Shown piece by piece: positions 1 to 64,000 of a stretch of DNA of 64,000 nt (the first letter of the stretch is position 1; the number at the start of each line of letters is the position of its first letter). The stretch lies in the NCBI GenBank assembly GCA_029582155.1, contig CM055900.1:47281236-47345235 (forward strand). The letters run 5' to 3'. The notes under the pieces were generated by a model that did not search any database, was not told the DNA's origin, and worked only from the letters and a program-made list of their open reading frames with translations. The stretch is from Panopea generosa. Taxonomy: Eukaryota; Mollusca; Bivalvia; Adapedonta; Hiatellidae. Position numbers and translations under genes: made by a program.

Positions 1-37
1 GGGTCTTATCAGTAAAGGGAGGTAATTTATAAGTGTT

Positions 38-243
38 GGGGGCCTGTTTCACTAACTGTCTTGAGTCTAAAGATTTTCATACAATCAAATTGCGCAGTTT
101 TTTTGCATAATTATTCCAAAAAGATTATTATTTACAAAGCTAGCCTAAAATGATGTAAGTGAAACACTAAATGAATTTCCCGATTTTTTCAAATTTTACA
201 CTAAGAAGTTTGTCAACTTACGAATGCTAGTGAAATGAGCCTC
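38..243. mobile_element. Probable diverged MITE with imperfect terminal inverted repeats
   Basis: The left end (cctgtttcactaac) and the right end (gctagtgaaatgagcctc) are imperfect reverse complements. They resemble the ends of the clearer copies at 31055-31277 and 43393-43650. It lies just upstream of the first CARMIL exon, in the preceding intron. Heavily diverged, so only tentative. Confidence 0.4.
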
Positions 244-288
244 AGATGAAAATCAATGTGTCACTGATAACTGTATTTTGTGTTGCAG

Positions 289-392
289 GCAATAGAGTCA
301 CTGTCACTTGCTGATTCAAAGTTAAAGGACAGCATGAATATGATTATCAATGCCCTGGGCAGCAACACCTCTCTGGTGGAAATAGATATCAG
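289..392 (+). CDS. CARMIL: CARMIL exon (LRR region)
   Basis: First CARMIL exon in the window, 104 nt, opening in phase 0 after a tgttgcag acceptor and ending AG before gtacct. It encodes one leucine-rich repeat: [15 protein letters not shown] followed by [17 protein letters not shown]. The pattern LxxLxLxxxxL and the segment [11 protein letters not shown] match the late LRRs of vertebrate CARMIL. LRRs form the horseshoe in front of the dimerisation domain. The split last codon (AG|T) makes serine with the next exon. Earlier exons lie outside the window. Confidence 0.88.
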
Positions 393-947
393 GTACCTGC
401 TCTTACTATCTAGTTATACAAAACCATTTATTATATTTTAGGTTGCACATTTGTGTATTATGTATTCTGTGCAGTGTATTGCACACTATTTACTATGCAT
501 TTTTAGCTCAACTGAAGGTGAGCTATTCTGAATACCCTTTGTCTGTCTGTCCAGGAACATATCTGTCAATTTTGAGTAAACCCGACCCCAACAAAACCAG
601 ACAAATTTTAATCTTTTTCTTTGGTGTCATAAAATAACATTTTTTAATCAGAGAAAACTGGTTTATTATGAGTAGGTAGAAGTATAAATAGTTACTTGTA
701 TTATAAACAGTTTCTGAAGTGACTTTGTGTATTCAGTAAAGTGACATGAATCGGGTTGGATGAATGGGATTAAGTATATTTATTTTGTATAAGTTGCCTG
801 AACTGTTTGTGTTTATGAACAAGTTGATAGTTCATTCTAATCAGAACAGCAGAGTCAGTGTACATTTTAGGTAACAGATTGATTAGGTAGAAATGAAACT
901 TCCCAATAAATATGATATATACTTGATTATCTGTACTTGTATTACAG
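393..947 (+). other. Intron 1 of window; start of an old mollusc-type repeat
   Basis: No gene. At about 505-560 there is a fragment reading agctcaactgaaggtgagct then ctgtctgtctgtcc. This is the head of a repeat also seen in other forms at 15062 and 47075. The remainder is plain AT-rich sequence. Confidence 0.5.
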
Positions 948-1085
948 TGGTAACTTGATGGGTGATCTGGGAGCTCGTATGCTGTCCAAGGCCCTCCAGA
1001 TCAACAACAAACTGAAGACAATCATCTGGGACAAGAACAGCACGGGTTGTCAGGGATTTGAAGATATAGCTGACGCACTAGAGAA
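948..1085 (+). CDS. CARMIL: CARMIL exon (LRR region)
   Basis: 138 nt between a ttacag acceptor and a gtatgt donor, phase 2 in and phase 2 out. It encodes [20 protein letters not shown], then [20 protein letters not shown] and DALEK. This is the strongest single match to vertebrate CARMIL in the window: the IxIWDxN...QGFxDIAxAxEKN block and the spacing are conserved. It covers about one and a half leucine-rich repeats. Reading on past the donor gives an 82-residue open frame that ends in low-complexity intron sequence and is not real. Confidence 0.94.
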
Positions 1086-1410
1086 GTATGTTATACACAG
1101 TGCAGCCAAACGATCAAATAATCACACACACACACAAGAAATATTTCTTTTAATGGGTCCATTAAAAAAAAAGAAGCTATACTAAGCTTGAACAGTGTTG
1201 TTTTTATTCCTTGAAACCTGATATCTCTGCACGTATTGAAGTATTATTTAATAAACTTCAGTATATGTCCCTTCACAGTTGATCTTTTATTTTTACTTTG
1301 ATCATTTTACACATCTATTATATATATCTAGATCATCACTGTTTGGATTTCATGTAATTTATAATCCTTGCTTTTAGGAACTTGAATAAAAGCATTAAAA
1401 GTCAAGTATT

Positions 1411-2719
1411 TGATCAACATTTTAGCACTGTTACAGGGTAAAGGTGGGTAAAACTGATCGTTGTCAACATTTTAGAACTGTTTCAGGGTAAAGGTGGCTA
1501 AAACTGATATTGTCAACATTTTAGCACTGTTGCAGGGTAAAGCTTGGTAAAACTGATCGTTGTCAACATTTTAGCAGTGTTGCAGGGTAAAGGTGGGTAA
1601 AACTGATCATTGTCAACATTTTAGCACTGTTGCAGGGTAAAGGTGGGTAAAACTGATCGTTGTCAACATATTAGCACTGTTGCAGGATAAAGGTGGGTAA
1701 AACTGATCATTGTCAACATTTAAGCACTGTTGCAGGGTAAAGGTGGGTAAAACTGATCATTGTCAACATTTTAGCAGTGTTGCAGGGTAAAGGTGGGTAA
1801 AACTAATCATTGTCAACATTTAAGCACTGTTGCAGGGTAAAGGTGGATAAAACTGATAGTTGTCAACATTTTAGCACTGTTGCAGGGTAAAGGTGGGTAA
1901 AACTGATCATTGTCAACATTTTAGCAGTGTTGCAGGGTAAAGGTGGGTAAAACTGATCATTGTCAACATTTTAGCACTGTTGCAGGGTAAAGGTGGGTAA
2001 AACTGAAAGTTGCCAACATTTAAGCACTGTTGCAGGGTAAAGGTGGGTAAAACTGATCGTTGTCAACATTTTAGCACTGTTGCAGGGTAAAGGTGGGTAA
2101 TTCGATTCACATTAGCACTGTGCAGGTAAGGGTAACTGATAGTTGTCAACATTTTAGCACTGTTGCAGGGTAAAGGTGGGTAAAACTGATAGTTGTCAAC
2201 ATTTTAGCACTGTTGCAGGGTAAAGGTGGGTAAAACTGATCATTGTCAACATTTTAGCACTGTTGCAGGGTAAAGGTGGGTAAAACTGATCATTGTCAAC
2301 ATTAAAGTACTGTTGCAGGGTAAAGGTGGGTAAAACTGATCATTGTCAACATTTTAGCACTGTTGCAGGGTAAAGGTGGGTAAAACTGATAGTTGCCAAC
2401 ATTTTAGCACTGTTGCAGGGTAAAGGTGGGTAAAACTGATCATTGTCAACATTTAAGCACTGTTGCAGGGTAAAGATGGGTAAAACTGATCATTGTCAAC
2501 ATTTAAGCACTGTTGCAGGGTAAAGGTGGGTAAAACTGATCATTGTCAACATTTTAGCACTGTTGCAGGGTAAAGGTGGGTAAAACTGATAGTTGTCAAC
2601 AGTTGGCAGTGTTGCAGGGTAAAGGTTGGTAAAATGATCATTGTCAACATTTTAGCACTGTTGCAAGATAAAGGTTGGTAAAATGATCATTGTCAACATT
2701 TTAGTACTGTTACAAGATA
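1411..2719 (+). repeat. 50-bp minisatellite, about 26 copies
   Basis: Head-to-tail 50-bp units in the intron before the exon at 2924. The core reads tgttgcagggtaaaggtggg, then taaaactgatcattgtcaac, then attttagcac. Copies differ by a few bases (cat/cgt/agt after actgat; ttag/taag). One copy at about 2101-2135 is deleted and reads gtgcaggtaagggt. Each unit places an acceptor-like ttgcag directly before a donor-like ggtaaag, which is treated in the findings. Confidence 0.97.
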
Positions 2720-2923
2720 CAAGAAACTTTATTTTGTGTTGGATTTACAAATATAAACCACTAGCTGTAAAGCTATTTGCCCACAACATTTAACATTTGA
2801 GCGCCTTTAACGAGTAAGGGTTTATAGTTGGGAGTATCATCAAGCTCTGAGTGATTAGAGGGAAGTTCAATGCAATATAAAGTTGTGAAGATGTAACATA
2901 TACTTTTAAATGTTTGATTACAG

Positions 2924-3017
2924 AAACTACACGGTGAAGAAGATGCCATTACCCGTGTATGATGCCAGTGTGGCGTTGAGGAATCATCCAGAGAGAACGG
3001 AACAAGCACTTCAGACG
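2924..3017 (+). CDS. CARMIL: CARMIL exon (last LRR / C-cap)
   Basis: 94 nt after a ttacag acceptor, ending phase 0 at ACG before gtatga. With the split AA|A codon it encodes KNYTVKKMPLPVYDASVALR, then NHPERTEQALQT. The order EKN.T...MP.P..DAS.AL...PE.TE.ALQ is that of vertebrate CARMIL at the end of the LRR solenoid, leading into the first dimerisation helix. It lies immediately downstream of the 50-bp array. Confidence 0.93.
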
Positions 3018-4681
3018 GTATGACTTTGATATAATATTTTTGACCTCATAAAATACTTTAACATATATAATTTGCAAGGTATATAAACCATAGTTAGAAA
3101 TGTTTGAGGTAGATCATTCAAAGTTCAATACTATATGTGTCAGATGATAAAATGTATCTTAAAGCCACTATAGTAGCTCTTCTAAATTAACTTATTTTAC
3201 ATTGATTGTGAAACAAGTTCTTACAACTTATTTAAGTCACGACAGAAGTATTAATGTGTCGTGCTGAAGGACACCACACAGCCATGGTGCAAGATAGAAC
3301 CCTCGACCCTGCAATTTACCTTGGATCCAATCTTCACACTGGGCCACATGCTTGACATGCAGTGTTTTCTCCAGAGCGTGTTTCCTACGTTTTTGATGCA
3401 ATTAAATCTAATTTGATGCAGTCAAGTTTGTTCAGTGCGTCCACGTTGATGCAACCATTAAAATACAGAAATTCAAATTACGCATAGGCCCCTATTTGTT
3501 TCGGCAAGATGGTTTCACGTTGTCTGATTCAGGGAAACCCTGGTCACATGGTTCTACTAAGTTAAGTAAACTCTTTAATTGGCCATTAACGCTATATTGA
3601 TGCAATCGCATAGATGATTATGATCACATAAATTATTTTCTGTGAAGCAATAATTTAGTTTGAAGACAACATCTGTGAAAACCAATGTAGGCTGCAACAA
3701 TAATACTGATATAAACCCAATTTTAGGTGTTTGTGTATAAAGATGAAATATAGAAATCATGAAACTTTTCAAAAAAGTTGTTTAAAATGTCTAACGATAT
3801 ACTCTATCTAAAAAAACTTTTTATTTTGTTTTCTATAAGGTATCGTGACATTTTAATACCAGTTTAAACATTGGCCAGTCCGAATTATATGGCGGTATTC
3901 CTGGCGCGTTAATGTTTTTTTAAAGGACGATGAAAAGGTTATGGAAAAAAAAAACTAACTTTAGAAAATTTCATTCATTTTGAAAAATGATAACATAATT
4001 TCAAATATTTAATTAAATTTTGTTAAGTTACGATTAAAATGTTGTTATATTATTTTTTTAAGGTAACATTACTCTAAAATGAGTCTAGCTATGAGCTAGA
4101 AGAGTAATGCTTTTGGGAAAAAGAAACATCAACAAAGTTTTATTTTCCAAAGAGTTTAATGCTTGGTAATGCTAAACATGTAGCTCAGCCGAAATATAAA
4201 ATATTGAAATAATTTTAGTGTTTTTCATTAAAAATAGTTAAGGCCATGGTGATTGAGCTGAGGCCATGACATTTGAAAAGTTCATGGCCCTGTGGCCATG
4301 ATCATAAAAATAACTTGTTTCTAGTTGTTGTGACTTGTTGCCAGAAGTAAAACATTTGTTTGAAGTTAAATTGGTTTGAAGTTGTTAACTTAAGTTGCAG
4401 TTTTGATAGAGAAATTTGTGTGGAACAGGAAGTAAAACTGTTTTAGTAAAATATGTATTCTTTTTAATCAATTTATTTACCTTGATTAAGTTTAAAACTA
4501 GTCCACTGATAACCCCCAGGTTTTGAAATTTGCTGGAGAAAACACTGGACATGCCAGTATAGTAGAGCTGTTATAGCCTCCATGTTTGTTAAGTTCGTAT
4601 TTGAAGGTTTGAAATTTTGTTCTATTACATGTTACCTTATATCAAATGATGAAGACTTATCTATGTAAACGATCACTGCAG
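3018..4681 (+). other. Intron, no gene seen
   Basis: AT-rich intron. There is a short degenerate patch of imperfect inverted repeats around 4231-4310 (ggccatg/catggcc). Sequence near 3255-3360 resembles an old tRNA-headed SINE read backwards (ccctcgaccctgcaattta). Nothing else supportable. Confidence 0.5.
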
Positions 4682-4780
4682 ATTGAGCGATTGCTACAGA
4701 GAAACCACAGTCCACAGAAATACTCGTCAGACCAGGCGTACAGACTACAGCAGGGCTTCCTCATTAGTTCCACGCAGCAG
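4682..4780 (+). CDS. CARMIL: CARMIL exon (start of dimerisation domain)
   Basis: 99 nt, phase 0 at both ends, between cactgcag and gtacag. It encodes IERLLQRNHSPQKYSSDQAY followed by RLQQGFLISSTQQ. Vertebrate CARMIL has the same LxRN....K...(D/E)QAYRLQQG...S.TQQ block at the start of the helical dimerisation domain. The last 43 bases of the exon (from 4738) with the donor and adjoining intron form the first unit of a 241-bp tandem array. The true donor should be the first one, because reading through meets TAA within about 35 bases of intron. Confidence 0.94.
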
Positions 4781-6180
4781 GTACAGAGAATATACATAAT
4801 AAATTATATTTAACTTACTTCAGCAATAGTTTTCAATATAAACAGTTCAACGTAGATGTAACTAAGCTAATAAGAAATTTTCTTTAAAACTCATAAATGA
4901 ACTGGCACCTGTTTCACCAACATATTTAATTATATGCTTAAATACTTAAAAACTGAAATCTAAGAAAAACATCCTGCTGTACAGACTACATCAGGGCTTC
5001 CTCATTAGTTCCACGCAGCAGGTACAGAGAATATACATAATAAATTATATTTAACTTACTTCAGCAATAGTTTTCAATATAAACAGTTCAACGTAGATGT
5101 AACTAAGCTAATAAGAAATTTTCTTTAAAACTCATAAATGAACTGGCACCTGTTTCACCAACATATTTAATTATATGCTTAAATACTTAAAAACTGAAAT
5201 CTAAGAAAAACATCCTGCTGTACAGACTACAGCAGGGCTTCCTCATTAGTTCCACGCAGCAGGTACAGAGAATATACATAATAAATTATATTTAACTTAC
5301 TTCAGCAATAGTTTTCAATATAAACAGTTCAACGTAGATGTAACTAAGCTAATAAGAAATTTTCTTTAAAACTCATAAATGAACTGGCACCTGTTTCACC
5401 AACATATTTAATTATATGCTTAAATACTTAAAAACTGAAATCTAAGAAAAACATCCTGCTGTACAGACTACAGCAGGGCTTCCTCATTAGTTCCACGCAG
5501 CAGGTACAGAGAATATACATAATAAATTATATTTAACTTACTTCAGCAATAGTTTTCAATATAAACAGTTCAACGTAGATGTAACTAAGCTAATAAGAAA
5601 TTTTCTTTAAAACTCATAAATGAACTGGCACCTGTTTCACCAACATATTTAATTATATGCTTAAATACTTAAAAACTGAAATCTAAGAAAAACATCCTGC
5701 TGTACAGACTACAGCAGGGCTTCCTCATTAGTTCCACGCAGCAGGTACAGAGAATATACATAATAAATTATATTTAACTTACTTCAGCAATAGTTTTCAA
5801 TATAAACAGTTCAACGTAGATGTAACTAAGCTAATAAGAAATTTTCTTTAAAACTCATAAATGAACTGGCACCTGTTTCACCAACATATTTAATTATATG
5901 CTTAAATACTTAAAAACTGAAATCTAAGAAAAACATCCTGCTGTACAGACTACAGCAGGGCTTCCTCATTAGTTCCACGCAGCAGGTACAGAGAATATAC
6001 ATAATAAATTATATTTAACTTACTTCAGCAATAGTTTTCAATATAAACAGTTCAACGTAGATGTAACTAAGCTAATAAGAAATTTTCTTTTAAACTCATA
6101 AATGAACTGGCTCCTGTTTCACCAACATATTTAATTATATGCTTAAATACTTAAAAACTGAAATCTAAGAAAAAACATCC
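4738..6180 (+). repeat. 241-bp tandem array carrying exon 3' end and splice donor, 6 copies
   Basis: Period exactly 241, shown by acagactac at 4740, 4981, 5222, 5463, 5704 and 5945. Each unit has 43 bases of CARMIL exon (encoding YRLQQGFLISSTQQ), the donor gtacagagaa, intron sequence, and about 70 bases of the left end of a MITE (cctgtttcaccaacat...). Copies 1-5 look identical apart from one G-to-T in copy 2 (acatcag). Copy 6 has two substitutions and one extra A, and runs on into the intact MITE. Expansion is therefore recent. Confidence 0.97.
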
Positions 6181-6303
6181 AGATGATTTTAGACTGGTTT
6201 TAGTAAATTGTATATGGTTTCATTTATATTGATTATATAACTGATAAATAACCAGTCAAAATTAAGATCAGTTTTTTGTGAAAAAAATTGGTGAAACAGA
6301 AGT
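6111..6303. mobile_element. MITE, TIR family ctgtttcaccaacat
   Basis: Left end ctcctgtttcaccaacata, right end aattggtgaaacagaagtcc: imperfect reverse complements about 195 bp apart. The internal stretch gattatataactgataaata recurs almost unchanged in a second element at 54062-54534. The left end of this MITE was captured in the 241-bp array, so the element was present before the array expanded. Confidence 0.75.
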
Positions 6304-6555
6304 CCGGTAACATTCATTACAATGTCAAAAACTTTGGTGACATGTATTATTATTATTGTATGAATATATCCACACTCAATATTTCTTTGCTCATTAATGA
6401 AACATTGCTTCAGAAGCTAGGGCAATGTTTAGTGAGTTAAGATAACTTCGAAATTGAGATAATTCAGGAGGTTTTTATCTCCAAACCAATTGATTTTTTA
6501 TATATCAGTCCAAATCCAACTTAATGTATACATACATACATATATTATATTGTAG

Positions 6556-6684
6556 ATGGTAGACAGACTGGTTGTACAATGTCAGGACACAGTCAATGCT
6601 CTCTCCATGGGTTCACTGGAACCCTACAGCGCTGATGTGGACAAAGCGAAATCTATAATCAAAGATGCAGATAACTCAAAATTG
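6556..6684 (+). CDS. CARMIL: CARMIL exon (dimerisation domain)
   Basis: 129 nt, phase 0 at both ends, acceptor attgtag, donor gtaaaa. It encodes MVDRLVVQCQDTVNALSMGS, then LEPYSADVDKAKSIIKDADN and SKL. It joins STQQ to MVDR as in vertebrate CARMIL (STTQQMIDR...VQD). The helix with AxxxxxDAxNSK followed by LLP in the next exon is also conserved. It is predicted helical, part of the antiparallel dimerisation domain. Confidence 0.93.
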
Positions 6685-7454
6685 GTAAAAATGTTTTTAT
6701 AGCAATTGTGTCCCTTGTTTCAATTGTGAGTGTCACCAGTGAATTATTAACATTATATGTTTATGTGTCTCTGGTGTCACCATGTATTGGGCTGTAAATT
6801 AAAAGTGTAGGTTAAACCTTCACTGCTGTTGTTGTACGTATTTTTGAACTTATTTATTTTACATTGATTGCAAACAAATTTCTAACTTATGAACAATTTC
6901 TGCTCATTGACTTCTGTTTCTTTTATCAATAGCCACCTAAAGTGACATTATGTCCAGCTGTAGCCATTGTCTAGTGAATTAATTCCCTTAAAGCACACAT
7001 CCTTTTATAAACCATCACACTAGATTTAGCGATAATTGAGTTTTAGTGAATTGCTTTCAAGTCCATTTCTTGGGTAATACCAGTACTTTTTGTTATGAGA
7101 AGCCATGGATCTGGATCTGGGATTGAACAAATTACCTCTGCCATCCAATGCAACACCCTATCCACTGCACAACCACTCTTCTTTCATTTATTTGATTTCC
7201 AAACTTAATAATGCTGAATTTAGTTAATATGAAAGCAGGTACCTTTCAGTCTAACCAATTCAGCTGATAGCATGTTGGCTACTTACACCATGGGTTCAGC
7301 CTCAAGCACAATCCAATGGACTCATATAAGCACGCTTAGTACCTGTTTTACCTAGGAAATGGATCGAAGAGTGATAATCTCTGAGCGCAACTAAGCTAAT
7401 TCAAATAATTATAAGCTAATCTGACCAGTTGACCAATTGTGTGTTGTATTTCAG
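6685..7454 (+). other. Intron, no gene seen
   Basis: Plain intron sequence. Around 7105-7165 it contains reverse tRNA-like SINE debris (ctgggattgaacaaatt, then aatgcaacaccctatccact). No open frame with support. Confidence 0.45.
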
Positions 7455-7571
7455 TTGTTGCCAAAACTTCATGACATAGCCATTGAATCTCAAAATACTG
7501 GAAATCCTGTGGAAAAGAAACTCAAAGAGATAGCTGCAGATCTGAAATCGGTTCTTGAAACACAAATGCAG
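7455..7571 (+). CDS. CARMIL: CARMIL exon (dimerisation domain)
   Basis: 117 nt, phase 0 at both ends, acceptor tatttcag, donor gtaagg (near-consensus). It encodes LLPKLHDIAIESQNTGNPVE, then KKLKEIAADLKSVLETQMQ. Vertebrate CARMIL has NSKTLLPNL at this junction and a following helix ending in V..(D/E)Q. The amphipathic pattern fits the dimerisation domain. Confidence 0.91.
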
Positions 7572-7850
7572 GTAAGGGACTCTGTCCACGTTTACTGTTT
7601 GTGATACAAAATGCTATGTCCTGTTTATAAGAAATAGTGAATTTATAACCACGTTGTATTATAGGAACAACTGTTAATTGTTAATATGTTTTAGTAGTTT
7701 AGGAATGTTATCTGTATTACTTTATTCCTACAGAAAAAAAAATGTTGGTAAAAAAAAAGGCTATGATGTATCATGAGGTACATCTTCTGACATTTGTATA
7801 CCATGAGAATCGCATACATACTTAACATCTTCCAACTTATTTTATTTCAG

Positions 7851-7913
7851 AAAACTGTCCAGGACATGTTAGATTCGGCAACTAAAAAGTGTCAAGCCAT
7901 AATGGGTGATAAG
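7851..7913 (+). CDS. CARMIL: CARMIL exon (dimerisation domain, short)
   Basis: 63 nt, phase 0 at both ends, acceptor tttatttcag, donor gtgaga. It encodes KTVQDMLDSATKKCQAIMGD plus K. It corresponds to the vertebrate segment with ...ML.(A).....C...M.. between the Gln-ending helix and the basic stretch. Both splice sites are strong and the phase fits both neighbours. Confidence 0.88.
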
Positions 7914-8159
7914 GTGAGAAAGAGAATTCTATATTTGCTGGTTAAGGTATAAGATCTAATTTATAAAGAACTCACTGACTTTACAAAATATTTTTGATTA
8001 TTTTGCAATGACACTGACAAAATTCCTAAATACATTTATACCACAGAGCAAGTTGTTCTACAGCTGAAAATTAGGCAGAAAATTCAAAATTGTACGGGAT
8101 GCAGATAGAAACTCATCGTAACATTTTTCTGGTTCTTTAATGTGCTGGGTATTTTAATG

Positions 8160-8295
8160 CCATCACACAGGCCCACTATTTAATGTCCCATCCGAGAGAC
8201 ATTTAGTATTTTCAATTGACCAGACCGGGAATTGAACCTGCAACCCTCAGACTAGAAGTCCCATGCTCTGCTGACTGAGCTATTCTGGCTGACTA
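8160..8295 (-). mobile_element. tRNA-derived SINE head, reverse strand
   Basis: Read on the minus strand it gives an A-box-like tagctcagtcagcagagcat and a B-box-like ggttgcaggttcaattcccg, the layout of a Pol III tRNA promoter. It does not fold as an intact tRNA, and the sequence continues into non-tRNA intron, so it is a SINE relic. Confidence 0.6.
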
Positions 8296-8462
8296 TATGC
8301 TTGTAATAAACATGAACACTTACACATCTGTTACACATAATGGGTAACTGTTATTGTGACCGTAGTTAATAAAATAAGAATGTTAAGAATTAAATAACAG
8401 TATAATTATGTAGTATAATTGCTAGCAAAACATTGTTGTTGTATTCTTTACTGTGCAGGTCT

Positions 8463-8550
8463 GGTCCCATTCACTAAACACCTGAACTTGATATTTTCTT
8501 CAACTTAAATCCCTAATTGAAATGCTATAACTCCATTCACATTGATCATA
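8463..8550. mobile_element. Partial MITE end (cactaaacatctc family)
   Basis: cccattcactaaacacctga followed by tattttcttcaacttaaat resembles the left ends of the MITEs at 14806, 31055 and 43393. No matching right end was found, so it is a truncated copy. Confidence 0.4.
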
Positions 8551-8804
8551 TTATATTTTATTTTTCAATAATGAGTACACATGTGTTATCACTTCATTTA
8601 TGTTTGGCCATTTATATTATAAACACAACCGAAGTAACAGTGTTATACTTCACACAGGTGATTATAATGATAGTTACATAATGAAAATAAAAATTATCTT
8701 TATATACTCATATCTTTGAATAGGGTTTGCTTGGAAATTATTTTTGCATTTGCTTATTGATTGATAATGTTTTTATGGTGTTTAGAGTTGTTTTCAATTT
8801 TCAG

Positions 8805-9035
8805 TCATATCACTACGTCATCTACTTGAGACAGTATTCTGATTGCTGCCACGTGGGATTATCATGGTATGATACCCCACCCAGTCACATTATACTGACT
8901 GCAGGCTGACCTGACCTAGAACTATCCTCCCAATGCTGAGTGCCAAGTGAGGAAACTTCCGGTTCTATGACCCAAACCCACAATCTGCCTTCCATGTGAG
9001 GTGGACACTCTACCACTAGACCATGCTGTGGTCTT
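8805..9035 (-). mobile_element. tRNA-Gly-like SINE, reverse strand
   Basis: On the minus strand it begins with a head containing ggtctagtggtagagtgtcc, then a body ending in ggggtatcataccatgataa. It shares ordered blocks (ggtatgataccccac; cctagaactatcctc; gagtgccaagtgaggaa) with 15645-15885, and more weakly with 37870-38100, so these are copies of one family. Confidence 0.75.
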
Positions 9036-9278
9036 CTTTGATGATTGAACAAATATCATTAAGTTTTGGAAATCGTTCTGCCTTGCTTTAATTTGGTGGG
9101 GGTGGGGTATGTATTTTTTGTGGGTTGGGGTGGGGTTCGGATATTTTGCTGACAATATTTCTGTATTACCCATGTTAAAACGTAGAAATAACCTGCTATA
9201 CAGTATATTATAAACTGGAGAATGATCTCGTAGCGTATTGCTTATTGTCTAACATGATCGTTTATATGTTTGTTTCAG

Positions 9279-9388
9279 TCTTTCATGTCAGATGTGAGGA
9301 CAGGTTGTGTAGAGAAGAGTGCCTTCCCGAAAGACTTTACCAGTAATATACTAGATGGTGTAGATACAGACATATTCAATCAACTCAG
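9279..9388 (+). CDS. CARMIL: CARMIL exon (dimerisation domain)
   Basis: 110 nt, phase 0 in, phase 2 out, acceptor tgtttcag, donor gtaacg. It encodes SFMSDVRTGCVEKSAFPKDF, then TSNILDGVDTDIFNQL with a split Ser codon AG|T. The order ...(E)K...P..F....L......DI.N..S matches vertebrate CARMIL. Its last AG joins T of the next exon, giving NQLSELNLAV. The intron that follows holds the 110-bp array, so the correct partner acceptor is more than 5 kb away behind about 29 decoys. Confidence 0.92.
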
Positions 9389-11341
9389 GTAACGCATGTG
9401 TTCTTTATACTTGAATAAAAAGTAGTGAACATTTCCTCATATGATTGAAAATGATATTACAATGAATTTATCAAATGTTTCAGTCTAAATGATAGTTTCA
9501 GACATTTTCTCTTGAAGTAACATTGTAATTAATTGTTACTTAAAGAAAACATCCATTTTCGCTGGTCTTAAAGAAATTCAATAGAGCCACCACAGTTGAA
9601 AAGGGAAATAATTCAGTTTATCTTTATAAGAATTCCAACTTTTTCGTTTCCCTTTATGAAAAACAAATTATGTATTTCTAGTAAATTGCTAATATGTAAA
9701 ATAATATGTAAAAGAAGTTTAAAATTGCTTTCAATGCCTTTAGAGCGACAGTAACTTAAAAAAGACGAGATGGCAAATAAAGAAAACCATGTTAGTGCCT
9801 GATAATCTAAAATTTATCAGGTGAAGTGAGAGAAAAAAAATTCAGCTGAATCTGATAAATTTTAGACTATCAAGCACAATCATGGTACTCTATTTATCAT
9901 ATCTATTTGCATGTTTTATTTATTTTTATTTAAAATACCAAAGACTGATTTTTGTCCAGCTTTCAAAATTCAAAAGCAGGTGGGTGCATATGTGGCAAAT
10001 GCACCAGAATATAGTTCCAAATTTGATTGATGAAATATGAACAAAAGTCATTGGTAGTTTTTTATAGAAACTTTTCAACTCTGTTACAATTATTAATTTA
10101 TAGTTATTGTCATTATTAACACACAAACAGTTTTTCAACGGTCGAAAAGATGTGTAAATATGGGTTTAACACAATACGAAAACTGACTTAATCACTTTGT
10201 ATGTTGGTGCATGATAAACCTTCCCTCTTAATAAAGTAAAAGTTTATCTTACCCCCCCCCCCCCTTTATAATGTAGATTAATACATAATGGTATGATAGA
10301 AATTGTTTCTGCTTAGTAATTGTAGTCTCCTTTAAGATATTCCTGATAAAATTTCATATGTTAATTGTTTTATCAAAAAGAAACCTGGGATTGTTTTATA
10401 GGTAAATGACTTTAAGGTCATGGTCAGTGTAACTAAAAATAGGAAAGTTGATTCTGTTCAATAACATGATTGCTTTTGAAATATCCTGATTATAATTTAT
10501 AGGCAAATAACTTTTTATGTCATATACTGTAAAAAAAATCTGAAAATCCTTTACCTATTTCTTCCTGGCAATCAAAAACCAGTCAGATTGTGTTAGGAGA
10601 GCGCAGTAAGGTCATAGAACTCTTATTTGCTATGCTGCTTTCAATGTGAATTAAAAGACTAGGATACTACGAATCCCACCTGGTATAGTTCTGTATGTCG
10701 AGAGTTAATTTGTTATGAAAGAAGATGTGAAAACATCATTAAGGTTTACAGTTACTGTAACCTCTGACCAACATTGACTAACATCAAGATATTATTTAAG
10801 AATTGAAAAAGAGTTTGTTCATTATGTCTCTAATTAAATCCTTACTGAATTTAGAAAGATATTTAAACCTTGATTTTACTTTCAATCTCAAACAGTCACT
10901 GGCACATTTTCGATGCTCTTCTCACAAATAAAATATTGAAATTGATCATCCGTCAAACATTAAGAGAGGAAATAGAATATGTTATTCTGTTTTTTAACTT
11001 CGAATATACTGGTGACAGAAAATGAAGACCATGTATTTTAATGTTTTAAATATAGTCATGTTAGAGAAACATATTTGTATTATTGGTATATAGGACATTC
11101 AGAACATACAGATTTTTACTAATTCAAAGAGAGAATCCAGATACCATAAGAAATATTGCTCTTTTTATAACAAAATTGTTTGTAATAAATATAAATGAAA
11201 CATAGTTTTACATTATACGGTACGATTTTCATACACTTCAAATGTATATTTAGTATATTGTAACACAACTCTGTAAAACATGAATGATTAACAATTATTG
11301 TTGTATTTTGGGGCAGAGTCCTTTATTTACTCAATAAAACA
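9389..11341 (+). other. Intron upstream of the 110-bp array; one fold-back, otherwise empty
   Basis: AT-rich, no credible open frame. It holds the fold-back element at 9785-9890 and a run of about 14 C at 10251-10264. No other repeat stands out. Confidence 0.5.
9785..9890. mobile_element. Short fold-back element (about 35-bp arms)
   Basis: The left arm, from ccatgttagtgcctgataat into ctaaaatttatcag, is matched by the reverse complement of the right arm ending gactatcaagcacaatcatgg. The arms are about 85-90% identical around a 30-base A-rich centre. It could form a long hairpin in RNA. Small MITE or fold-back transposon; no coding capacity. Confidence 0.7.
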
Positions 11342-14300
11342 TGTATATTGTATAGTAACAATGTGATTGTTTGTTCTGTGTTGACAGTGAGTTGAACCTG
11401 GCTGTGGCAGCCCACGTGTCAGATAGAGTTATAGATGAGGTGATAGAGAGTTGTATATTGTATAGTAACAATGTGATTGTTTGTTCTGTGTTGACAGTGA
11501 GTTGAACCTGGCTGTGGCAGCCCACGTGTCAGATAGAGTTGTAGATGAGGTGATAGTGAGTTGTATATTGTATAGTAACAATGTGATTGTTTGTTCTGTG
11601 TTGACAGTGAGTTGAACCTGGCTGTGGCAGCCCACGTGTCAGATAGAGTAATAGATGAGGTGATAGTGAGTTGTATATTGTATAGTTACAGTGTGATTGT
11701 TTGTTCTGTGTTGACAGTGAGTTAAACCTGGCTGTGGCAGCCCACATGTCAGATAGAGTTGTAGATGAGGTGATAGTGAGTTGTATATTGTATAGCAACA
11801 ATGTGATTGTTTGTTCTGTGTTGACAGTGAGTTGAACCTGGCTGTGGCAACACACGTGTCAGATAGAGTAATAGATGAGGTGATAGATAGTTGTATATTG
11901 CATAGTAACAATGTGATTGTTTGTTCTGTGTTGACAGTGAGTTGAACCTGGCTGTGGCAACACACGTGTCAGATAGAGTAATAGATGAGGTGATAGAGAG
12001 TTGTATATTGTATAGTAACAATGTGATTGTTTGTTCTGTGTTGACAGTGAGTTGAACCTGGCTGTGGCAACACACGTGTCAGATAGAGTAATAGATGAGG
12101 TGATAGAGAGTTGTTTATTGTAAAGTAACAATGTGATTGTTTGTTCTGTGTTGACAGTGAGTTAAACCTTGCTGTGGCAGCCCACGTGTCAGATAGAGTT
12201 GTAGATGAGGTGATAGTGAGTTGTATATTGTATAGCAACAATGTGATTGTTCTGTGTTGACAGTGAGTTGAACCTGGCTGTGGCAGTCCACGTGTCAGAT
12301 AGAGTAATAGATGAGGTGATAGAGAGTTGTATATTGTATAGTAACAATATGATTGTTTGTTCTGTGCTGACAGTGAGTTGAACCTGGCTGTGGCAGCCCA
12401 CGTGTTAGATAGAGTAATAGATGAGGTGATAGAGAGTTGTATATTGTATAGTAACAATATGATTGTTTGTTCTGTGTTGACAGTGAGTTGAACCTGGATG
12501 TGGCAGCCCACGTGTTAGATAGAGTAATAGATGAGGTGATAGAGAGTTGAATATTGTATATTACCAATGTGATTGTTTGTTCTGTGTTGACAGTGAGTTG
12601 AACCTGGCTGTGGCAGCCCACATATTAGATAGAGTAATAGATGAGGTGATAGAGAGTTGTATATTGTATAGTAACAGTGTGATTGTTTGTTCTGTGTTGA
12701 CAGTGAGTTGAACCTGGCTGTGGCAGCCCACGTGTCAGATAGAGTTATAGATGAGGTGATAGAGAGTTGTATATTGTATAGTAACAGTGTGATTGTTTGT
12801 TCTGTGTTGACAGTGAGTTGAACCTGGCTGTGGCAGCCAACGTGTCAGATAGAGTAATAGATGAGGTGATAGAGAGTTGTATATTATATAGTAACAGTGT
12901 GATTGTTTGTTCTGTGTTGACAGTGAGTTGAACCTGGCTGTGGCAGCCCATGTGTCAGATAGAGTTATAGATGAGGTGATAGAGAGTTGTATATTGTATA
13001 GTAACAATGTGATTGTTTGTTCTGTGTTGACAGTGAGTTGAACCTGGCTGTGGCAGCCCACGTGTTAGATAGAGTAATAGATGAGGTGATAGAGAGTTGT
13101 ATATTGTAAAGTAACAATGTGATTGTTTGTTCTGTGTTGACAGTGAGTTGAACCTGGCTGTGGCAGCCCACGTGTCAGATAGAGTTATAGATGAGGTGAT
13201 AGAGAGTTGTATATTGTATAGTAACAATGTGATTGTTTGTTCTGTGTTGACAGTGAGTTGAACCTGGCTGTGGCAGCCCACGTGTCAGATAGAGTTATAG
13301 ATGAGGTGATAGAGAGTTGTATATTGTATAGTAACAATGTGATTGTTTGTTTTGTGTTGACAGTGAGTTGAACCTGGCTGTGGCAGCTCACGTGTTAGAT
13401 AGAGTAATAGATGAGGTGATAGAGAGTTGTATATTGTATAGTAACAATGTGATTGTTTGTTTTGTGTTGACAGTGAGTTGAACCTGGCTGTGGCAGCCCA
13501 CGTGTCAGATAGAGTTAAAGATGAGGTGATAGTGAGTTGTATATTGTATAGTAACAATGTGATTGTTTGTTCTGTGTTGACAGTGAGTTGAACCTGGCTG
13601 TGGCAGCCCACGTGTCAGATAGAGTTATAGATGAGGTGATAGAGAGTTGTATATTGTATAGTAACAATGTGATTGTTTGTTTTGTGTTGACAGTGAGTTG
13701 AACCTGGCTGTGACAGCCCACGTGTTAGATAGAGTAATAGATGAGGTGATAGAGAGTTGTATATTGTATAGTAACAATGTGATTGTTTGTTCTGTGTTGA
13801 CAGTGAGTTGAACCTGGCTGTGGCAACACACGTGTCAGATAGAGTAATAGATGAGATGATAGAGAGTTGTATATTGTAAAGTAACAATGTGATTGTTTGT
13901 TCTGTGTTGACAGTGAGTTGAACCTGGCTGTGGCAGCCCACGTGTCAGATAGAGTAACAGATGAGGTGATAGAGAGTTGTATATTGTATAGAAACAATGT
14001 GATTGTTTGTTCTGTGTTGACAGTGAGTTGAACCTGGCTGTGACAGCCCACGTGTCAGATAGAGTTATAGATGAGGTGATAGAGAGTTGTATATTGTAAA
14101 GTAACAATGTGATTGTTTGTTCTGTGTTGACAGTGAGGTGAACCTGACTGTGGCAGCCCACGTGTCAGATAGAGTTATAGATGAGGTGATAGAGAGTTGT
14201 ATATTGTATAGTAACAATGTGATAGTTTGTTCTATGTTGACAGTGAGTTGAACCTGGCTGTGGCAGCCCATGTGTCAGATAGAGTTATAGATGAGGTGAT

Positions 14301-14636
14301 AGAGAGTTGTATATTGTATAGTAACAATGTGATTGTTTGTTCTGTGTTGACAGTGAGTTGAACCTGGCTGTGACAGCCCACGTGTCAGATAGAGTTATAG
14401 ATGAGGTGATAGAGAGTTGTATATTGTAAAGTAACAATGTGATTGTTTGTTCTGTGTTGACAGTGAGTTGAACCTGACTGTGGCAGCCCACGTGTCAGAT
14501 AGAGTTATAGATGAGGTGATAGAGAGTTGTATATTGTATAGTAACAATGTGATAGTTTGTTCTATGTTGACAGTGAGTTGAACCTGGCTGTGGCAGCCCA
14601 TGTGTCAGATAGAGTTATAGATGAGGTGATAGAGAG
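11342..14636 (+). repeat. 110-bp tandem array carrying splice acceptor and exon 5' end, about 30 copies
   Basis: Each unit has about 47 intron bases (ttgtatattgtatagtaaca, atgtgattgtttgttctgtg, ttgacag) and 63 exon bases beginning tgagttgaacctggctgtgg. The intron part holds a branch-point-like tagtaac, a T/G-rich tract and the AG. Copies are mostly over 90% alike; one near 12245 lacks four bases of the T-rich tract. Only the last copy continues into the full exon with a donor. The acceptor gacag|tgag is retained in every copy I read. Confidence 0.98.
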
Positions 14637-14661
14637 ACTGTCAAAGACTCACAAGTCGCTT
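14574..14661 (+). CDS. CARMIL: CARMIL exon (end of dimerisation domain)
   Basis: 88 nt, phase 2 in, phase 0 out, donor gtaagt (consensus). With the split codon it encodes SELNLAVAAHVSDRVIDEVI, then ERLSKTHKSL. Vertebrate CARMIL has SE..L.VA..LSDRIVDEIL..LS..H..L here. This start is chosen because only this last array copy has the complete exon and a donor. Entering at any earlier acceptor reads into the next unit and meets TGA within about 40 codons. Confidence 0.94.
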
Positions 14662-14805
14662 GTAAGTAACATAAATATTCATACCTTTGCTAAGAAGTCT
14701 AATGTTAAGATAGATTACTACCTTTACTGATCCTGTTAAAATATGAAGCTATGTACCTAGGCTTTGTCCTACATCTCATTTCTGGATTCTGCCATCATAT
14801 TGAGA

Positions 14806-15018
14806 TCGGTGTCCAGTTTCACTAAACATCTCTAGCTGAGAATTTTCTCAACTAAAAAGTTTCACAGTTTCTATAAATTATTACTTAAAACATTAAATGA
14901 CAGCACAGAATTAAAGTCAAAACAAATCTGAGGTCATTGATAAGGAAAACACTCATCAGTGTAGTTAAAGTAATTCAAAGGTTCAGTTGGAGAAAACAAC
15001 AAATGAAACTGGAGCCAG
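14806..15018. mobile_element. MITE, TIR family cagtttcactaaacatctc
   Basis: Left end gtccagtttcactaaacatc, right end aaatgaaactggagcc, with internal blocks acagcacagaattaaagtc and aacaaatctgaggtcattg also seen (partly) at 31055-31277 and in reverse at 43393-43650. Non-coding. Confidence 0.7.
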
Positions 15019-15059
15019 GAATCAAAATTTAAACACACTTTTAAAATTGATAATTATTT

Positions 15060-15355
15060 TTTAGCTCGCCGGGACAAAGTCCAAGGAGAGCTATTGTCAT
15101 GACCCTAGTGTCATCGTCGGTGTCGTCTTCTGTAGACACCCAGGTTAAACTTTTGTGTTTAAGTTTAAGATATATATGCAACCACTCATTGGATGTGAAC
15201 AAAACTTTGCATGTGTGTTCACCATCATCAGTGGAACACACACATACAAGAACCATAACTCTTGATTGCATTTTGGCACAGTTATGGCCCTTTTTGGACT
15301 TAGACACCCAGAGGCGGCTTTGTTGGTCTTCTGACAACTCTTGTTATGTAATACT
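15060..15355 (+). repeat. Mollusc-type dispersed repeat with AGCTC head
   Basis: It opens tagctcgccgggacaaagtc, then gagagctattgtcatgaccc, and continues with a body containing ttttggcacagttatggccc. This is a dispersed repeat style I associate with bivalve introns. The overlapping 86- and 98-residue frames on both strands are chance frames within it. Confidence 0.55.
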
Positions 15356-15644
15356 TTGATAATGCATCATTTGTTTTTTTCCCAATAGTTAGATGAGAGT
15401 ACAGACAAATGTTACTTTTATAACTGTGATATGGTAGGCTTGGACAACACAATTTAGTTTCTGCACAAGTAATTTTTTATGTGACTGTCATATTTGTGTC
15501 CACAGTACTGCCCACTGACAAACCCATTCTGGCCAGTCCTGAATATCACCTGTTGTATTTATACTCTTCCTAAGTTCTATAGATTGTGTTTCCCAGGTAT
15601 ATAGTAAATTTTCAGTTATATCGTGATGGTATCTTTTTGGTGTC

Positions 15645-15885
15645 AGTTTGAGACAGTATTCTAAGTGCTACTACACTGGAGTGTCATTCCACAGATACAG
15701 GGTATGATACCCCACTTACTCATAGAGTCACCGGGTTGACCAGACCTAGAACTATCCTCTAAATGTTGAGCACCAAGGGAGGAAGCTTCTAGTACCAATT
15801 TTCAAGTCTTTGGTATGACCTGGCCTTGGATCAAACACATGACCTTTCACATGTAAGGCAGATGCTCTAGCTGTAGACCACCAAT
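15645..15885 (-). mobile_element. tRNA-Gly-like SINE, reverse strand
   Basis: It shares ordered blocks with 8805-9035: ggtatgataccccactta, gaccagacctagaactatcc, gagcaccaagggaggaagc. It ends in a reversed tRNA-like head (ggcagatgctctagctgtag). It sits directly next to the TTAA-flanked MITE at 15891. Confidence 0.75.
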
Positions 15886-15890
15886 ACAGT

Positions 15891-16079
15891 TTAACCCTTT
15901 ACTTCATATAGACGCCTTTTGACACCTCTAATACGGAAAGCATTAATTCATCACGTATCAGCAATTGGTGAATTATGTTTATATTAACTGACAGAGTAAT
16001 CTGAACTCTTCCTACACTGTTTTCAAAGGCCTTCTGTGATTGGTGCGGGAAAACGCGTATCTGTGGAGTAAAGGGTTAA
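15891..16079. mobile_element. TTAA-flanked MITE, piggyBac type (copy 1)
   Basis: Bounded by ttaaccctttacttcatata on the left and gtggagtaaagggttaa on the right. The ends are inverted repeats starting CCCTTTAC immediately inside a TTAA on each side. TTAA target duplication with a CCC-starting terminal repeat is the mark of piggyBac elements. At 189 bp it is non-autonomous. A second copy lies at 45842-46012 with the same interior (aattatgtttatattaactg; ggccttctgtgattggtgcg). Confidence 0.85.
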
Positions 16080-16313
16080 GGGTTTCAGTTTTCATGTACA
16101 TGGATTCATGTTATACATCTATTTGAGGCTTTCTTTCACCTTTAAAACTTTTTAAACACAATATGTGATGTAGGCTAAGAATGTTTTGAAAATGGTAAAT
16201 TCAGAATTTCATATACAGTGCTCTAAATGGTTTGAAAATTTATTTCTAGACTGGATGCTAAGCTTGACCATGTAGATGTCAGATATGATGTATACCTTTT
16301 TCTTGTTTTACAG

Positions 16314-16427
16314 ACCAATCATTTAAACCAGAAGAGGAAAGATGACGCAAGGAAAAGTCAGACAAAATCTCAGAAAATGGAAGACGACGAAGCCAATAGG
16401 CGAACAAAAAGCACAGAGTCTCCGCAG
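16314..16427 (+). CDS. CARMIL: CARMIL exon (basic linker after dimerisation domain)
   Basis: 114 nt, phase 0 at both ends, acceptor tgttttacag after a T-rich tract, donor gtacga. It encodes TNHLNQKRKDDARKSQTKSQ, then KMEDDEANRRTKSTESPQ. The start (…L.(D/N)H…) follows the vertebrate order; the rest is charged, disordered linker and poorly conserved, as expected. Phase agrees with both neighbours. Confidence 0.85.
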
Positions 16428-17045
16428 GTACGAAAACAGATCAAAATATTTGGTTATCGGATAAGAATGTTTTGAGAAATTAATATACAACTAATTCATT
16501 GTTTGAAAGTGGCTTTTTTAATTGGCATTTACACAGCCTGGTGTGCCCATATGTGCTTATCATAGATTGGAAATAGAAACTTGATATTTACTTACTGTAG
16601 TTTTGAATACATTCATATATTTGTACATATACAATATATATAAGATGAGAAGGTAGGTGTGAATGTTTACATTAATTGTTCCATTGTAGAGATAAGTAAA
16701 AGTATTTTTCCTGTTGCATTTTGGGAGTCTTCAAGTTCCCTGTACCATAGTGACTCATCCGTGTGAAGCTAAGCAAAGTTGTACCATTTACAGGTCATCT
16801 GTTGTCTGTCTGTCTGTCCGTCCACTCTTCATATTTGAGAACGATAATATAGGCTTTTCATTTGTTAATGAAATCTTCCAAAGGTAACATTTTGTTGCCA
16901 TAATATGTCTTAATATATGTATAAAATGGCTTGACACACATTAAAACAACTTACTACATTTTAATTTGATCTAATATGTTATAAATAAAAGGAACCATGA
17001 ATAAATACTTAACATGTCTATTTAAATCACTTTTAGGGAGCACAA
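16428..17045 (+). other. Intron before the 54-bp array
   Basis: No gene. There is a degenerate AGCT-family fragment at about 16770-16860 (tctgtctgtctgtccgtcca), otherwise AT-rich. Confidence 0.45.
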
Positions 17046-17049
17046 CATA

Positions 17050-20000
17050 AGGTAAATTGGTGGACTTAACAAATCCCAAATATATCTATACAAGATAAGG
17101 ATGATTGTTACAATGGCATAACACCTAACCTAGATACATGTATACAAGATAAGGATGATTGTTACAATGGCAGAACACCTAACCTAGTTACATGTATGCA
17201 AGATAAAAATGATTGTTACAATGGCAGAACACCTAACCTAGTTACATGTATGCAAGATAAGAATGATTGTTACAATGGCAGAACACCTAACCTAGTTACA
17301 TGTATGCAAGATAAGAATGATTGTTACAATGGCAGAACACCTAACCTAGTTACATGTATGCAAGATAAGAATGATTGTTACAATGGCAGAACACCTAACC
17401 TAGTTACATGTATGCAAGATAAGAATGATTGTTACAATGGCAGAACACCTAACCTAGTTACATGTATGCAAGATAAGAATGATTGTTGCAATGGCAGAAC
17501 ACCTAACCTAGTTACATGTATGCAAGATAAGAATGATTGTTGCAATGGCAGAACACCTAACCTAGTTACATGTATGCAAGATAAGAATGATTGTTGCAAT
17601 GGCAGAACACCTAACCTAGATACATGTATGCAAGATAAGAATGATTGTTGCAATGGCAGAACACCTAACCTAGATTCATGTACGCAAGATAAGAATGATT
17701 GTTACAATGGCAGAACACCTAACCTAGATTCATGTACGCAAGATAAGAATGATTGTTACAATGGCAGAACACCTAACCTAGTTACATGTACGCATGATAA
17801 GAATGATTGTTACAATGGCAGAACACCTAACCTAGATACATGTATGCAAGATAAGAATGATTGTTACAATGGTAGAACACTAGATACATGTATGCAAGAT
17901 AAGAATGATTGTTACAATAGCTAAACACCTAACCTAGTTACATGTACGCAAGATAAGAATAATTGTTACAATGGCAGAACACCTAACCTAGTTACATGTA
18001 TGCAAGATAAGAATGATTGTTACAATGGCAGAACACCTAACCTAGATACATGTATGCAAGATAAGAATGATTGTTACAATGGCGGAACCTAACCTAGTTA
18101 CATGTATGCAAGATAAGAATGATTGTAACAAGTGCAGAACACCTAACCTAGTTACATGTACGCAAGATAAGAATGCTTTTTACAATGGCTGAACACCTAA
18201 CCTAGATACATGTATGCAAGATAAGAATGATTGTAACAAGTGCAGAACACCTAACCTAGTTACATGTACGCAAGATAAGAATGCTTTTTACAATGGCTGA
18301 ACACCTAACCTAGATACATGTATGCAAGATAAGAATGATTGTTACAATGGCTGAACACCTAACCTAGATACATGTATGCATGTAAGTAAGATAAGAATGA
18401 TTGTTACAATGGCAGAACACCTTACCTAGTTACTTGTATGCAAGATAAGAATGATTGTTACAATGGCAGAACACCTAACCTAGATACATATATGCAAGAT
18501 AAGAATGATTGTTACAATGTTACAATGGCAAAACACCTAACCTAGATACATGTACGCAAGATAGGAACGATTGTTACAATGGCTGAACACCTAACCTAGT
18601 TACATGTACGCAAGATAAGAATGATTGCTACAATAGCAAAACACCTAACCTAGTTACATGTATGCAAGATAAGAATGATTGTTACAAAATACCTAACCTA
18701 GTTATATGTGTGCAAGATAAGAATGATTGTAACAATGGCAGAACACCTAACCTAGATACATGTAAACAAGATAAAAATGATTGTTACAATGGCAGAACAC
18801 CTAACCTAGATACATGTATGCAAGATAAGAATGACTGTTACAAAACACCTAACCTAGTTATATGTATGCAAGATAAGAATGATTGTTACAATGGCAGAAC
18901 ACCTAACCTAGATACATGTATGCAAGATAAGAATGATTGTTACAATGGCTGAACACCTAACCTAGATACATGTATGCAAGATAAGAATGATTGTTACAAT
19001 TGCAGAACACCTAACCTAGTTACATGAATGCAAGATAAGAATGATTGTTACAATAGCAGAACACCTAACCTAGATACATGTATGCAAGATAAGAATGATT
19101 GTTACAATGGCAGAACACCTAACCTAGTTACATGTACGCAAGATAAAAATGATTGTCACAATGGCAGAACACCTAACCTAGTTACATGTATGCAAGATAA
19201 GAATGATTTGTCACAATGGAAGAACACCTAACCCAGTTACATGTATGCAAGATAAGAATGATTGTCACAATGGCAGAACACCTAACCTAGATACGTGTAC
19301 GCAAGATAAGAATGATTGTCACAATGGCAGAACACCTAACCTAGATACATGTACGCAAGATAAGAATGACTGTCACAATGGCTGAACACCTAACCTAGAT
19401 ACATGTATGCAAGATAAGAATGATTGTCACAATGGCAGAACACCTAACCCAGTTACATGTACGCAAGATAAGAATGATTGTCACAATGGCAGAACACCTA
19501 ACCTAGATACATGTACACAAGATAAGAATGATTGTCACAATGGCAGAACACCTAACCTAGTTACATGTATGCAAGATAAGAATGATTGTTACAATAGCAA
19601 AACACCTAACCTAGATACATGTATGGAAGATAAGAATGATTGTCACAATGGCTGAACACCTAACCTAGATACATGTATGCAAGATAAGAATGATTGTTAC
19701 AATAGCATAACACCTGACCTAGTTACATGTACGCAAGATAAGAATGATTGTCACAATGGCTGAACACCTAATCTAGTTACATGTATGCAAGATAAGAATG
19801 ATTTTCACAATGGCAGAACACCTAATCTAGTTACATGTACGCAAGATAAGAATGATTGTCACAATGGCTGAACACCTAACCTAGTTACATGTATGCAAGA
19901 TAAGAATGAATGTCACAATGGCTGAACACCTCATCTAGTTACATGTACGCAAGATAAGAATGATTGTTACAATGGCTGAACACCAAACCTAGTTACATGT

Positions 20001-23000
20001 ATGCAAGATAAGAATGATTGTCACAATGGCTGAACACCTAATCTAGTTACATGTATGCAAGATAAGAATGATTGTCACAATGGCTGAACACCTAACCTAG
20101 TTACATGTATGCAAGATAAGAATGATTGTCACAATGGCTGAACACCTAATCTAGTTACATGTATGCAAGATAAGAATGATTGTCACAATGGCTGAACACC
20201 TAACCTAGATACATGTATGCAAGATAAGAATGATTGTCACAATGGCAGAACACCTAACCTAGTTACATGTATGCAAGATAAGAATGATTGTCACAATAGC
20301 AAAACACCTTACCTAGTTACATGTATGCAAGATAAGAATGATTGTCACAATGGCTGAACACCTAATCTAGTTACATGTACGCAAGATAAGAATGATTGTC
20401 ACAATGGCTGAACACCTAACCTAGTTACATGTTCGCAAGATAAGAATGATTGTCACAATGGCTGAACACCTAACCTAGTTACAGGTACGCAAGATAAGAA
20501 TGATTGTCACAATGGCTGAACACCTAACCTAGATACATGTTTGCAAGATAAGAATGATTGTCACAATGGCTGAACACCTAACCTAGATACATGTATGCAA
20601 GATAAGAATGATTGTCACAATGGCTGAACACCTAATCTAGATACATGTATGCAAGATAAGAATGATTGTTACAATGGCAGAACACCTAGCCTAGTTACAT
20701 GTACGCAAGATAAGAATGATTGTTACAATGGCAGAACACCTAATCTAGATACATGTTTGCAAGATAAGAATGATTGTTACAATGGCAGAACACCTAATCT
20801 AGATACATGTAAGCAAGATAAGAATGATTGTTACAATGGCAGAACACCTAATCTATATACAGGTATGCAAGATAAGAATGATTGTTACAATGGCTGAACA
20901 CCTAACCTAGATACATGTATGCAAGATAAGAATGATTGTTACAATGGCAGAACACCTAGCCTAGTTACATGTACGCAAGATAAGAATGATTGTTACAATG
21001 GCAGAACACCTAACCTAGATACATGTACGCAAGATAAGACTGATTGTTACAATGGCTGAACACCTAACCTAGATACATGTACGCAAGATAAGAATGATTG
21101 TTACAATGGCAGAACACCTAACCTAGTTACATGTACGCAAGATAAGAATGATTGTTACAATGGCAGAACACCTAATCTAGATACATGTATGCAAGATAAG
21201 AATGATTGTTACAATGGCAGAACACCTAGCCTAGTTACATGTACGCAAGATAAGAATGACTGTTACAATGGCAGAACACCTAACCTAGATACACGTACAC
21301 AAGATAAGAATGATTGTTACAATGGCAGAACACCTAACCTAGATACACGTATGCAAGTTAAGAATGATTGTTACAATGGCAGAACACCTTACCTAGTTAC
21401 ATGTATGCAAGATAAGAATGATTGTTACAATGGCTGAACACCTAACCTAGATACATGTATGCAAGATAAGAATGATTGTTACAATGGCAGAACACCTAAT
21501 CTAGTTACATGTATGCAAGATAATAATGATTGTTACAATGGCAGAACTACTAATCTAGTTACATGTATGCAAGATAAGAATGATTGTTACAATGGCTGAA
21601 CACCTAACCTAGATACATGTATGCAAGATAAGAATGATTGTTACAATGGCAGAACACCTAACCTAGTTACATGTATGCAAGATAAGAACGATTGTTAGCA
21701 GAACACCTAACCTAGATACATGTATGCAAGATAAGAATGATTGTTACAATGGCAGAACACCTAATCTAGATACATGTACGCAAGATAAGATTGATTGTTA
21801 CAATGGCAGAACACTTAACCTAGATACATGTACGCAAGATAAGATTGATTGTTACAATGGCAGAACACCTAACCTAGATACATGTATGCAAGATAAGAAC
21901 GATTGTTAGCAGAACACCTAATCTAGTTACATGTACGCAAGATAAGAATGATTGTTACAATGGCAGAACTACTAATCTAGTTACATGTACGCAAGATAAG
22001 AATGATTGTTACAATGGCAGAACACCTAACCTAGAAACATGTACGCAAGATAAGAATGATTGTTACAATGGCAGAACACCTAACCTAGTTACATGTATGC
22101 AAGATAAGAACGATTGTTAGCAGAACACCTAATCTAGTTACATGTACGCAAGATAAGAATGATTGTTACAATGGCAGAACTACTAATCTATTTACATGTA
22201 CGCAAGATAAGAATGATTGTTACAATGGCAGAACACCTAATCTAGATACATGTACGCAAGATAAGATTGATTGTTACAATGGCAGAACACCTAGCCTAGT
22301 TACATGTATGCAAGAAAAGAATGACTGTTACAATGGCAGAACACCTTTACCTAGATATATGTTTGCATGATAAGAATGATTGTCACAGTGGCTGAACACT
22401 TAACCTAGTTACATGTACTGCAAGATAATAGTTGTTGTCGCACTGGCTAAACACATAACCTAGTTACATGTACGCAAGATAATAATTGTTGTCACATTGG
22501 CTTACACCTAACCTAGTTGCATGTACGCAAGATAAAAGTGGTTGTCACTCTGGATGAACACCTAATCTTGTTGCATGTATGCAAGATAAGAATGGTTGTT
22601 ACACTTGTTGAACACCTAATCTAGTTACATGTACGCAAGATAATAATGATTGTTACAATGGCAGAACACCTAATCTAGATACATGTATGCAAGATAAGAA
22701 TGAGTGTTACAATGGCAGAACACCTAACCTAGTTACATGTACCCAAGATAAGAATGATTGTTACAATGGCAGAACACCTAATCTAGATACATGTATGCAA
22801 GATAAGAATGATTGTTACAATGGCAGAACACCTAATCTAGATAAATGTATGCAAGATAAGACTGATTGTTACAATGGCAGAACACCTAATCTAGATACAT
22901 GTACGCAAGATAAGAATAATTGTTACAATGGCAGAACACCTAATCTAGTTACATGTACGCAAGATAAGAATGATTGTTACAATGGCAGAACACCTAATCT

Positions 23001-25815
23001 AGATACATGTACGCAAGATAAGATTGATTGTTACAATGGCAGAACACCTAGCTTAGTCACATGTATGCAAGATAAGAATGATTGTTACAATGGCAGAACA
23101 CCTAACCTAGATACATGTATGCAAGATAAGAATGATTGTTACAATGGCAGAACACCTAATCTAGTTACATGTATGCAAGATAAGAATGATTGTTACAATG
23201 GCAGAACTACTAATCTAGTTACATGTACGCAAGATAAGAATGATTGTTACAATGGCAGAACACCTAACCTAGATACATGTATGCAAGATAAGAATGATTG
23301 TTACAATGGCAGAACACCTAACCTAGTTACATGTATGCAAGATAAGAATGATTGTTACAATGGCTGAACAACTTACCTAGTTACATGTATGCAAGATAAG
23401 AATGATTGTTACAATGGCTGAACACCTAACCTAGATACATGTATGCAAGATAAGAATGATTGTTACAATAGAAGACACCTAATCTAGTTACATATACGCA
23501 AGAAAAGAATGATTGTTACAATGGCTGAACACCTAACCTAGTTACATGTATGCAAGATAAGAATAATTGTTACAATGGCAGAACACCTAATCTAGTTACA
23601 TGTATGCAAGATAAGAATGATTGTTACAATGGCTGAACACCTAACCTAGATACATGTATGCAAGATAAGAATGATTGTTACAATGGCTGAACACCTAATC
23701 TAGATACATGTATGCAAGATAAGAATGCTTTTTACAATGGCAGAACACCTAACCTAGTTACATGTATGCAAGATAAGAAAGATTGTTACAATGGCTGAAC
23801 ACCTAACCTAGATACATGTATGCAAGATAAGAATGGTTGTTACAATGGCAGAACACTTAACGTAGTTACATGTATGCTAGATAAGAATGATTGTTACAAT
23901 AGCAGACACCTAACCTAGTTACATGTATGCAAGATAAGAAAGATTGTTACAATGGCAGAACACCTAACCTAGATTTGCATGTATGCATGATAAGAATGAT
24001 TGTCACAGTGGCTGAACACCTAACCTAGTTACATGTACGCAAGATAATAACTTGTTGTCGCACTGGCTAAACACATAACCTAGTTACATGTACGCAAGAT
24101 AATAATTGTTGTCACATTGGTTTACACCTAACCTAGTTGCATGTACGCAAGATAAAAGTGGTTGTCACTCTGGATGAACACCTAATCTTGTTGCATGTAT
24201 GCAAGATTAGAATGGTTGTTACACTTGCTGAACACCTTACATGGTTACATGTATGCAAGATAAGAATGATTGCCACACTGGCTGAACACCTAACCTAGAT
24301 ACATGTATGCAAGATAAGAATGATTGTCACACTGGCTGAACACCTAACCTAGATACATGTATGCAAGATAAGAATGATTGTTACACTGGCTGAACACCTT
24401 ACATGGTTACATGTAGGCAAGATAAGAATGATTGCCACACTGGCTGAACACCTAACCTAGATTACATGTATGCAAGATAAGAATGATTGTCACACTGGCT
24501 GAACACCTAACCTAGATACATGTATCCAAGATAAGAATGATTGTTACAATGGCTGAACACCTAATCTAGATACATGTATGCAAGATAAGAATGCTTTTTA
24601 CAATGGCAGAACACCTAACCTAGTTACATGTATGCAAGATAAGAAAGATTGTTACAATGGCTGAACACCTAACCTAGATACATGTATGGAAGATAAGAAT
24701 GATTGTTACAATGGCAGAACACCTAACCTTAGTTACATGTATGCTAGATAAGAATGATTGTTACAATAGCAGACACCTAACCTAGTTACATGTATGCAAG
24801 ATAAGAAAGATTGTTACAATGGCTGAACACCTAACCTAGATTTGCATGTATGCAAGATAAGAATGATTGTCACAGTGGCTGAACACCTAACCTAGTTACA
24901 TGTACGCAAGATAATAATTGTTGTCGCACTGGCTAAACACATAACCTAGTTACATGTACGCAAGATAATAATTGTTGTCACATTGGCTTACACCTAACCT
25001 AGTTGCATGTACGCAAGATAAAAGTGGTTGTCACTCTGGATGAACACCTAATCTTGTTGCATGTATGCAAGATAAGAATGGTTGTTACACTTGCTGAACA
25101 CCTATTCTAGTTGCATGTAGGCAAGATAAGAATGGTTGTTATACTGGTTGAACACCTAATCTAGTAGCATGTATACAAGATAAGAATGATTGTCACACTG
25201 GCTGAACACCTAATCTAGTTACATGTACGCAAGATAAGAATGGTTGTTACACTGGCTGAACACCTTACCTGGTTACATGTATGCAAGATAAGAATGATTG
25301 CCACACTTGCTGAACCTAATCTAGTTACATGTACGCAAGATAAGAATGGTTGTTACACTGGCTGAACACCTTACCTGGTTACATGTATGCAAGATAAGAA
25401 TGATTGCCACACTGGCTGAACACCTTACCTGGTTACATGTACGCAAGATAAGAATGATTGCCACACTGGCTGAACACCTTACCTGGTTACATGTACGCAA
25501 GATAAGAATGATTGCCCCACTGGCTGAACACCTAACCTAGATACATGTATGCAAGATAAGAATGATTGTCACACTGGCTGAACACCTAACCTAGATACAT
25601 GTATTCAAGATAAGAATGATTGTTACAATGGCTGAACACTTAATCTAGTTATACGTACGCAAAATAAGAATGGTGTTACACTGTCTAATAACCTAATCTA
25701 GTTGCATACATGTATGCAATATAAGAATGATTGTTACAATGGCTGAACGCCTTACCTAGTTACATGTATGCAAGATAAGAATGATTGTTACACTGGCTAA
25801 ACACCTAACCTAATT
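17050..25815 (+). repeat. 54-bp minisatellite, about 160 copies, with higher-order structure
   Basis: The unit reads atgtatgcaagataagaatg, attgttacaatggcagaaca, cctaacctagttac; 54 is a multiple of three, so stop-free runs give false peptides repeating MQDKNDCYNGRTPNLVTC (242 residues at 17196-17924, 226 at 22687-23367). Copies fall into zones: tacaatggcaga early, cacaatggctga about 19150-20640, mixed later, and cacactggctga toward the end. A five-unit block repeats at 20641, 20911 and 21181 (270 bp apart). A diverged block recurs near 22363, 23974 and 24841, the last two about 867-869 bp apart. Confidence 0.97.
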
Positions 25816-26027
25816 ACATGCATGGAATGTTGCTTATGTTATGATTGTTACCACCATTGTTCTGCTTACAGTTCAACAACAGCTTTTTGGAAGTTCCAGT
25901 TCTGCGGGTACCACTGCATGTCTGCATACCATTCTGTCTTTGTATGCTTTACATTATCCATCTCTCATAGCTTGCTTTTAATGTCAGTTGTATTATTTGT
26001 AAATGTGGTAGACCCAGATCAGCATTG

Positions 26028-27424
26028 AAGTGACTCAGTCTGATCTTGGAGTGACTCAGTCTGATCATGGAGTGACTCAGTCTGATCATGGAGTAACTCA
26101 ATCTGATCATGGAATAACTTGATCTGATCATGGTGTAACTCGGTGGTCTGAATACTGAGGAACTTGGTCTGATCATGGAGTGACTCAGTCTGATCTCTGA
26201 GTAACTCAGTTTGATCTGGGAGTAACTCAGTCTGATCTTGGAGTACCTCAGTCTGATCTTGGAGTGACTCAGTCTGATCATGGAGTTACTCAGTCTAATC
26301 TTGGTGACTCAGTCTGATCTTGAAGTAACTCAATCTGATAATGGAGTGACTCAATCTGATCATGGAGTAACTCAGTCTGATCTTGAAGTAACTTGGTCTG
26401 ATCATGGAGTATCTTGGTCTGATCTTGGAGTAACTCAGTCTGATTATGGGGTGACTCAGTCTGATCTTAGAGTGACTCAGTCTGATCCTGGAGTAACTCA
26501 GTGTGATCTTGGAGTGACTCAGTCTGATCTCAGAGTGACTCAGTCTGATATTGGAGTGACTCAGTCTTATCATGGAGTGAATCAATCTGATCTTGGAGTA
26601 GCTCAGTCTGATCTTGAAGTGACTCAGTCTGATCATGGAGTGACTTAGTCTGAAATTGAAGTAGCTCAGTCTGATCTTGGAGTGGCTTAGTCTGATCTTG
26701 GAGTAGTTCAGTCAGATCTTGGAGTGACTCAGTCTTATCATGGAGTGACTCAGTCTGATCTTGGAGTAACTCAGTCTGATCTTGGATAAGCTCAGTCTGA
26801 TCTTGAAGTGACTCAGTCTTATCATGGAGTGACTCTGTCTGATCTTGGAGTAGCTCAGTCTGATCTTGGAGTGACTCAGTCTTATCATGGAGTGACTCAG
26901 TCTGATCTTGGAGTGACTCAGTTTGATCTTGGAGTAGCTCAGTCTGATCTTGGAGTAGCTCAGTCTGATCTTCTGATCTTGGAGTAGCCCAGTCTGATCT
27001 TTGAGTAGCAAGGTCTGATCTTGGAGTGACTCAGTCTTATCATGTAGTGACTCAGTCTGATCTTAAAGTAACTCAGTCTGATCTTGGAGTGACTCAGTCT
27101 TTTCATGGAGTGACTCAGTCTGATCTTGGAGTAACTCAGTCTGATATTGGAGTAGCTCAGTCTGAAATTGGAGTAGCTCAGTCATATCTTGGAGTAGCTC
27201 AGTCTGATATTGGAGTAGCTCAGTCTGATCTTGGAGTAGCTCAGTCTGATCTTCTGATCTTGGAGTAGCTCAGTCTGATCTTGGAGTAGCTCAGTCCGAT
27301 CTTGGAGTAGCTCAGTCTGATCTTGGAGTGACCCAGTCTTATCATGAAGTGACTCTGATCTTGGAGTGACTCAGTCTTATCATGGAGTGACTCAGTCAGA
27401 TCTTGGAGTAGCTCAGTCTGATCA
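26028..27424 (+). repeat. 21-bp minisatellite, about 65 copies
   Basis: The unit is cagtctgatcttggagtgact with variants (cat for ctt, tag for tga). It starts about 210 bases after the 54-bp array ends. Both strands are open over long stretches because 21 is a multiple of three and the unit lacks stops, giving false frames of 80-122 residues. Not coding. Confidence 0.96.
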
Positions 27425-27787
27425 TAATACAAATTTTGTAATAAAAAAACTTAAACAACTGTAAACATAAATTGCTGGAATTGTCTTGTTTTGTTGAGAC
27501 TTTCATTCATCAAAGTAACAGTTTTGATTTGTATTCCTGAGATGAATGGAAAATGATATTTCCTTAGATTTTGCGTGAATATGCAAGCTTTCATAAAATG
27601 TCAGTAAGTTGCCATTTCTCCTGTATACAAGTCCTTGAAACAACTTGTTAAATAAGTAAATAAACCTTTAAAATGAAGATGAAAAAGAAATGTACAGGTA
27701 AACACTTCCTTCTTCATTATTTCAACAAAATCTATGTCATGTTTATACTATCAGTGTTATGATGTCTGACATGGTAATCTATAATCT

Positions 27788-27966
27788 TAGGCCATAAAAA
27801 ATCAATTGCTAGATTATCATTCCAGCCTTGCCTCTAATTTTCAAGCTGCCCTGACCCTTTTTGTTTTCATAAGTAAAAAAATTATCTCCCCCCACCCCCC
27901 CTGTCCCTCCCCGATTTAATAAGAATTTGGATGATGAGAATCTAGCAATTAATTGATAATGACTTT
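27788..27966. mobile_element. MITE, TIR family ttgctagattatcatcc
   Basis: Left end taggccataaaaaatcaatt followed by gctagattatcattcc; right end gatgatgagaatctagcaat. The ends are inverted repeats around a C-rich core (ccccccaccccccc). Other copies are at 36801-36990 (opposite orientation) and 41755-41967. Confidence 0.75.
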
Positions 27967-28060
27967 AGCATGGTAGTAGTGTAGTGGATCGAGTGCTGGC
28001 TGCCTCGTACCAGAGGTTGCAGATTCGATCCCCAGCTCAACCCGAATCTTCTTAAAAAAA
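27963..28060 (+). mobile_element. tRNA-derived SINE head
   Basis: tagcatggtagtagtgtagt, then gtggatcgagtgctggctgc, then gaggttgcagattcgatccc: A-box-like and B-box-like blocks at tRNA spacing. It is inserted directly after the MITE. No intact cloverleaf is seen, so it is a SINE head rather than a tRNA gene. Confidence 0.55.
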
Positions 28061-28290
28061 CAACACTCATTACTGGTTCTACCCAGCAAGCATAGTCAGG
28101 AGTGTTCCATATAAGCTTGGAGATGTCATCACAGTTGAGCTGATATAAATTGGTATAAACTGATCATTCTGTAACTCATAATCAAACTGTTTCCACCTAT
28201 AGATATTTTGGTGATGCTGATGTCTCCTTTGACATTTTTCTTGTACCCACATCTGATAAAATTATGTGCAATTTGGAAAAATAGTAGTGA

Positions 28291-28480
28291 CATCAAATAA
28301 ATTCCTGTTATACTTCTGGTATATAGTCTTGTCAAATAAACTTCCTGTTGTACTACTGGTATATAGTTTTGTCAAATAAATTCCTGTTATAATACTGGTA
28401 TATAGTCTTGTCAGATAAATTCCTGTTATAATATTTGTATATAGTCTTGTCAAATGAGCTCATGTTATATTATTGGTGTG
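28291..28480 (+). repeat. About 40-bp tandem repeat, 5 copies
   Basis: The unit begins caaataaattcctgttatac and continues ttctggtatatagtcttgt. Starts are near 28293, 28333, 28373, 28412 and 28453. The last copy is diverged. The minus-strand frames across it are chance frames. Confidence 0.85.
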
Positions 28481-29678
28481 CACTCTCATACTAAAACCTA
28501 ACTCAATACATGCTTTAAAATTCTTCTGTCTGATATGAAATTATATAGTTTTTGGTGTCCTTTTCTTTATTCTATCAAGTTTGTCTTTGGAAATTGAAAA
28601 AATATATGTACACTGATGTTGAAATAATAAAAAATTGTTACTAGTTAGGTATGATATGATATTATTCTCCATGTATACTTTTTATCTGTCCTGTTCTTGT
28701 ACTGTTTTCAAAATTGAACAAGTTAATAAGTATGTAAATGATGTAAATTCACCAAACTTTTTGAGTCTAAATTACAGGCTCTGTTTCATAGTATCATTGT
28801 TTATCAAAAGTTGTGACAGCAAAATTTGGGGAGAATGAAAAATACTTTCAAATCTATGTTCTTGTCAAGTTCAAATAATTGTAATTACAAAAATGTGTAA
28901 GAAACTGTTGTACATTTTCTTGTTAATTTGGTTCTGAATTAAATGGAAACAGTTCTTTAGAGTCTTTAGGTTTTACTGGTAATCTTTTTTGTATTTAGGG
29001 TTAAAAGTTTGATATGTTGAACTTTTTTAATGTCTTTGAAGTAGTAGTACCTGCCTTTAATGTACATCTGAAAACAAGTATCTTTATCATATCGAAAGTC
29101 TAAAATAGTTAAATTTATTATTTGTTCCAACTCATAATATTAATGAAATCTATCTCTAGGTATGATAATATTTTTTTTTACATAATTTTAAATCTGAGTG
29201 AAAAATCATTAAGTAATTTCAGCATAAATGGTAGACTTCAATGAGCTCATCAGGTGCATTCAGTAACAGAAGATATAACTATTAACTAAGGTTAAGCTAA
29301 CACACAAATTGTGAATTTCAAATGTTGACTAATTTAGAAAACAAGTTTTGAGACCTATTTCGTTGTTATAGTGATGTGAAGTGAAATGGAGGAAATGCAC
29401 CAAGTCATCCATTTTACTTTAATACTTGTGATGTTCTGGGATGTGTTTTACAAAAAAAACAAACTTTGTAAATATTTGACTTATAATCATTTATATGCAC
29501 ATGTAAATAACGTCAATTAATTAAAGAAATATATTATTATCCCGTCATATGCATCTGATACCATCAGGAGTAATGTATATACATGATATAATCTAAAATT
29601 GCAAAATTACGAGAGAGAAAAAAAAGTCATAAAAAATAAATAATAATAGTTTTGTACAGAGATTTTGTATTGTTTCAG
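28481..29678 (+). other. Intron, no gene seen
   Basis: AT-rich sequence up to the exon at 29679. No repeat structure and no supportable frame. Confidence 0.5.
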
Positions 29679-29748
29679 GAGTCTCCTAAAGTCACGAACA
29701 AAAGAAAGAGCATGCATGCAAGAAAGATCAGACCACAATCAGTCATAG
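29679..29748 (+). CDS. CARMIL: CARMIL exon (KRKS basic motif)
   Basis: 70 nt, phase 0 in, phase 1 out, acceptor attgtttcag, donor gtatgg. It encodes ESPKVTNKRKSMHARKIRPQ then SVI. Vertebrate CARMIL1 has the motif KRKSIHSRxLRPxS in the same place, just before the capping-protein-binding region, so this short exon is well supported. Cluster of basic residues around a likely phosphorylatable Ser. The intron upstream is 13.2 kb, two thirds of it the 54-bp array. Confidence 0.92.
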
Positions 29749-31054
29749 GTATGGTTTATTTACAGCATGATTTTGCATTTATTGGGTGGAGTAATGTTTT
29801 AGCAAAAAAAAATTTATGATGTTTTGAAGCACAATTTGAATATATAAACTGCATGTCAGATGTTGATCAGTTTTTTTGAAGCGTAAAATGAAAATATTTC
29901 TGGAAATAATAATCATTTTTTCAGCAATGTTACCAAAAGATGTTTTTTAACAGGGCAGTAACAGTGCAAAATTAGATGTATACAAATTCATAAAACTTCT
30001 TTTTTTTTTTAATTATGGCCCCAGCCATTTTCAATGGGAGGGGCATATAGTATCACCGCTGTCCATACGTACATATGAAAATGGTGTCCGACATATCTTT
30101 AGTTTTAATGAACAGATTTAAAACAAATTTAGGTGTGTGACTTCACATTCAGGTAATACACGTCAAGTTCGTATTTCGTTCCATTCTGATGATTTTTTTA
30201 TGGAGTAATGCCCCTTTTTTGTCTTAGATTATTGACAAATGTCAAAAATTGGTTCCTGCTCAATATCTCTTGAAGGATTGAATGGATTTGATTCATATTT
30301 GGTAGAAAGATTTATGGTGATAAACTACAGCTAAAGTTTGATTTCCGTCAAAATCCCTGCATATTCATTACGTGTTATGGGCTCTGATGGGCTAATAGTT
30401 TCAGACCTCTAAAGTATTTATTTATGGATCGATTTTGACTAAAAATTATATTTGGCTTTATATCAACAAGACCCAGGTCAAGTTTGACAATGGATGACAT
30501 TGGCACATATTAATTAAGTGACCTGGACTCTGATTGGCTGACGGTTTCTGACCTCTTGCAATAGTCAAACTTGCTGAAATTTGCAATAGCTGCCATCCCC
30601 GATTTAGTTACAAAGCAGGGTCATCTGTGTCCCATGGATGCATTTCTAGTTTTAAATGAGTTTGGTATATTTTTAAGTAATAACAAGGCAATTTGCAAGT
30701 TTTGCTTTAAGAATATTATCAAAATAATGAAAATTTCATTTTTATGTATAGAAAAGCGTAATCATTTATTATTTATATGTGAGATAAGAACAAACTAAAA
30801 ATATTTTAATTTTGGCCTCAATGTTTAAATTATATGTATCATAAAGTTGTGCATATAATTGCTTAAACACCTTCGGCTGAAACAAGTTACATTGTATATA
30901 ATATATGCCAGACAGGAAGTTTTCCTTAAACATTGATTCATTGTGTAAGATAGAGACCAAATAAAATATCTAGTTACAAACTTTCCAAGCAAAATATAAA
31001 AAAATTAGTCAAAGCCTTAAGATTCCATAGTGCATTTTGAAAATCTATTAACCA
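29749..31054 (+). other. Intron with an old dispersed repeat at about 30015-30560
   Basis: ggccccagccattttcaatg, then ggaggggcatatagtatcac, then gtccgacatatctttagttt: a degenerate mollusc-type dispersed repeat with sentences such as tgacctcttgcaatagtc repeated loosely (agacctctaaagt; gacctcttgcaa). No coding potential recognised; the 75-residue frame at 30571-30798 has no support. Confidence 0.45.
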
Positions 31055-31277
31055 GGGTGTGGCTTCACTAAACATCTCGAGTTGAGATTTTCCTAAAAAA
31101 ATTAATAATTTCCTTAAAGTATTACATATTAAATAACCACTCAGAGTTGATAACAGAACAAATCTTTACTCATTGTTAAAACATAACATGCTAACTGACC
31201 AATGCAAACAAAATAATAGCACTTCATAAATTCAAGGAAAATCTCAAGTTGAGATGTTTAGTGAAACTTGGGCCCTG
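31055..31277. mobile_element. MITE, TIR family cactaaacatctcaagttgag
   Basis: Left end ggcttcactaaacatctcga followed by gttgagattttcct; right end aggaaaatctcaagttgaga then tgtttagtgaaacttgggcc. The inverted repeats are about 36 bp with few mismatches, the best-preserved ends of this family in the window. 223 bp, non-coding. Confidence 0.88.
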
Positions 31278-31302
31278 ACATTTCAACCTATGTGCAAATC
31301 TA

Positions 31303-31935
31303 TATTTATGTCTTGATCCATGACCTACTGGATATAAGAAGTCTTTATTTATGTACTGATCCATGACATATTGGATGTAAAAAGTTTAATCATTATTTAT
31401 GTACTGATCAATGACCTACTGGATATAAGAAGTTTAATCATTATTTATGTACTGATCAATGACCTACTGGATGTAAGAAGTGTAATCATTATTTATGTAC
31501 TGATCAATGACCTACTGGATGTAAGAAGTTTAATCATTATTTATGTACTGATCAATGAACTACTGGATATAAGAAGTTTAATCATTATTTATGTACTGAT
31601 CAATGACCTACTGGATGTAAGAAGTTTAATCATTATTTATGTACTGATCAATGACCTACTGGATGTAAGAAGTGTAATCATTATTTATGTACTGATCAAT
31701 GACCTACTGGATGTAAGAAGTTTAATCATTATTTATGTACTGATCAATGACCTACTGGATGTAAGAAGTGTAATCATTATTTATGTACTGATCCATGACC
31801 TACTGGATGTAAGAAATATCATCTTTATGTATGTACTGATCCATGACCTACTGGATGTAAGAAGTTTAATATTTATTTATGAACTGATCCATGACCTACT
31901 GGATGTAAGATGTGCAAATTTTTATTTATGTATAT
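31303..31935 (+). repeat. 48-bp minisatellite, about 13 copies
   Basis: The unit reads gacctactggatgtaagaag, tttaatcattatttatgtac, tgatcaat. A multiple of three, so it stays open for 191 codons (31371-31946), a false repetitive frame. The array begins just after the MITE at 31055-31277 and its right end abuts the 60-bp array. Confidence 0.95.
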
Positions 31936-31936
31936 G

Positions 31937-34900
31937 TTTTAAATAAGGAGATTTTGTAGAAAGTATGGATGGTAGTGTCTAACTGGGGTCTGTCTGATGT
32001 ATGTTTCATTAAGGAGGTTTGTAGAGTTACAGATGATGGTGTCTAACTGAGGCTATATGTTTTAAATGAGGAGGTGCCGTAGAAAGTATGGATGCTGGTG
32101 TCCAATTGGAGGCTTATATGCTATTAATAAGGAGGTTTTGAAGTCTTAACTGGGGGCTATATGTTTTAAATGAGGAGGTTTTGTAAAAAGTGTGGGTGGT
32201 GGTGTCTAACTGGGGATTATATGTTTTAAATGAGGACATTCTGTATAAAGTATGGATGGTGGTGTCTAACAGAGATTATATGTTTTAAAGAGGAGGTTTT
32301 TAGAAAGTATGGATGGTGGTGTCTAACTGAGGGTTATATGTTTTAAATGGGGATGTTTTGTAGAAAATATGGGTGGTGGTGTCTTATTGGGATATGTATG
32401 TTTTAAAGAGGTTTTGTAGAAAGTATGGATGGTGGTGTCTAACTGAAGGTTATATGTTTTAAATGAGGAGGTTTTGTAGAAAGTATGAATATTGTTGTCT
32501 AACTGGGGACTGTATGTTTTAAATGGGGATGTTTTGTAGAAAGTATGAATAATGGTGTCTAACTTGGGACTGTATGATTCAATAAGGAGGTTTGTAGAAG
32601 TTACAGATGGTGGTGTCTAACTGAGGCTATATGTTTTAAATGAGGATGTTTTGTATAAAGTATTGGTGGTGGTGTCTAGCTTTGGTGTGTATGTTTTAAA
32701 TGAGGATGTTTTGTAGAAAGTATGGATGGTGGTGTCTAACAGAGACTATATGTTTTAAATGGGGATATTTTGTAGAAAGTATGGGTGGTGGTGTCTAACT
32801 GGGGACTGTATGTTTCAATAAGGAGGTTTGTAGAAGTTACAGGTGGTGGTGTCTTACTGAATATATATGTTTGAAATGAGGAAATTTTGTAGAAAGTATG
32901 GATGGTGGTGTCTTACTGGGGGTTATATGTTTTAAATGAAGACATTTTGTATAAAATATGGATGGTGGGCTTTATGTTTTAAATAATGAGGTTTTGTAGA
33001 AAGGATGGGTGGTGGTGTCTAACTGGGTGCTATATGTTTTGAAGGAGGAAGGTTTGTAGAAAGTATTGATGGTGGTGTCTAACTGGGGACTGTATGATTC
33101 AATAAGGAGGTTTGTAGAAGTTACAGATGGTGGTGTCTAACTGAGGCTATATTTGTATAATGAGGAAGTTTTGTAGAAAGTATTGGTGGTGGTGTCTAAC
33201 TGGGGGTTATATGTTTGAAATGAGGATGTTTTGTAAAAAGTATGGATGGTGGTGTCTAACAGAGACTATATGTTTTAAATGAGGAGGTTTTGTAGAAAGT
33301 ATGTGTCGTGTGTAACTGGGGGCTGTATGTTTTAAATGAGGACATTTTGTAGAAAGTATGGATGGTGGTGTCTAACTGGGGACTGTGTGTCAATAAGGAG
33401 GTTTGTAGAAGTTACAGATGGTGGTGGCTAACTGTGGCTATATGTTTTAAATGAGACTGTTTTGTAGAAAGTATAGGTGGTTGTGTCTAACTGGGGGTTA
33501 TATGTTTTAAATGAAGAAATTTTGTATAAAGTATGGATGGTGGAGTCTAACTAGGGGCTTAATGTTTTAAATGAGGAAGTTTTGTATAAAGTATGGAGCA
33601 GGTGTCTAACTGAGCTATATGTTTTAAAATTTTAATGAGGATGTTTTGTAGAAAGTATGGATGGTGGTGTCTAACTGGGGGATGTATGTTTTAAATGAGG
33701 AAGTTTTGTAGAAAGTATGGATGGTGGAGTCTAACTGAGCTATATGTTTTAAATGAGGATGTTTTGTAGAAAGTATGGATGGTGGTGTCTAACTGGGGGC
33801 TATATGCTTTGAATGAGGAGGTTTTGTAGAAAATATGGATGGTGGTGTCTTACTGGGGGCTATATGTTTTAAATGAGGATGTTTTGTAGAAAGTATGGAT
33901 GGTTGTGTCTAATAGAGATTGTATCTTTAAATGAGGAGGTTTTGTAGAAAGTATGGGTCATGGTGTGTAACTGGGGGCTGTATGTTTTAAATGAGGACAT
34001 TGTGTTGAAAGTATGGATGGTGTTGGTGTCTAACTAGGGACTGTATGTTTCAATAAGGAGGTTTGTAGAAGTTACAGATGGATGTGTCTAACTGAGGCTA
34101 TATGTTTTAAATGAGAATGTTTGTAGAAAGTATGGGTGGTTGTGTCTAACTGGGGGTTATATGTTTTAAAAGAGTGGGTTTTGTAGAAAGTATGGATGGT
34201 GGTGTCTAACTGGGGGATGTATGTTTTAAATGAAGAGATTTTGTATAAAGTATGGATGGTGGTGTCTAACTGGACGCTATATATTTTAAATGAGGATGTT
34301 TTGTAGAATGTATGGATGGTGGTGTCTAACTGGGGGCTATATGTTTTGAATGAGGAGGTTTTGTAGAAAATATGGCTGGTTGTGTCTAACTGAGGGCTAT
34401 ATGTTTTAAATAAGGAGGTTTTGTAGAAAGTAGGGATGGTGGTGTCTAACTGGGGGTTATATTTTCAAATGAGATGGTTTTGTATAAAGTATGGATGGTG
34501 GTGTCTAACTGGGGGCTATATGTTTGAAATGAGGAGGTTTTGTAGAAAGTATGGATGGTGGAGTCTAAATGGGGGCTATATGTTTTAAATGAGGAGGTTT
34601 TGTATAAAGTAGAGATGGTGGTGTCTAACAGAGATTGTATGTTTTAAATGAGGAGGTTTTGTAAAAAGTATAGATGGTGATGTTTTACTGGGGGATGTAT
34701 GTTTTAAATGAGGAGGTTTTGTAGAAAGTATGGATGGTGGTGTCTAACTGGGGACTATATGTTTTGAATGAGGAGGTTTTGTAGAAAGTATGGATGGTGG
34801 TGTCTAACTGGAGGTTATATGTTTTAAATGGGGAGGTTTTGTAGAAAGTATGGATGGTGATGTCTATCTGGGGGCTATATGTTTTGAATGAGGAGGTTTT

Positions 34901-35660
34901 GTAGAAAGTATGGATGGTGGTGTCTAAATGGGGGCTATATGTTTTGAATGAGGAGGTTTGTAGAAAATATTGATGGTGATGTCTATATGGGGGCTATATG
35001 TTTTAAATGAGGAGTTTTTGCAGAAAGTATTGGTGGTGGTGTCTAACTGGAGGGTTATATGTTTTAAATGAGGAGGTTTTGTTGAAAGTATTGATGGTGG
35101 TGTCTAACTTGGGGCTATATGTTTTAAATGGGGAGGTTTGTAGAAAATATGGATGATGATGTCTATCTGGGGGCTATATGTTTAAAATGAGGAGATTTTG
35201 TAGAATGTATGAATAGTGTTGTCTAACTGGGGGCTTTATGTTTTAAATTAGGAGGTTTTTGTAGAAAGTATGGATGGTGGTGTCTAACTTGGGGCTTTAT
35301 ATTTTAAATGAGGAGATTTTGTAGAAAGTATTTGGTGGTATCTAACTGGGGGCTATATGTTTTAAATGGGAAGGTTTTGTAGAAAATATGGACTGGTGAT
35401 GTCTATCTGGGGGCTATATGTTTAAAATGAAGAGATTTTGCTAGAATGTATGAATAGTAATGTCTTACTGGGGACTAAATTTTTTAAACTAAAAGGTTTT
35501 AGATAGTACAGATGGTGGTGTCTAACTGAGGACTATTATGTTTCAATAAGAAGGTTTTGTAGAAGGTGCATAATTATGGTGGTGTCAAACTGAACGGTTT
35601 ATGTTTTAATAAGGAGTTGTTTTTTTTTTAAAAGGTGCAGAATGGTGGTGTCTAACCGGA
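31937..35660 (+). repeat. 60-bp minisatellite, about 60 copies, degenerate
   Basis: The consensus reads ggaggttttgtagaaagtat, ggatggtggtgtctaactgg, gggctatatgttttaaatga. Copies carry many small indels and substitutions, more than any other array here, so this is likely older. A longer-period variant (aagaagttacagatggtggtg with tttcaataaggagg) recurs at about 32010, 32580, 32820, 33090, 33400 and 34050. Confidence 0.95.
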
Positions 35661-35972
35661 TTTTGTTTTATGCTTGTGTCCTGGATAGAGATACAACTAT
35701 TTACACTAGGAAGTTGAAAGATAATTTTGAGATTAGTCGAGTGTTTTATACAAACCATGTTTTGTTTGCAAATGCATGATACTAGACGTCCCTATCTTGT
35801 TATGGCAACAAACCAGAGAATGCCCGGCATACTTACACACATTCAAACTAGCTTTATAGTCCTTGATCCAACCATACATGTACATTCCTCCCCGCAGGAG
35901 GAAGTATCATTGATACATAGAACAATGGAAAGAAATATGAAAAAGTCATAAAAATCATGACTACCAATTAGA

Positions 35973-36140
35973 CTTAACATGAAATACAGTGGAATCACTA
36001 TTAAAGGCCCTACCATAAGAGAGGGTTGTTTGTTAGTAATTGTGTAATTTAACATGAAATACAGTAGAATCACTATTAAAGGCCCTACCCTAAGAGAGGG
36101 TTGTTTGTGAGTAATTGTGTAATCTAACATGAAATAAGGG
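35973..36140 (+). repeat. 76-bp direct duplication plus partial third copy
   Basis: aacatgaaatacagtggaat, then cactattaaaggccctacc..., starts at 35975 and again at 36051, with a truncated third start at 36126. The two full copies are nearly identical. Confidence 0.85.
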
Positions 36141-36200
36141 ATCCACTCTAAAGTAGTCTGATCTTTGTTTAATTTTCATGTGGGGCTCATTAACATTTAT

Positions 36201-36465
36201 GCCGGGCCCGATTAGCACAGTCGGTTACACGTCTGACTATCAATCCAGGGGTCATGAGTTCGATATGATTGATATACGACATTGTGTCTCATTATCATTT
36301 GTCTCGCATCACTGATTCAAGTGGGAAAGTAATCAGTTACTTGTGGAGATGGGGTGTGCTCGAGTACTGGTTAATCCCAGGAAAAAGTGGTTAGGTTAAC
36401 TGATAGTCTGTTAGCCCTCGATGGCATAAAAATGACGCTAAATATTCAATCAGTCAATCAATCAT
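36201..36465 (+). mobile_element. tRNA-derived SINE (GGGCCCGATTAGC head)
   Basis: Head gccgggcccgattagcacag (A box), then ggggtcatgagttcgatatg (B-box position), a body with gattgatatacgacattgtg, and a tail ggcataaaaatgacgctaaa then ttcaatcagtcaatcaatc. Full copies also at 42207-42486 and 51171-51461; partial ones at 43693-43853 and 56771-56930. Confidence 0.88.
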
Positions 36466-36519
36466 TAACATTCGTAAATACATGAACATTTAAATATTAA
36501 ATGTTACTAAACTGGTCCT

Positions 36520-36665
36520 AGATAACCAAGTGGTATAAGACACTGTTGTTTAACAACCATTGACCTGTCACTGTTCTAAGGTCATGTGTTCAAGCCCAGC
36601 TTGGTCCAGAAACTTTAGTTGAGAAAATTTGCCAATTACTTGAATAAGGACAGTGAGTTCACTCT
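36520..36665 (+). mobile_element. SINE, ctaaggtcataagttc family, partial
   Basis: ccaagtggtataagacactg, then ctaaggtcatgtgttcaagc and gagaaaatttgccaattact. It matches the ordered blocks of the copies at 38545-38770 and 60120-60330, but breaks off before the tail. Confidence 0.6.
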
Positions 36666-36800
36666 GATTGATTATATTAATATGCAATATAACCTGTTAT
36701 GTTTTGAAAATACAATTAAACCCCATTAAAATGATTTTTACTGCATGTAGCTGACTTTGACTTACCTGTAAAAAATGGGTTTATTTAATATTTTGTGCAG

Positions 36801-36990
36801 TTAGGCCATTATAAATTGATTGCTAAATTATCATCCAAATTTTTCTTAAAAACAGAGAAGGCAGAAGATTTTATTTTATTCTTTTTTTTTTTTAAATATT
36901 TTTTGGTTTATTATAAAAATAAAAAGGGTCAGGGCAGCATGAAAGTTAGGGGACAGGTGGGGATGATAATCTAGCAATTAATTTAAAGAG
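36801..36990. mobile_element. MITE, TIR family ttgctagattatcatcc (inverted copy)
   Basis: Left end ttaggccattataaattgat then tgctaaattatcatccaaat; right end ggatgataatctagcaatta. The core (gggtcagggcagcatgaaag) is the reverse complement of the core of the copies at 27788 and 41755. Confidence 0.75.
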
Positions 36991-37324
36991 GGTTTATAAA
37001 TGTTTTTAAAGCCCATAGATTGTTTGGGTTCATTCGTTGTAATGCAGAATTTATGTAATTTGATACATTGCCTACCGGTAGTCTTTAAACTTATAGATTA
37101 CACACACAGGCTTTTAAAGAAACATTATGATCAAAATAATGATAGTTCATTTAAAACCAGGCTGATTGCCAACTGACAACAAAAGATTGTTTTGCTATTT
37201 AAATGGCTTTGTAGCACCACCATTACTGATGACTTACTGTATCATATTTGATATTAAATGTTTGATAATTGATGCAATGTTCCTGGTTGAACATAATGAT
37301 GATACGATGATCTTAAAGGAATAG

Positions 37325-37550
37325 TTTTTTTAATGGGTTTAACACCATTTTCAACATGTCAAATAATTATGACATTTCCAGTTTTATTTGTTGAGGAACA
37401 TCTCAGAAAAAAATCTAAGTTGAACCACTGTTCGTCAGCAGATTATGGCAAATTTCTCACATGAAGTATTTTGACTGAGCAAGATTCAAACACGCGGCCT
37501 CAGCAGTGAGAGGGAAGTAGTTGATTGACGATCATCTCCTTAGATTTCTC
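37325..37550 (-). mobile_element. SINE, ctaaggtcgtaagttc family, reverse strand
   Basis: Reading on the minus strand gives the family's head with a B-box-like block, then tgtgagaaatttgcc and a tail with aacatgttgaaaatggtg. On the plus strand the markers are atttctcacatgaagt and gggtttaacaccattttcaa. Confidence 0.65.
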
Positions 37551-37639
37551 CATTTGTAAAGGGACGTTTATTTGATTACATGATTATTATGTGATTCCAG
37601 TATCCCTTTGAACAATCTTTGACTCTTTTATATAACAAT

Positions 37640-37775
37640 AAAGTTACTTGCGGAATTAGGATGGCAGTTCTACTCAGTGTCATTCTGAGGTCTTTCTCAA
37701 CCAATAAAAAAATTGCATATGCCATATATTACCTGAAATGTGTTGAAATGGCATTAAACGCTATTCACAAAAAAA
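37640..37775 (+). mobile_element. SINE 3' fragment, ctaaggtcgtaagttc family
   Basis: Starts at acttgcggaattaggatgg, then ggcagttctactcagtgtca, ccaataaaaaaattgcatat, and the tail atgtgttgaaatggcattaaac. 5'-truncated. Confidence 0.65.
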
Positions 37776-37869
37776 TATAACAATACATGCATCTTTATGA
37801 ATTTGTATTATAGGCTGTTAATTGTCACTTTCCACAATTTTTCTGTCAATATTATCATGGCAGCATTTG

Positions 37870-38100
37870 CTTGATACAGTAATGTAAGCCCTGCCACACT
37901 GAAGTATCATGTGGCAGGTGTACGACATGCCACTCAACCAAGTCACATTTTACTGATACTCAGGAGACAACCAGTGTCAGATAGAGTCCCTTAATTCTGG
38001 ACACCAAGGCTTAAAGTTCCACATGGCACACTCGAGGTTCAAACAGTCATGACCTCCTGCATACAAGGCAACTGCTCCACCCCACAGGCAACCACTGTTA
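37870..38100 (-). mobile_element. tRNA-Gly-like SINE, reverse strand (diverged)
   Basis: Shares order with 15645-15885: cactgaagtatcatgtggca, then tggacaccaaggcttaaag, then gcatacaaggcaactgctcc at the reversed tRNA-like head. Confidence 0.6.
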
Positions 38101-38544
38101 AAATATCAGGGTCATCACTGTCTGTCAGTTACATGTAACTCTCAACAACACCCCCTCTTGCACTAAAGTGGAATGGTTCAAAAAGAGGGATTGAAGACTT
38201 TTACGGCAAGTAAATTATTCCCGTTTCAAACTAAAGTGGCATGGTTCAGAAGGATGGATGAAAGAGTCCTATAACAGCAAGTTAAGTTTTATTAATGCTA
38301 AATACCATACAAATACAATATACAATCTACTCATCCTCCTGCACCAATGAAACTAGCTACCATTAGTTTTATCCTGTAATATGTTGACAGTGGTGTTAAA
38401 AAAACCATTTTAAATCATTGGGGAGGGGTGGGGGGGGGGGGGGGGTTGCTTCCAAAAATAATTAAACTATATGGTGGAGTGTCCACCTTGAATACAGATT
38501 GTTGTGGGTTCAATCATAACTGAGTCATTTTAAATTGCACCAGA

Positions 38545-38770
38545 TATTCCCCCATGGCCAAGTGGTCTTAGCTGCCATCTCAAGATCACTTACCTCTCAC
38601 CACTAAGGTCGTAGGTTTGTCAATCCTGCTCGCTCCATAACTTTTATGTGAGAAAGTTTTCCAGTTAATTGTGGAAGGAGGTGGTCCTACTGAAATTCAT
38701 ACAGTGGTTTTCCTCCACCAATAAAACTAGATATGCCATATATAACCTGAAATGTGTTGAAAATTAAACA
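38545..38770 (+). mobile_element. SINE, ctaaggtcgtaagttc family
   Basis: Head ccatggccaagtggtcttag, B-box region ctaaggtcgtaggtttgtca, body tatgtgagaaagttttccag then aaggaggtggtcctactgaa, tail atgccatatataacctgaaa then tgtgttgaaaatt. Nearly complete copy. Confidence 0.75.
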
Positions 38771-38804
38771 AATAAAAATATACCAGTAGACTATATAAGT
38801 GTTG

Positions 38805-39458
38805 CTAGTGCTGGTAATCTCTCTAGTACTGGTCAACTCTGTTACTGGTAATCTCTCTAGTACTGGTCAACTCTCTATTACTGATAATCTCTCTAGTACA
38901 GGTAATCTCTCTAGTACTAGTCAACTCTGTTACTGGTAATCTTTCTAGTACTGGTCAACTCTCTATTACTGATAGTCTCTCTAGTACTGGTTATCTCTTT
39001 AGTACTGGTCAACTCTGGTACTGGTTATCTCTCGAGTACTGATAATCTCTCTAGTACTGGTCAACTCTGTTACTGGTAATCTTTCTAGTACTGTTCAACT
39101 CTCTATTACTGATAATCTCTCTAGTACTGGTTATCTCTTTAGTACTGGTCAACTCTGGTACTGGTTATCTCTCGAGTACTGATAATCTCTCTAGTACTGG
39201 TAATCTCTCTAGTACTGGTCAACTCTGGTACTGGTAATATCTAGTGCTGGTAATCTCTCTAGTACTGGTCAACTCTGGAACTGGTAATCTCTCTAGTACT
39301 GGTCAACTCTGGTACTGGTAATATCTAGTGCTGGTAATCTTTGTAGTACTGGTCAACTCGGGTACTGGTAATCTCTCTAGTACTGGTCAACTCGGGTACT
39401 GGTAATCTCTCTAGTGCTTGTAATCTCTCTAGTACTGGTCAACTCTGGTACTTGTCAG
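38805..39458 (+). repeat. 17/18-bp compound minisatellite
   Basis: Alternating units tctctctagtactggtaa and tagtactggtcaactct, arranged in irregular longer blocks of about 35-50 bp. Roughly 36 short units. Confidence 0.9.
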
Positions 39459-39459
39459 T

Positions 39460-41754
39460 ATATAAATGTATTAAAAACATAACAAACAATGGAAATAACT
39501 GCTTCCTTATTCAATGTGACACATCTCCTCTTTATAGGAAATAAACTTCTGAATTGTTTATATTTGAAATTTAAATCTGTCAAATAGTTTTAAATAAATA
39601 CATTCGGAACGCTTTCTTTACTACACAAAATGGTGTGAAGTCATGCATTGGATGATTATAAAAAACTGGTGAACCATTACAAAGGTAATATAAATGCTAT
39701 AGAACAGGTATTTAAAAGTAGAAATTCTAAAATTAGTAACCAAGGTGAGAAATGAGAAACTGAATTACACTAGTATAGTGATATACTCCTCAGGGGTAAA
39801 TATTGTGGAATATAAAAGGTTTGTTTCCATTAATACATGATAAACTTTTTATCAAATAGGCAAACCTCGAATTTAATATCATGGTGATAATTTTAAAAAA
39901 AAAACACTGATAAAGTTATATCAATTTGAGCAACAAGTAGTCAAGGGGGTTCAGATCTTATAATTTAAACCGAGGTATTATTTACTAGTCGGTGTGGATG
40001 TAATGGTGTATTGTATGAACAGATTGAAGAACAAACAAACACTTTAACAATCACACATGCACTCCTCAATGATTAGCGAAATGTTTTATAGCGTGTACAT
40101 CCACCATGACTGATTTGTATTCCCTGTGGTAACAGGTACGGCAATAAAGCTGTGTTGTGTCATGTCGGTGATGCGTTGGAAGATGTTTTAAAAGCAAATA
40201 TATTCTCATTAAAACATAAATTAACATAATTGGTAGATACGTTGATGTTCCAACATTCCACTTTCACTGTGTTAATATATTAAAATGTAATCAACAAATG
40301 ATGCGGATGGCTTACATTGGGAAAGTAGGCTGGATGGATTAACAACATACATGAGAAAAGTGGACTTGATGGACTAACAACATAATGAGAAAAGTGGACT
40401 GGATGGACTAACAACATACATGAGAAAAGTGGACTGGATGGACCTATAACAAATGATGGGAAGGACATGCATAATATATAGCAGCTGAGGAAAGTAGATG
40501 GATTATATTAAATGATAATGGAATATCAGCTAGTGATCTAACTAGATTAACAGTCAAACATATCCTTGCTTTGTATTTTGATTCATAATGCTGAAATAAC
40601 TAAGTAAATCAGAAGGTCATTTAAAGACAGCTGTGTTATTAGTCATGACAAACTGGTATACATGTAGTAGATAAATGGATTTCATAACTTGATCTCATTC
40701 TTTTAATTGGATGTATTGTAAAAAGAACAACAATAAGATATCATGATTTGATTTTATATCATCAAAGATGCTCTAGATAAAAAAAAGAAGGAGTGTCTGA
40801 CAGTGAAATAAAGTCATTGACTGGATATCATTTGATGTTATGATCAGTATTATAATTTGATTGGATATCAGTGAAGATAATAATTTAACTGGAAATTAAT
40901 TGATGGAGATAAGTCAATATTTTAATTAGAGTTGCTTTCAGTGGAGATTATTTTCAATATTATGCAGTTTGAATTGTATTTGAGCTGAGAATTATACTAA
41001 TCGGTTAGTAGTGGTTTAAATACACCCGTGCATAACTTGGATATAAAAGATGGAATTGTAAAAAGGGAGATAATTGTGTATAGTTTTTGGATGGAATTAT
41101 TCAAGGGGAAGTGACTCTAGTGATGGATTTGTTAAAGGAGAGATAACATGTCCTTGTGTTTCTGGTGGAAAGTTAGATCTTTAAAGAAGAGGAATAATCC
41201 CACTGAAGGTATGGACATGCTGGTTTATATAGTTTTAGTAACGATGTACAGCAGTATAGTAACCCATATTATCTTCATACTTAAATGAAAGCAGACACTT
41301 CTGGCTTTATTTTTGATATGGTTACTGTTGAAGTTTAGCAAGTTTATGTAGATTTTGGATGAATTATACAACAGTTACCATCAGAAAAGAAATTTACACT
41401 ACCCTTAATAACTTTGCTGTACATAACAATTCAAAAGTGATCCATCCAGTATTATAAATGACATACAAAGCTCTTAAATAAAATTGTTATTTTCTTCAGC
41501 GAAATATGAACCACTATTTTTATCAGTAGGGTATCCTGGTTCCATAGGTTCTTTTGTATTTATTTAAGATCAAGGATGTAATCGGAGCCCATGTGAGAGT
41601 ACCATATTTTGTAAACTTTCCCTTGTTTCAAAATCATTCTAATTTCTCAGTGGATCTTTACCAAACTTTTGGTAACCAAACCAAATCAGATAATCACTGT
41701 ATGAGTTATGGCCATTGTATTAGCCAATGTGCCCTGTTTATGTTGTATTCACTT
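39460..41754 (+). other. Intron with one small tandem repeat, no gene seen
   Basis: AT-rich sequence. A 35-bp unit (gaaaagtggactggatggac, taacaacatacatga) repeats about four times at 40320-40450. Around 40790-41170 loosely repeated phrases (ttgattggatatca) suggest an old degraded repeat. No supportable frame. Confidence 0.5.
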
Positions 41755-41967
41755 TATAAGGCTGTAATAATTCATTGCTAGATTATTATCTCTGCCATCC
41801 CCTAATTTTGATGCCGCCCCAACCCTTTTTATTTATTTATTTTTTTAAAAAAAAAAACCCCAACAAATATTAGAAAATAAAAAAAATAAAATAAAATCCT
41901 TCCCCTCTCCCCCTTTTTAAGAAAAATTTGGATGATAATCTAGCAATAAGTTCATTATGGCCTTATC
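41755..41967. mobile_element. MITE, TIR family ttgctagattatcatcc
   Basis: Left end ataaggctgtaataattcat then tgctagattattat; right end ggatgataatctagcaataa then gttcattatggccttat. The inverted ends are about 35 bp. The core is C-rich then A-rich. Confidence 0.8.
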
Positions 41968-42206
41968 TTTATTTTTGACTGATCTTATACAATCTTACAC
42001 AGTATAGTTATATAGCTATAAGATCTGTGTTCAGTTTTTCAACTGTCCTATTACAATAGATCTGGGTGATGTGCCAGCATGGTCTCGGAAATGTCAAAAT
42101 TTGAACTATTCAGGAGCAGTGTTAAACATTGCAGTGGGTTATTTTCTTACCTGGTCTTCATCAGTCTTTGTGCAATGAGGCTCATAACTTTTTTTTGTCA
42201 AGGTCA

Positions 42207-42486
42207 GCTGCGCTAGGTAATAGCTCAGTCAGAAGAGCATCTGGCTATCGATTCAGGGGTTGTGAGTTTGAATCGGCCCAGCTACAGTCCCTGTGTACAA
42301 CTTTGCATATTATTGTCATTTTGTCTCTCACCGCTGATTCTAATAGAAAAGTTATTAGTTACTTGCAGAGAATGTGTGCTTGAGTACTGGTTACCCTTCT
42401 GTGATCCCAGGAAAGAGTGGTTAGTTTAACTGATCATCTGTTAGTCCTTAATGGCATAAAAATGATGCTATACAATCAATCAATCA
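42207..42486 (+). mobile_element. tRNA-derived SINE, full-length
   Basis: Head gcgctaggtaatagctcagt with cagaagagcatctggctatc, B-box block ttgtgagtttgaatcggccc, tail ggcataaaaatgatgctata then caatcaatcaatcat. It sits 200 bp after a MITE. Confidence 0.85.
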
Positions 42487-42689
42487 TTGGCAAGTTGCAG
42501 TTGTTTTATTAAATGGAAAAAGAATTACACCTCTTCCAAACTAAAGTGGATTGTCCAAAAGGAGAGATGGAAGAATCTAGTACAGTAAGTTACAGATTTT
42601 ATAAAGGGACAGAATTAGAAATTTTAGGATCGGACTGGTCCTCCCTGGGTGATATAACTGCAACTGATATTGTTTTAAAAAATATTTTT

Positions 42690-42885
42690 TTGAAAATTCA
42701 CACGAAAGGTCCTTGGCTTAGAGTTGCTTTAGGCTTTAGGTTTCATTTTCTGATCACTTTCCTTTCACCTTGTGGTCATAGGTTTGAACCAGACTCAGAC
42801 ATAACACTCCAAGTGAGAAAGCTTGCCAGTGACTTATGGACGGACGAGGGTTCTACTCAGATTTTTGTATAAATATACATATGAA
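42690..42885 (+). mobile_element. Diverged SINE, ctaaggtcgtaagttc family
   Basis: ccttgtggtcataggtttga, then aagtgagaaagcttgccagt, gacttatggacggacgaggg and ttctactcagatttt keep the family order. The 119-residue open frame at 42513-42872 runs through this and is a SINE frame, not a gene. Confidence 0.55.
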
Positions 42886-43392
42886 GTCTTCTTCAGTAAT
42901 TAGTTAAAAATAATTATATAAAATGTAATATATTAATAACAGTCTCAAAATTAGAAAATAACCAAATTTGTCATCTCTATTTTATTGAGATAAAAAATAT
43001 TTCTCTCTTTTTTACCCAATTTTCAAATTATTATATCTCCTCAGCCAAAATATGAGACTCGGGATACAGGAGTATGTCAATATGTTGGTCTGTTCGACAA
43101 AAACTTATTGAGCAAACTACTTACATAAAAATATCATAGTTTGAATAAAAAATCATATTGTTTTAGAAAATTGACTTGAAACTTTGCAGACATGTTCGAC
43201 ATCAAGTGTCGATGAGCATGTTGCAAATTTATTGATGCTGACTTAATTCTATTGAGAGTTATTGCCCTAAGTAACATTGTTGTATTTACCATGTTTCTGT
43301 GGAATGGAATATTGGCAATACTTGATACTTTGGATACATGATCGACTTGCAGATGTTAATTTAGCACTGACTTAATTCTGTACAGAGTTATT

Positions 43393-43650
43393 GCCCTGAC
43401 TCCAGTTTCACTAAACATCTCAACTGGAGATTTTCCACAGCTTAAATTTGTAAAATATTATAACTTCATTTACATTGATAATTTTTACAATTTATCCTTT
43501 ACAAAAGTCAGTCAAGTTTTGTTCTGACTTCAATTCTGTGTTGTTATTAATTTTGATATTTAATGCGTTCAAGTCATCATTTAGGGAAATTAAAATTTTT
43601 GAGTTGTGGAAAGTCTCAACTTGAGATGTTTAGTGAAACTGGACCTTGGC
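43393..43650. mobile_element. MITE, TIR family cagtttcactaaacatctc
   Basis: Left end ctccagtttcactaaacatc then tcaactggagattttcc; right end aaagtctcaacttgagatgt then ttagtgaaactggacc. Interior contains caagttttgttctgacttca, the reverse complement of a block in the 14806 copy. Confidence 0.85.
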
Positions 43651-43692
43651 ACTTAGTAAAATTTCTGCTGGTTTACTTTGTTTTCTGTTTAT

Positions 43693-43853
43693 CCTGCCTG
43701 GCCCAGTTAGCTTAGTCGTTAACATGCCTGACTATTAATCCAGGGGTCATGAGTTTGAATCCCTGCACAGCAACAGTCTCTGTGATGATTGATATATGAC
43801 ATTGTGTCTCATTATCATTCCTTTCTCACCGCTGATTCAAGTGGAAAAGTTAT
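43693..43853 (+). mobile_element. tRNA-derived SINE, 3'-truncated
   Basis: Head gcctggcccagttagcttag, B box ggtcatgagtttgaatccct, body gtctctgtgatgattgatat then cattgtgtctcattatcatt. It stops at gtggaaaagttatt, before the ATCAATC tail. Confidence 0.8.
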
Positions 43854-44149
43854 TGTGTCGCTCTTATTTGTAAAAACAGCCTACAAAATACATTAATTAT
43901 TAAGTTCGTTCTTAAGTTTTAAGAAGGTTGTCATCACTGCGCATGCGTGAATGACATTGCACAGACTCCGCCATTGATTCAATTCCGAACGAGTCATGTA
44001 CAAACTACAAAACTGCGCAAGCTATGCTTAGAAACGGCCTTAGCAAACATCAACTTTCAAACATCACTCATCTCAGCTTTCATTGTAGTTCCCATCCAGA
44101 GTCAGCCAAATGACGTCAAACTGTTAGTCAAATGACGTTTAACAATAAG

Positions 44150-44259
44150 CCAGTTAGTGTTCACTGAATAAAAATTTAACCATTAAGAAAGCCGTCCTGC
44201 GGTCGCTCCCTTTGGGTTTCTTAATTGTTAAATTTTTACTTAATAAACACTAACTAATA
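44150..44259. repeat. Long hairpin (about 40-bp arms) upstream of exon
   Basis: The arm cagttagtgttcactgaata then aaaatttaaccattaagaaa is matched by the reverse complement of ttaattgttaaatttttact with taataaacactaactaata, about 85% identical. The loop is GC-rich (gccgtcctgcggtcgctccc). It looks like the end-to-end form of a fold-back element and would form a stable RNA hairpin 430 bases upstream of the next exon. Confidence 0.75.
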
Positions 44260-44569
44260 CTTAAAGGTGCAAATTAGCAACATTTGCTTTGTTGCCAAAA
44301 TAAGACTTGAATACTACACAAGTATTAGAACATTACCGGGAACTCTTACTAAGTTGAGATGGAATATATCAATAAAAGGGTATCAGAATGATAACGATGA
44401 TAAATAGAAATATAATTGAAACAACATCCCTGAGTAGATGAGTTTTGAATGACGCCATTCGCCTTTCGTTAAAAGTGTATTTAGGTTGATAAATATTTTA
44501 TGTTTTGAATACTTTCTTACTGGTACTTATATTGACTTGTCTTGTGTATGGATTGAATGATTTGTTCCC

Positions 44570-44571
<2 letters not shown>

Positions 44572-44602
<31 letters not shown>
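44572..44602. repeat. (TA)n microsatellite
   Basis: About 14 TA dinucleotides, 90 bases upstream of the CARMIL exon at 44689. Confidence 0.95.
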
Positions 44603-44604
<2 letters not shown>

Positions 44605-44688
44605 TTATATCTACCCATGGTATTTGTTTCCACAGATATAGAAAAATATTTTCAATAATAAAGATGGTTGCTTTGCTTTCGTTCATAG

Positions 44689-45099
44689 ACAGGGATCATG
44701 TGCAAGTTGCTTTGGATGGAGACAAGAAGCGTCCACTCACCATACCTCAAACCAACAAATCTCCTAGAGCTGGGTCAAGGTCACCAGCACATATCTCAAG
44801 GTCACCAAAAGGTCAAAGGTCACCAAAAGAGCAAAATTCAAATACAGATACCTCAAACTTATCAAAACCACCACGGTCTCGTGAAAAACTTGATTCACCC
44901 TCCTTGAAACCTTCAAGGGCATCAAAGAATCAGTCAAGGTCACCGAGCAATGAAGGCTCACGATCTAATTCTCCATTACCAAAAATAGAAATTACATCCT
45001 CAGATTTTGGTGACCTTTCGGGTGGTCCTATTTACGATAATGTGCTAAGTGACCAGGCCTGTGCTTATGAAGTACAGATTAAATACCCCGAAATACAGG
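44689..45099 (+). CDS. CARMIL: CARMIL exon, Ser/Pro/Arg-rich disordered tail
   Basis: 411 nt, phase 1 at both ends. Acceptor ctttcgttcatag has a good pyrimidine tract; G|AC completes an Asp codon with the previous exon. It starts DRDHVQVALDGDKKRPLTIP, then repeats SRSP/QRSPKE motifs, then ends near SSDFGDLSGGPIYDNVLSDQ. About eight SP or TP pairs suggest proline-directed phosphorylation. No CPI motif is present. The donor is taken as G|gttagt at 45100 because it fits the next exon's phase; reading on gives a stop two codons later. An upstream acceptor (ccacag at 44635) is rejected, since it meets TAA within nine codons. Conservation outside molluscs is not evident, so assignment rests on phase and position. 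Confidence 0.8.
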
Positions 45100-47070
45100 G
45101 TTAGTAGTTCTCGACTGGGATTGGGCATGAGGCATGAAAGGAATGGAAATTGGAATGATGCAGAATTTTCAAATAATTATATGTATATCTGAATGCTCAC
45201 ACAGCTCATTGGATGGGATGATTTATATGTTTGCAGGATTTGAATATAGCATGATTCTTTTGCAATAAATCTCAATACTGGTAATAAGACCACCTTATAA
45301 GTGGTTTTATAACACAATTGCGTTTTAAAACCATGTTGGCATAGGGGAATTATAATGCACATTGGCATGTTTATTTATATGATTGTTCTGTTTCACATAT
45401 TAATTATTATAGCGTAATGATGGGTGCATGATGGACATGTTTGATTATTGATATTGCAATTAATGAGGATTTCTCATGATTTTTGTAGATCATTTAAAAT
45501 ATTTTCATATTCAGACTTAAAGTTAATCAGTTTGGAGTGTTTTTACACACTGAGATGGATGCAAATGTGTTAATTCACACATGTCTTGGGATCAACAGAG
45601 GTTGGGGTTCAGATCCAGCTTGGTCGAAAAACTTTGGTTATGTCACAGTCATTGAAATAAAAAAAAACATATTTCAGACTTTTTGAGAAGAACATTCACA
45701 GTTTCTAAATAAGGATACTAGGATAAAAATAACTACATTGAAATAATTTAAACAATAAAATTGGTATTTAATGACATTTATAACACTTATAGATTTGTTC
45801 TGTGTTTATGATCTTTTGGTATATGTGTCAATTAATTCATTTTAAACCTTTACTTCATATAGACACCTTTGGACACCTAATATCGAAGGCTTTTGAATTA
45901 ATTGGGAGAATTATGTTTATATTAACTGACAGAGTGGAAAACAGTGCAGGAAGTGTTTTCAAAGGCCTTCTGTGATTGGTGCGGGACGTGTATCTATGGA
46001 GTAAAAGGTTAAACTAATTTGAACTTTCACATCGGTGTGCCCTTTTGGTATTATGCAGTTTGCATGATTGTGTAGCTTTACCGCATGTACCATACTTTAC
46101 AGGGAGGGTGAGTGCAGGCCGCCGTCACGGTAACAGTGATTGTTGTTAAAACATTTTTTTTAAAAAAAATATATATTTCAAAGTGTTTAGTGTGAAATTA
46201 AGGTATCTGCATTACTGCAAATACAATTGCTCACTAATAATGTTTTTTTTTACTATTTTAAAATAGAAATTTTTCACTTATATTTATTTAGGTAATGTGT
46301 CAATGGGAAACAAAGTCATTTATGTAAAAAAATAAGTTTTGGTGAAAATGTCAGATACAGTTACAGTTTTATGGCGAATCTCGAGATGTACTCATTGACT
46401 TGTTCCTGCTCTGCAGACATGTATTCTACTTTGTAATTGATTGTCTGGTCAGTCACTTCGGTAAGTCACGAGGACAGACATGTGTATTGATTTTCATCAC
46501 AAGATCGTAAAGTTGCCTGATTGCCAAAGTTTCTATTTAAACATTGATGTGTTTGAGGCTTTTTCATGCGCATACATGTTATGTTCATAAAAAACAACAA
46601 ACACACAAAAAAAAAACAACAGTCTTTAACAGAGATTCAGTATATTAGATTAACTTAGTAATTGGGGCTGAATAAATTGCTTGGACAACAAAAATAAATT
46701 TATCTGTGCCGAATAATGGGTGATGACAAAAAAATGTTCATTAGTGCTGAATAAAGGGCAGATGACAGAAATCTCTCAGTGCTAATAATGAATGGATGAC
46801 AAAAACTCTATTAGTGCTGAATAATGAGTGGATGACCAAATAATCTCAATAGTCTCTGTTATTGATATCCACTCATGATAAACGTATGTGTCATGTGATA
46901 TTTTTTCATGGTCCATTGAATATGAATATAAATTTGATGTATACAAAATAACTTATTTGATGACTCATCATTATAGAGGATATACAGGTGATTTGTTGTG
47001 TTTGATGGGTAGTTATATTTATAAAAGTTATGTTGATATCGGGATATCACCACCTGAAGTTTTGCTGATT
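45100..47070 (+). other. Intron with one MITE and a short repeat, no gene seen
   Basis: Besides the MITE at 45842-46012, a degenerate repeat of about 48 bp (attagtgctgaataatgagt, ggatgacaaaaa) occurs three to four times at 46670-46850. The rest is AT-rich. Confidence 0.5.
45842..46012. mobile_element. TTAA-flanked MITE, piggyBac type (copy 2)
   Basis: Left end ttaaacctttacttcatata, right end atggagtaaaaggttaa. Interior matches 15891-16079 (aattatgtttatattaactg; ggccttctgtgattggtgcg) with small deletions. The first C of the CCCTTT end has mutated to A. Confidence 0.82.
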
Positions 47071-47700
47071 TATAGTTCACCTGAGTAAAGCTCAGGGTGA
47101 GATATTCTAATCACCTGTTGTACATCGAACTTTGTCCATGCATAAATGTTTCGTTTTGTGCACTCTAGCAATATTTTTTTTTACCACGGAAACACATAAC
47201 CAAAATTACTAATTGCTTTATATCTGGAGCACAACTTCAAAACTGTTCAATGTTATTTCATCATCAGAAACATTGTACACATTTCAAACTCGTGGTCTTG
47301 TAGTGCCTTTTTTCTAGGGAGAGTTTTCATTTTCAAAATTTTTCTTTTACCATGAAAACAAATTGTCAAAATTTCCGTTCCAAAATTTCAAAACCATTTG
47401 AGGTAGTTTCAGGGTATTTTGTACACATCTCAACCTGGTGGTCGTGTAGTGCCTTTTTCTTTAAGGGAATTTTCATTTTGATAGTATTCTGTTAACTTGG
47501 AAACAAATAGCCAAAATTAAAACTTCTCTGTTTCAGGAGCTCGACTTCAAAATCATTCAAGATAACTAAACAGAAATTTGTACACAAGTCATTCTTAGAG
47601 TTCTTTTAGTGCCTTTTGCTATAAGGGAGTTTTCATTTTCAGTATTAGTTCTACTTTCCATAGAAAAGGTTGGCCAAAATTTCGAAATTTTTCGTTAATG
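47070..47700 (+). repeat. Degenerate 145-165-bp tandem block, 3-4 copies
   Basis: It starts with an AGCT-like head (agttcacctgagtaaagctc). The phrase gtagtgccttttt, followed by gggagttttcattttc, recurs near 47300, 47445 and 47605, each preceded by attttgtacaca. Old and heavily diverged. Confidence 0.6.
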
Positions 47701-47939
47701 AGTAAAATAACGAATGTTGGAGAATTCATTTCAAGAGTCTGTGAATTTCATCTCGACTCTGGGGTCAAAAAGAAATATTTCACACTGATAAACTGGCAGA
47801 TATCGGCTTATCTTTTGAAGATAAAAATTGGAACAAAATTTTTATTTTTGCTTCAATATCTAGTTAAAAGGGAGATAATTAAAATAATTTTCAAACTTTG
47901 AATTTTTATCCCCCCCCCCCCCCACCCAAAAGAATTTGG

Positions 47940-48900
47940 GAGATGGAGGGGAAATAGTGGCATCAAGTAATTGCAGTGTCTGTCCGTATGTCCTTCCATC
48001 TAGTATTTCATGTCCGCCCAGTAACTTTGTCATGCACAGATGATTTTGTTAATACTTGCTACAAATATCATCATAACTTGATGATGTGATGTGAGTAAGA
48101 ACTACACCCATACCTCAAAAGTCAAGGTCACACTGAGTTTGTGTGAGATTTCTTGTCTGGCCTGTAACTTTGTCATGCATAGATGGATTTTATAAATACT
48201 TGCTACAAATGATCAACATAAATTGAAGATGTGTCACGCGTAACACCAAGACTCCCATTTCAAAGGTCAAGGTCTCAATTTAACTTTGTTTGGCAACACT
48301 TTCAGTCTGTTTGAGATTTCATGTCCGCCCTGTAACTTTGTCAACTATGGATGAATTTTAAAAACACTTGGTTCAGTTGATCAGCATGACATAATGAAGT
48401 ACCACCGCATGTAAGACCAAGAACCTTTCCTCAATGTCAAACATTCAATTTGTTTGCTATTTTGTGTCTGGTCTGTAACTTTGTCTTCAACTTGGCTCAA
48501 TTGATCAAGATGACATGACAACGCATCGCGTTAAGACCCAGACGTACCTCAAAGGTGAAGGTCACAATTTGAGTTTGTTTGACAACACTTTGAGTCTGTT
48601 TGAGATTTCAAGTCCGTTCTGTAACATTATCATACATAGATGGATTTCAAAAAATCTTGGCTTAATTTTTCAAATGAACAACATGACATGATAACGTGTT
48701 GCGTTAAGACCCAGAATCTTACCTCAAAGGTCAAGGTCACACATTCAGTTTGTTTGATATTTCATGTCTTGTCTGTAACTTTGTCTTTAAATAGCTTGAA
48801 ACAAGTGATCAACATGTCATGATGATGTGTCACCTGCATTTACCTGTAGAAATACCCAGACCTTTACATAAGATATCAAGGTCAAGGTTACACAAAGGTC
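47940..48900 (+). repeat. Degenerate about 150-bp tandem block, about 6 copies
   Basis: Repeated phrases ctgtaactttgtcatgc (near 48020, 48166, 48333, 48476, 48622, 48776) alternate with ctcaaaggtcaaggtcacac. This is a mollusc-type dispersed element with internal tandem units. No open frame of note. Confidence 0.65.
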
Positions 48901-49708
48901 ACACTTTAATGTAAAAAAACAACATGAAATTGCGTATATATAGTCTGAAACTTCAGTTCATTACTCTTGATTTTCATGGACACATCGCTGTCTTTTATAA
49001 AATACATAGTTATTTTCACAAACCATTTGGGGGACATGTGACACTTACCAGTGACATTTCTTGTTCTACCTCTATTTGAGAGACACTTTTGACTTATGTG
49101 CATATGTTTGTTTCACCTAAATTTTTAATTTCTCCTACATTTCATTTAATTGTTTTCTATAATTTAAGATATGGGGCAATTTATAACATTGAGTGGATTA
49201 CAAAAAATATAGACATACAAAAGTCTTCCATTGCAATTCAAAGTTAAACAGCTCTTTCTTTGATTATGTACTGAATGAACAATCTTTACTGTACAAAAAA
49301 TAAATTATTATTGATAATTTTATATATATATATTTATAATAAATGTGCAGGACCAACAATAATTTGATATATTGTTAAGACATTGATTTCAAATAATTCT
49401 TGTGATGTCACTATGTTCACATCTTGGAATTATGCTGGACTTGGTGGAACCTCTGTCTGCATGAATGAGACCTCCACGACTTCATTTTCTGATCAATATC
49501 ATATTACTGTACTCTCTCTGCAAGCATGTCAACTACCATGAGTGCATGCCTGTTTTTGATATTTGACTTCATGCAGAAATACGGATCCATCCAAGGGTCA
49601 TGCATCATGAACCAATGGTATTGGATGATATAAATCTTTGTGTTAAAATAGGGTCAGGGCCATCCCTTTACTTTTGGGAAATGGGGCCAGGCCATCTGAG
49701 GGTTGAAT

Positions 49709-50372
49709 ATACGGTATATTCCCTTATTAACGCCCCCGGGTGCGTTACATTTTACAAGGTTGGGGCGCTTATAAAAGATAAAAAAAAAAGCAAATTTAAC
49801 AACAGTTAAAAATACAATAAAACCAATAAAGCCCTGGAAAAAACCTTAAGTCCGGTTTAAATCCCCGAAAAGTGGTTCAGAATTATTTGAGAGTGAATTA
49901 AATAATCGACATAGGATGAAAAAAAGCTGAAAATCTGTATGAAATTACTAGTCTGCATACTGGAATATCCTAATTTATGGTCAGTGAACTCTTCACTTTA
50001 ACTCACTTGGACACTTGCTCTTTTCAACGTGGAAAAATACACAGACTAACCGCATTTTCCAACGTTTTGTAATGTATTAATCGACAGACGGCATTTTTAC
50101 TAGTTTTAAATGGCAAATATTGGGAAGTGTTTATTCAACAATAAAGTGGTTAAGTGGTCAACCAAGATATAAACAATGGGTTAAAGAGTTCAGAGGTGAT
50201 AAACACTCTGCTAATTGTTTAACAAAATAATCGATCAGGGAAAGATGGGCTAATACGCACTCAATTCACATATCTGTTGTATTTTTTGATTTTCAAGAAA
50301 AATAAGTGTGGGGGTGGAGGGGGGGGGGGGGGTTATTAGAGTGGGGGGCATTAATAAGGGAATATACGGTAT
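49709..50372. mobile_element. Non-autonomous DNA transposon with 25-bp TIRs
   Basis: Left end gtatattcccttattaacgc then cccc; right end ggggcattaataagggaata then tac. The ends are near-perfect inverted repeats about 650 bp apart. The interior has no transposase frame; a G run lies near the right end (50318-50332). The next paralogous copy is not in this window. Confidence 0.82.
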
Positions 50373-50944
50373 GCGTTGTTTATGTAGGAAAAGGAAATTA
50401 TTTCTTGTAAAATTTTGATGGTCACAAGATATTAGTTGCTATGATGAAATAAATGTTAACGTGCTTCTTCATTCAAGTAATAATTGTGACCCATTGTCAC
50501 AGTCTATGTCATAAGCCCGTAAAATTGGGGGGTAAAAGTATATTCTGGAGCAAGGTCAAATGAGCGTTATATATTGATTGTAAAGATATGATACAGTTTA
50601 AAAAGAAGTAACTTTAAACCCCATAAAATAAAATGTCTTGATCTGTAACATCTATTATAATAATTATTACCTTACCTATAGGTTTGGATCAGGTCTAGGA
50701 AATAATATTTTCTCTGAAACATTCCATTGTCTCAGAAGTTGACTTCCTGCAGTATTTATAATGTAATTCATATTCATTTCCTGATGTAACTTAAACAACC
50801 CATTGTTCATATCCTTGTTCTTATCAGTGACACTTGCCCCATGTTAATCCTCTAACTAGAAATGATTTGCAAATTAATGCTGCATAGGTCCTTATATAAG
50901 TCAATGGCTCATGTTTAGCTGTTGCGATCACTTGTCACTGACTG

Positions 50945-51090
50945 GTTTCCAAGGGCTGGGTCACCAGGGTTAAGATCACTTACTTGTCACTGCTAAGGTT
51001 AAGAGTTTAAGCTCTGCTCTGGTCAATTTTTTAATATAAGAAAAATTGCTATAATTATATATAAGAAAGGACGACGGTTCTAGTTATAAA
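50945..51090 (+). mobile_element. SINE, ctaaggttaagagttt family, partial
   Basis: gatcacttacttgtcactgc, then taaggttaagagtttaagct: same order as the SINE at 38545, truncated and diverged after the body start. Confidence 0.5.
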
Positions 51091-51170
51091 GCTGACATAC
51101 ATGCATTTGAGTTGTAAATCCTTCACCCTTATAACTGGTTGTCATAAATTATGCATAACTGTACAAGCTG

Positions 51171-51461
51171 GGCCCGATTAGCTCAGTCGGTTACTAAGTG
51201 CATCTGACTATCAATCCAGGAGTCGTGAGTTTGAATCCCTGTCTGTCTCTGTGATGATTGATATATATGACATTGCATCTCATCATCATTCATCTGTCAC
51301 CACTGATTCAAGTGGGAAAGGTATCAGTTACTTATGGAGATTGGGTGCGCTCGAGTACTGGTTAATCTTGGGAGATCCCAGGAAACAGTGGTTGGGTTAA
51401 CTGATTGTCTGCTAGCCCTCAATGGCATAACAATGACACTAAATAATCAATCAGTCTATCA
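51171..51461 (+). mobile_element. tRNA-derived SINE, full-length
   Basis: Head gggcccgattagctcagtcg then gttactaagtgcatctgac, B box gtcgtgagtttgaatccctg, body gattgatatatatgacattg, tail ggcataacaatgacactaaa then taatcaatcagtc. Best-preserved head of its family here. Confidence 0.88.
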
Positions 51462-51779
51462 TGTATAACCTTAAATGTGTGGGAAATGCTTTGAATTTAC
51501 CAGGAACAAGCAATACGCTTATCAAGGATATTCATTTTTTCTTTTCCAAAAATTAATCATGTCATTTTCATAAAATATGCATAAAAAAAATCTTCATTCA
51601 AAATAAGGTGACCATAAGTAGGTGTGTTACCTACCCTTGAATAGCCAATAATTGTGTGGACAGTCTCTAAGTAATTATGCTTAACTAATTGTTTTATTTA
51701 AATAAAATGAAAAAAAACTGGGTTAAATTATTTATAATGCCAATGAAATTCAATTTTTAACTAACTTTACAACATGCAA

Positions 51780-52275
51780 CTGAGGGTCCTCCGTTGATGA
51801 GTGGTCTAAGGCTGATCTCTCACCACTAAGGTCGTAAAGCTGATCTCTCACCGCTAAGGTCGTAAAGCTGATCTCTCACCACTAAGGTCGTAAGGCTGAT
51901 CTCTCACCGCTAAGGTCGTAAGGCTGATCTCTCACCGCTAAGGTCTTAAAGCTGATCTCTCACCACTAAGGTCGTAAGGCTGATCTCTCACCTGCTAAGG
52001 TCATAAGTTCGAGTCCCATATGCTTTAAAAAGTTTATGTGAGAAAGTTTACAAGTTATTTTGCCAGATGTGGACTAAGGTGCCAATTCTCAAGATCACTT
52101 ACATTTTACTACTAAGGTCATAAGTTCAAGTCCCTCTCGCTCCAAAACTTTATGTGAGAAAGTTTGCGAATTACTTGTCGAAGGATGGCGGTTCTACTCA
52201 GATTCATTCTGAGGTCTTCCAACAACACTAAAACTGGATATGCCATTTATAGCCTGATATGTGTTGAAAATGTGT
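51780..52275 (+). mobile_element. Composite SINE with a 28-bp internal array
   Basis: One SINE of the ctaaggtcgtaagttc family carries seven copies of gctgatctctcaccactaag with gtcgtaa, starting at 51811, 51839, 51867, 51895 and onward at 28 bp. A second, more complete copy follows from about 52065 (ctaaggtcataagttcaagt; tatgtgagaaagtttgcg; atgccatttatagcctgata). The amplified segment includes the left part of the B-box region. Confidence 0.8.
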
Positions 52276-52498
52276 TCAACTCTGTTAAAACCCCCCACAA
52301 AAAAAAACAACAACATGCAAACATTGTGATGACCCAGATTTGCCTATGATTAACTCAGAGTCGAATTAAGTTATACATTGTTTGGCTCTCAGTCAATTTA
52401 TGTTTAATACAGATGACTGAGCCTATTGTAGAAAGGCTTATGGATTAAAGGGAATTATATATTATGATATCGATATCTCAACTTCTCTGGCACTATTA

Positions 52499-53533
52499 CG
52501 AGGTATATCCCAAAAGTAATAGGACCACCCTATAATCATTTTTGTACTTAGGGTGTTACAAGCAAACCAATGGTATCAATGGATAGATCGACACATCTTC
52601 TATTGTCATAAAATATCGATTAACTTTCAGTCATCATTAAGGTCATGCAAAAGTCAAAATAGTATCGGAAGTTTAGAAGTACTTGGGACTTTGAAATTAG
52701 ACACCATTTAAAAAAAATTTTTACATTGCTTTTGAAAGCAGACAACTTCCTCAATATCATGCCAAGTGTAATGTAGTAACAGTGGACGTAATTTTAGACC
52801 ATCTACGAATGTCGTTTAAAGATTCGATGCTATCGATAAACATTTGAATATTGTGCGCAGTTTTGAAATAACAAGTGCGAGTTTGAATAGTAAAAAAATT
52901 GGACGACATCATGCCTAGAGTGTAAATTAAGAGAGTGGTAAAATTTTATGTTGGGTGTAATATGACCCTTCAGGATACTCTGAAGTTTATTTCACACAAC
53001 TCTTTAACAGAAGGCATATCCTGGAGTTTTATCTATTGGTGGTAACAAACGGGTTTCCAATGGTGAGGCGAAAGAAACGGACCATTATCGATCTGGAAGA
53101 CTGAAATCTTGTGTGGTTTTCCTGGGATTCAAGTCAGATCTTTGTGAAAAACGCTTTCGGTACCTCCGGGCCATGTGCCTGAGTGTACATTCTGTGGTTA
53201 GGATAAAGGAGTCAACATAGTATCATGACATGTACCAAAAAAGTGGCAGTACCACAAAAAATGTGTTTTGCACAGCGGTTCATACCTAAAAAAAAAGAAG
53301 ACTTTCCTTTGAATATCAACTTGTCATCGCACAAATAACGTCAAACTCCCCCATATTTTGTTACATATAAATTTTGACTTGTCAAAATTAATGTTAAATG
53401 GTGGTATACGATATTGAAATTTTGTATGCTTATAGTTTAAATATGGAAAATGATTCATGGCAAGTTTTGTTTGGATTGAAACACTAAAAGGCATATTTCT
53501 AAATGCCTCCTATTACTTATGGGACATGCCTCG
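52499..53533 (+). mobile_element. Decayed mariner-like element
   Basis: The ends are inverted repeats: cgaggtatatcccaaaagta at the left, tattacttatgggacatgcc then tcg at the right, with TA flanking both sides (52497-52498, 53534-53535) as expected of Tc1/mariner insertion. Inside, frame 52932 on reads RVVKFYVGCNMTLQDTLKFI, and a +1 frame from about 53026 reads SNGEAKETDHYRSGRLKS. Both resemble the N-terminal helix-turn-helix part of mariner transposase (KFYVG...TLK.I; G...E.D..RSGR). No catalytic D..D motifs were found and the frames are broken by stops and shifts. At 1,035 bp it is shorter than the usual 1.3 kb, so it is a dead copy. Confidence 0.82.
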
Positions 53534-54061
53534 TACAAGTTATATTCCCATAACTGGTTTAGAGAGTGTCTTGAAGAAGAAAACAAATTAAGCAAACTGA
53601 CAAATAATAACTTGTCTCAGTTAAACTGTTTGCTGTGTTTGATATGTGATGTCAACAGACAGACAGACATAATTATTCTGGCAATTTACCAACAGTGTGC
53701 CATATTCATATCAGTCTCACACCTCAGAACTTGTCAATTTATTGCATGATGGAGGCTTCTGGTGGTAGTGATAAATGTTCAGTACATGAAGACCATGTGT
53801 CAACACTGCGTTGCATACAAATCCTATCATTCCAAGTTCAAGGCAGCTCAGTAAGAAACAATTGGATCCAAGAATCGATGATTATGAAGGTGCCTTGACC
53901 ATTGATAAAGAGCTGAATCAGAAAAAACTTCTTGCAGGAGTGGGGGGAGGGGTTAAACAAATGACTTAATGACTTTTAACCTCATAAATTTTAATTGTAT
54001 GTGTCATTTCTCCCAACTATTGCATATATATCTTAAATTCAATAAGGATTTTTAGGGTCTA

Positions 54062-54534
54062 GCTCCTGTTTCACCAACATATACTTAAATACTTAAAAAC
54101 TGAAATCTAAGAAAAGCAGCCAGGTGATCATGATTTTAGACTTGTTCGAGCAAAACTGTGCATTGTTATATTTTATTTAACTAGTCTAAAAGAGTTCAAG
54201 GGATTAAGTTGATATTTCACACAATGATAGAGGACATTGTGAGAAAGTGCAGTGTGCAGGAAGCATACCGGTAACTCTTTCTTCTGTTTTCACAGAATTA
54301 TTCCCCTTTGTTATTTTCACTTGTTTGGAGCATACCTCGAAAAAAAGTTTTGAAGTGAATGCTTTGAAGTGCATACAATGTTAAAGAGCATTGACAGGAA
54401 GTGGACAGTACAAGAATTTGCTTTGGTGGGGGGATTAGCCATATCCATTGTTTCATTGATTTTGATTATATAATAGATAAATAATCAGTCAAAACTACCC
54501 GGTAACTAAGTAGAATGTTGGTGAAACTGAAGCC
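54062..54534. mobile_element. MITE, TIR family ctgtttcaccaacat
   Basis: Left end agctcctgtttcaccaacat, right end gaatgttggtgaaactgaag. It shares the interior phrase gattatataatagataaata, then atcagtcaaaacta with the element at 6111-6303, but is longer (473 bp). Confidence 0.8.
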
Positions 54535-54675
54535 TGCTATTGCACTCTTATTTCCCAAAAATGAATTTTCCCATTTGGCAGAAAAAAGTGGTCGATCCTC
54601 ATATGCCGGATCCAGCAGTTCCTACGACTACCGCAGCCATATATGAAACTATTGAAAGATTGTTGAAAGTGATGC

Positions 54676-54828
54676 TATACTGTACTGTACTGTACTGTCC
54701 TGTCCTGTCCTGTCCTGTCCTGTCCTGTCCTGTCCTGTCCTGTACAGTACTGTCCTGTCCTGTCCTGTCCTGTCCTGTCCTGTACTGTACTGTACTGTAC
54801 AGTCCTGTACTGTATAGTACAGTATTAT
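54676..54828. repeat. TGTCC / TGTAC pentanucleotide microsatellite
   Basis: Pure tgtcc repeats interrupted by tgtac repeats and ending in gtacagtact-type palindromic bits. Both strands are open, which gives false frames of 109 and 117 residues. Confidence 0.97.
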
Positions 54829-54829
54829 T

Positions 54830-56770
54830 ATACAGAGTACTTATATCTGTCTGTCTGGAAACATTGTAAACCACTTCATAACCACAGCAGACATTCTCTA
54901 GCACACACATACTTACTCTGTCTTCATATCTTTTATGAGAAGAATGTCTCATTAAATACTCCTAATAGCTGCATAGGAAATATGGTTTAAATTAACTATA
55001 ACACAATATTATGGTAAACTTGCATGGAATGGGTGTTCAAAATGTTTTTTTTTAGGTTGAATGATAAAGTTTTTTGGTTAATTATGTGTTTATGACTGTA
55101 TATTACTTGTTGTTGATTATATAGTCTGACAATGATATAACCTGATTACACCATTAATTTTGGTGATCTCTCTCAGTATGTATCTCTTCCTCTGTATGTA
55201 TTTTGTCTCTTTCACTCTTTGTATAATGTCTCTTCCTCTCTCTGTATTTTATCTCTTCCTCCAACCCTAGAGTATCATTTCTTCTGAACTTTCTTCAATT
55301 AGTTTGCAGTCTTCAAAATAATCATCCTCTTCTATATGTGTATATGTTTTTATATTGAATAGATGCTTAAACTTCTGCTAGCTTTATGAGCACCCCTCTA
55401 GAATTAAAACCAAAGATGCTTGCATTTTGAACACCACATATCATAGACCCACAAGCTTGCCTTAACTTTTCTGAACACCCCTTTGTAGAAGGTTTTCTAC
55501 TAAATTACAGTAGATAGCTTCAAGTTTCAATAACCTCATCGGTGGTCTATTGGTAGAGAGTCCACCTCACATGGGGAAGGTCATGAGTTTGATACTAGAC
55601 AGGGTCATAGTATTACCATAGAAAAATAGTTGTAGAAGCCCTCACATTAAGAGACGACACTAAACTAAACACCATACAACTACAACTCAAATTTTAATCA
55701 ATAGGTTTAGAAATAATTGCATTTAAAACTTACTTTCTGAACATCCCTTAAAGGATACAGTCCTGGCTGTTTGTATTCAGAGTTCACTTTCTCATTACTG
55801 ACCCTCATGGGATGCCATTTTCTACTTGATATTTGAACTCTCCTTTTTTTATAGATTCACAGGAACTGCAATTTTCTTATTACTTACTGAACTGAACACT
55901 CCTAACTATAAATAGAGTCAAAGTAACTAGCATTTTGTACTTACTTTATTTTCAGAACACTATCTGGCATTTTGTACTTATTTATTTTCTGAACACTATC
56001 TCTATTTCACAGTAACTTAATTCCTGAACTAAACACTCCTCTGATGTTCTCTGTATATTGTTTCTATGTAATAATGAATGGCATTTTCTACTTACTTATT
56101 TTCTGAACGCTCCATTGTGTTATAGGTTCCCAGTGACTTAAAATATACAGAATGGAACACTCCTCCACTTATTGGTTCACAGTAACAGTACTTTCTGAAC
56201 ATTCCTTTATAAATAGGTTTATGAAGGTTTGCATTTTCAACTTGAAGTTGAGGAAATGATGTATTAGTGTGTTGGATAGATACATTGTGAAGTGTTATAG
56301 TGTGAAACTACCCTTCATGGCTACTTTATTTAAATATGTGTATGGTTGATGAAAATAATCTTAATATGTAAATGGAATATCATTAAATGTTAGAGTTCCA
56401 TGACTGGTATAAAAAAAATCAAATGAAACTATGTTATAATCTTACACTGTTTGTGTTGTACAAGGAAGTAAAATGAAATTTAATCGATTCTAGTTTTTCA
56501 CTGTCATGTTCTTTAAACTTACCGAAAATGTTGTGTAAATGGTAGACAAGCAAAATGTTGAGGCGTTTTTCAGAATGGATTTTTGGTTTTATTCGAGGGA
56601 GAGACGAGGGCGAGACTCAGACAAGTAAGACTATTAAATTAATGAGTTTTTATTTAGAATAAAGTTGACCATTAGGTCAAGTACTGTTAACTAAGTACTG
56701 TTTGTGAAATTTCAATCCTTGTTCTAAGGTTGTGAACGTTTTTCCTGCTCAACTCATCCATGTACATCAT
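54830..56770 (+). other. Intron with degenerate repeat and one SINE
   Basis: At 55390-56240 a loosely repeated block of about 90 bp recurs (ttcacagtaact; gcattttctacttactta; ttttctgaacactcct). A tRNA-headed SINE fragment is listed separately. No supportable frame. Confidence 0.45.
55540..55690 (+). mobile_element. tRNA-Gly-like SINE head
   Basis: ggtggtctattggtagagag, then tccacctcacatggggaagg, then ggtcatgagtttgatactag: A- and B-box blocks at tRNA spacing. Ends in acgacactaaactaaacacc. Confidence 0.7.
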
Positions 56771-56930
56771 GGTCTGGTGATGGTCAGTCAGAAGCACATC
56801 GGTGGCGATCTGACTATCAATTAAGGAGTTGTGAGTTTGAATCCCCCACCCAGCAATAGTCTCCATGATGATTGATATACTACGTAAAATTATATCTTAT
56901 TGTCAGTCGACTCTCAGCACCGATTTAGGG
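56771..56930 (+). mobile_element. tRNA-derived SINE, partial
   Basis: gatggtcagtcagaagcaca, ggagttgtgagtttgaatcc, then ctccatgatgattgatatac: family of 36201. The tail is missing; a SINE of the other family (ctaaggttgtagcttcgagt, tatgtgagaaagtttgcg) follows at about 56935-57035. Confidence 0.7.
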
Positions 56931-57689
56931 GCAAGTTGTCTAAGAGGAATCAAAATCACTTACCTCTCACCACTAAGGTTGTAGCTTCGAGTCCCACTCT
57001 CCCAAAAAGAAACTTTATGTGAGAAAGTTTGCGTTTTTATTATAAGTGCTGGAAATTGTGTAGGGATACAGAAGTTTGAGTTGAGCATGAAAAAGTATTG
57101 TAACCTTGGGGTTATGTCTTTACTAAGATTGTGTTAACAAAACAAAAGGTTTTTATGAAGCATGCGCATTACGAGGATTGGGTATGTCTTCAAATATATA
57201 TAACCTATCTGTTATTGAAACAAAACCCTCTGTGAGGGTACCGTATTGTGCATGGTACCAAATCTACATCTGATGCATGTTTTTATAGAAACCATCCAAG
57301 GTTGCTATAGTCTTGTTTACAAGATAACACAAGGTACATCATGTGTATTGATATGTGTATTTATTCAAGTTTTCTTTCGTATAATGATGATGTTCCTCCA
57401 TGTTGATTTATTTATTTCACTGTCTATAAGACACATTCTCAAGATCAGTAACCTCCCAATATGAGCCTGTGTGGTTCCAGCTAAGAATAGAATATCTGTC
57501 GATCTCTACAGACAGGTAGGAATCCTTCGATTGGGTGTCATGTTCATTTTATCATTTTTTGTCATGTTCATTATACCAACACCTGTGTGGTTCCGGAGAG
57601 TCTAAGTTCATTCTGCATATTCATTTGTTGATGGTTTTTTTTTTTTTAATCTGTATGTTATTTTGTTGTTTTTGTTCAATTCATGTAGA

Positions 57690-57900
57690 ATGAACCTTGA
57701 ACCTTCCTTCTTGTTGGCGTTGAATAACATTTAATGTGTTGGTATGCCATTCACTCATACTCATGTGAGAAAGTTTGCCAGTTACTACTGAAAAGGACGG
57801 TCATGCCCGGTTTTACTCAGCTTCATGTATATTTGTATATCTCAAGATTTCTTCCACCATTATAATTGGGTCTATATGAAACTATAACCTGTTTTTTTCC
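57690..57900 (+). mobile_element. Two SINE 3' fragments
   Basis: ccttcttgttggcgttgaat then atgtgttggtatgccattca is a tail also seen at 60965-61040. It is followed by catgtgagaaagtttgccag and ggttttactcagcttcatgt, the body of the ctaaggtcgtaagttc family. Confidence 0.55.
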
Positions 57901-57979
57901 TCTGTAAAGTGACGTCAAACTTGTTCAAACTTCTGAGTTTTATAAATACAATAATAGCTTTGATAAGTTTAAAGTACAG

Positions 57980-58290
57980 CCAAATTGCAGTGGAAGTCTA
58001 GTGGTAGAGCATTTTCATTGCATGCGAAAGGTCATGGTTTCGGCTTCTGGTCCAGTCATACCAAAAAAAAAAAAAAGAACAGATAATTGTTACCAAGTGC
58101 TTCCTTGCTTGATGTTGAGTACCAAGTGCTTCCTTGCTTGATGTTGAGCATTTAGAGAATCGGTCCTCCAGACCTGGTGATTGTATAATGTGACAGGGTG
58201 GTGTATTATAACATGTCTGTGGCATGATACTCCAGTTGTGGCAGAGTTAAGAATACTGTCTCCAAAAGACACCATCATCTTATGACTGAA
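57980..58290 (+). mobile_element. tRNA-Gly-like SINE, plus strand
   Basis: Head gcagtggaagtctagtggta then gagcattttcattgcatgcg, B-box region gaaaggtcatggtttcggct, body with cctccagacctggtgattgt and ggcatgatactccagttgtg, the reverse complement order of 8805 and 15645. Contains a 30-bp direct duplication (accaagtgcttccttgcttg then atgttgag). Confidence 0.75.
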
Positions 58291-58682
58291 AATTTGTTAC
58301 AAAAAGACATTAAACATTATGTAAATGATTAAATCAGACATTTGACCTATCACAGCAGAATTATAGCTACTTGGAAATGGTGACGCTATTCTGGACCATG
58401 TTCTTCTATCTTACGGTTTATGAGAATTGGGTTTGAGCCTGGGTGTGGCCTACTGACCACTCACAAGCATCGTTGTAGATCAGGCAATCAGCCCTACTTA
58501 GATATTTTAATTGAGAATAGCTACTAGTATAATTATACTTTCAAAATGGTAGCTTTTCTCTTTAAATTCATTTATATTTTGTTTATTATGTACAAATGCA
58601 TAAACTGAGCTCTTACTCTGCCAATGTAAATGGATCCCAAAATGATATTACTTGCATGATCTATGTAACAGGATGAGAAAAA

Positions 58683-58772
58683 TATGCAGCCAGTCCGGGA
58701 CTCGAACCAAGGAACCTTCGCTTACAGGGCAAATGCTCTACCGACTGAGCTACCAGACTGCTTTCTTTCCTA
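58683..58772 (-). other. tRNA-like sequence (Thr-TGT-like), probably SINE-derived or pseudo-tRNA
   Basis: On the minus strand: ggtagctcagtcggtagagc (D arm), a five-pair anticodon stem with loop cctgtaa (anticodon TGT, Thr), then ggttcgagtcccggactgg. D and anticodon arms fold well. With standard numbering the T stem has a mismatch and the acceptor stem two, so this is not a clean tRNA gene. Most likely a SINE head or a tRNA pseudogene. Confidence 0.5.
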
Positions 58773-59769
58773 GTAAGGTGTGGCACACTGTGACAATTGT
58801 TTTATCAAATATTGATACAAATAAGAACATAATTTTGGTTGTTTACAGCTAACGGTATTGCAGGTAAAAACAATCTCATTTGTACCACTTCTGGGTGCAC
58901 CCTTTCTCAACTAATCAAGTCTGTGCAATCATCCTATTGCTTAATGTTAGCTGCGCATAACACCTGTCTGCTTTTTGTTTCACATTTTATGAATATACTC
59001 TACCATTTTGTAAGCTAAACACTCAAATTTGTACTCAGGAAGTTTCCCATTAAGTGTATAAATGTGCACACATGTGTATTCAGTATTTCATGTTAACAAT
59101 TGTATAGATTATATCATAAAATTTTGCAGTCAATGTTAAGCCATTATGTATTTGTAATAAACATGATTATAATCAACTGTAATTTAACACTTATCTGAAT
59201 CTGACACTAACTTCTTATTGTTTTAATATTTAATTTTGTCAATTATATTTTTGTGAAATGTGCTATATAGAGGAATTTTTTTTTTGTGTGTGTAAGTTTG
59301 AATTGTATTTCTTGAGTGATCAGCAAAACCATATTCTCATGAGTGGCTTGCCAAAACAAACACATTTTCTTTTTATTTTATGCATTTACAAATTTATAAA
59401 TAATTTTATAAATTTTAGTTTATTTTTTACCTCAATTCACAATTAGGTATTATTGGATTAATAAAAAAAGTTAAAGTACATTGCCCGAGTGACTGAGTAG
59501 TGAATAGATTAAATATTGAATTGTTTTACAGTGTATTCTTGATTTTTTTTTTCAATTTAAGTTAATTCACCCTTGATAGGGAAATACTATTTATCGAAAA
59601 CTGATTGACAAAATTATAAGTGAACAATGAAGGCATATTTTAGGTCTTACGCTATATGTTTTAGTTATTTGTTTTGTGTTCCTCCATTGGTGTATTTTTT
59701 TTGACATTGTCATTTATCTCTCACTGCTGATGGAGGTCAAGGATTTAGCCTAGCTCTGTTTATAAAGTT

Positions 59770-59990
59770 TTTTTAAATGGGGCTTTTACGCCATTTTCAA
59801 AACATTTCAAGTGGTGGAGGAAAATCTCAGAATCAATCTGAGTTACTAAGAACCACCGTCCTTCGCAAGTAACTGGCAAACTTTCTCACATAAAGTTTTT
59901 AGAGCAAGCAGGACTCAACCCCTTAGCAGTGAGAGGTAAGCAATCTTGAGATGGCCCATTAGACCACTCAGTCACAGAGGACCTCTATTT
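59770..59990 (-). mobile_element. SINE, ctaaggtcgtaagttc family, reverse strand
   Basis: On the plus strand: gccattttcaaaacatttca, ccaccgtccttcgcaagtaa, ctggcaaactttctcacata, ggcccattagaccactcagt. Reverse reading gives head, B-box region, body and tail in the family order. Nearly complete. Confidence 0.75.
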
Positions 59991-60119
59991 AAATAAAAAA
60001 AATCATTGCTGTGTCCCTGAGTATTTAAGGCACTTGAACCACATTTGTTATGTAGTTTCTTTCCGATAGTATAAAGTATAACTTAACACTTCCCCTCTGC
60101 ACTGCCAGTGTATATAGTG

Positions 60120-60330
60120 CATAAGAGGACGATCGTCTAAGGCGACATCTCTATATCACATATTTCTGAGGTCATAGGTTCAAGTCCAGCTTAAAGCTGG
60201 TTCAAAAACTTTTTGTGATCAAGTTTGCCAGTTACTTGCAGAAGGATGATGGTTCTACTTCCACAAATGAAACTGGATATGACGTATTTAACCAGCTTTA
60301 TGTTGAAAATGGCATTACACCAAAATAAAA
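60120..60330 (+). mobile_element. SINE, ctaaggtcataggttc family
   Basis: gacgatcgtctaaggcgaca, then gaggtcataggttcaagtcc, tttgccagttacttgcagaa, ggatgatggttctacttcca, gttgaaaatggcattacacc. Near-complete copy. Confidence 0.75.
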
Positions 60331-61491
60331 AACAACAAAACCTTTACCACTACCTTTCCGGATCAAAATATAATATATAGTGCATAAAAGGTCCATTGTT
60401 TAGTTACATATAATATTTTACCTGTGTTTTTCCCATTTCCATAGGAAAGCATTAAGCATGTGATTTGAATAAAGCCCGTTTTCCATGGTGCATATTTTTG
60501 CTGTGCTATTTTTTCCCTAAGCTACTTTTTGTCACACAGTATTAACAGGTGCACTGACAATCAATTTCCATGATGCAGATTGTCTTAGTAGAGTTTATAG
60601 GGTCATGTGCATGGAAATACACATGTATTTATTGTGTAGTGCCCATCCAAAGTGAATTTCCACGCATTGTACATGCAGACAAGTGTAGAAAATCACTTAT
60701 ACTGGTGACTTTCGTCCATGCTGTTATTAGTCAGTGCAGAAATCTGCTCCGATGGAAATGAAAGTATACTAGATAGTGTGAAGCGATTTTTACAAAAGCA
60801 GTGCCTGTTCTGCGCATACAAACCCCTGCAATGTAGGCACCGAAACCATCAGAATAATACGCGCCATGGAAGAAGGCCTTAATTACACGGCTCTTGCTTG
60901 AAGTTTTGGGAATGGGGTTTGTGAACATTAGCGTGTTTTTTACACGTAAAGTAAACCTGGCATCTTTCTTCCTGTTGGCGTCGGATAACCAATAATGTGT
61001 TGGTATGGCGTTAAACACCATTCATTCGTTCATTCATTGTGAACATTATCGTGTTTTTGTAGCAAAAAGAAATTAGGAATGTAACATAACCTTGAGTGGT
61101 TTGATATAAAAAACAATATATGTATATTAAATAAATAAAAAATAAGATCCTGATGTAAAAGACTACCTTAATTATGATATTAAAAAATCCCAAACTTTCC
61201 CCCCAAATATCTTCTTTGGTTTCTTTGCATTTTGAAATTGGGAATTGTTTACTTTAGTGTGGGATAAAAGATACTCATAATTCAACATTAAGAAAGGGGC
61301 AGAATAACTGTCCCCAAAAATCTGCAAACAAAAGCTCTGTTTTGCACAGGAACAAGTTCCATAATCAATGCCAATTAATTAAATTTATTTTTTTCATGTA
61401 ACACTGTCTTTCCATTTCAGTTAAAATTTTAGTTACTGGTGATTGTCTATCAATTTGATAATAAAATAGAATAAAATATTTGCATTTTCAG

Positions 61492-61560
61492 ATGGATTAG
61501 ATGCTGACCCTGAGCCTATTGTCAAGACACCCGAAGAAAAAATACCTCCTCCGAAAAATA
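61492..61560 (+). CDS. CARMIL: CARMIL exon (acidic/Pro-rich tail)
   Basis: 69 nt, phase 1 at both ends, acceptor tgcattttcag, donor gtaagt (consensus). It encodes GLDADPEPIVKTPEEKIPPP with KN after the split codon (G|AT, Asp). Short, acidic then Pro-rich, typical of disordered CARMIL tails. Assignment rests on the perfect splice sites, matching phase and position in the same gene. The open codon A| continues beyond the window, behind the 43-bp array. Confidence 0.75.
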
Positions 61561-61647
61561 GTAAGTTGTACTAGTATAGTATATGACTTAACATCAATGA
61601 ATAAATTGTCACCATGTTGTTGAGAGTAAATGCTTTTGATGGTGTTA

Positions 61648-64000
61648 ACAGTGTACTTTAAACTGGATGAGATATGAAACACTGAACAGTACAAGGTACT
61701 TTAAACTGAATGGGATATGAAACACTGTACAGTACAAGGTACTTTAAACTGAATGGGATATGAAACACTGTACAGTACAAGATACTTTAAACTGAATAGG
61801 ATATAAAACAATGTACAGTACAAGGTACTTTAAACTGAATGAGATACAAAACTCTGTACAGTACAAGGTACTTTGAACTAAATGGGATATAAAACACTGT
61901 ACAGCACAAGGTACTTTAAACTGAATTGAATACGAAACATTGTACAGTACAAGGTATTTTAAACTGAATGGGATACGAAACATTGTACAGTACAAGGTAC
62001 TTTAAACTGAATAGGATACAAAACACTGTACAGTACAAGGTACATTAAACCGAATAGGATATAAAACATTGTACAGTACAAGGTATTTTAAACTGAATGA
62101 GATACGAAACATTGTTCAGTACAAGGTACTTTAAACTGAATGAGATATGAAAGTCTGTACAGTACAAGCCACTTTGAACTGAAAAGGATATAAAACATTG
62201 TACAGTACAAGGTACTTTAAACTGAATATGATATAAAACAATGTACAGTACAAGATACTTTAAATTAAATGAGATACAAAACTCTGTACAGTTCAAGGTA
62301 CTTTAAACTGAATGAGATACGATACTTTGTACAGTACAAGGTACTATGTACTGAATGGGATATAAAACGCTGTACAGTACAAGGTACTTTAAACTGAATG
62401 AAATATGAAACACTGTACAGTATAAGGTACTTTAAACTGAATGGGATACAAAACCTTGTACAGTATAAGGTACTTTAAACTGAATGGGATATGAAACACT
62501 GTACAGTACAAGATACTTTAAACTGAATGAGATATAAAACACTGTACAGTACAAGGTACTTTAAACTGAATGGCATATGATACATTGTACAGTGCAAGGT
62601 ACTTTAAACTGAATGGGATGTGAAACATTGTACAGTACAAGGTACTTTAAACTGAATGGGATATGAAACACTGTACAGTACAAGGTATTTTAAACTGAAA
62701 GGGATACAAAACACTGTACAGTTCAAGGTACTTTGAAGGTACATTAAACTGAATGAGATACTTAACATTGTATAGTACCAGACACTTTAAACTGAATGTG
62801 GTACTAAATACTGTACTGTACAAGGTACATTTTACTAAATGAGATACTAAACACTGTACAGTACAAGGTACATTAAACTGAATGAGATACTAAACAATGT
62901 ACAGTACAAGGTCCATAAGCTGAATGAAATACTAAACACTGTACAGTACAAGGAACATTGAACTGAATGAGATACTAAACACTGTACAGTACAAGGAACA
63001 TTAAACTGAATGAGATACTAAACACTGTACAGTACACGGTTCATTGAACTGAATGAGATACTAAACACTGTACAGTACAAGGTACATTAAACTGAATGAG
63101 ATACTAAACACTGTACAGTACAAGGAACATTAAACTGAATGAGATACTAAACACTGTACAGTACAAGGAACATTAACTTATTGAAATACTAAACACTGTA
63201 CAGTACAAGGTACATTAAACTTAATGAAATACTAAACACTGTACAGTACAAGGTACATTAAACTGAATGAGATACTAAACACTGTACAGTACAAGGAACA
63301 TTAAACCCAATGAGATACTAAACACTGTACAGTACAAGAAACATTAAAGCGAATGAGATACTAAACACTATTAAGTACAAGGTACATTAAACTGATTGAG
63401 ATATAAAACACTACAGTACAAGGTATATTAAACTGAATGAGATACTAAACACTGTACAGTACAAGGAACGTTAAACCGAATGAGATACTAAACACTGTAC
63501 AGTACAAGGAACATTAAACTTAATGAAATACTAAAAATACAGTGCAAGGTACATTAAACTTAATGAAATACTAAACACTGTACAGTACAAGGTACATTAA
63601 ACTGAATGAGATACTAAACACTGTACAGTACAATGTACATTAAACTGAATGAGATACTAAACACTGTACAGTACAAGGAACATTAAACTGAATGAGATAC
63701 TAAACACTGTACAGTACAAGGAACATTAAACTGAATGAAATACTAAACACTGTACAGTACAAGGAACATTAAACTGAATGAGATACTAAACACTGTACAG
63801 TACAAGGTACATTGAACTGAATGAGATACTAAACACTGTACAGTACAAGGTACATTAAACTTAATGAAATACTAAACACTGTACAGTACAAGGTACATTA
63901 AACTGAATGAGATACTAAACACTGTACAGTACAAGGTACATTAAACTGAATGAGATACTAAACACTGTACAGTACAAGGAACATTAAACTGAATGAGATA
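61648..64000 (+). repeat. 43-bp minisatellite, at least 54 copies, runs off the window
   Basis: The proximal unit reads ggtactttaaactgaatggg, atatgaaacactgtacagta, caa. From about 62740 it changes to a subfamily reading ggaacattaaactgaatgag, atactaaacactgtacagta, caa. Every unit carries tgtacagtaca, an inverted repeat around one central A. The minus-strand frames of 65-83 residues across the array are false. Confidence 0.97.

Follow-up and report, generated by a model that had tools for sequence, protein, structure and literature searches.

Thirty tandem copies of a 3' splice site and exon start in an apparently intact CARMIL gene of the bivalve Panopea generosa

Background

The stretch of DNA analyzed here (termed the window) comprises 64,000 nucleotides of contig CM055900.1 of the Panopea generosa assembly GCA_029582155.1 (positions 47,281,236 to 47,345,235, forward strand); together with its flanks it amounts to 264,000 bases, 5,000 of them N. 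Through it runs, on the + strand, a gene for CARMIL, an actin regulator, and within this gene lies a tandem array whose unit consists of the 3' end of an intron joined to the 5' part of the following exon. Here the anatomy of this array, the gene around it, the predicted consequences of using its many acceptors, and the variation among its copies are described, and explanations for its existence are weighed.

Results

The array adjoins two exons on the + strand: an upstream exon of 110 nt (9279..9388), which ends at the donor CAG|gtaacg, and an exon of 88 nt (14574..14661), which is in frame. Their joint peptide matches the Pfam domain CARMIL_C (E 5.8e-16; 59.4 bits, the cut-off being 25) and PDB entry 9ec0 (E 5.9e-8), the F-actin-uncapping protein LRRC16A, also called CARMIL1. 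A tblastn search with an approximate human CARMIL1 sequence as query placed conserved exons, in order and all on the + strand, between a point 49.8 kb upstream of the window and one 7.8 kb past its end, that is, over about 120 kb, the far end being at window coordinate 71.8 kb. The matched exons, which presumably encode the PH, leucine-rich and capping-protein-interaction parts of CARMIL, share one strand and follow one another in order. Each conserved exon is open over its placed length and is provided with splice sites; 22 acceptors and 22 donors were placed by eye and then located in the sequence, one exon being left without a placed donor.

Genome-wide, the CARMIL_C profile (E up to 10, best 30 candidates) gave at least 24 matches, 23 of them within the array and one in an exon further along the CARMIL gene. 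The Carm_PH profile (best 14 candidates) gave at least 10 weak matches, none of them above the Pfam cut-off; the three best are clustered, in order, within the CARMIL gene, and seven others are scattered and weaker. Among these candidates (which for CARMIL_C are mostly array copies) there is no second convincing CARMIL locus. Some exons of poorly conserved stretches were not found by tblastn with the CARMIL1 query or by a Pfam scan. The latter, run in three frames over 6690-9278, 14662-17086 and 25800-29760 (the last two on either side of the 54-bp array at 17087-25824), disclosed no further exon, its sole match being a weak one to CARMIL_C (E 0.23), which falls on the exon already placed near 29.7 kb. 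An open stretch at 7455-7586, weakly similar to the CARMIL1 query (tblastn E 0.17), is a plausible further exon, and a serine-rich open frame occurs near 44.8 kb. The locus is apparently a single intact CARMIL gene, and the claim that the array sits in a conserved gene holds: besides the domain match, the ordered exons and the lack of a second locus in these searches, the terminal exon is in frame.

The array itself occupies 11342..14636 (+ strand) and is called by TRF as one tandem array with a period of 110, 30.0 copies, 95% matches and a score of 5946, well outside what chance would produce. Searching with TGACAGTGAG gave 30 sites, and because 28 of the 29 spacings are 110 and the remaining one is 106, no copy was missed by this pattern. 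Each unit consists of the last 47 nt of the intron followed by the first 63 nt of the exon--except that copy 9, being 4 bases short, has 43 nt of intron--and straddles the exon-intron boundary in all 30 copies. The copy table and the real exon (14574-14661) thus confirm both statements with which an earlier note on this DNA had begun, namely that there are about thirty tandem copies and that the unit is a 3' splice site plus 63 of the 88 exon bases. When a 439-base piece of the array was compared with the whole genome (1.47 Gb, 39 contigs), all 12 matches listed fell inside the array.

An AG is present in every copy, and the acceptor scores lie inside the range of the gene's real acceptors (see below). 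Copy 30 (14527..14636, + strand), the functional acceptor unit, supplies the first 63 nt of the 88-nt exon; the last 25 nt, which are unique, and the donor at 14661/14662 follow this copy only. The exon ends CTT|gtaagt, its real 5' splice site gtaagt being at 14662..14667 (+ strand). The units also contain a donor-like GTGAGT that overlaps the acceptor AG by one base (in copy 1 at 11387..11392, + strand), so that ACAG|TGAGT contains ACA|GTGAGT; GTGAGT is found in 29 of the 30 units, and copy 26 has GTGAGG.

With copy 9 left out, the copies differ on average at 5.2 of 110 bases, private variants are shared in blocks, and neighboring copies are more similar than they are in shuffled order (P 0.0024). 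Copies 25-27 and 28-30 make up two blocks of 330 bp each (13977..14636, + strand) that show 1, 1 and 0 differences per unit, copy 30 being identical over all 110 nt to copy 27 (14197-14306); these blocks are best read as a recent block duplication or conversion that included the functional copy. The 22 distinct exon variant types comprise 15 replacements and 7 silent changes, as expected under neutrality (0.667 replacement, 0.283 silent; binomial P 0.81), and include no stop (the chance of none being 0.66). Hence these 22 types reveal no protein-level constraint on the upstream copies (termed here decoys), and the possibility that the decoys are hidden coding exons was rejected. Within the last 23 intron bases 4 of 23 columns are variable versus 32 of 87 elsewhere (Fisher P 0.087), which gives a weak hint of constraint that may act on the decoy acceptors. 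The array junction carries one T that is found in neither flank.

The earlier note had called for scoring every copy with a splice-site model, and had argued that the gene must either skip about 29 functional-looking acceptors or tolerate a large output of aberrant transcripts. Matrices were derived from the 22 acceptors and 22 donors of this one gene, copy 30 being kept outside the acceptor matrix. The 30 copies score from 4.4 to 6.1, with copy 30 (6.1) tied with copy 27, and all lie within the leave-one-out range of the real acceptors (-6.8 to 13.9); they beat 3 to 6 of the 22, so that the decoys rank in the lower third of the gene's real acceptors. The overlapping donor-like site, ACAGTGAGT, scores 5.7 and is over the threshold (4.5) in 29 of 30 copies, ACA|GTGAGG of copy 26 scoring 4.4; the donor of the real exon, when excluded from the matrix, scores 4.8, below the 5.7 of the overlapping decoy donors.

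How dense such sites are in the array depends on the threshold. At a loose acceptor threshold of 0.22 (the third-lowest real acceptor), the ordinary intron at 9389-11341 (2 kb) contains 28 acceptor-like sites, the best scoring 9.8 and a few outscoring all 30 array acceptors; the array contains 42, of which 30 are the copies' own acceptors and one of the 12 extras, which lies in copy 4, has a score of 8.8 and exceeds the real acceptor. The resulting density is 12.7 per kb in the array versus 12.5 elsewhere in the gene. With the median score of the array as the threshold, acceptor-like sites are denser in the array (28 of the 30 copies in 3.3 kb versus 267 sites in the other 118.7 kb), and donor-like sites reach 10.8 per kb there, roughly double the 5.7 per kb of the gene. 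Because acceptor-like sites are already dense in the upstream intron, skipping decoys is something that the CARMIL gene has to do in any case. Thus the 29 functional-looking acceptors stand; the burden that they impose is smaller than was claimed, the decoys being ordinary and the intron holding 28 similar sites. The choice of acceptor must depend on context, the paired donor being one example; by themselves the one-gene matrices do not single out the last copy.

What would follow from using a decoy was computed with exon 9279-9388 as the donor exon. Whichever of the 29 earlier acceptors is used, read-through runs into a stop 64-115 nt past the junction. For 10 of the 29 the total length stays in frame, yet all 10 stop as well; hence, of the proposal that entry at any earlier copy causes a frameshift and a stop, the stop is upheld in every case and the frameshift is not the general reason for it. 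A further proposal, that only the last copy has the rest of the exon and a donor, is right about the rest of the exon; the earlier copies, however, are not without donors, ACA|GTGAGT being above threshold in 29 of 30 copies, so that at that threshold 28 of the 29 decoys are complete pseudo-exons. Of the 29 pseudo-exons, 28 are 109 nt long and one is 105 nt long; joining any one of them to copy 30 is computed to give a stop at or before that junction (29/29). Five copies have, in addition, ATA|GTGAGT, and the 58-nt pseudo-exons that end there likewise stop (5/5, computed). These computations support the view that the normal protein would need the last acceptor, that of copy 30.

Two more arrays in the same gene have units that span an exon edge. 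The 3' part of a 99-nt CARMIL exon (4682..4780, + strand) is the first copy of an array of six 241-bp units (4738..6180, + strand), each consisting of about 43 nt of exon 3' end, the donor CAG|gtacag and intron; reading on to donors 2-6 meets a stop after 43 codons in all five cases. Over the unit compared there is no difference among copies 1, 3, 4 and 5, a single one in copy 2, and a score of 10 differences for copy 6 when aligned without gaps. The third array, of diverged units of about 40 bp (window -4796 to -4080, L018:5204-5920), begins at a CARMIL exon's donor and contains seven intact ATAG|GTCAGT copies including the real donor, each scoring 8.7. Elsewhere, an array of 13.9 copies of a 17-bp unit (window -14745 to -14510, L017:5255-5490) stops four bases short of a CARMIL acceptor, whose pyrimidine tract it appears to supply.

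Tandem arrays 150 bp or longer number 21 over the gene span (-49800 to 71950) and together fill 32,670 of 121,750 bp (about 27%), the largest being a 54-bp unit repeated 162 times. Units span an exon edge in 3 of the 21 arrays versus 0.47 expected for 45 edges (Poisson P 0.012), where a 40-bp sub-unit was used for the array called 159 bp by TRF and where the edge count misses exon edges of poorly conserved parts, including 7455-7586 and the serine-rich frame near 44.8 kb. Without the 110-bp array that prompted the analysis there are 2 versus 0.43 expected, and since P is then 0.070, the enrichment at exon edges is suggestive only. Random placement of whole arrays yields 4.2 edge overlaps on average versus the 3 seen, that is, more rather than fewer. 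Two other candidates for arrays of this kind were rejected: two copies of a 36-bp unit at 55930-56001, the first with the acceptor-like TTTATTTTCAG, beside which no coding frame was seen, and a 21-bp array at 26025-27425, in sequence where each frame holds 40-62 stops.

As a base rate, profile matches of other gene families (CCT, 47; myosin head, at least 81, from the best 65 of 254 candidates; adaptin, 29) were checked by visual inspection for neighboring matches to one and the same part of the profile. Among these 157 matches listed there is no series of three or more such neighbors, where such inspection is blind to boundary units with a short coding part, including those of the second and third CARMIL arrays. 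One exon stretch of the TCP-1/Cpn60 family occurs twice at C5 (L045:387-546, 754-913), 76% identical and 367 bp apart, and is possibly an old exon duplication or a pair of mutually exclusive exons; a suspected myosin pair at C2 was rejected, there being no DNA repeat.

Discussion

The earlier note knew of no minisatellite built from a 3' splice site at such a copy number in a conserved gene. As a claim of no precedent this fails, at least for the kind of array and its layout. In amphioxus, minisatellite-like tandem duplications across an exon-intron boundary, called mirages, are described for the globin gene BflGb6 and for Adh3 (PMC3087553). According to that paper, the BflGb6 mirage consists of an intron 3' end plus an exon 5' part, has 6 or 3 units of 150-160 bp depending on the haplotype, and has cluster boundaries that are excluded from homogenization; BflGb9 has a mirage at the opposite boundary; RT-PCR suggests that regular splicing is undisturbed; and the authors propose mirages as a route of intron gain. 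Splice signals are reported in many copies, which evolve in concert (PMC3087553, PMC3902484); mirages of lancelet Adh and TnC are reported to be free of aberrant mRNAs, and lancelet PGBD5 to have tandem repeats of 60 and 108 bp over its 5' and 3' splice sites (PMC3902484). In human, a minisatellite that gives multiple donors is known from IFI6 (6-16; Turri et al. 1995, as cited in PMC4526556 and PMC2572611), of which PMC4526556 says that two repeat units are used as alternative donors, and tandem repeats at exon-intron boundaries are described as a possible source of new introns (PMC2812944). PMC4039745 concerns regulatory minisatellites rather than copies of splice sites. For molluscs, no splice-boundary minisatellite is announced in the titles and abstract openings of the papers listed by searches on mirages, molluscs and duplicated splice sites; several of the papers listed, among them PMC6905558, PMC5780484 and PMC3862624, mention both molluscs and minisatellites.

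Like the amphioxus mirages, the CARMIL array spans an exon-intron boundary, carries splice signals in its copies and evolves in concert, and with BflGb6 it shares the arrangement of intron end plus exon start. By its sequence it has the general mirage features that were tested, namely a boundary-spanning unit, one authentic copy and concerted evolution. It differs in copy number and unit length (30 units of 110 bp versus the 3 or 6 units of 150-160 bp described for BflGb6), and whereas the boundaries of BflGb6 are reported to escape homogenization, its own functional boundary unit matches copy 27 exactly. The genes are others (globin, Adh3 and TnC in amphioxus), as apparently is the lineage: at 1.47 Gb the genome is about three times as large as those of lancelets, and the intronic elements look molluscan. 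PGBD5 likewise has short copies over splice sites, its 108-bp unit being close in length to that of CARMIL; it is, however, described as an imperfect 3 x 108 bp triplication in a chordate gene, unlike an array of 30 copies. IFI6 is likewise a transcribed gene with a splice-site minisatellite, in that case of donors rather than acceptors. The array thus apparently extends mirages beyond the cephalochordates, and what seems new relative to those known is the number of copies, the inclusion of the functional unit in the turnover and the presence of two more boundary arrays in the same gene.

The array is likely to be a mirage that expanded neutrally. It would have been founded by a tandem duplication of about 109 bp across the 3' splice site of the CARMIL exon, for which the extra T at the junction suits an origin by end joining, and would have grown from there to 30 units through unequal exchange or conversion. 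All 29 copies that precede the last would then be intronic decoys that evolve about neutrally, and copy 30 would be the acceptor in use because no other copy continues into the remaining exon sequence and the real donor; we infer that it is chosen through this pairing, that is, by exon definition. A leak into a decoy would lead to a premature stop and probably to nonsense-mediated decay, so that accurate splicing, presumed by analogy with the amphioxus mirages, together with the removal of leaks by decay, may account for an array that is probably tolerated despite its decoys. Weighing against this reading, the strength of the sites does not by itself pick out copy 30, whose acceptor ties with that of copy 27 and whose donor scores below the overlapping decoy donors, and the last intron bases give the weak hint of constraint noted above.

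The same stops could instead serve a purpose: decoy use might send a share of the transcripts to nonsense-mediated decay, with copy number tuning the CARMIL level. Such a poison-splicing device is made conceivable by the stop met on every decoy route tested (all 29 read-throughs, and all 29 pseudo-exons when joined to copy 30) and by the scores of the decoy acceptors and their overlapping donors, which are in the range of the gene's real sites. It is nevertheless improbable, given that constraint on the acceptors is hinted at only weakly (P 0.087), that published mirages are reported to leave splicing undisturbed (PMC3087553, PMC3902484), and that acceptor-like sites are numerous in an ordinary intron of the CARMIL gene as well.

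A true locus with one or few copies, misassembled into thirty, is more doubtful still. Aberrant assembly is indeed reported for the BflGb6 mirage (PMC3087553); the copies here, however, diverge by the mean of 5.2 of 110 bases given above (copy 9 left out), include one that is 4 bases short and share private variants in blocks, which argues against an artefact, since false duplication usually gives near-identical blocks. Many unrelated arrays, moreover, fill more than a quarter of the gene span.

About as doubtful, if not slightly more so, is the suggestion that the gene is a decaying pseudogene, or that the 88-nt exon is skipped. It could draw on the exons of poorly conserved parts that were not found, and on the fact that the frame continuity checks cover the exon pairs 9279/14574 and 4682/6556 only; against it, the conserved exons are in order, open and equipped with splice sites, the terminal exon is in frame, and no other CARMIL locus was found in the profile searches. 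Recursive splicing through the array, in which each acceptor regenerates the next donor (CTCAG joined to TGAGTT does restore TCA|GTGAGT), was rejected on frame and is highly improbable, since the regenerated donor lies one base inside the junction, so that re-splicing to copy 30 drops that base and meets a stop.

Conclusions

The array is a naturally occurring case in which to test how one of thirty near-identical acceptors is selected by the spliceosome. In it, the first 63 nt of a conserved coding exon take part in minisatellite turnover, and with it mirages apparently extend beyond lancelets and up to a copy number of 30. A bolder and rather unlikely generalization is that, in this lineage, splice junctions at either end of an exon are the preferred birthplaces of minisatellites. 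Coding exon ends would then be the moving edges of fast-turning arrays, and mirages would be a general way in which exon edges change and introns are gained outside the cephalochordates. With three boundary arrays in one gene, the idea that splice junctions may be hot spots for the birth of minisatellites becomes directly testable across genomes.
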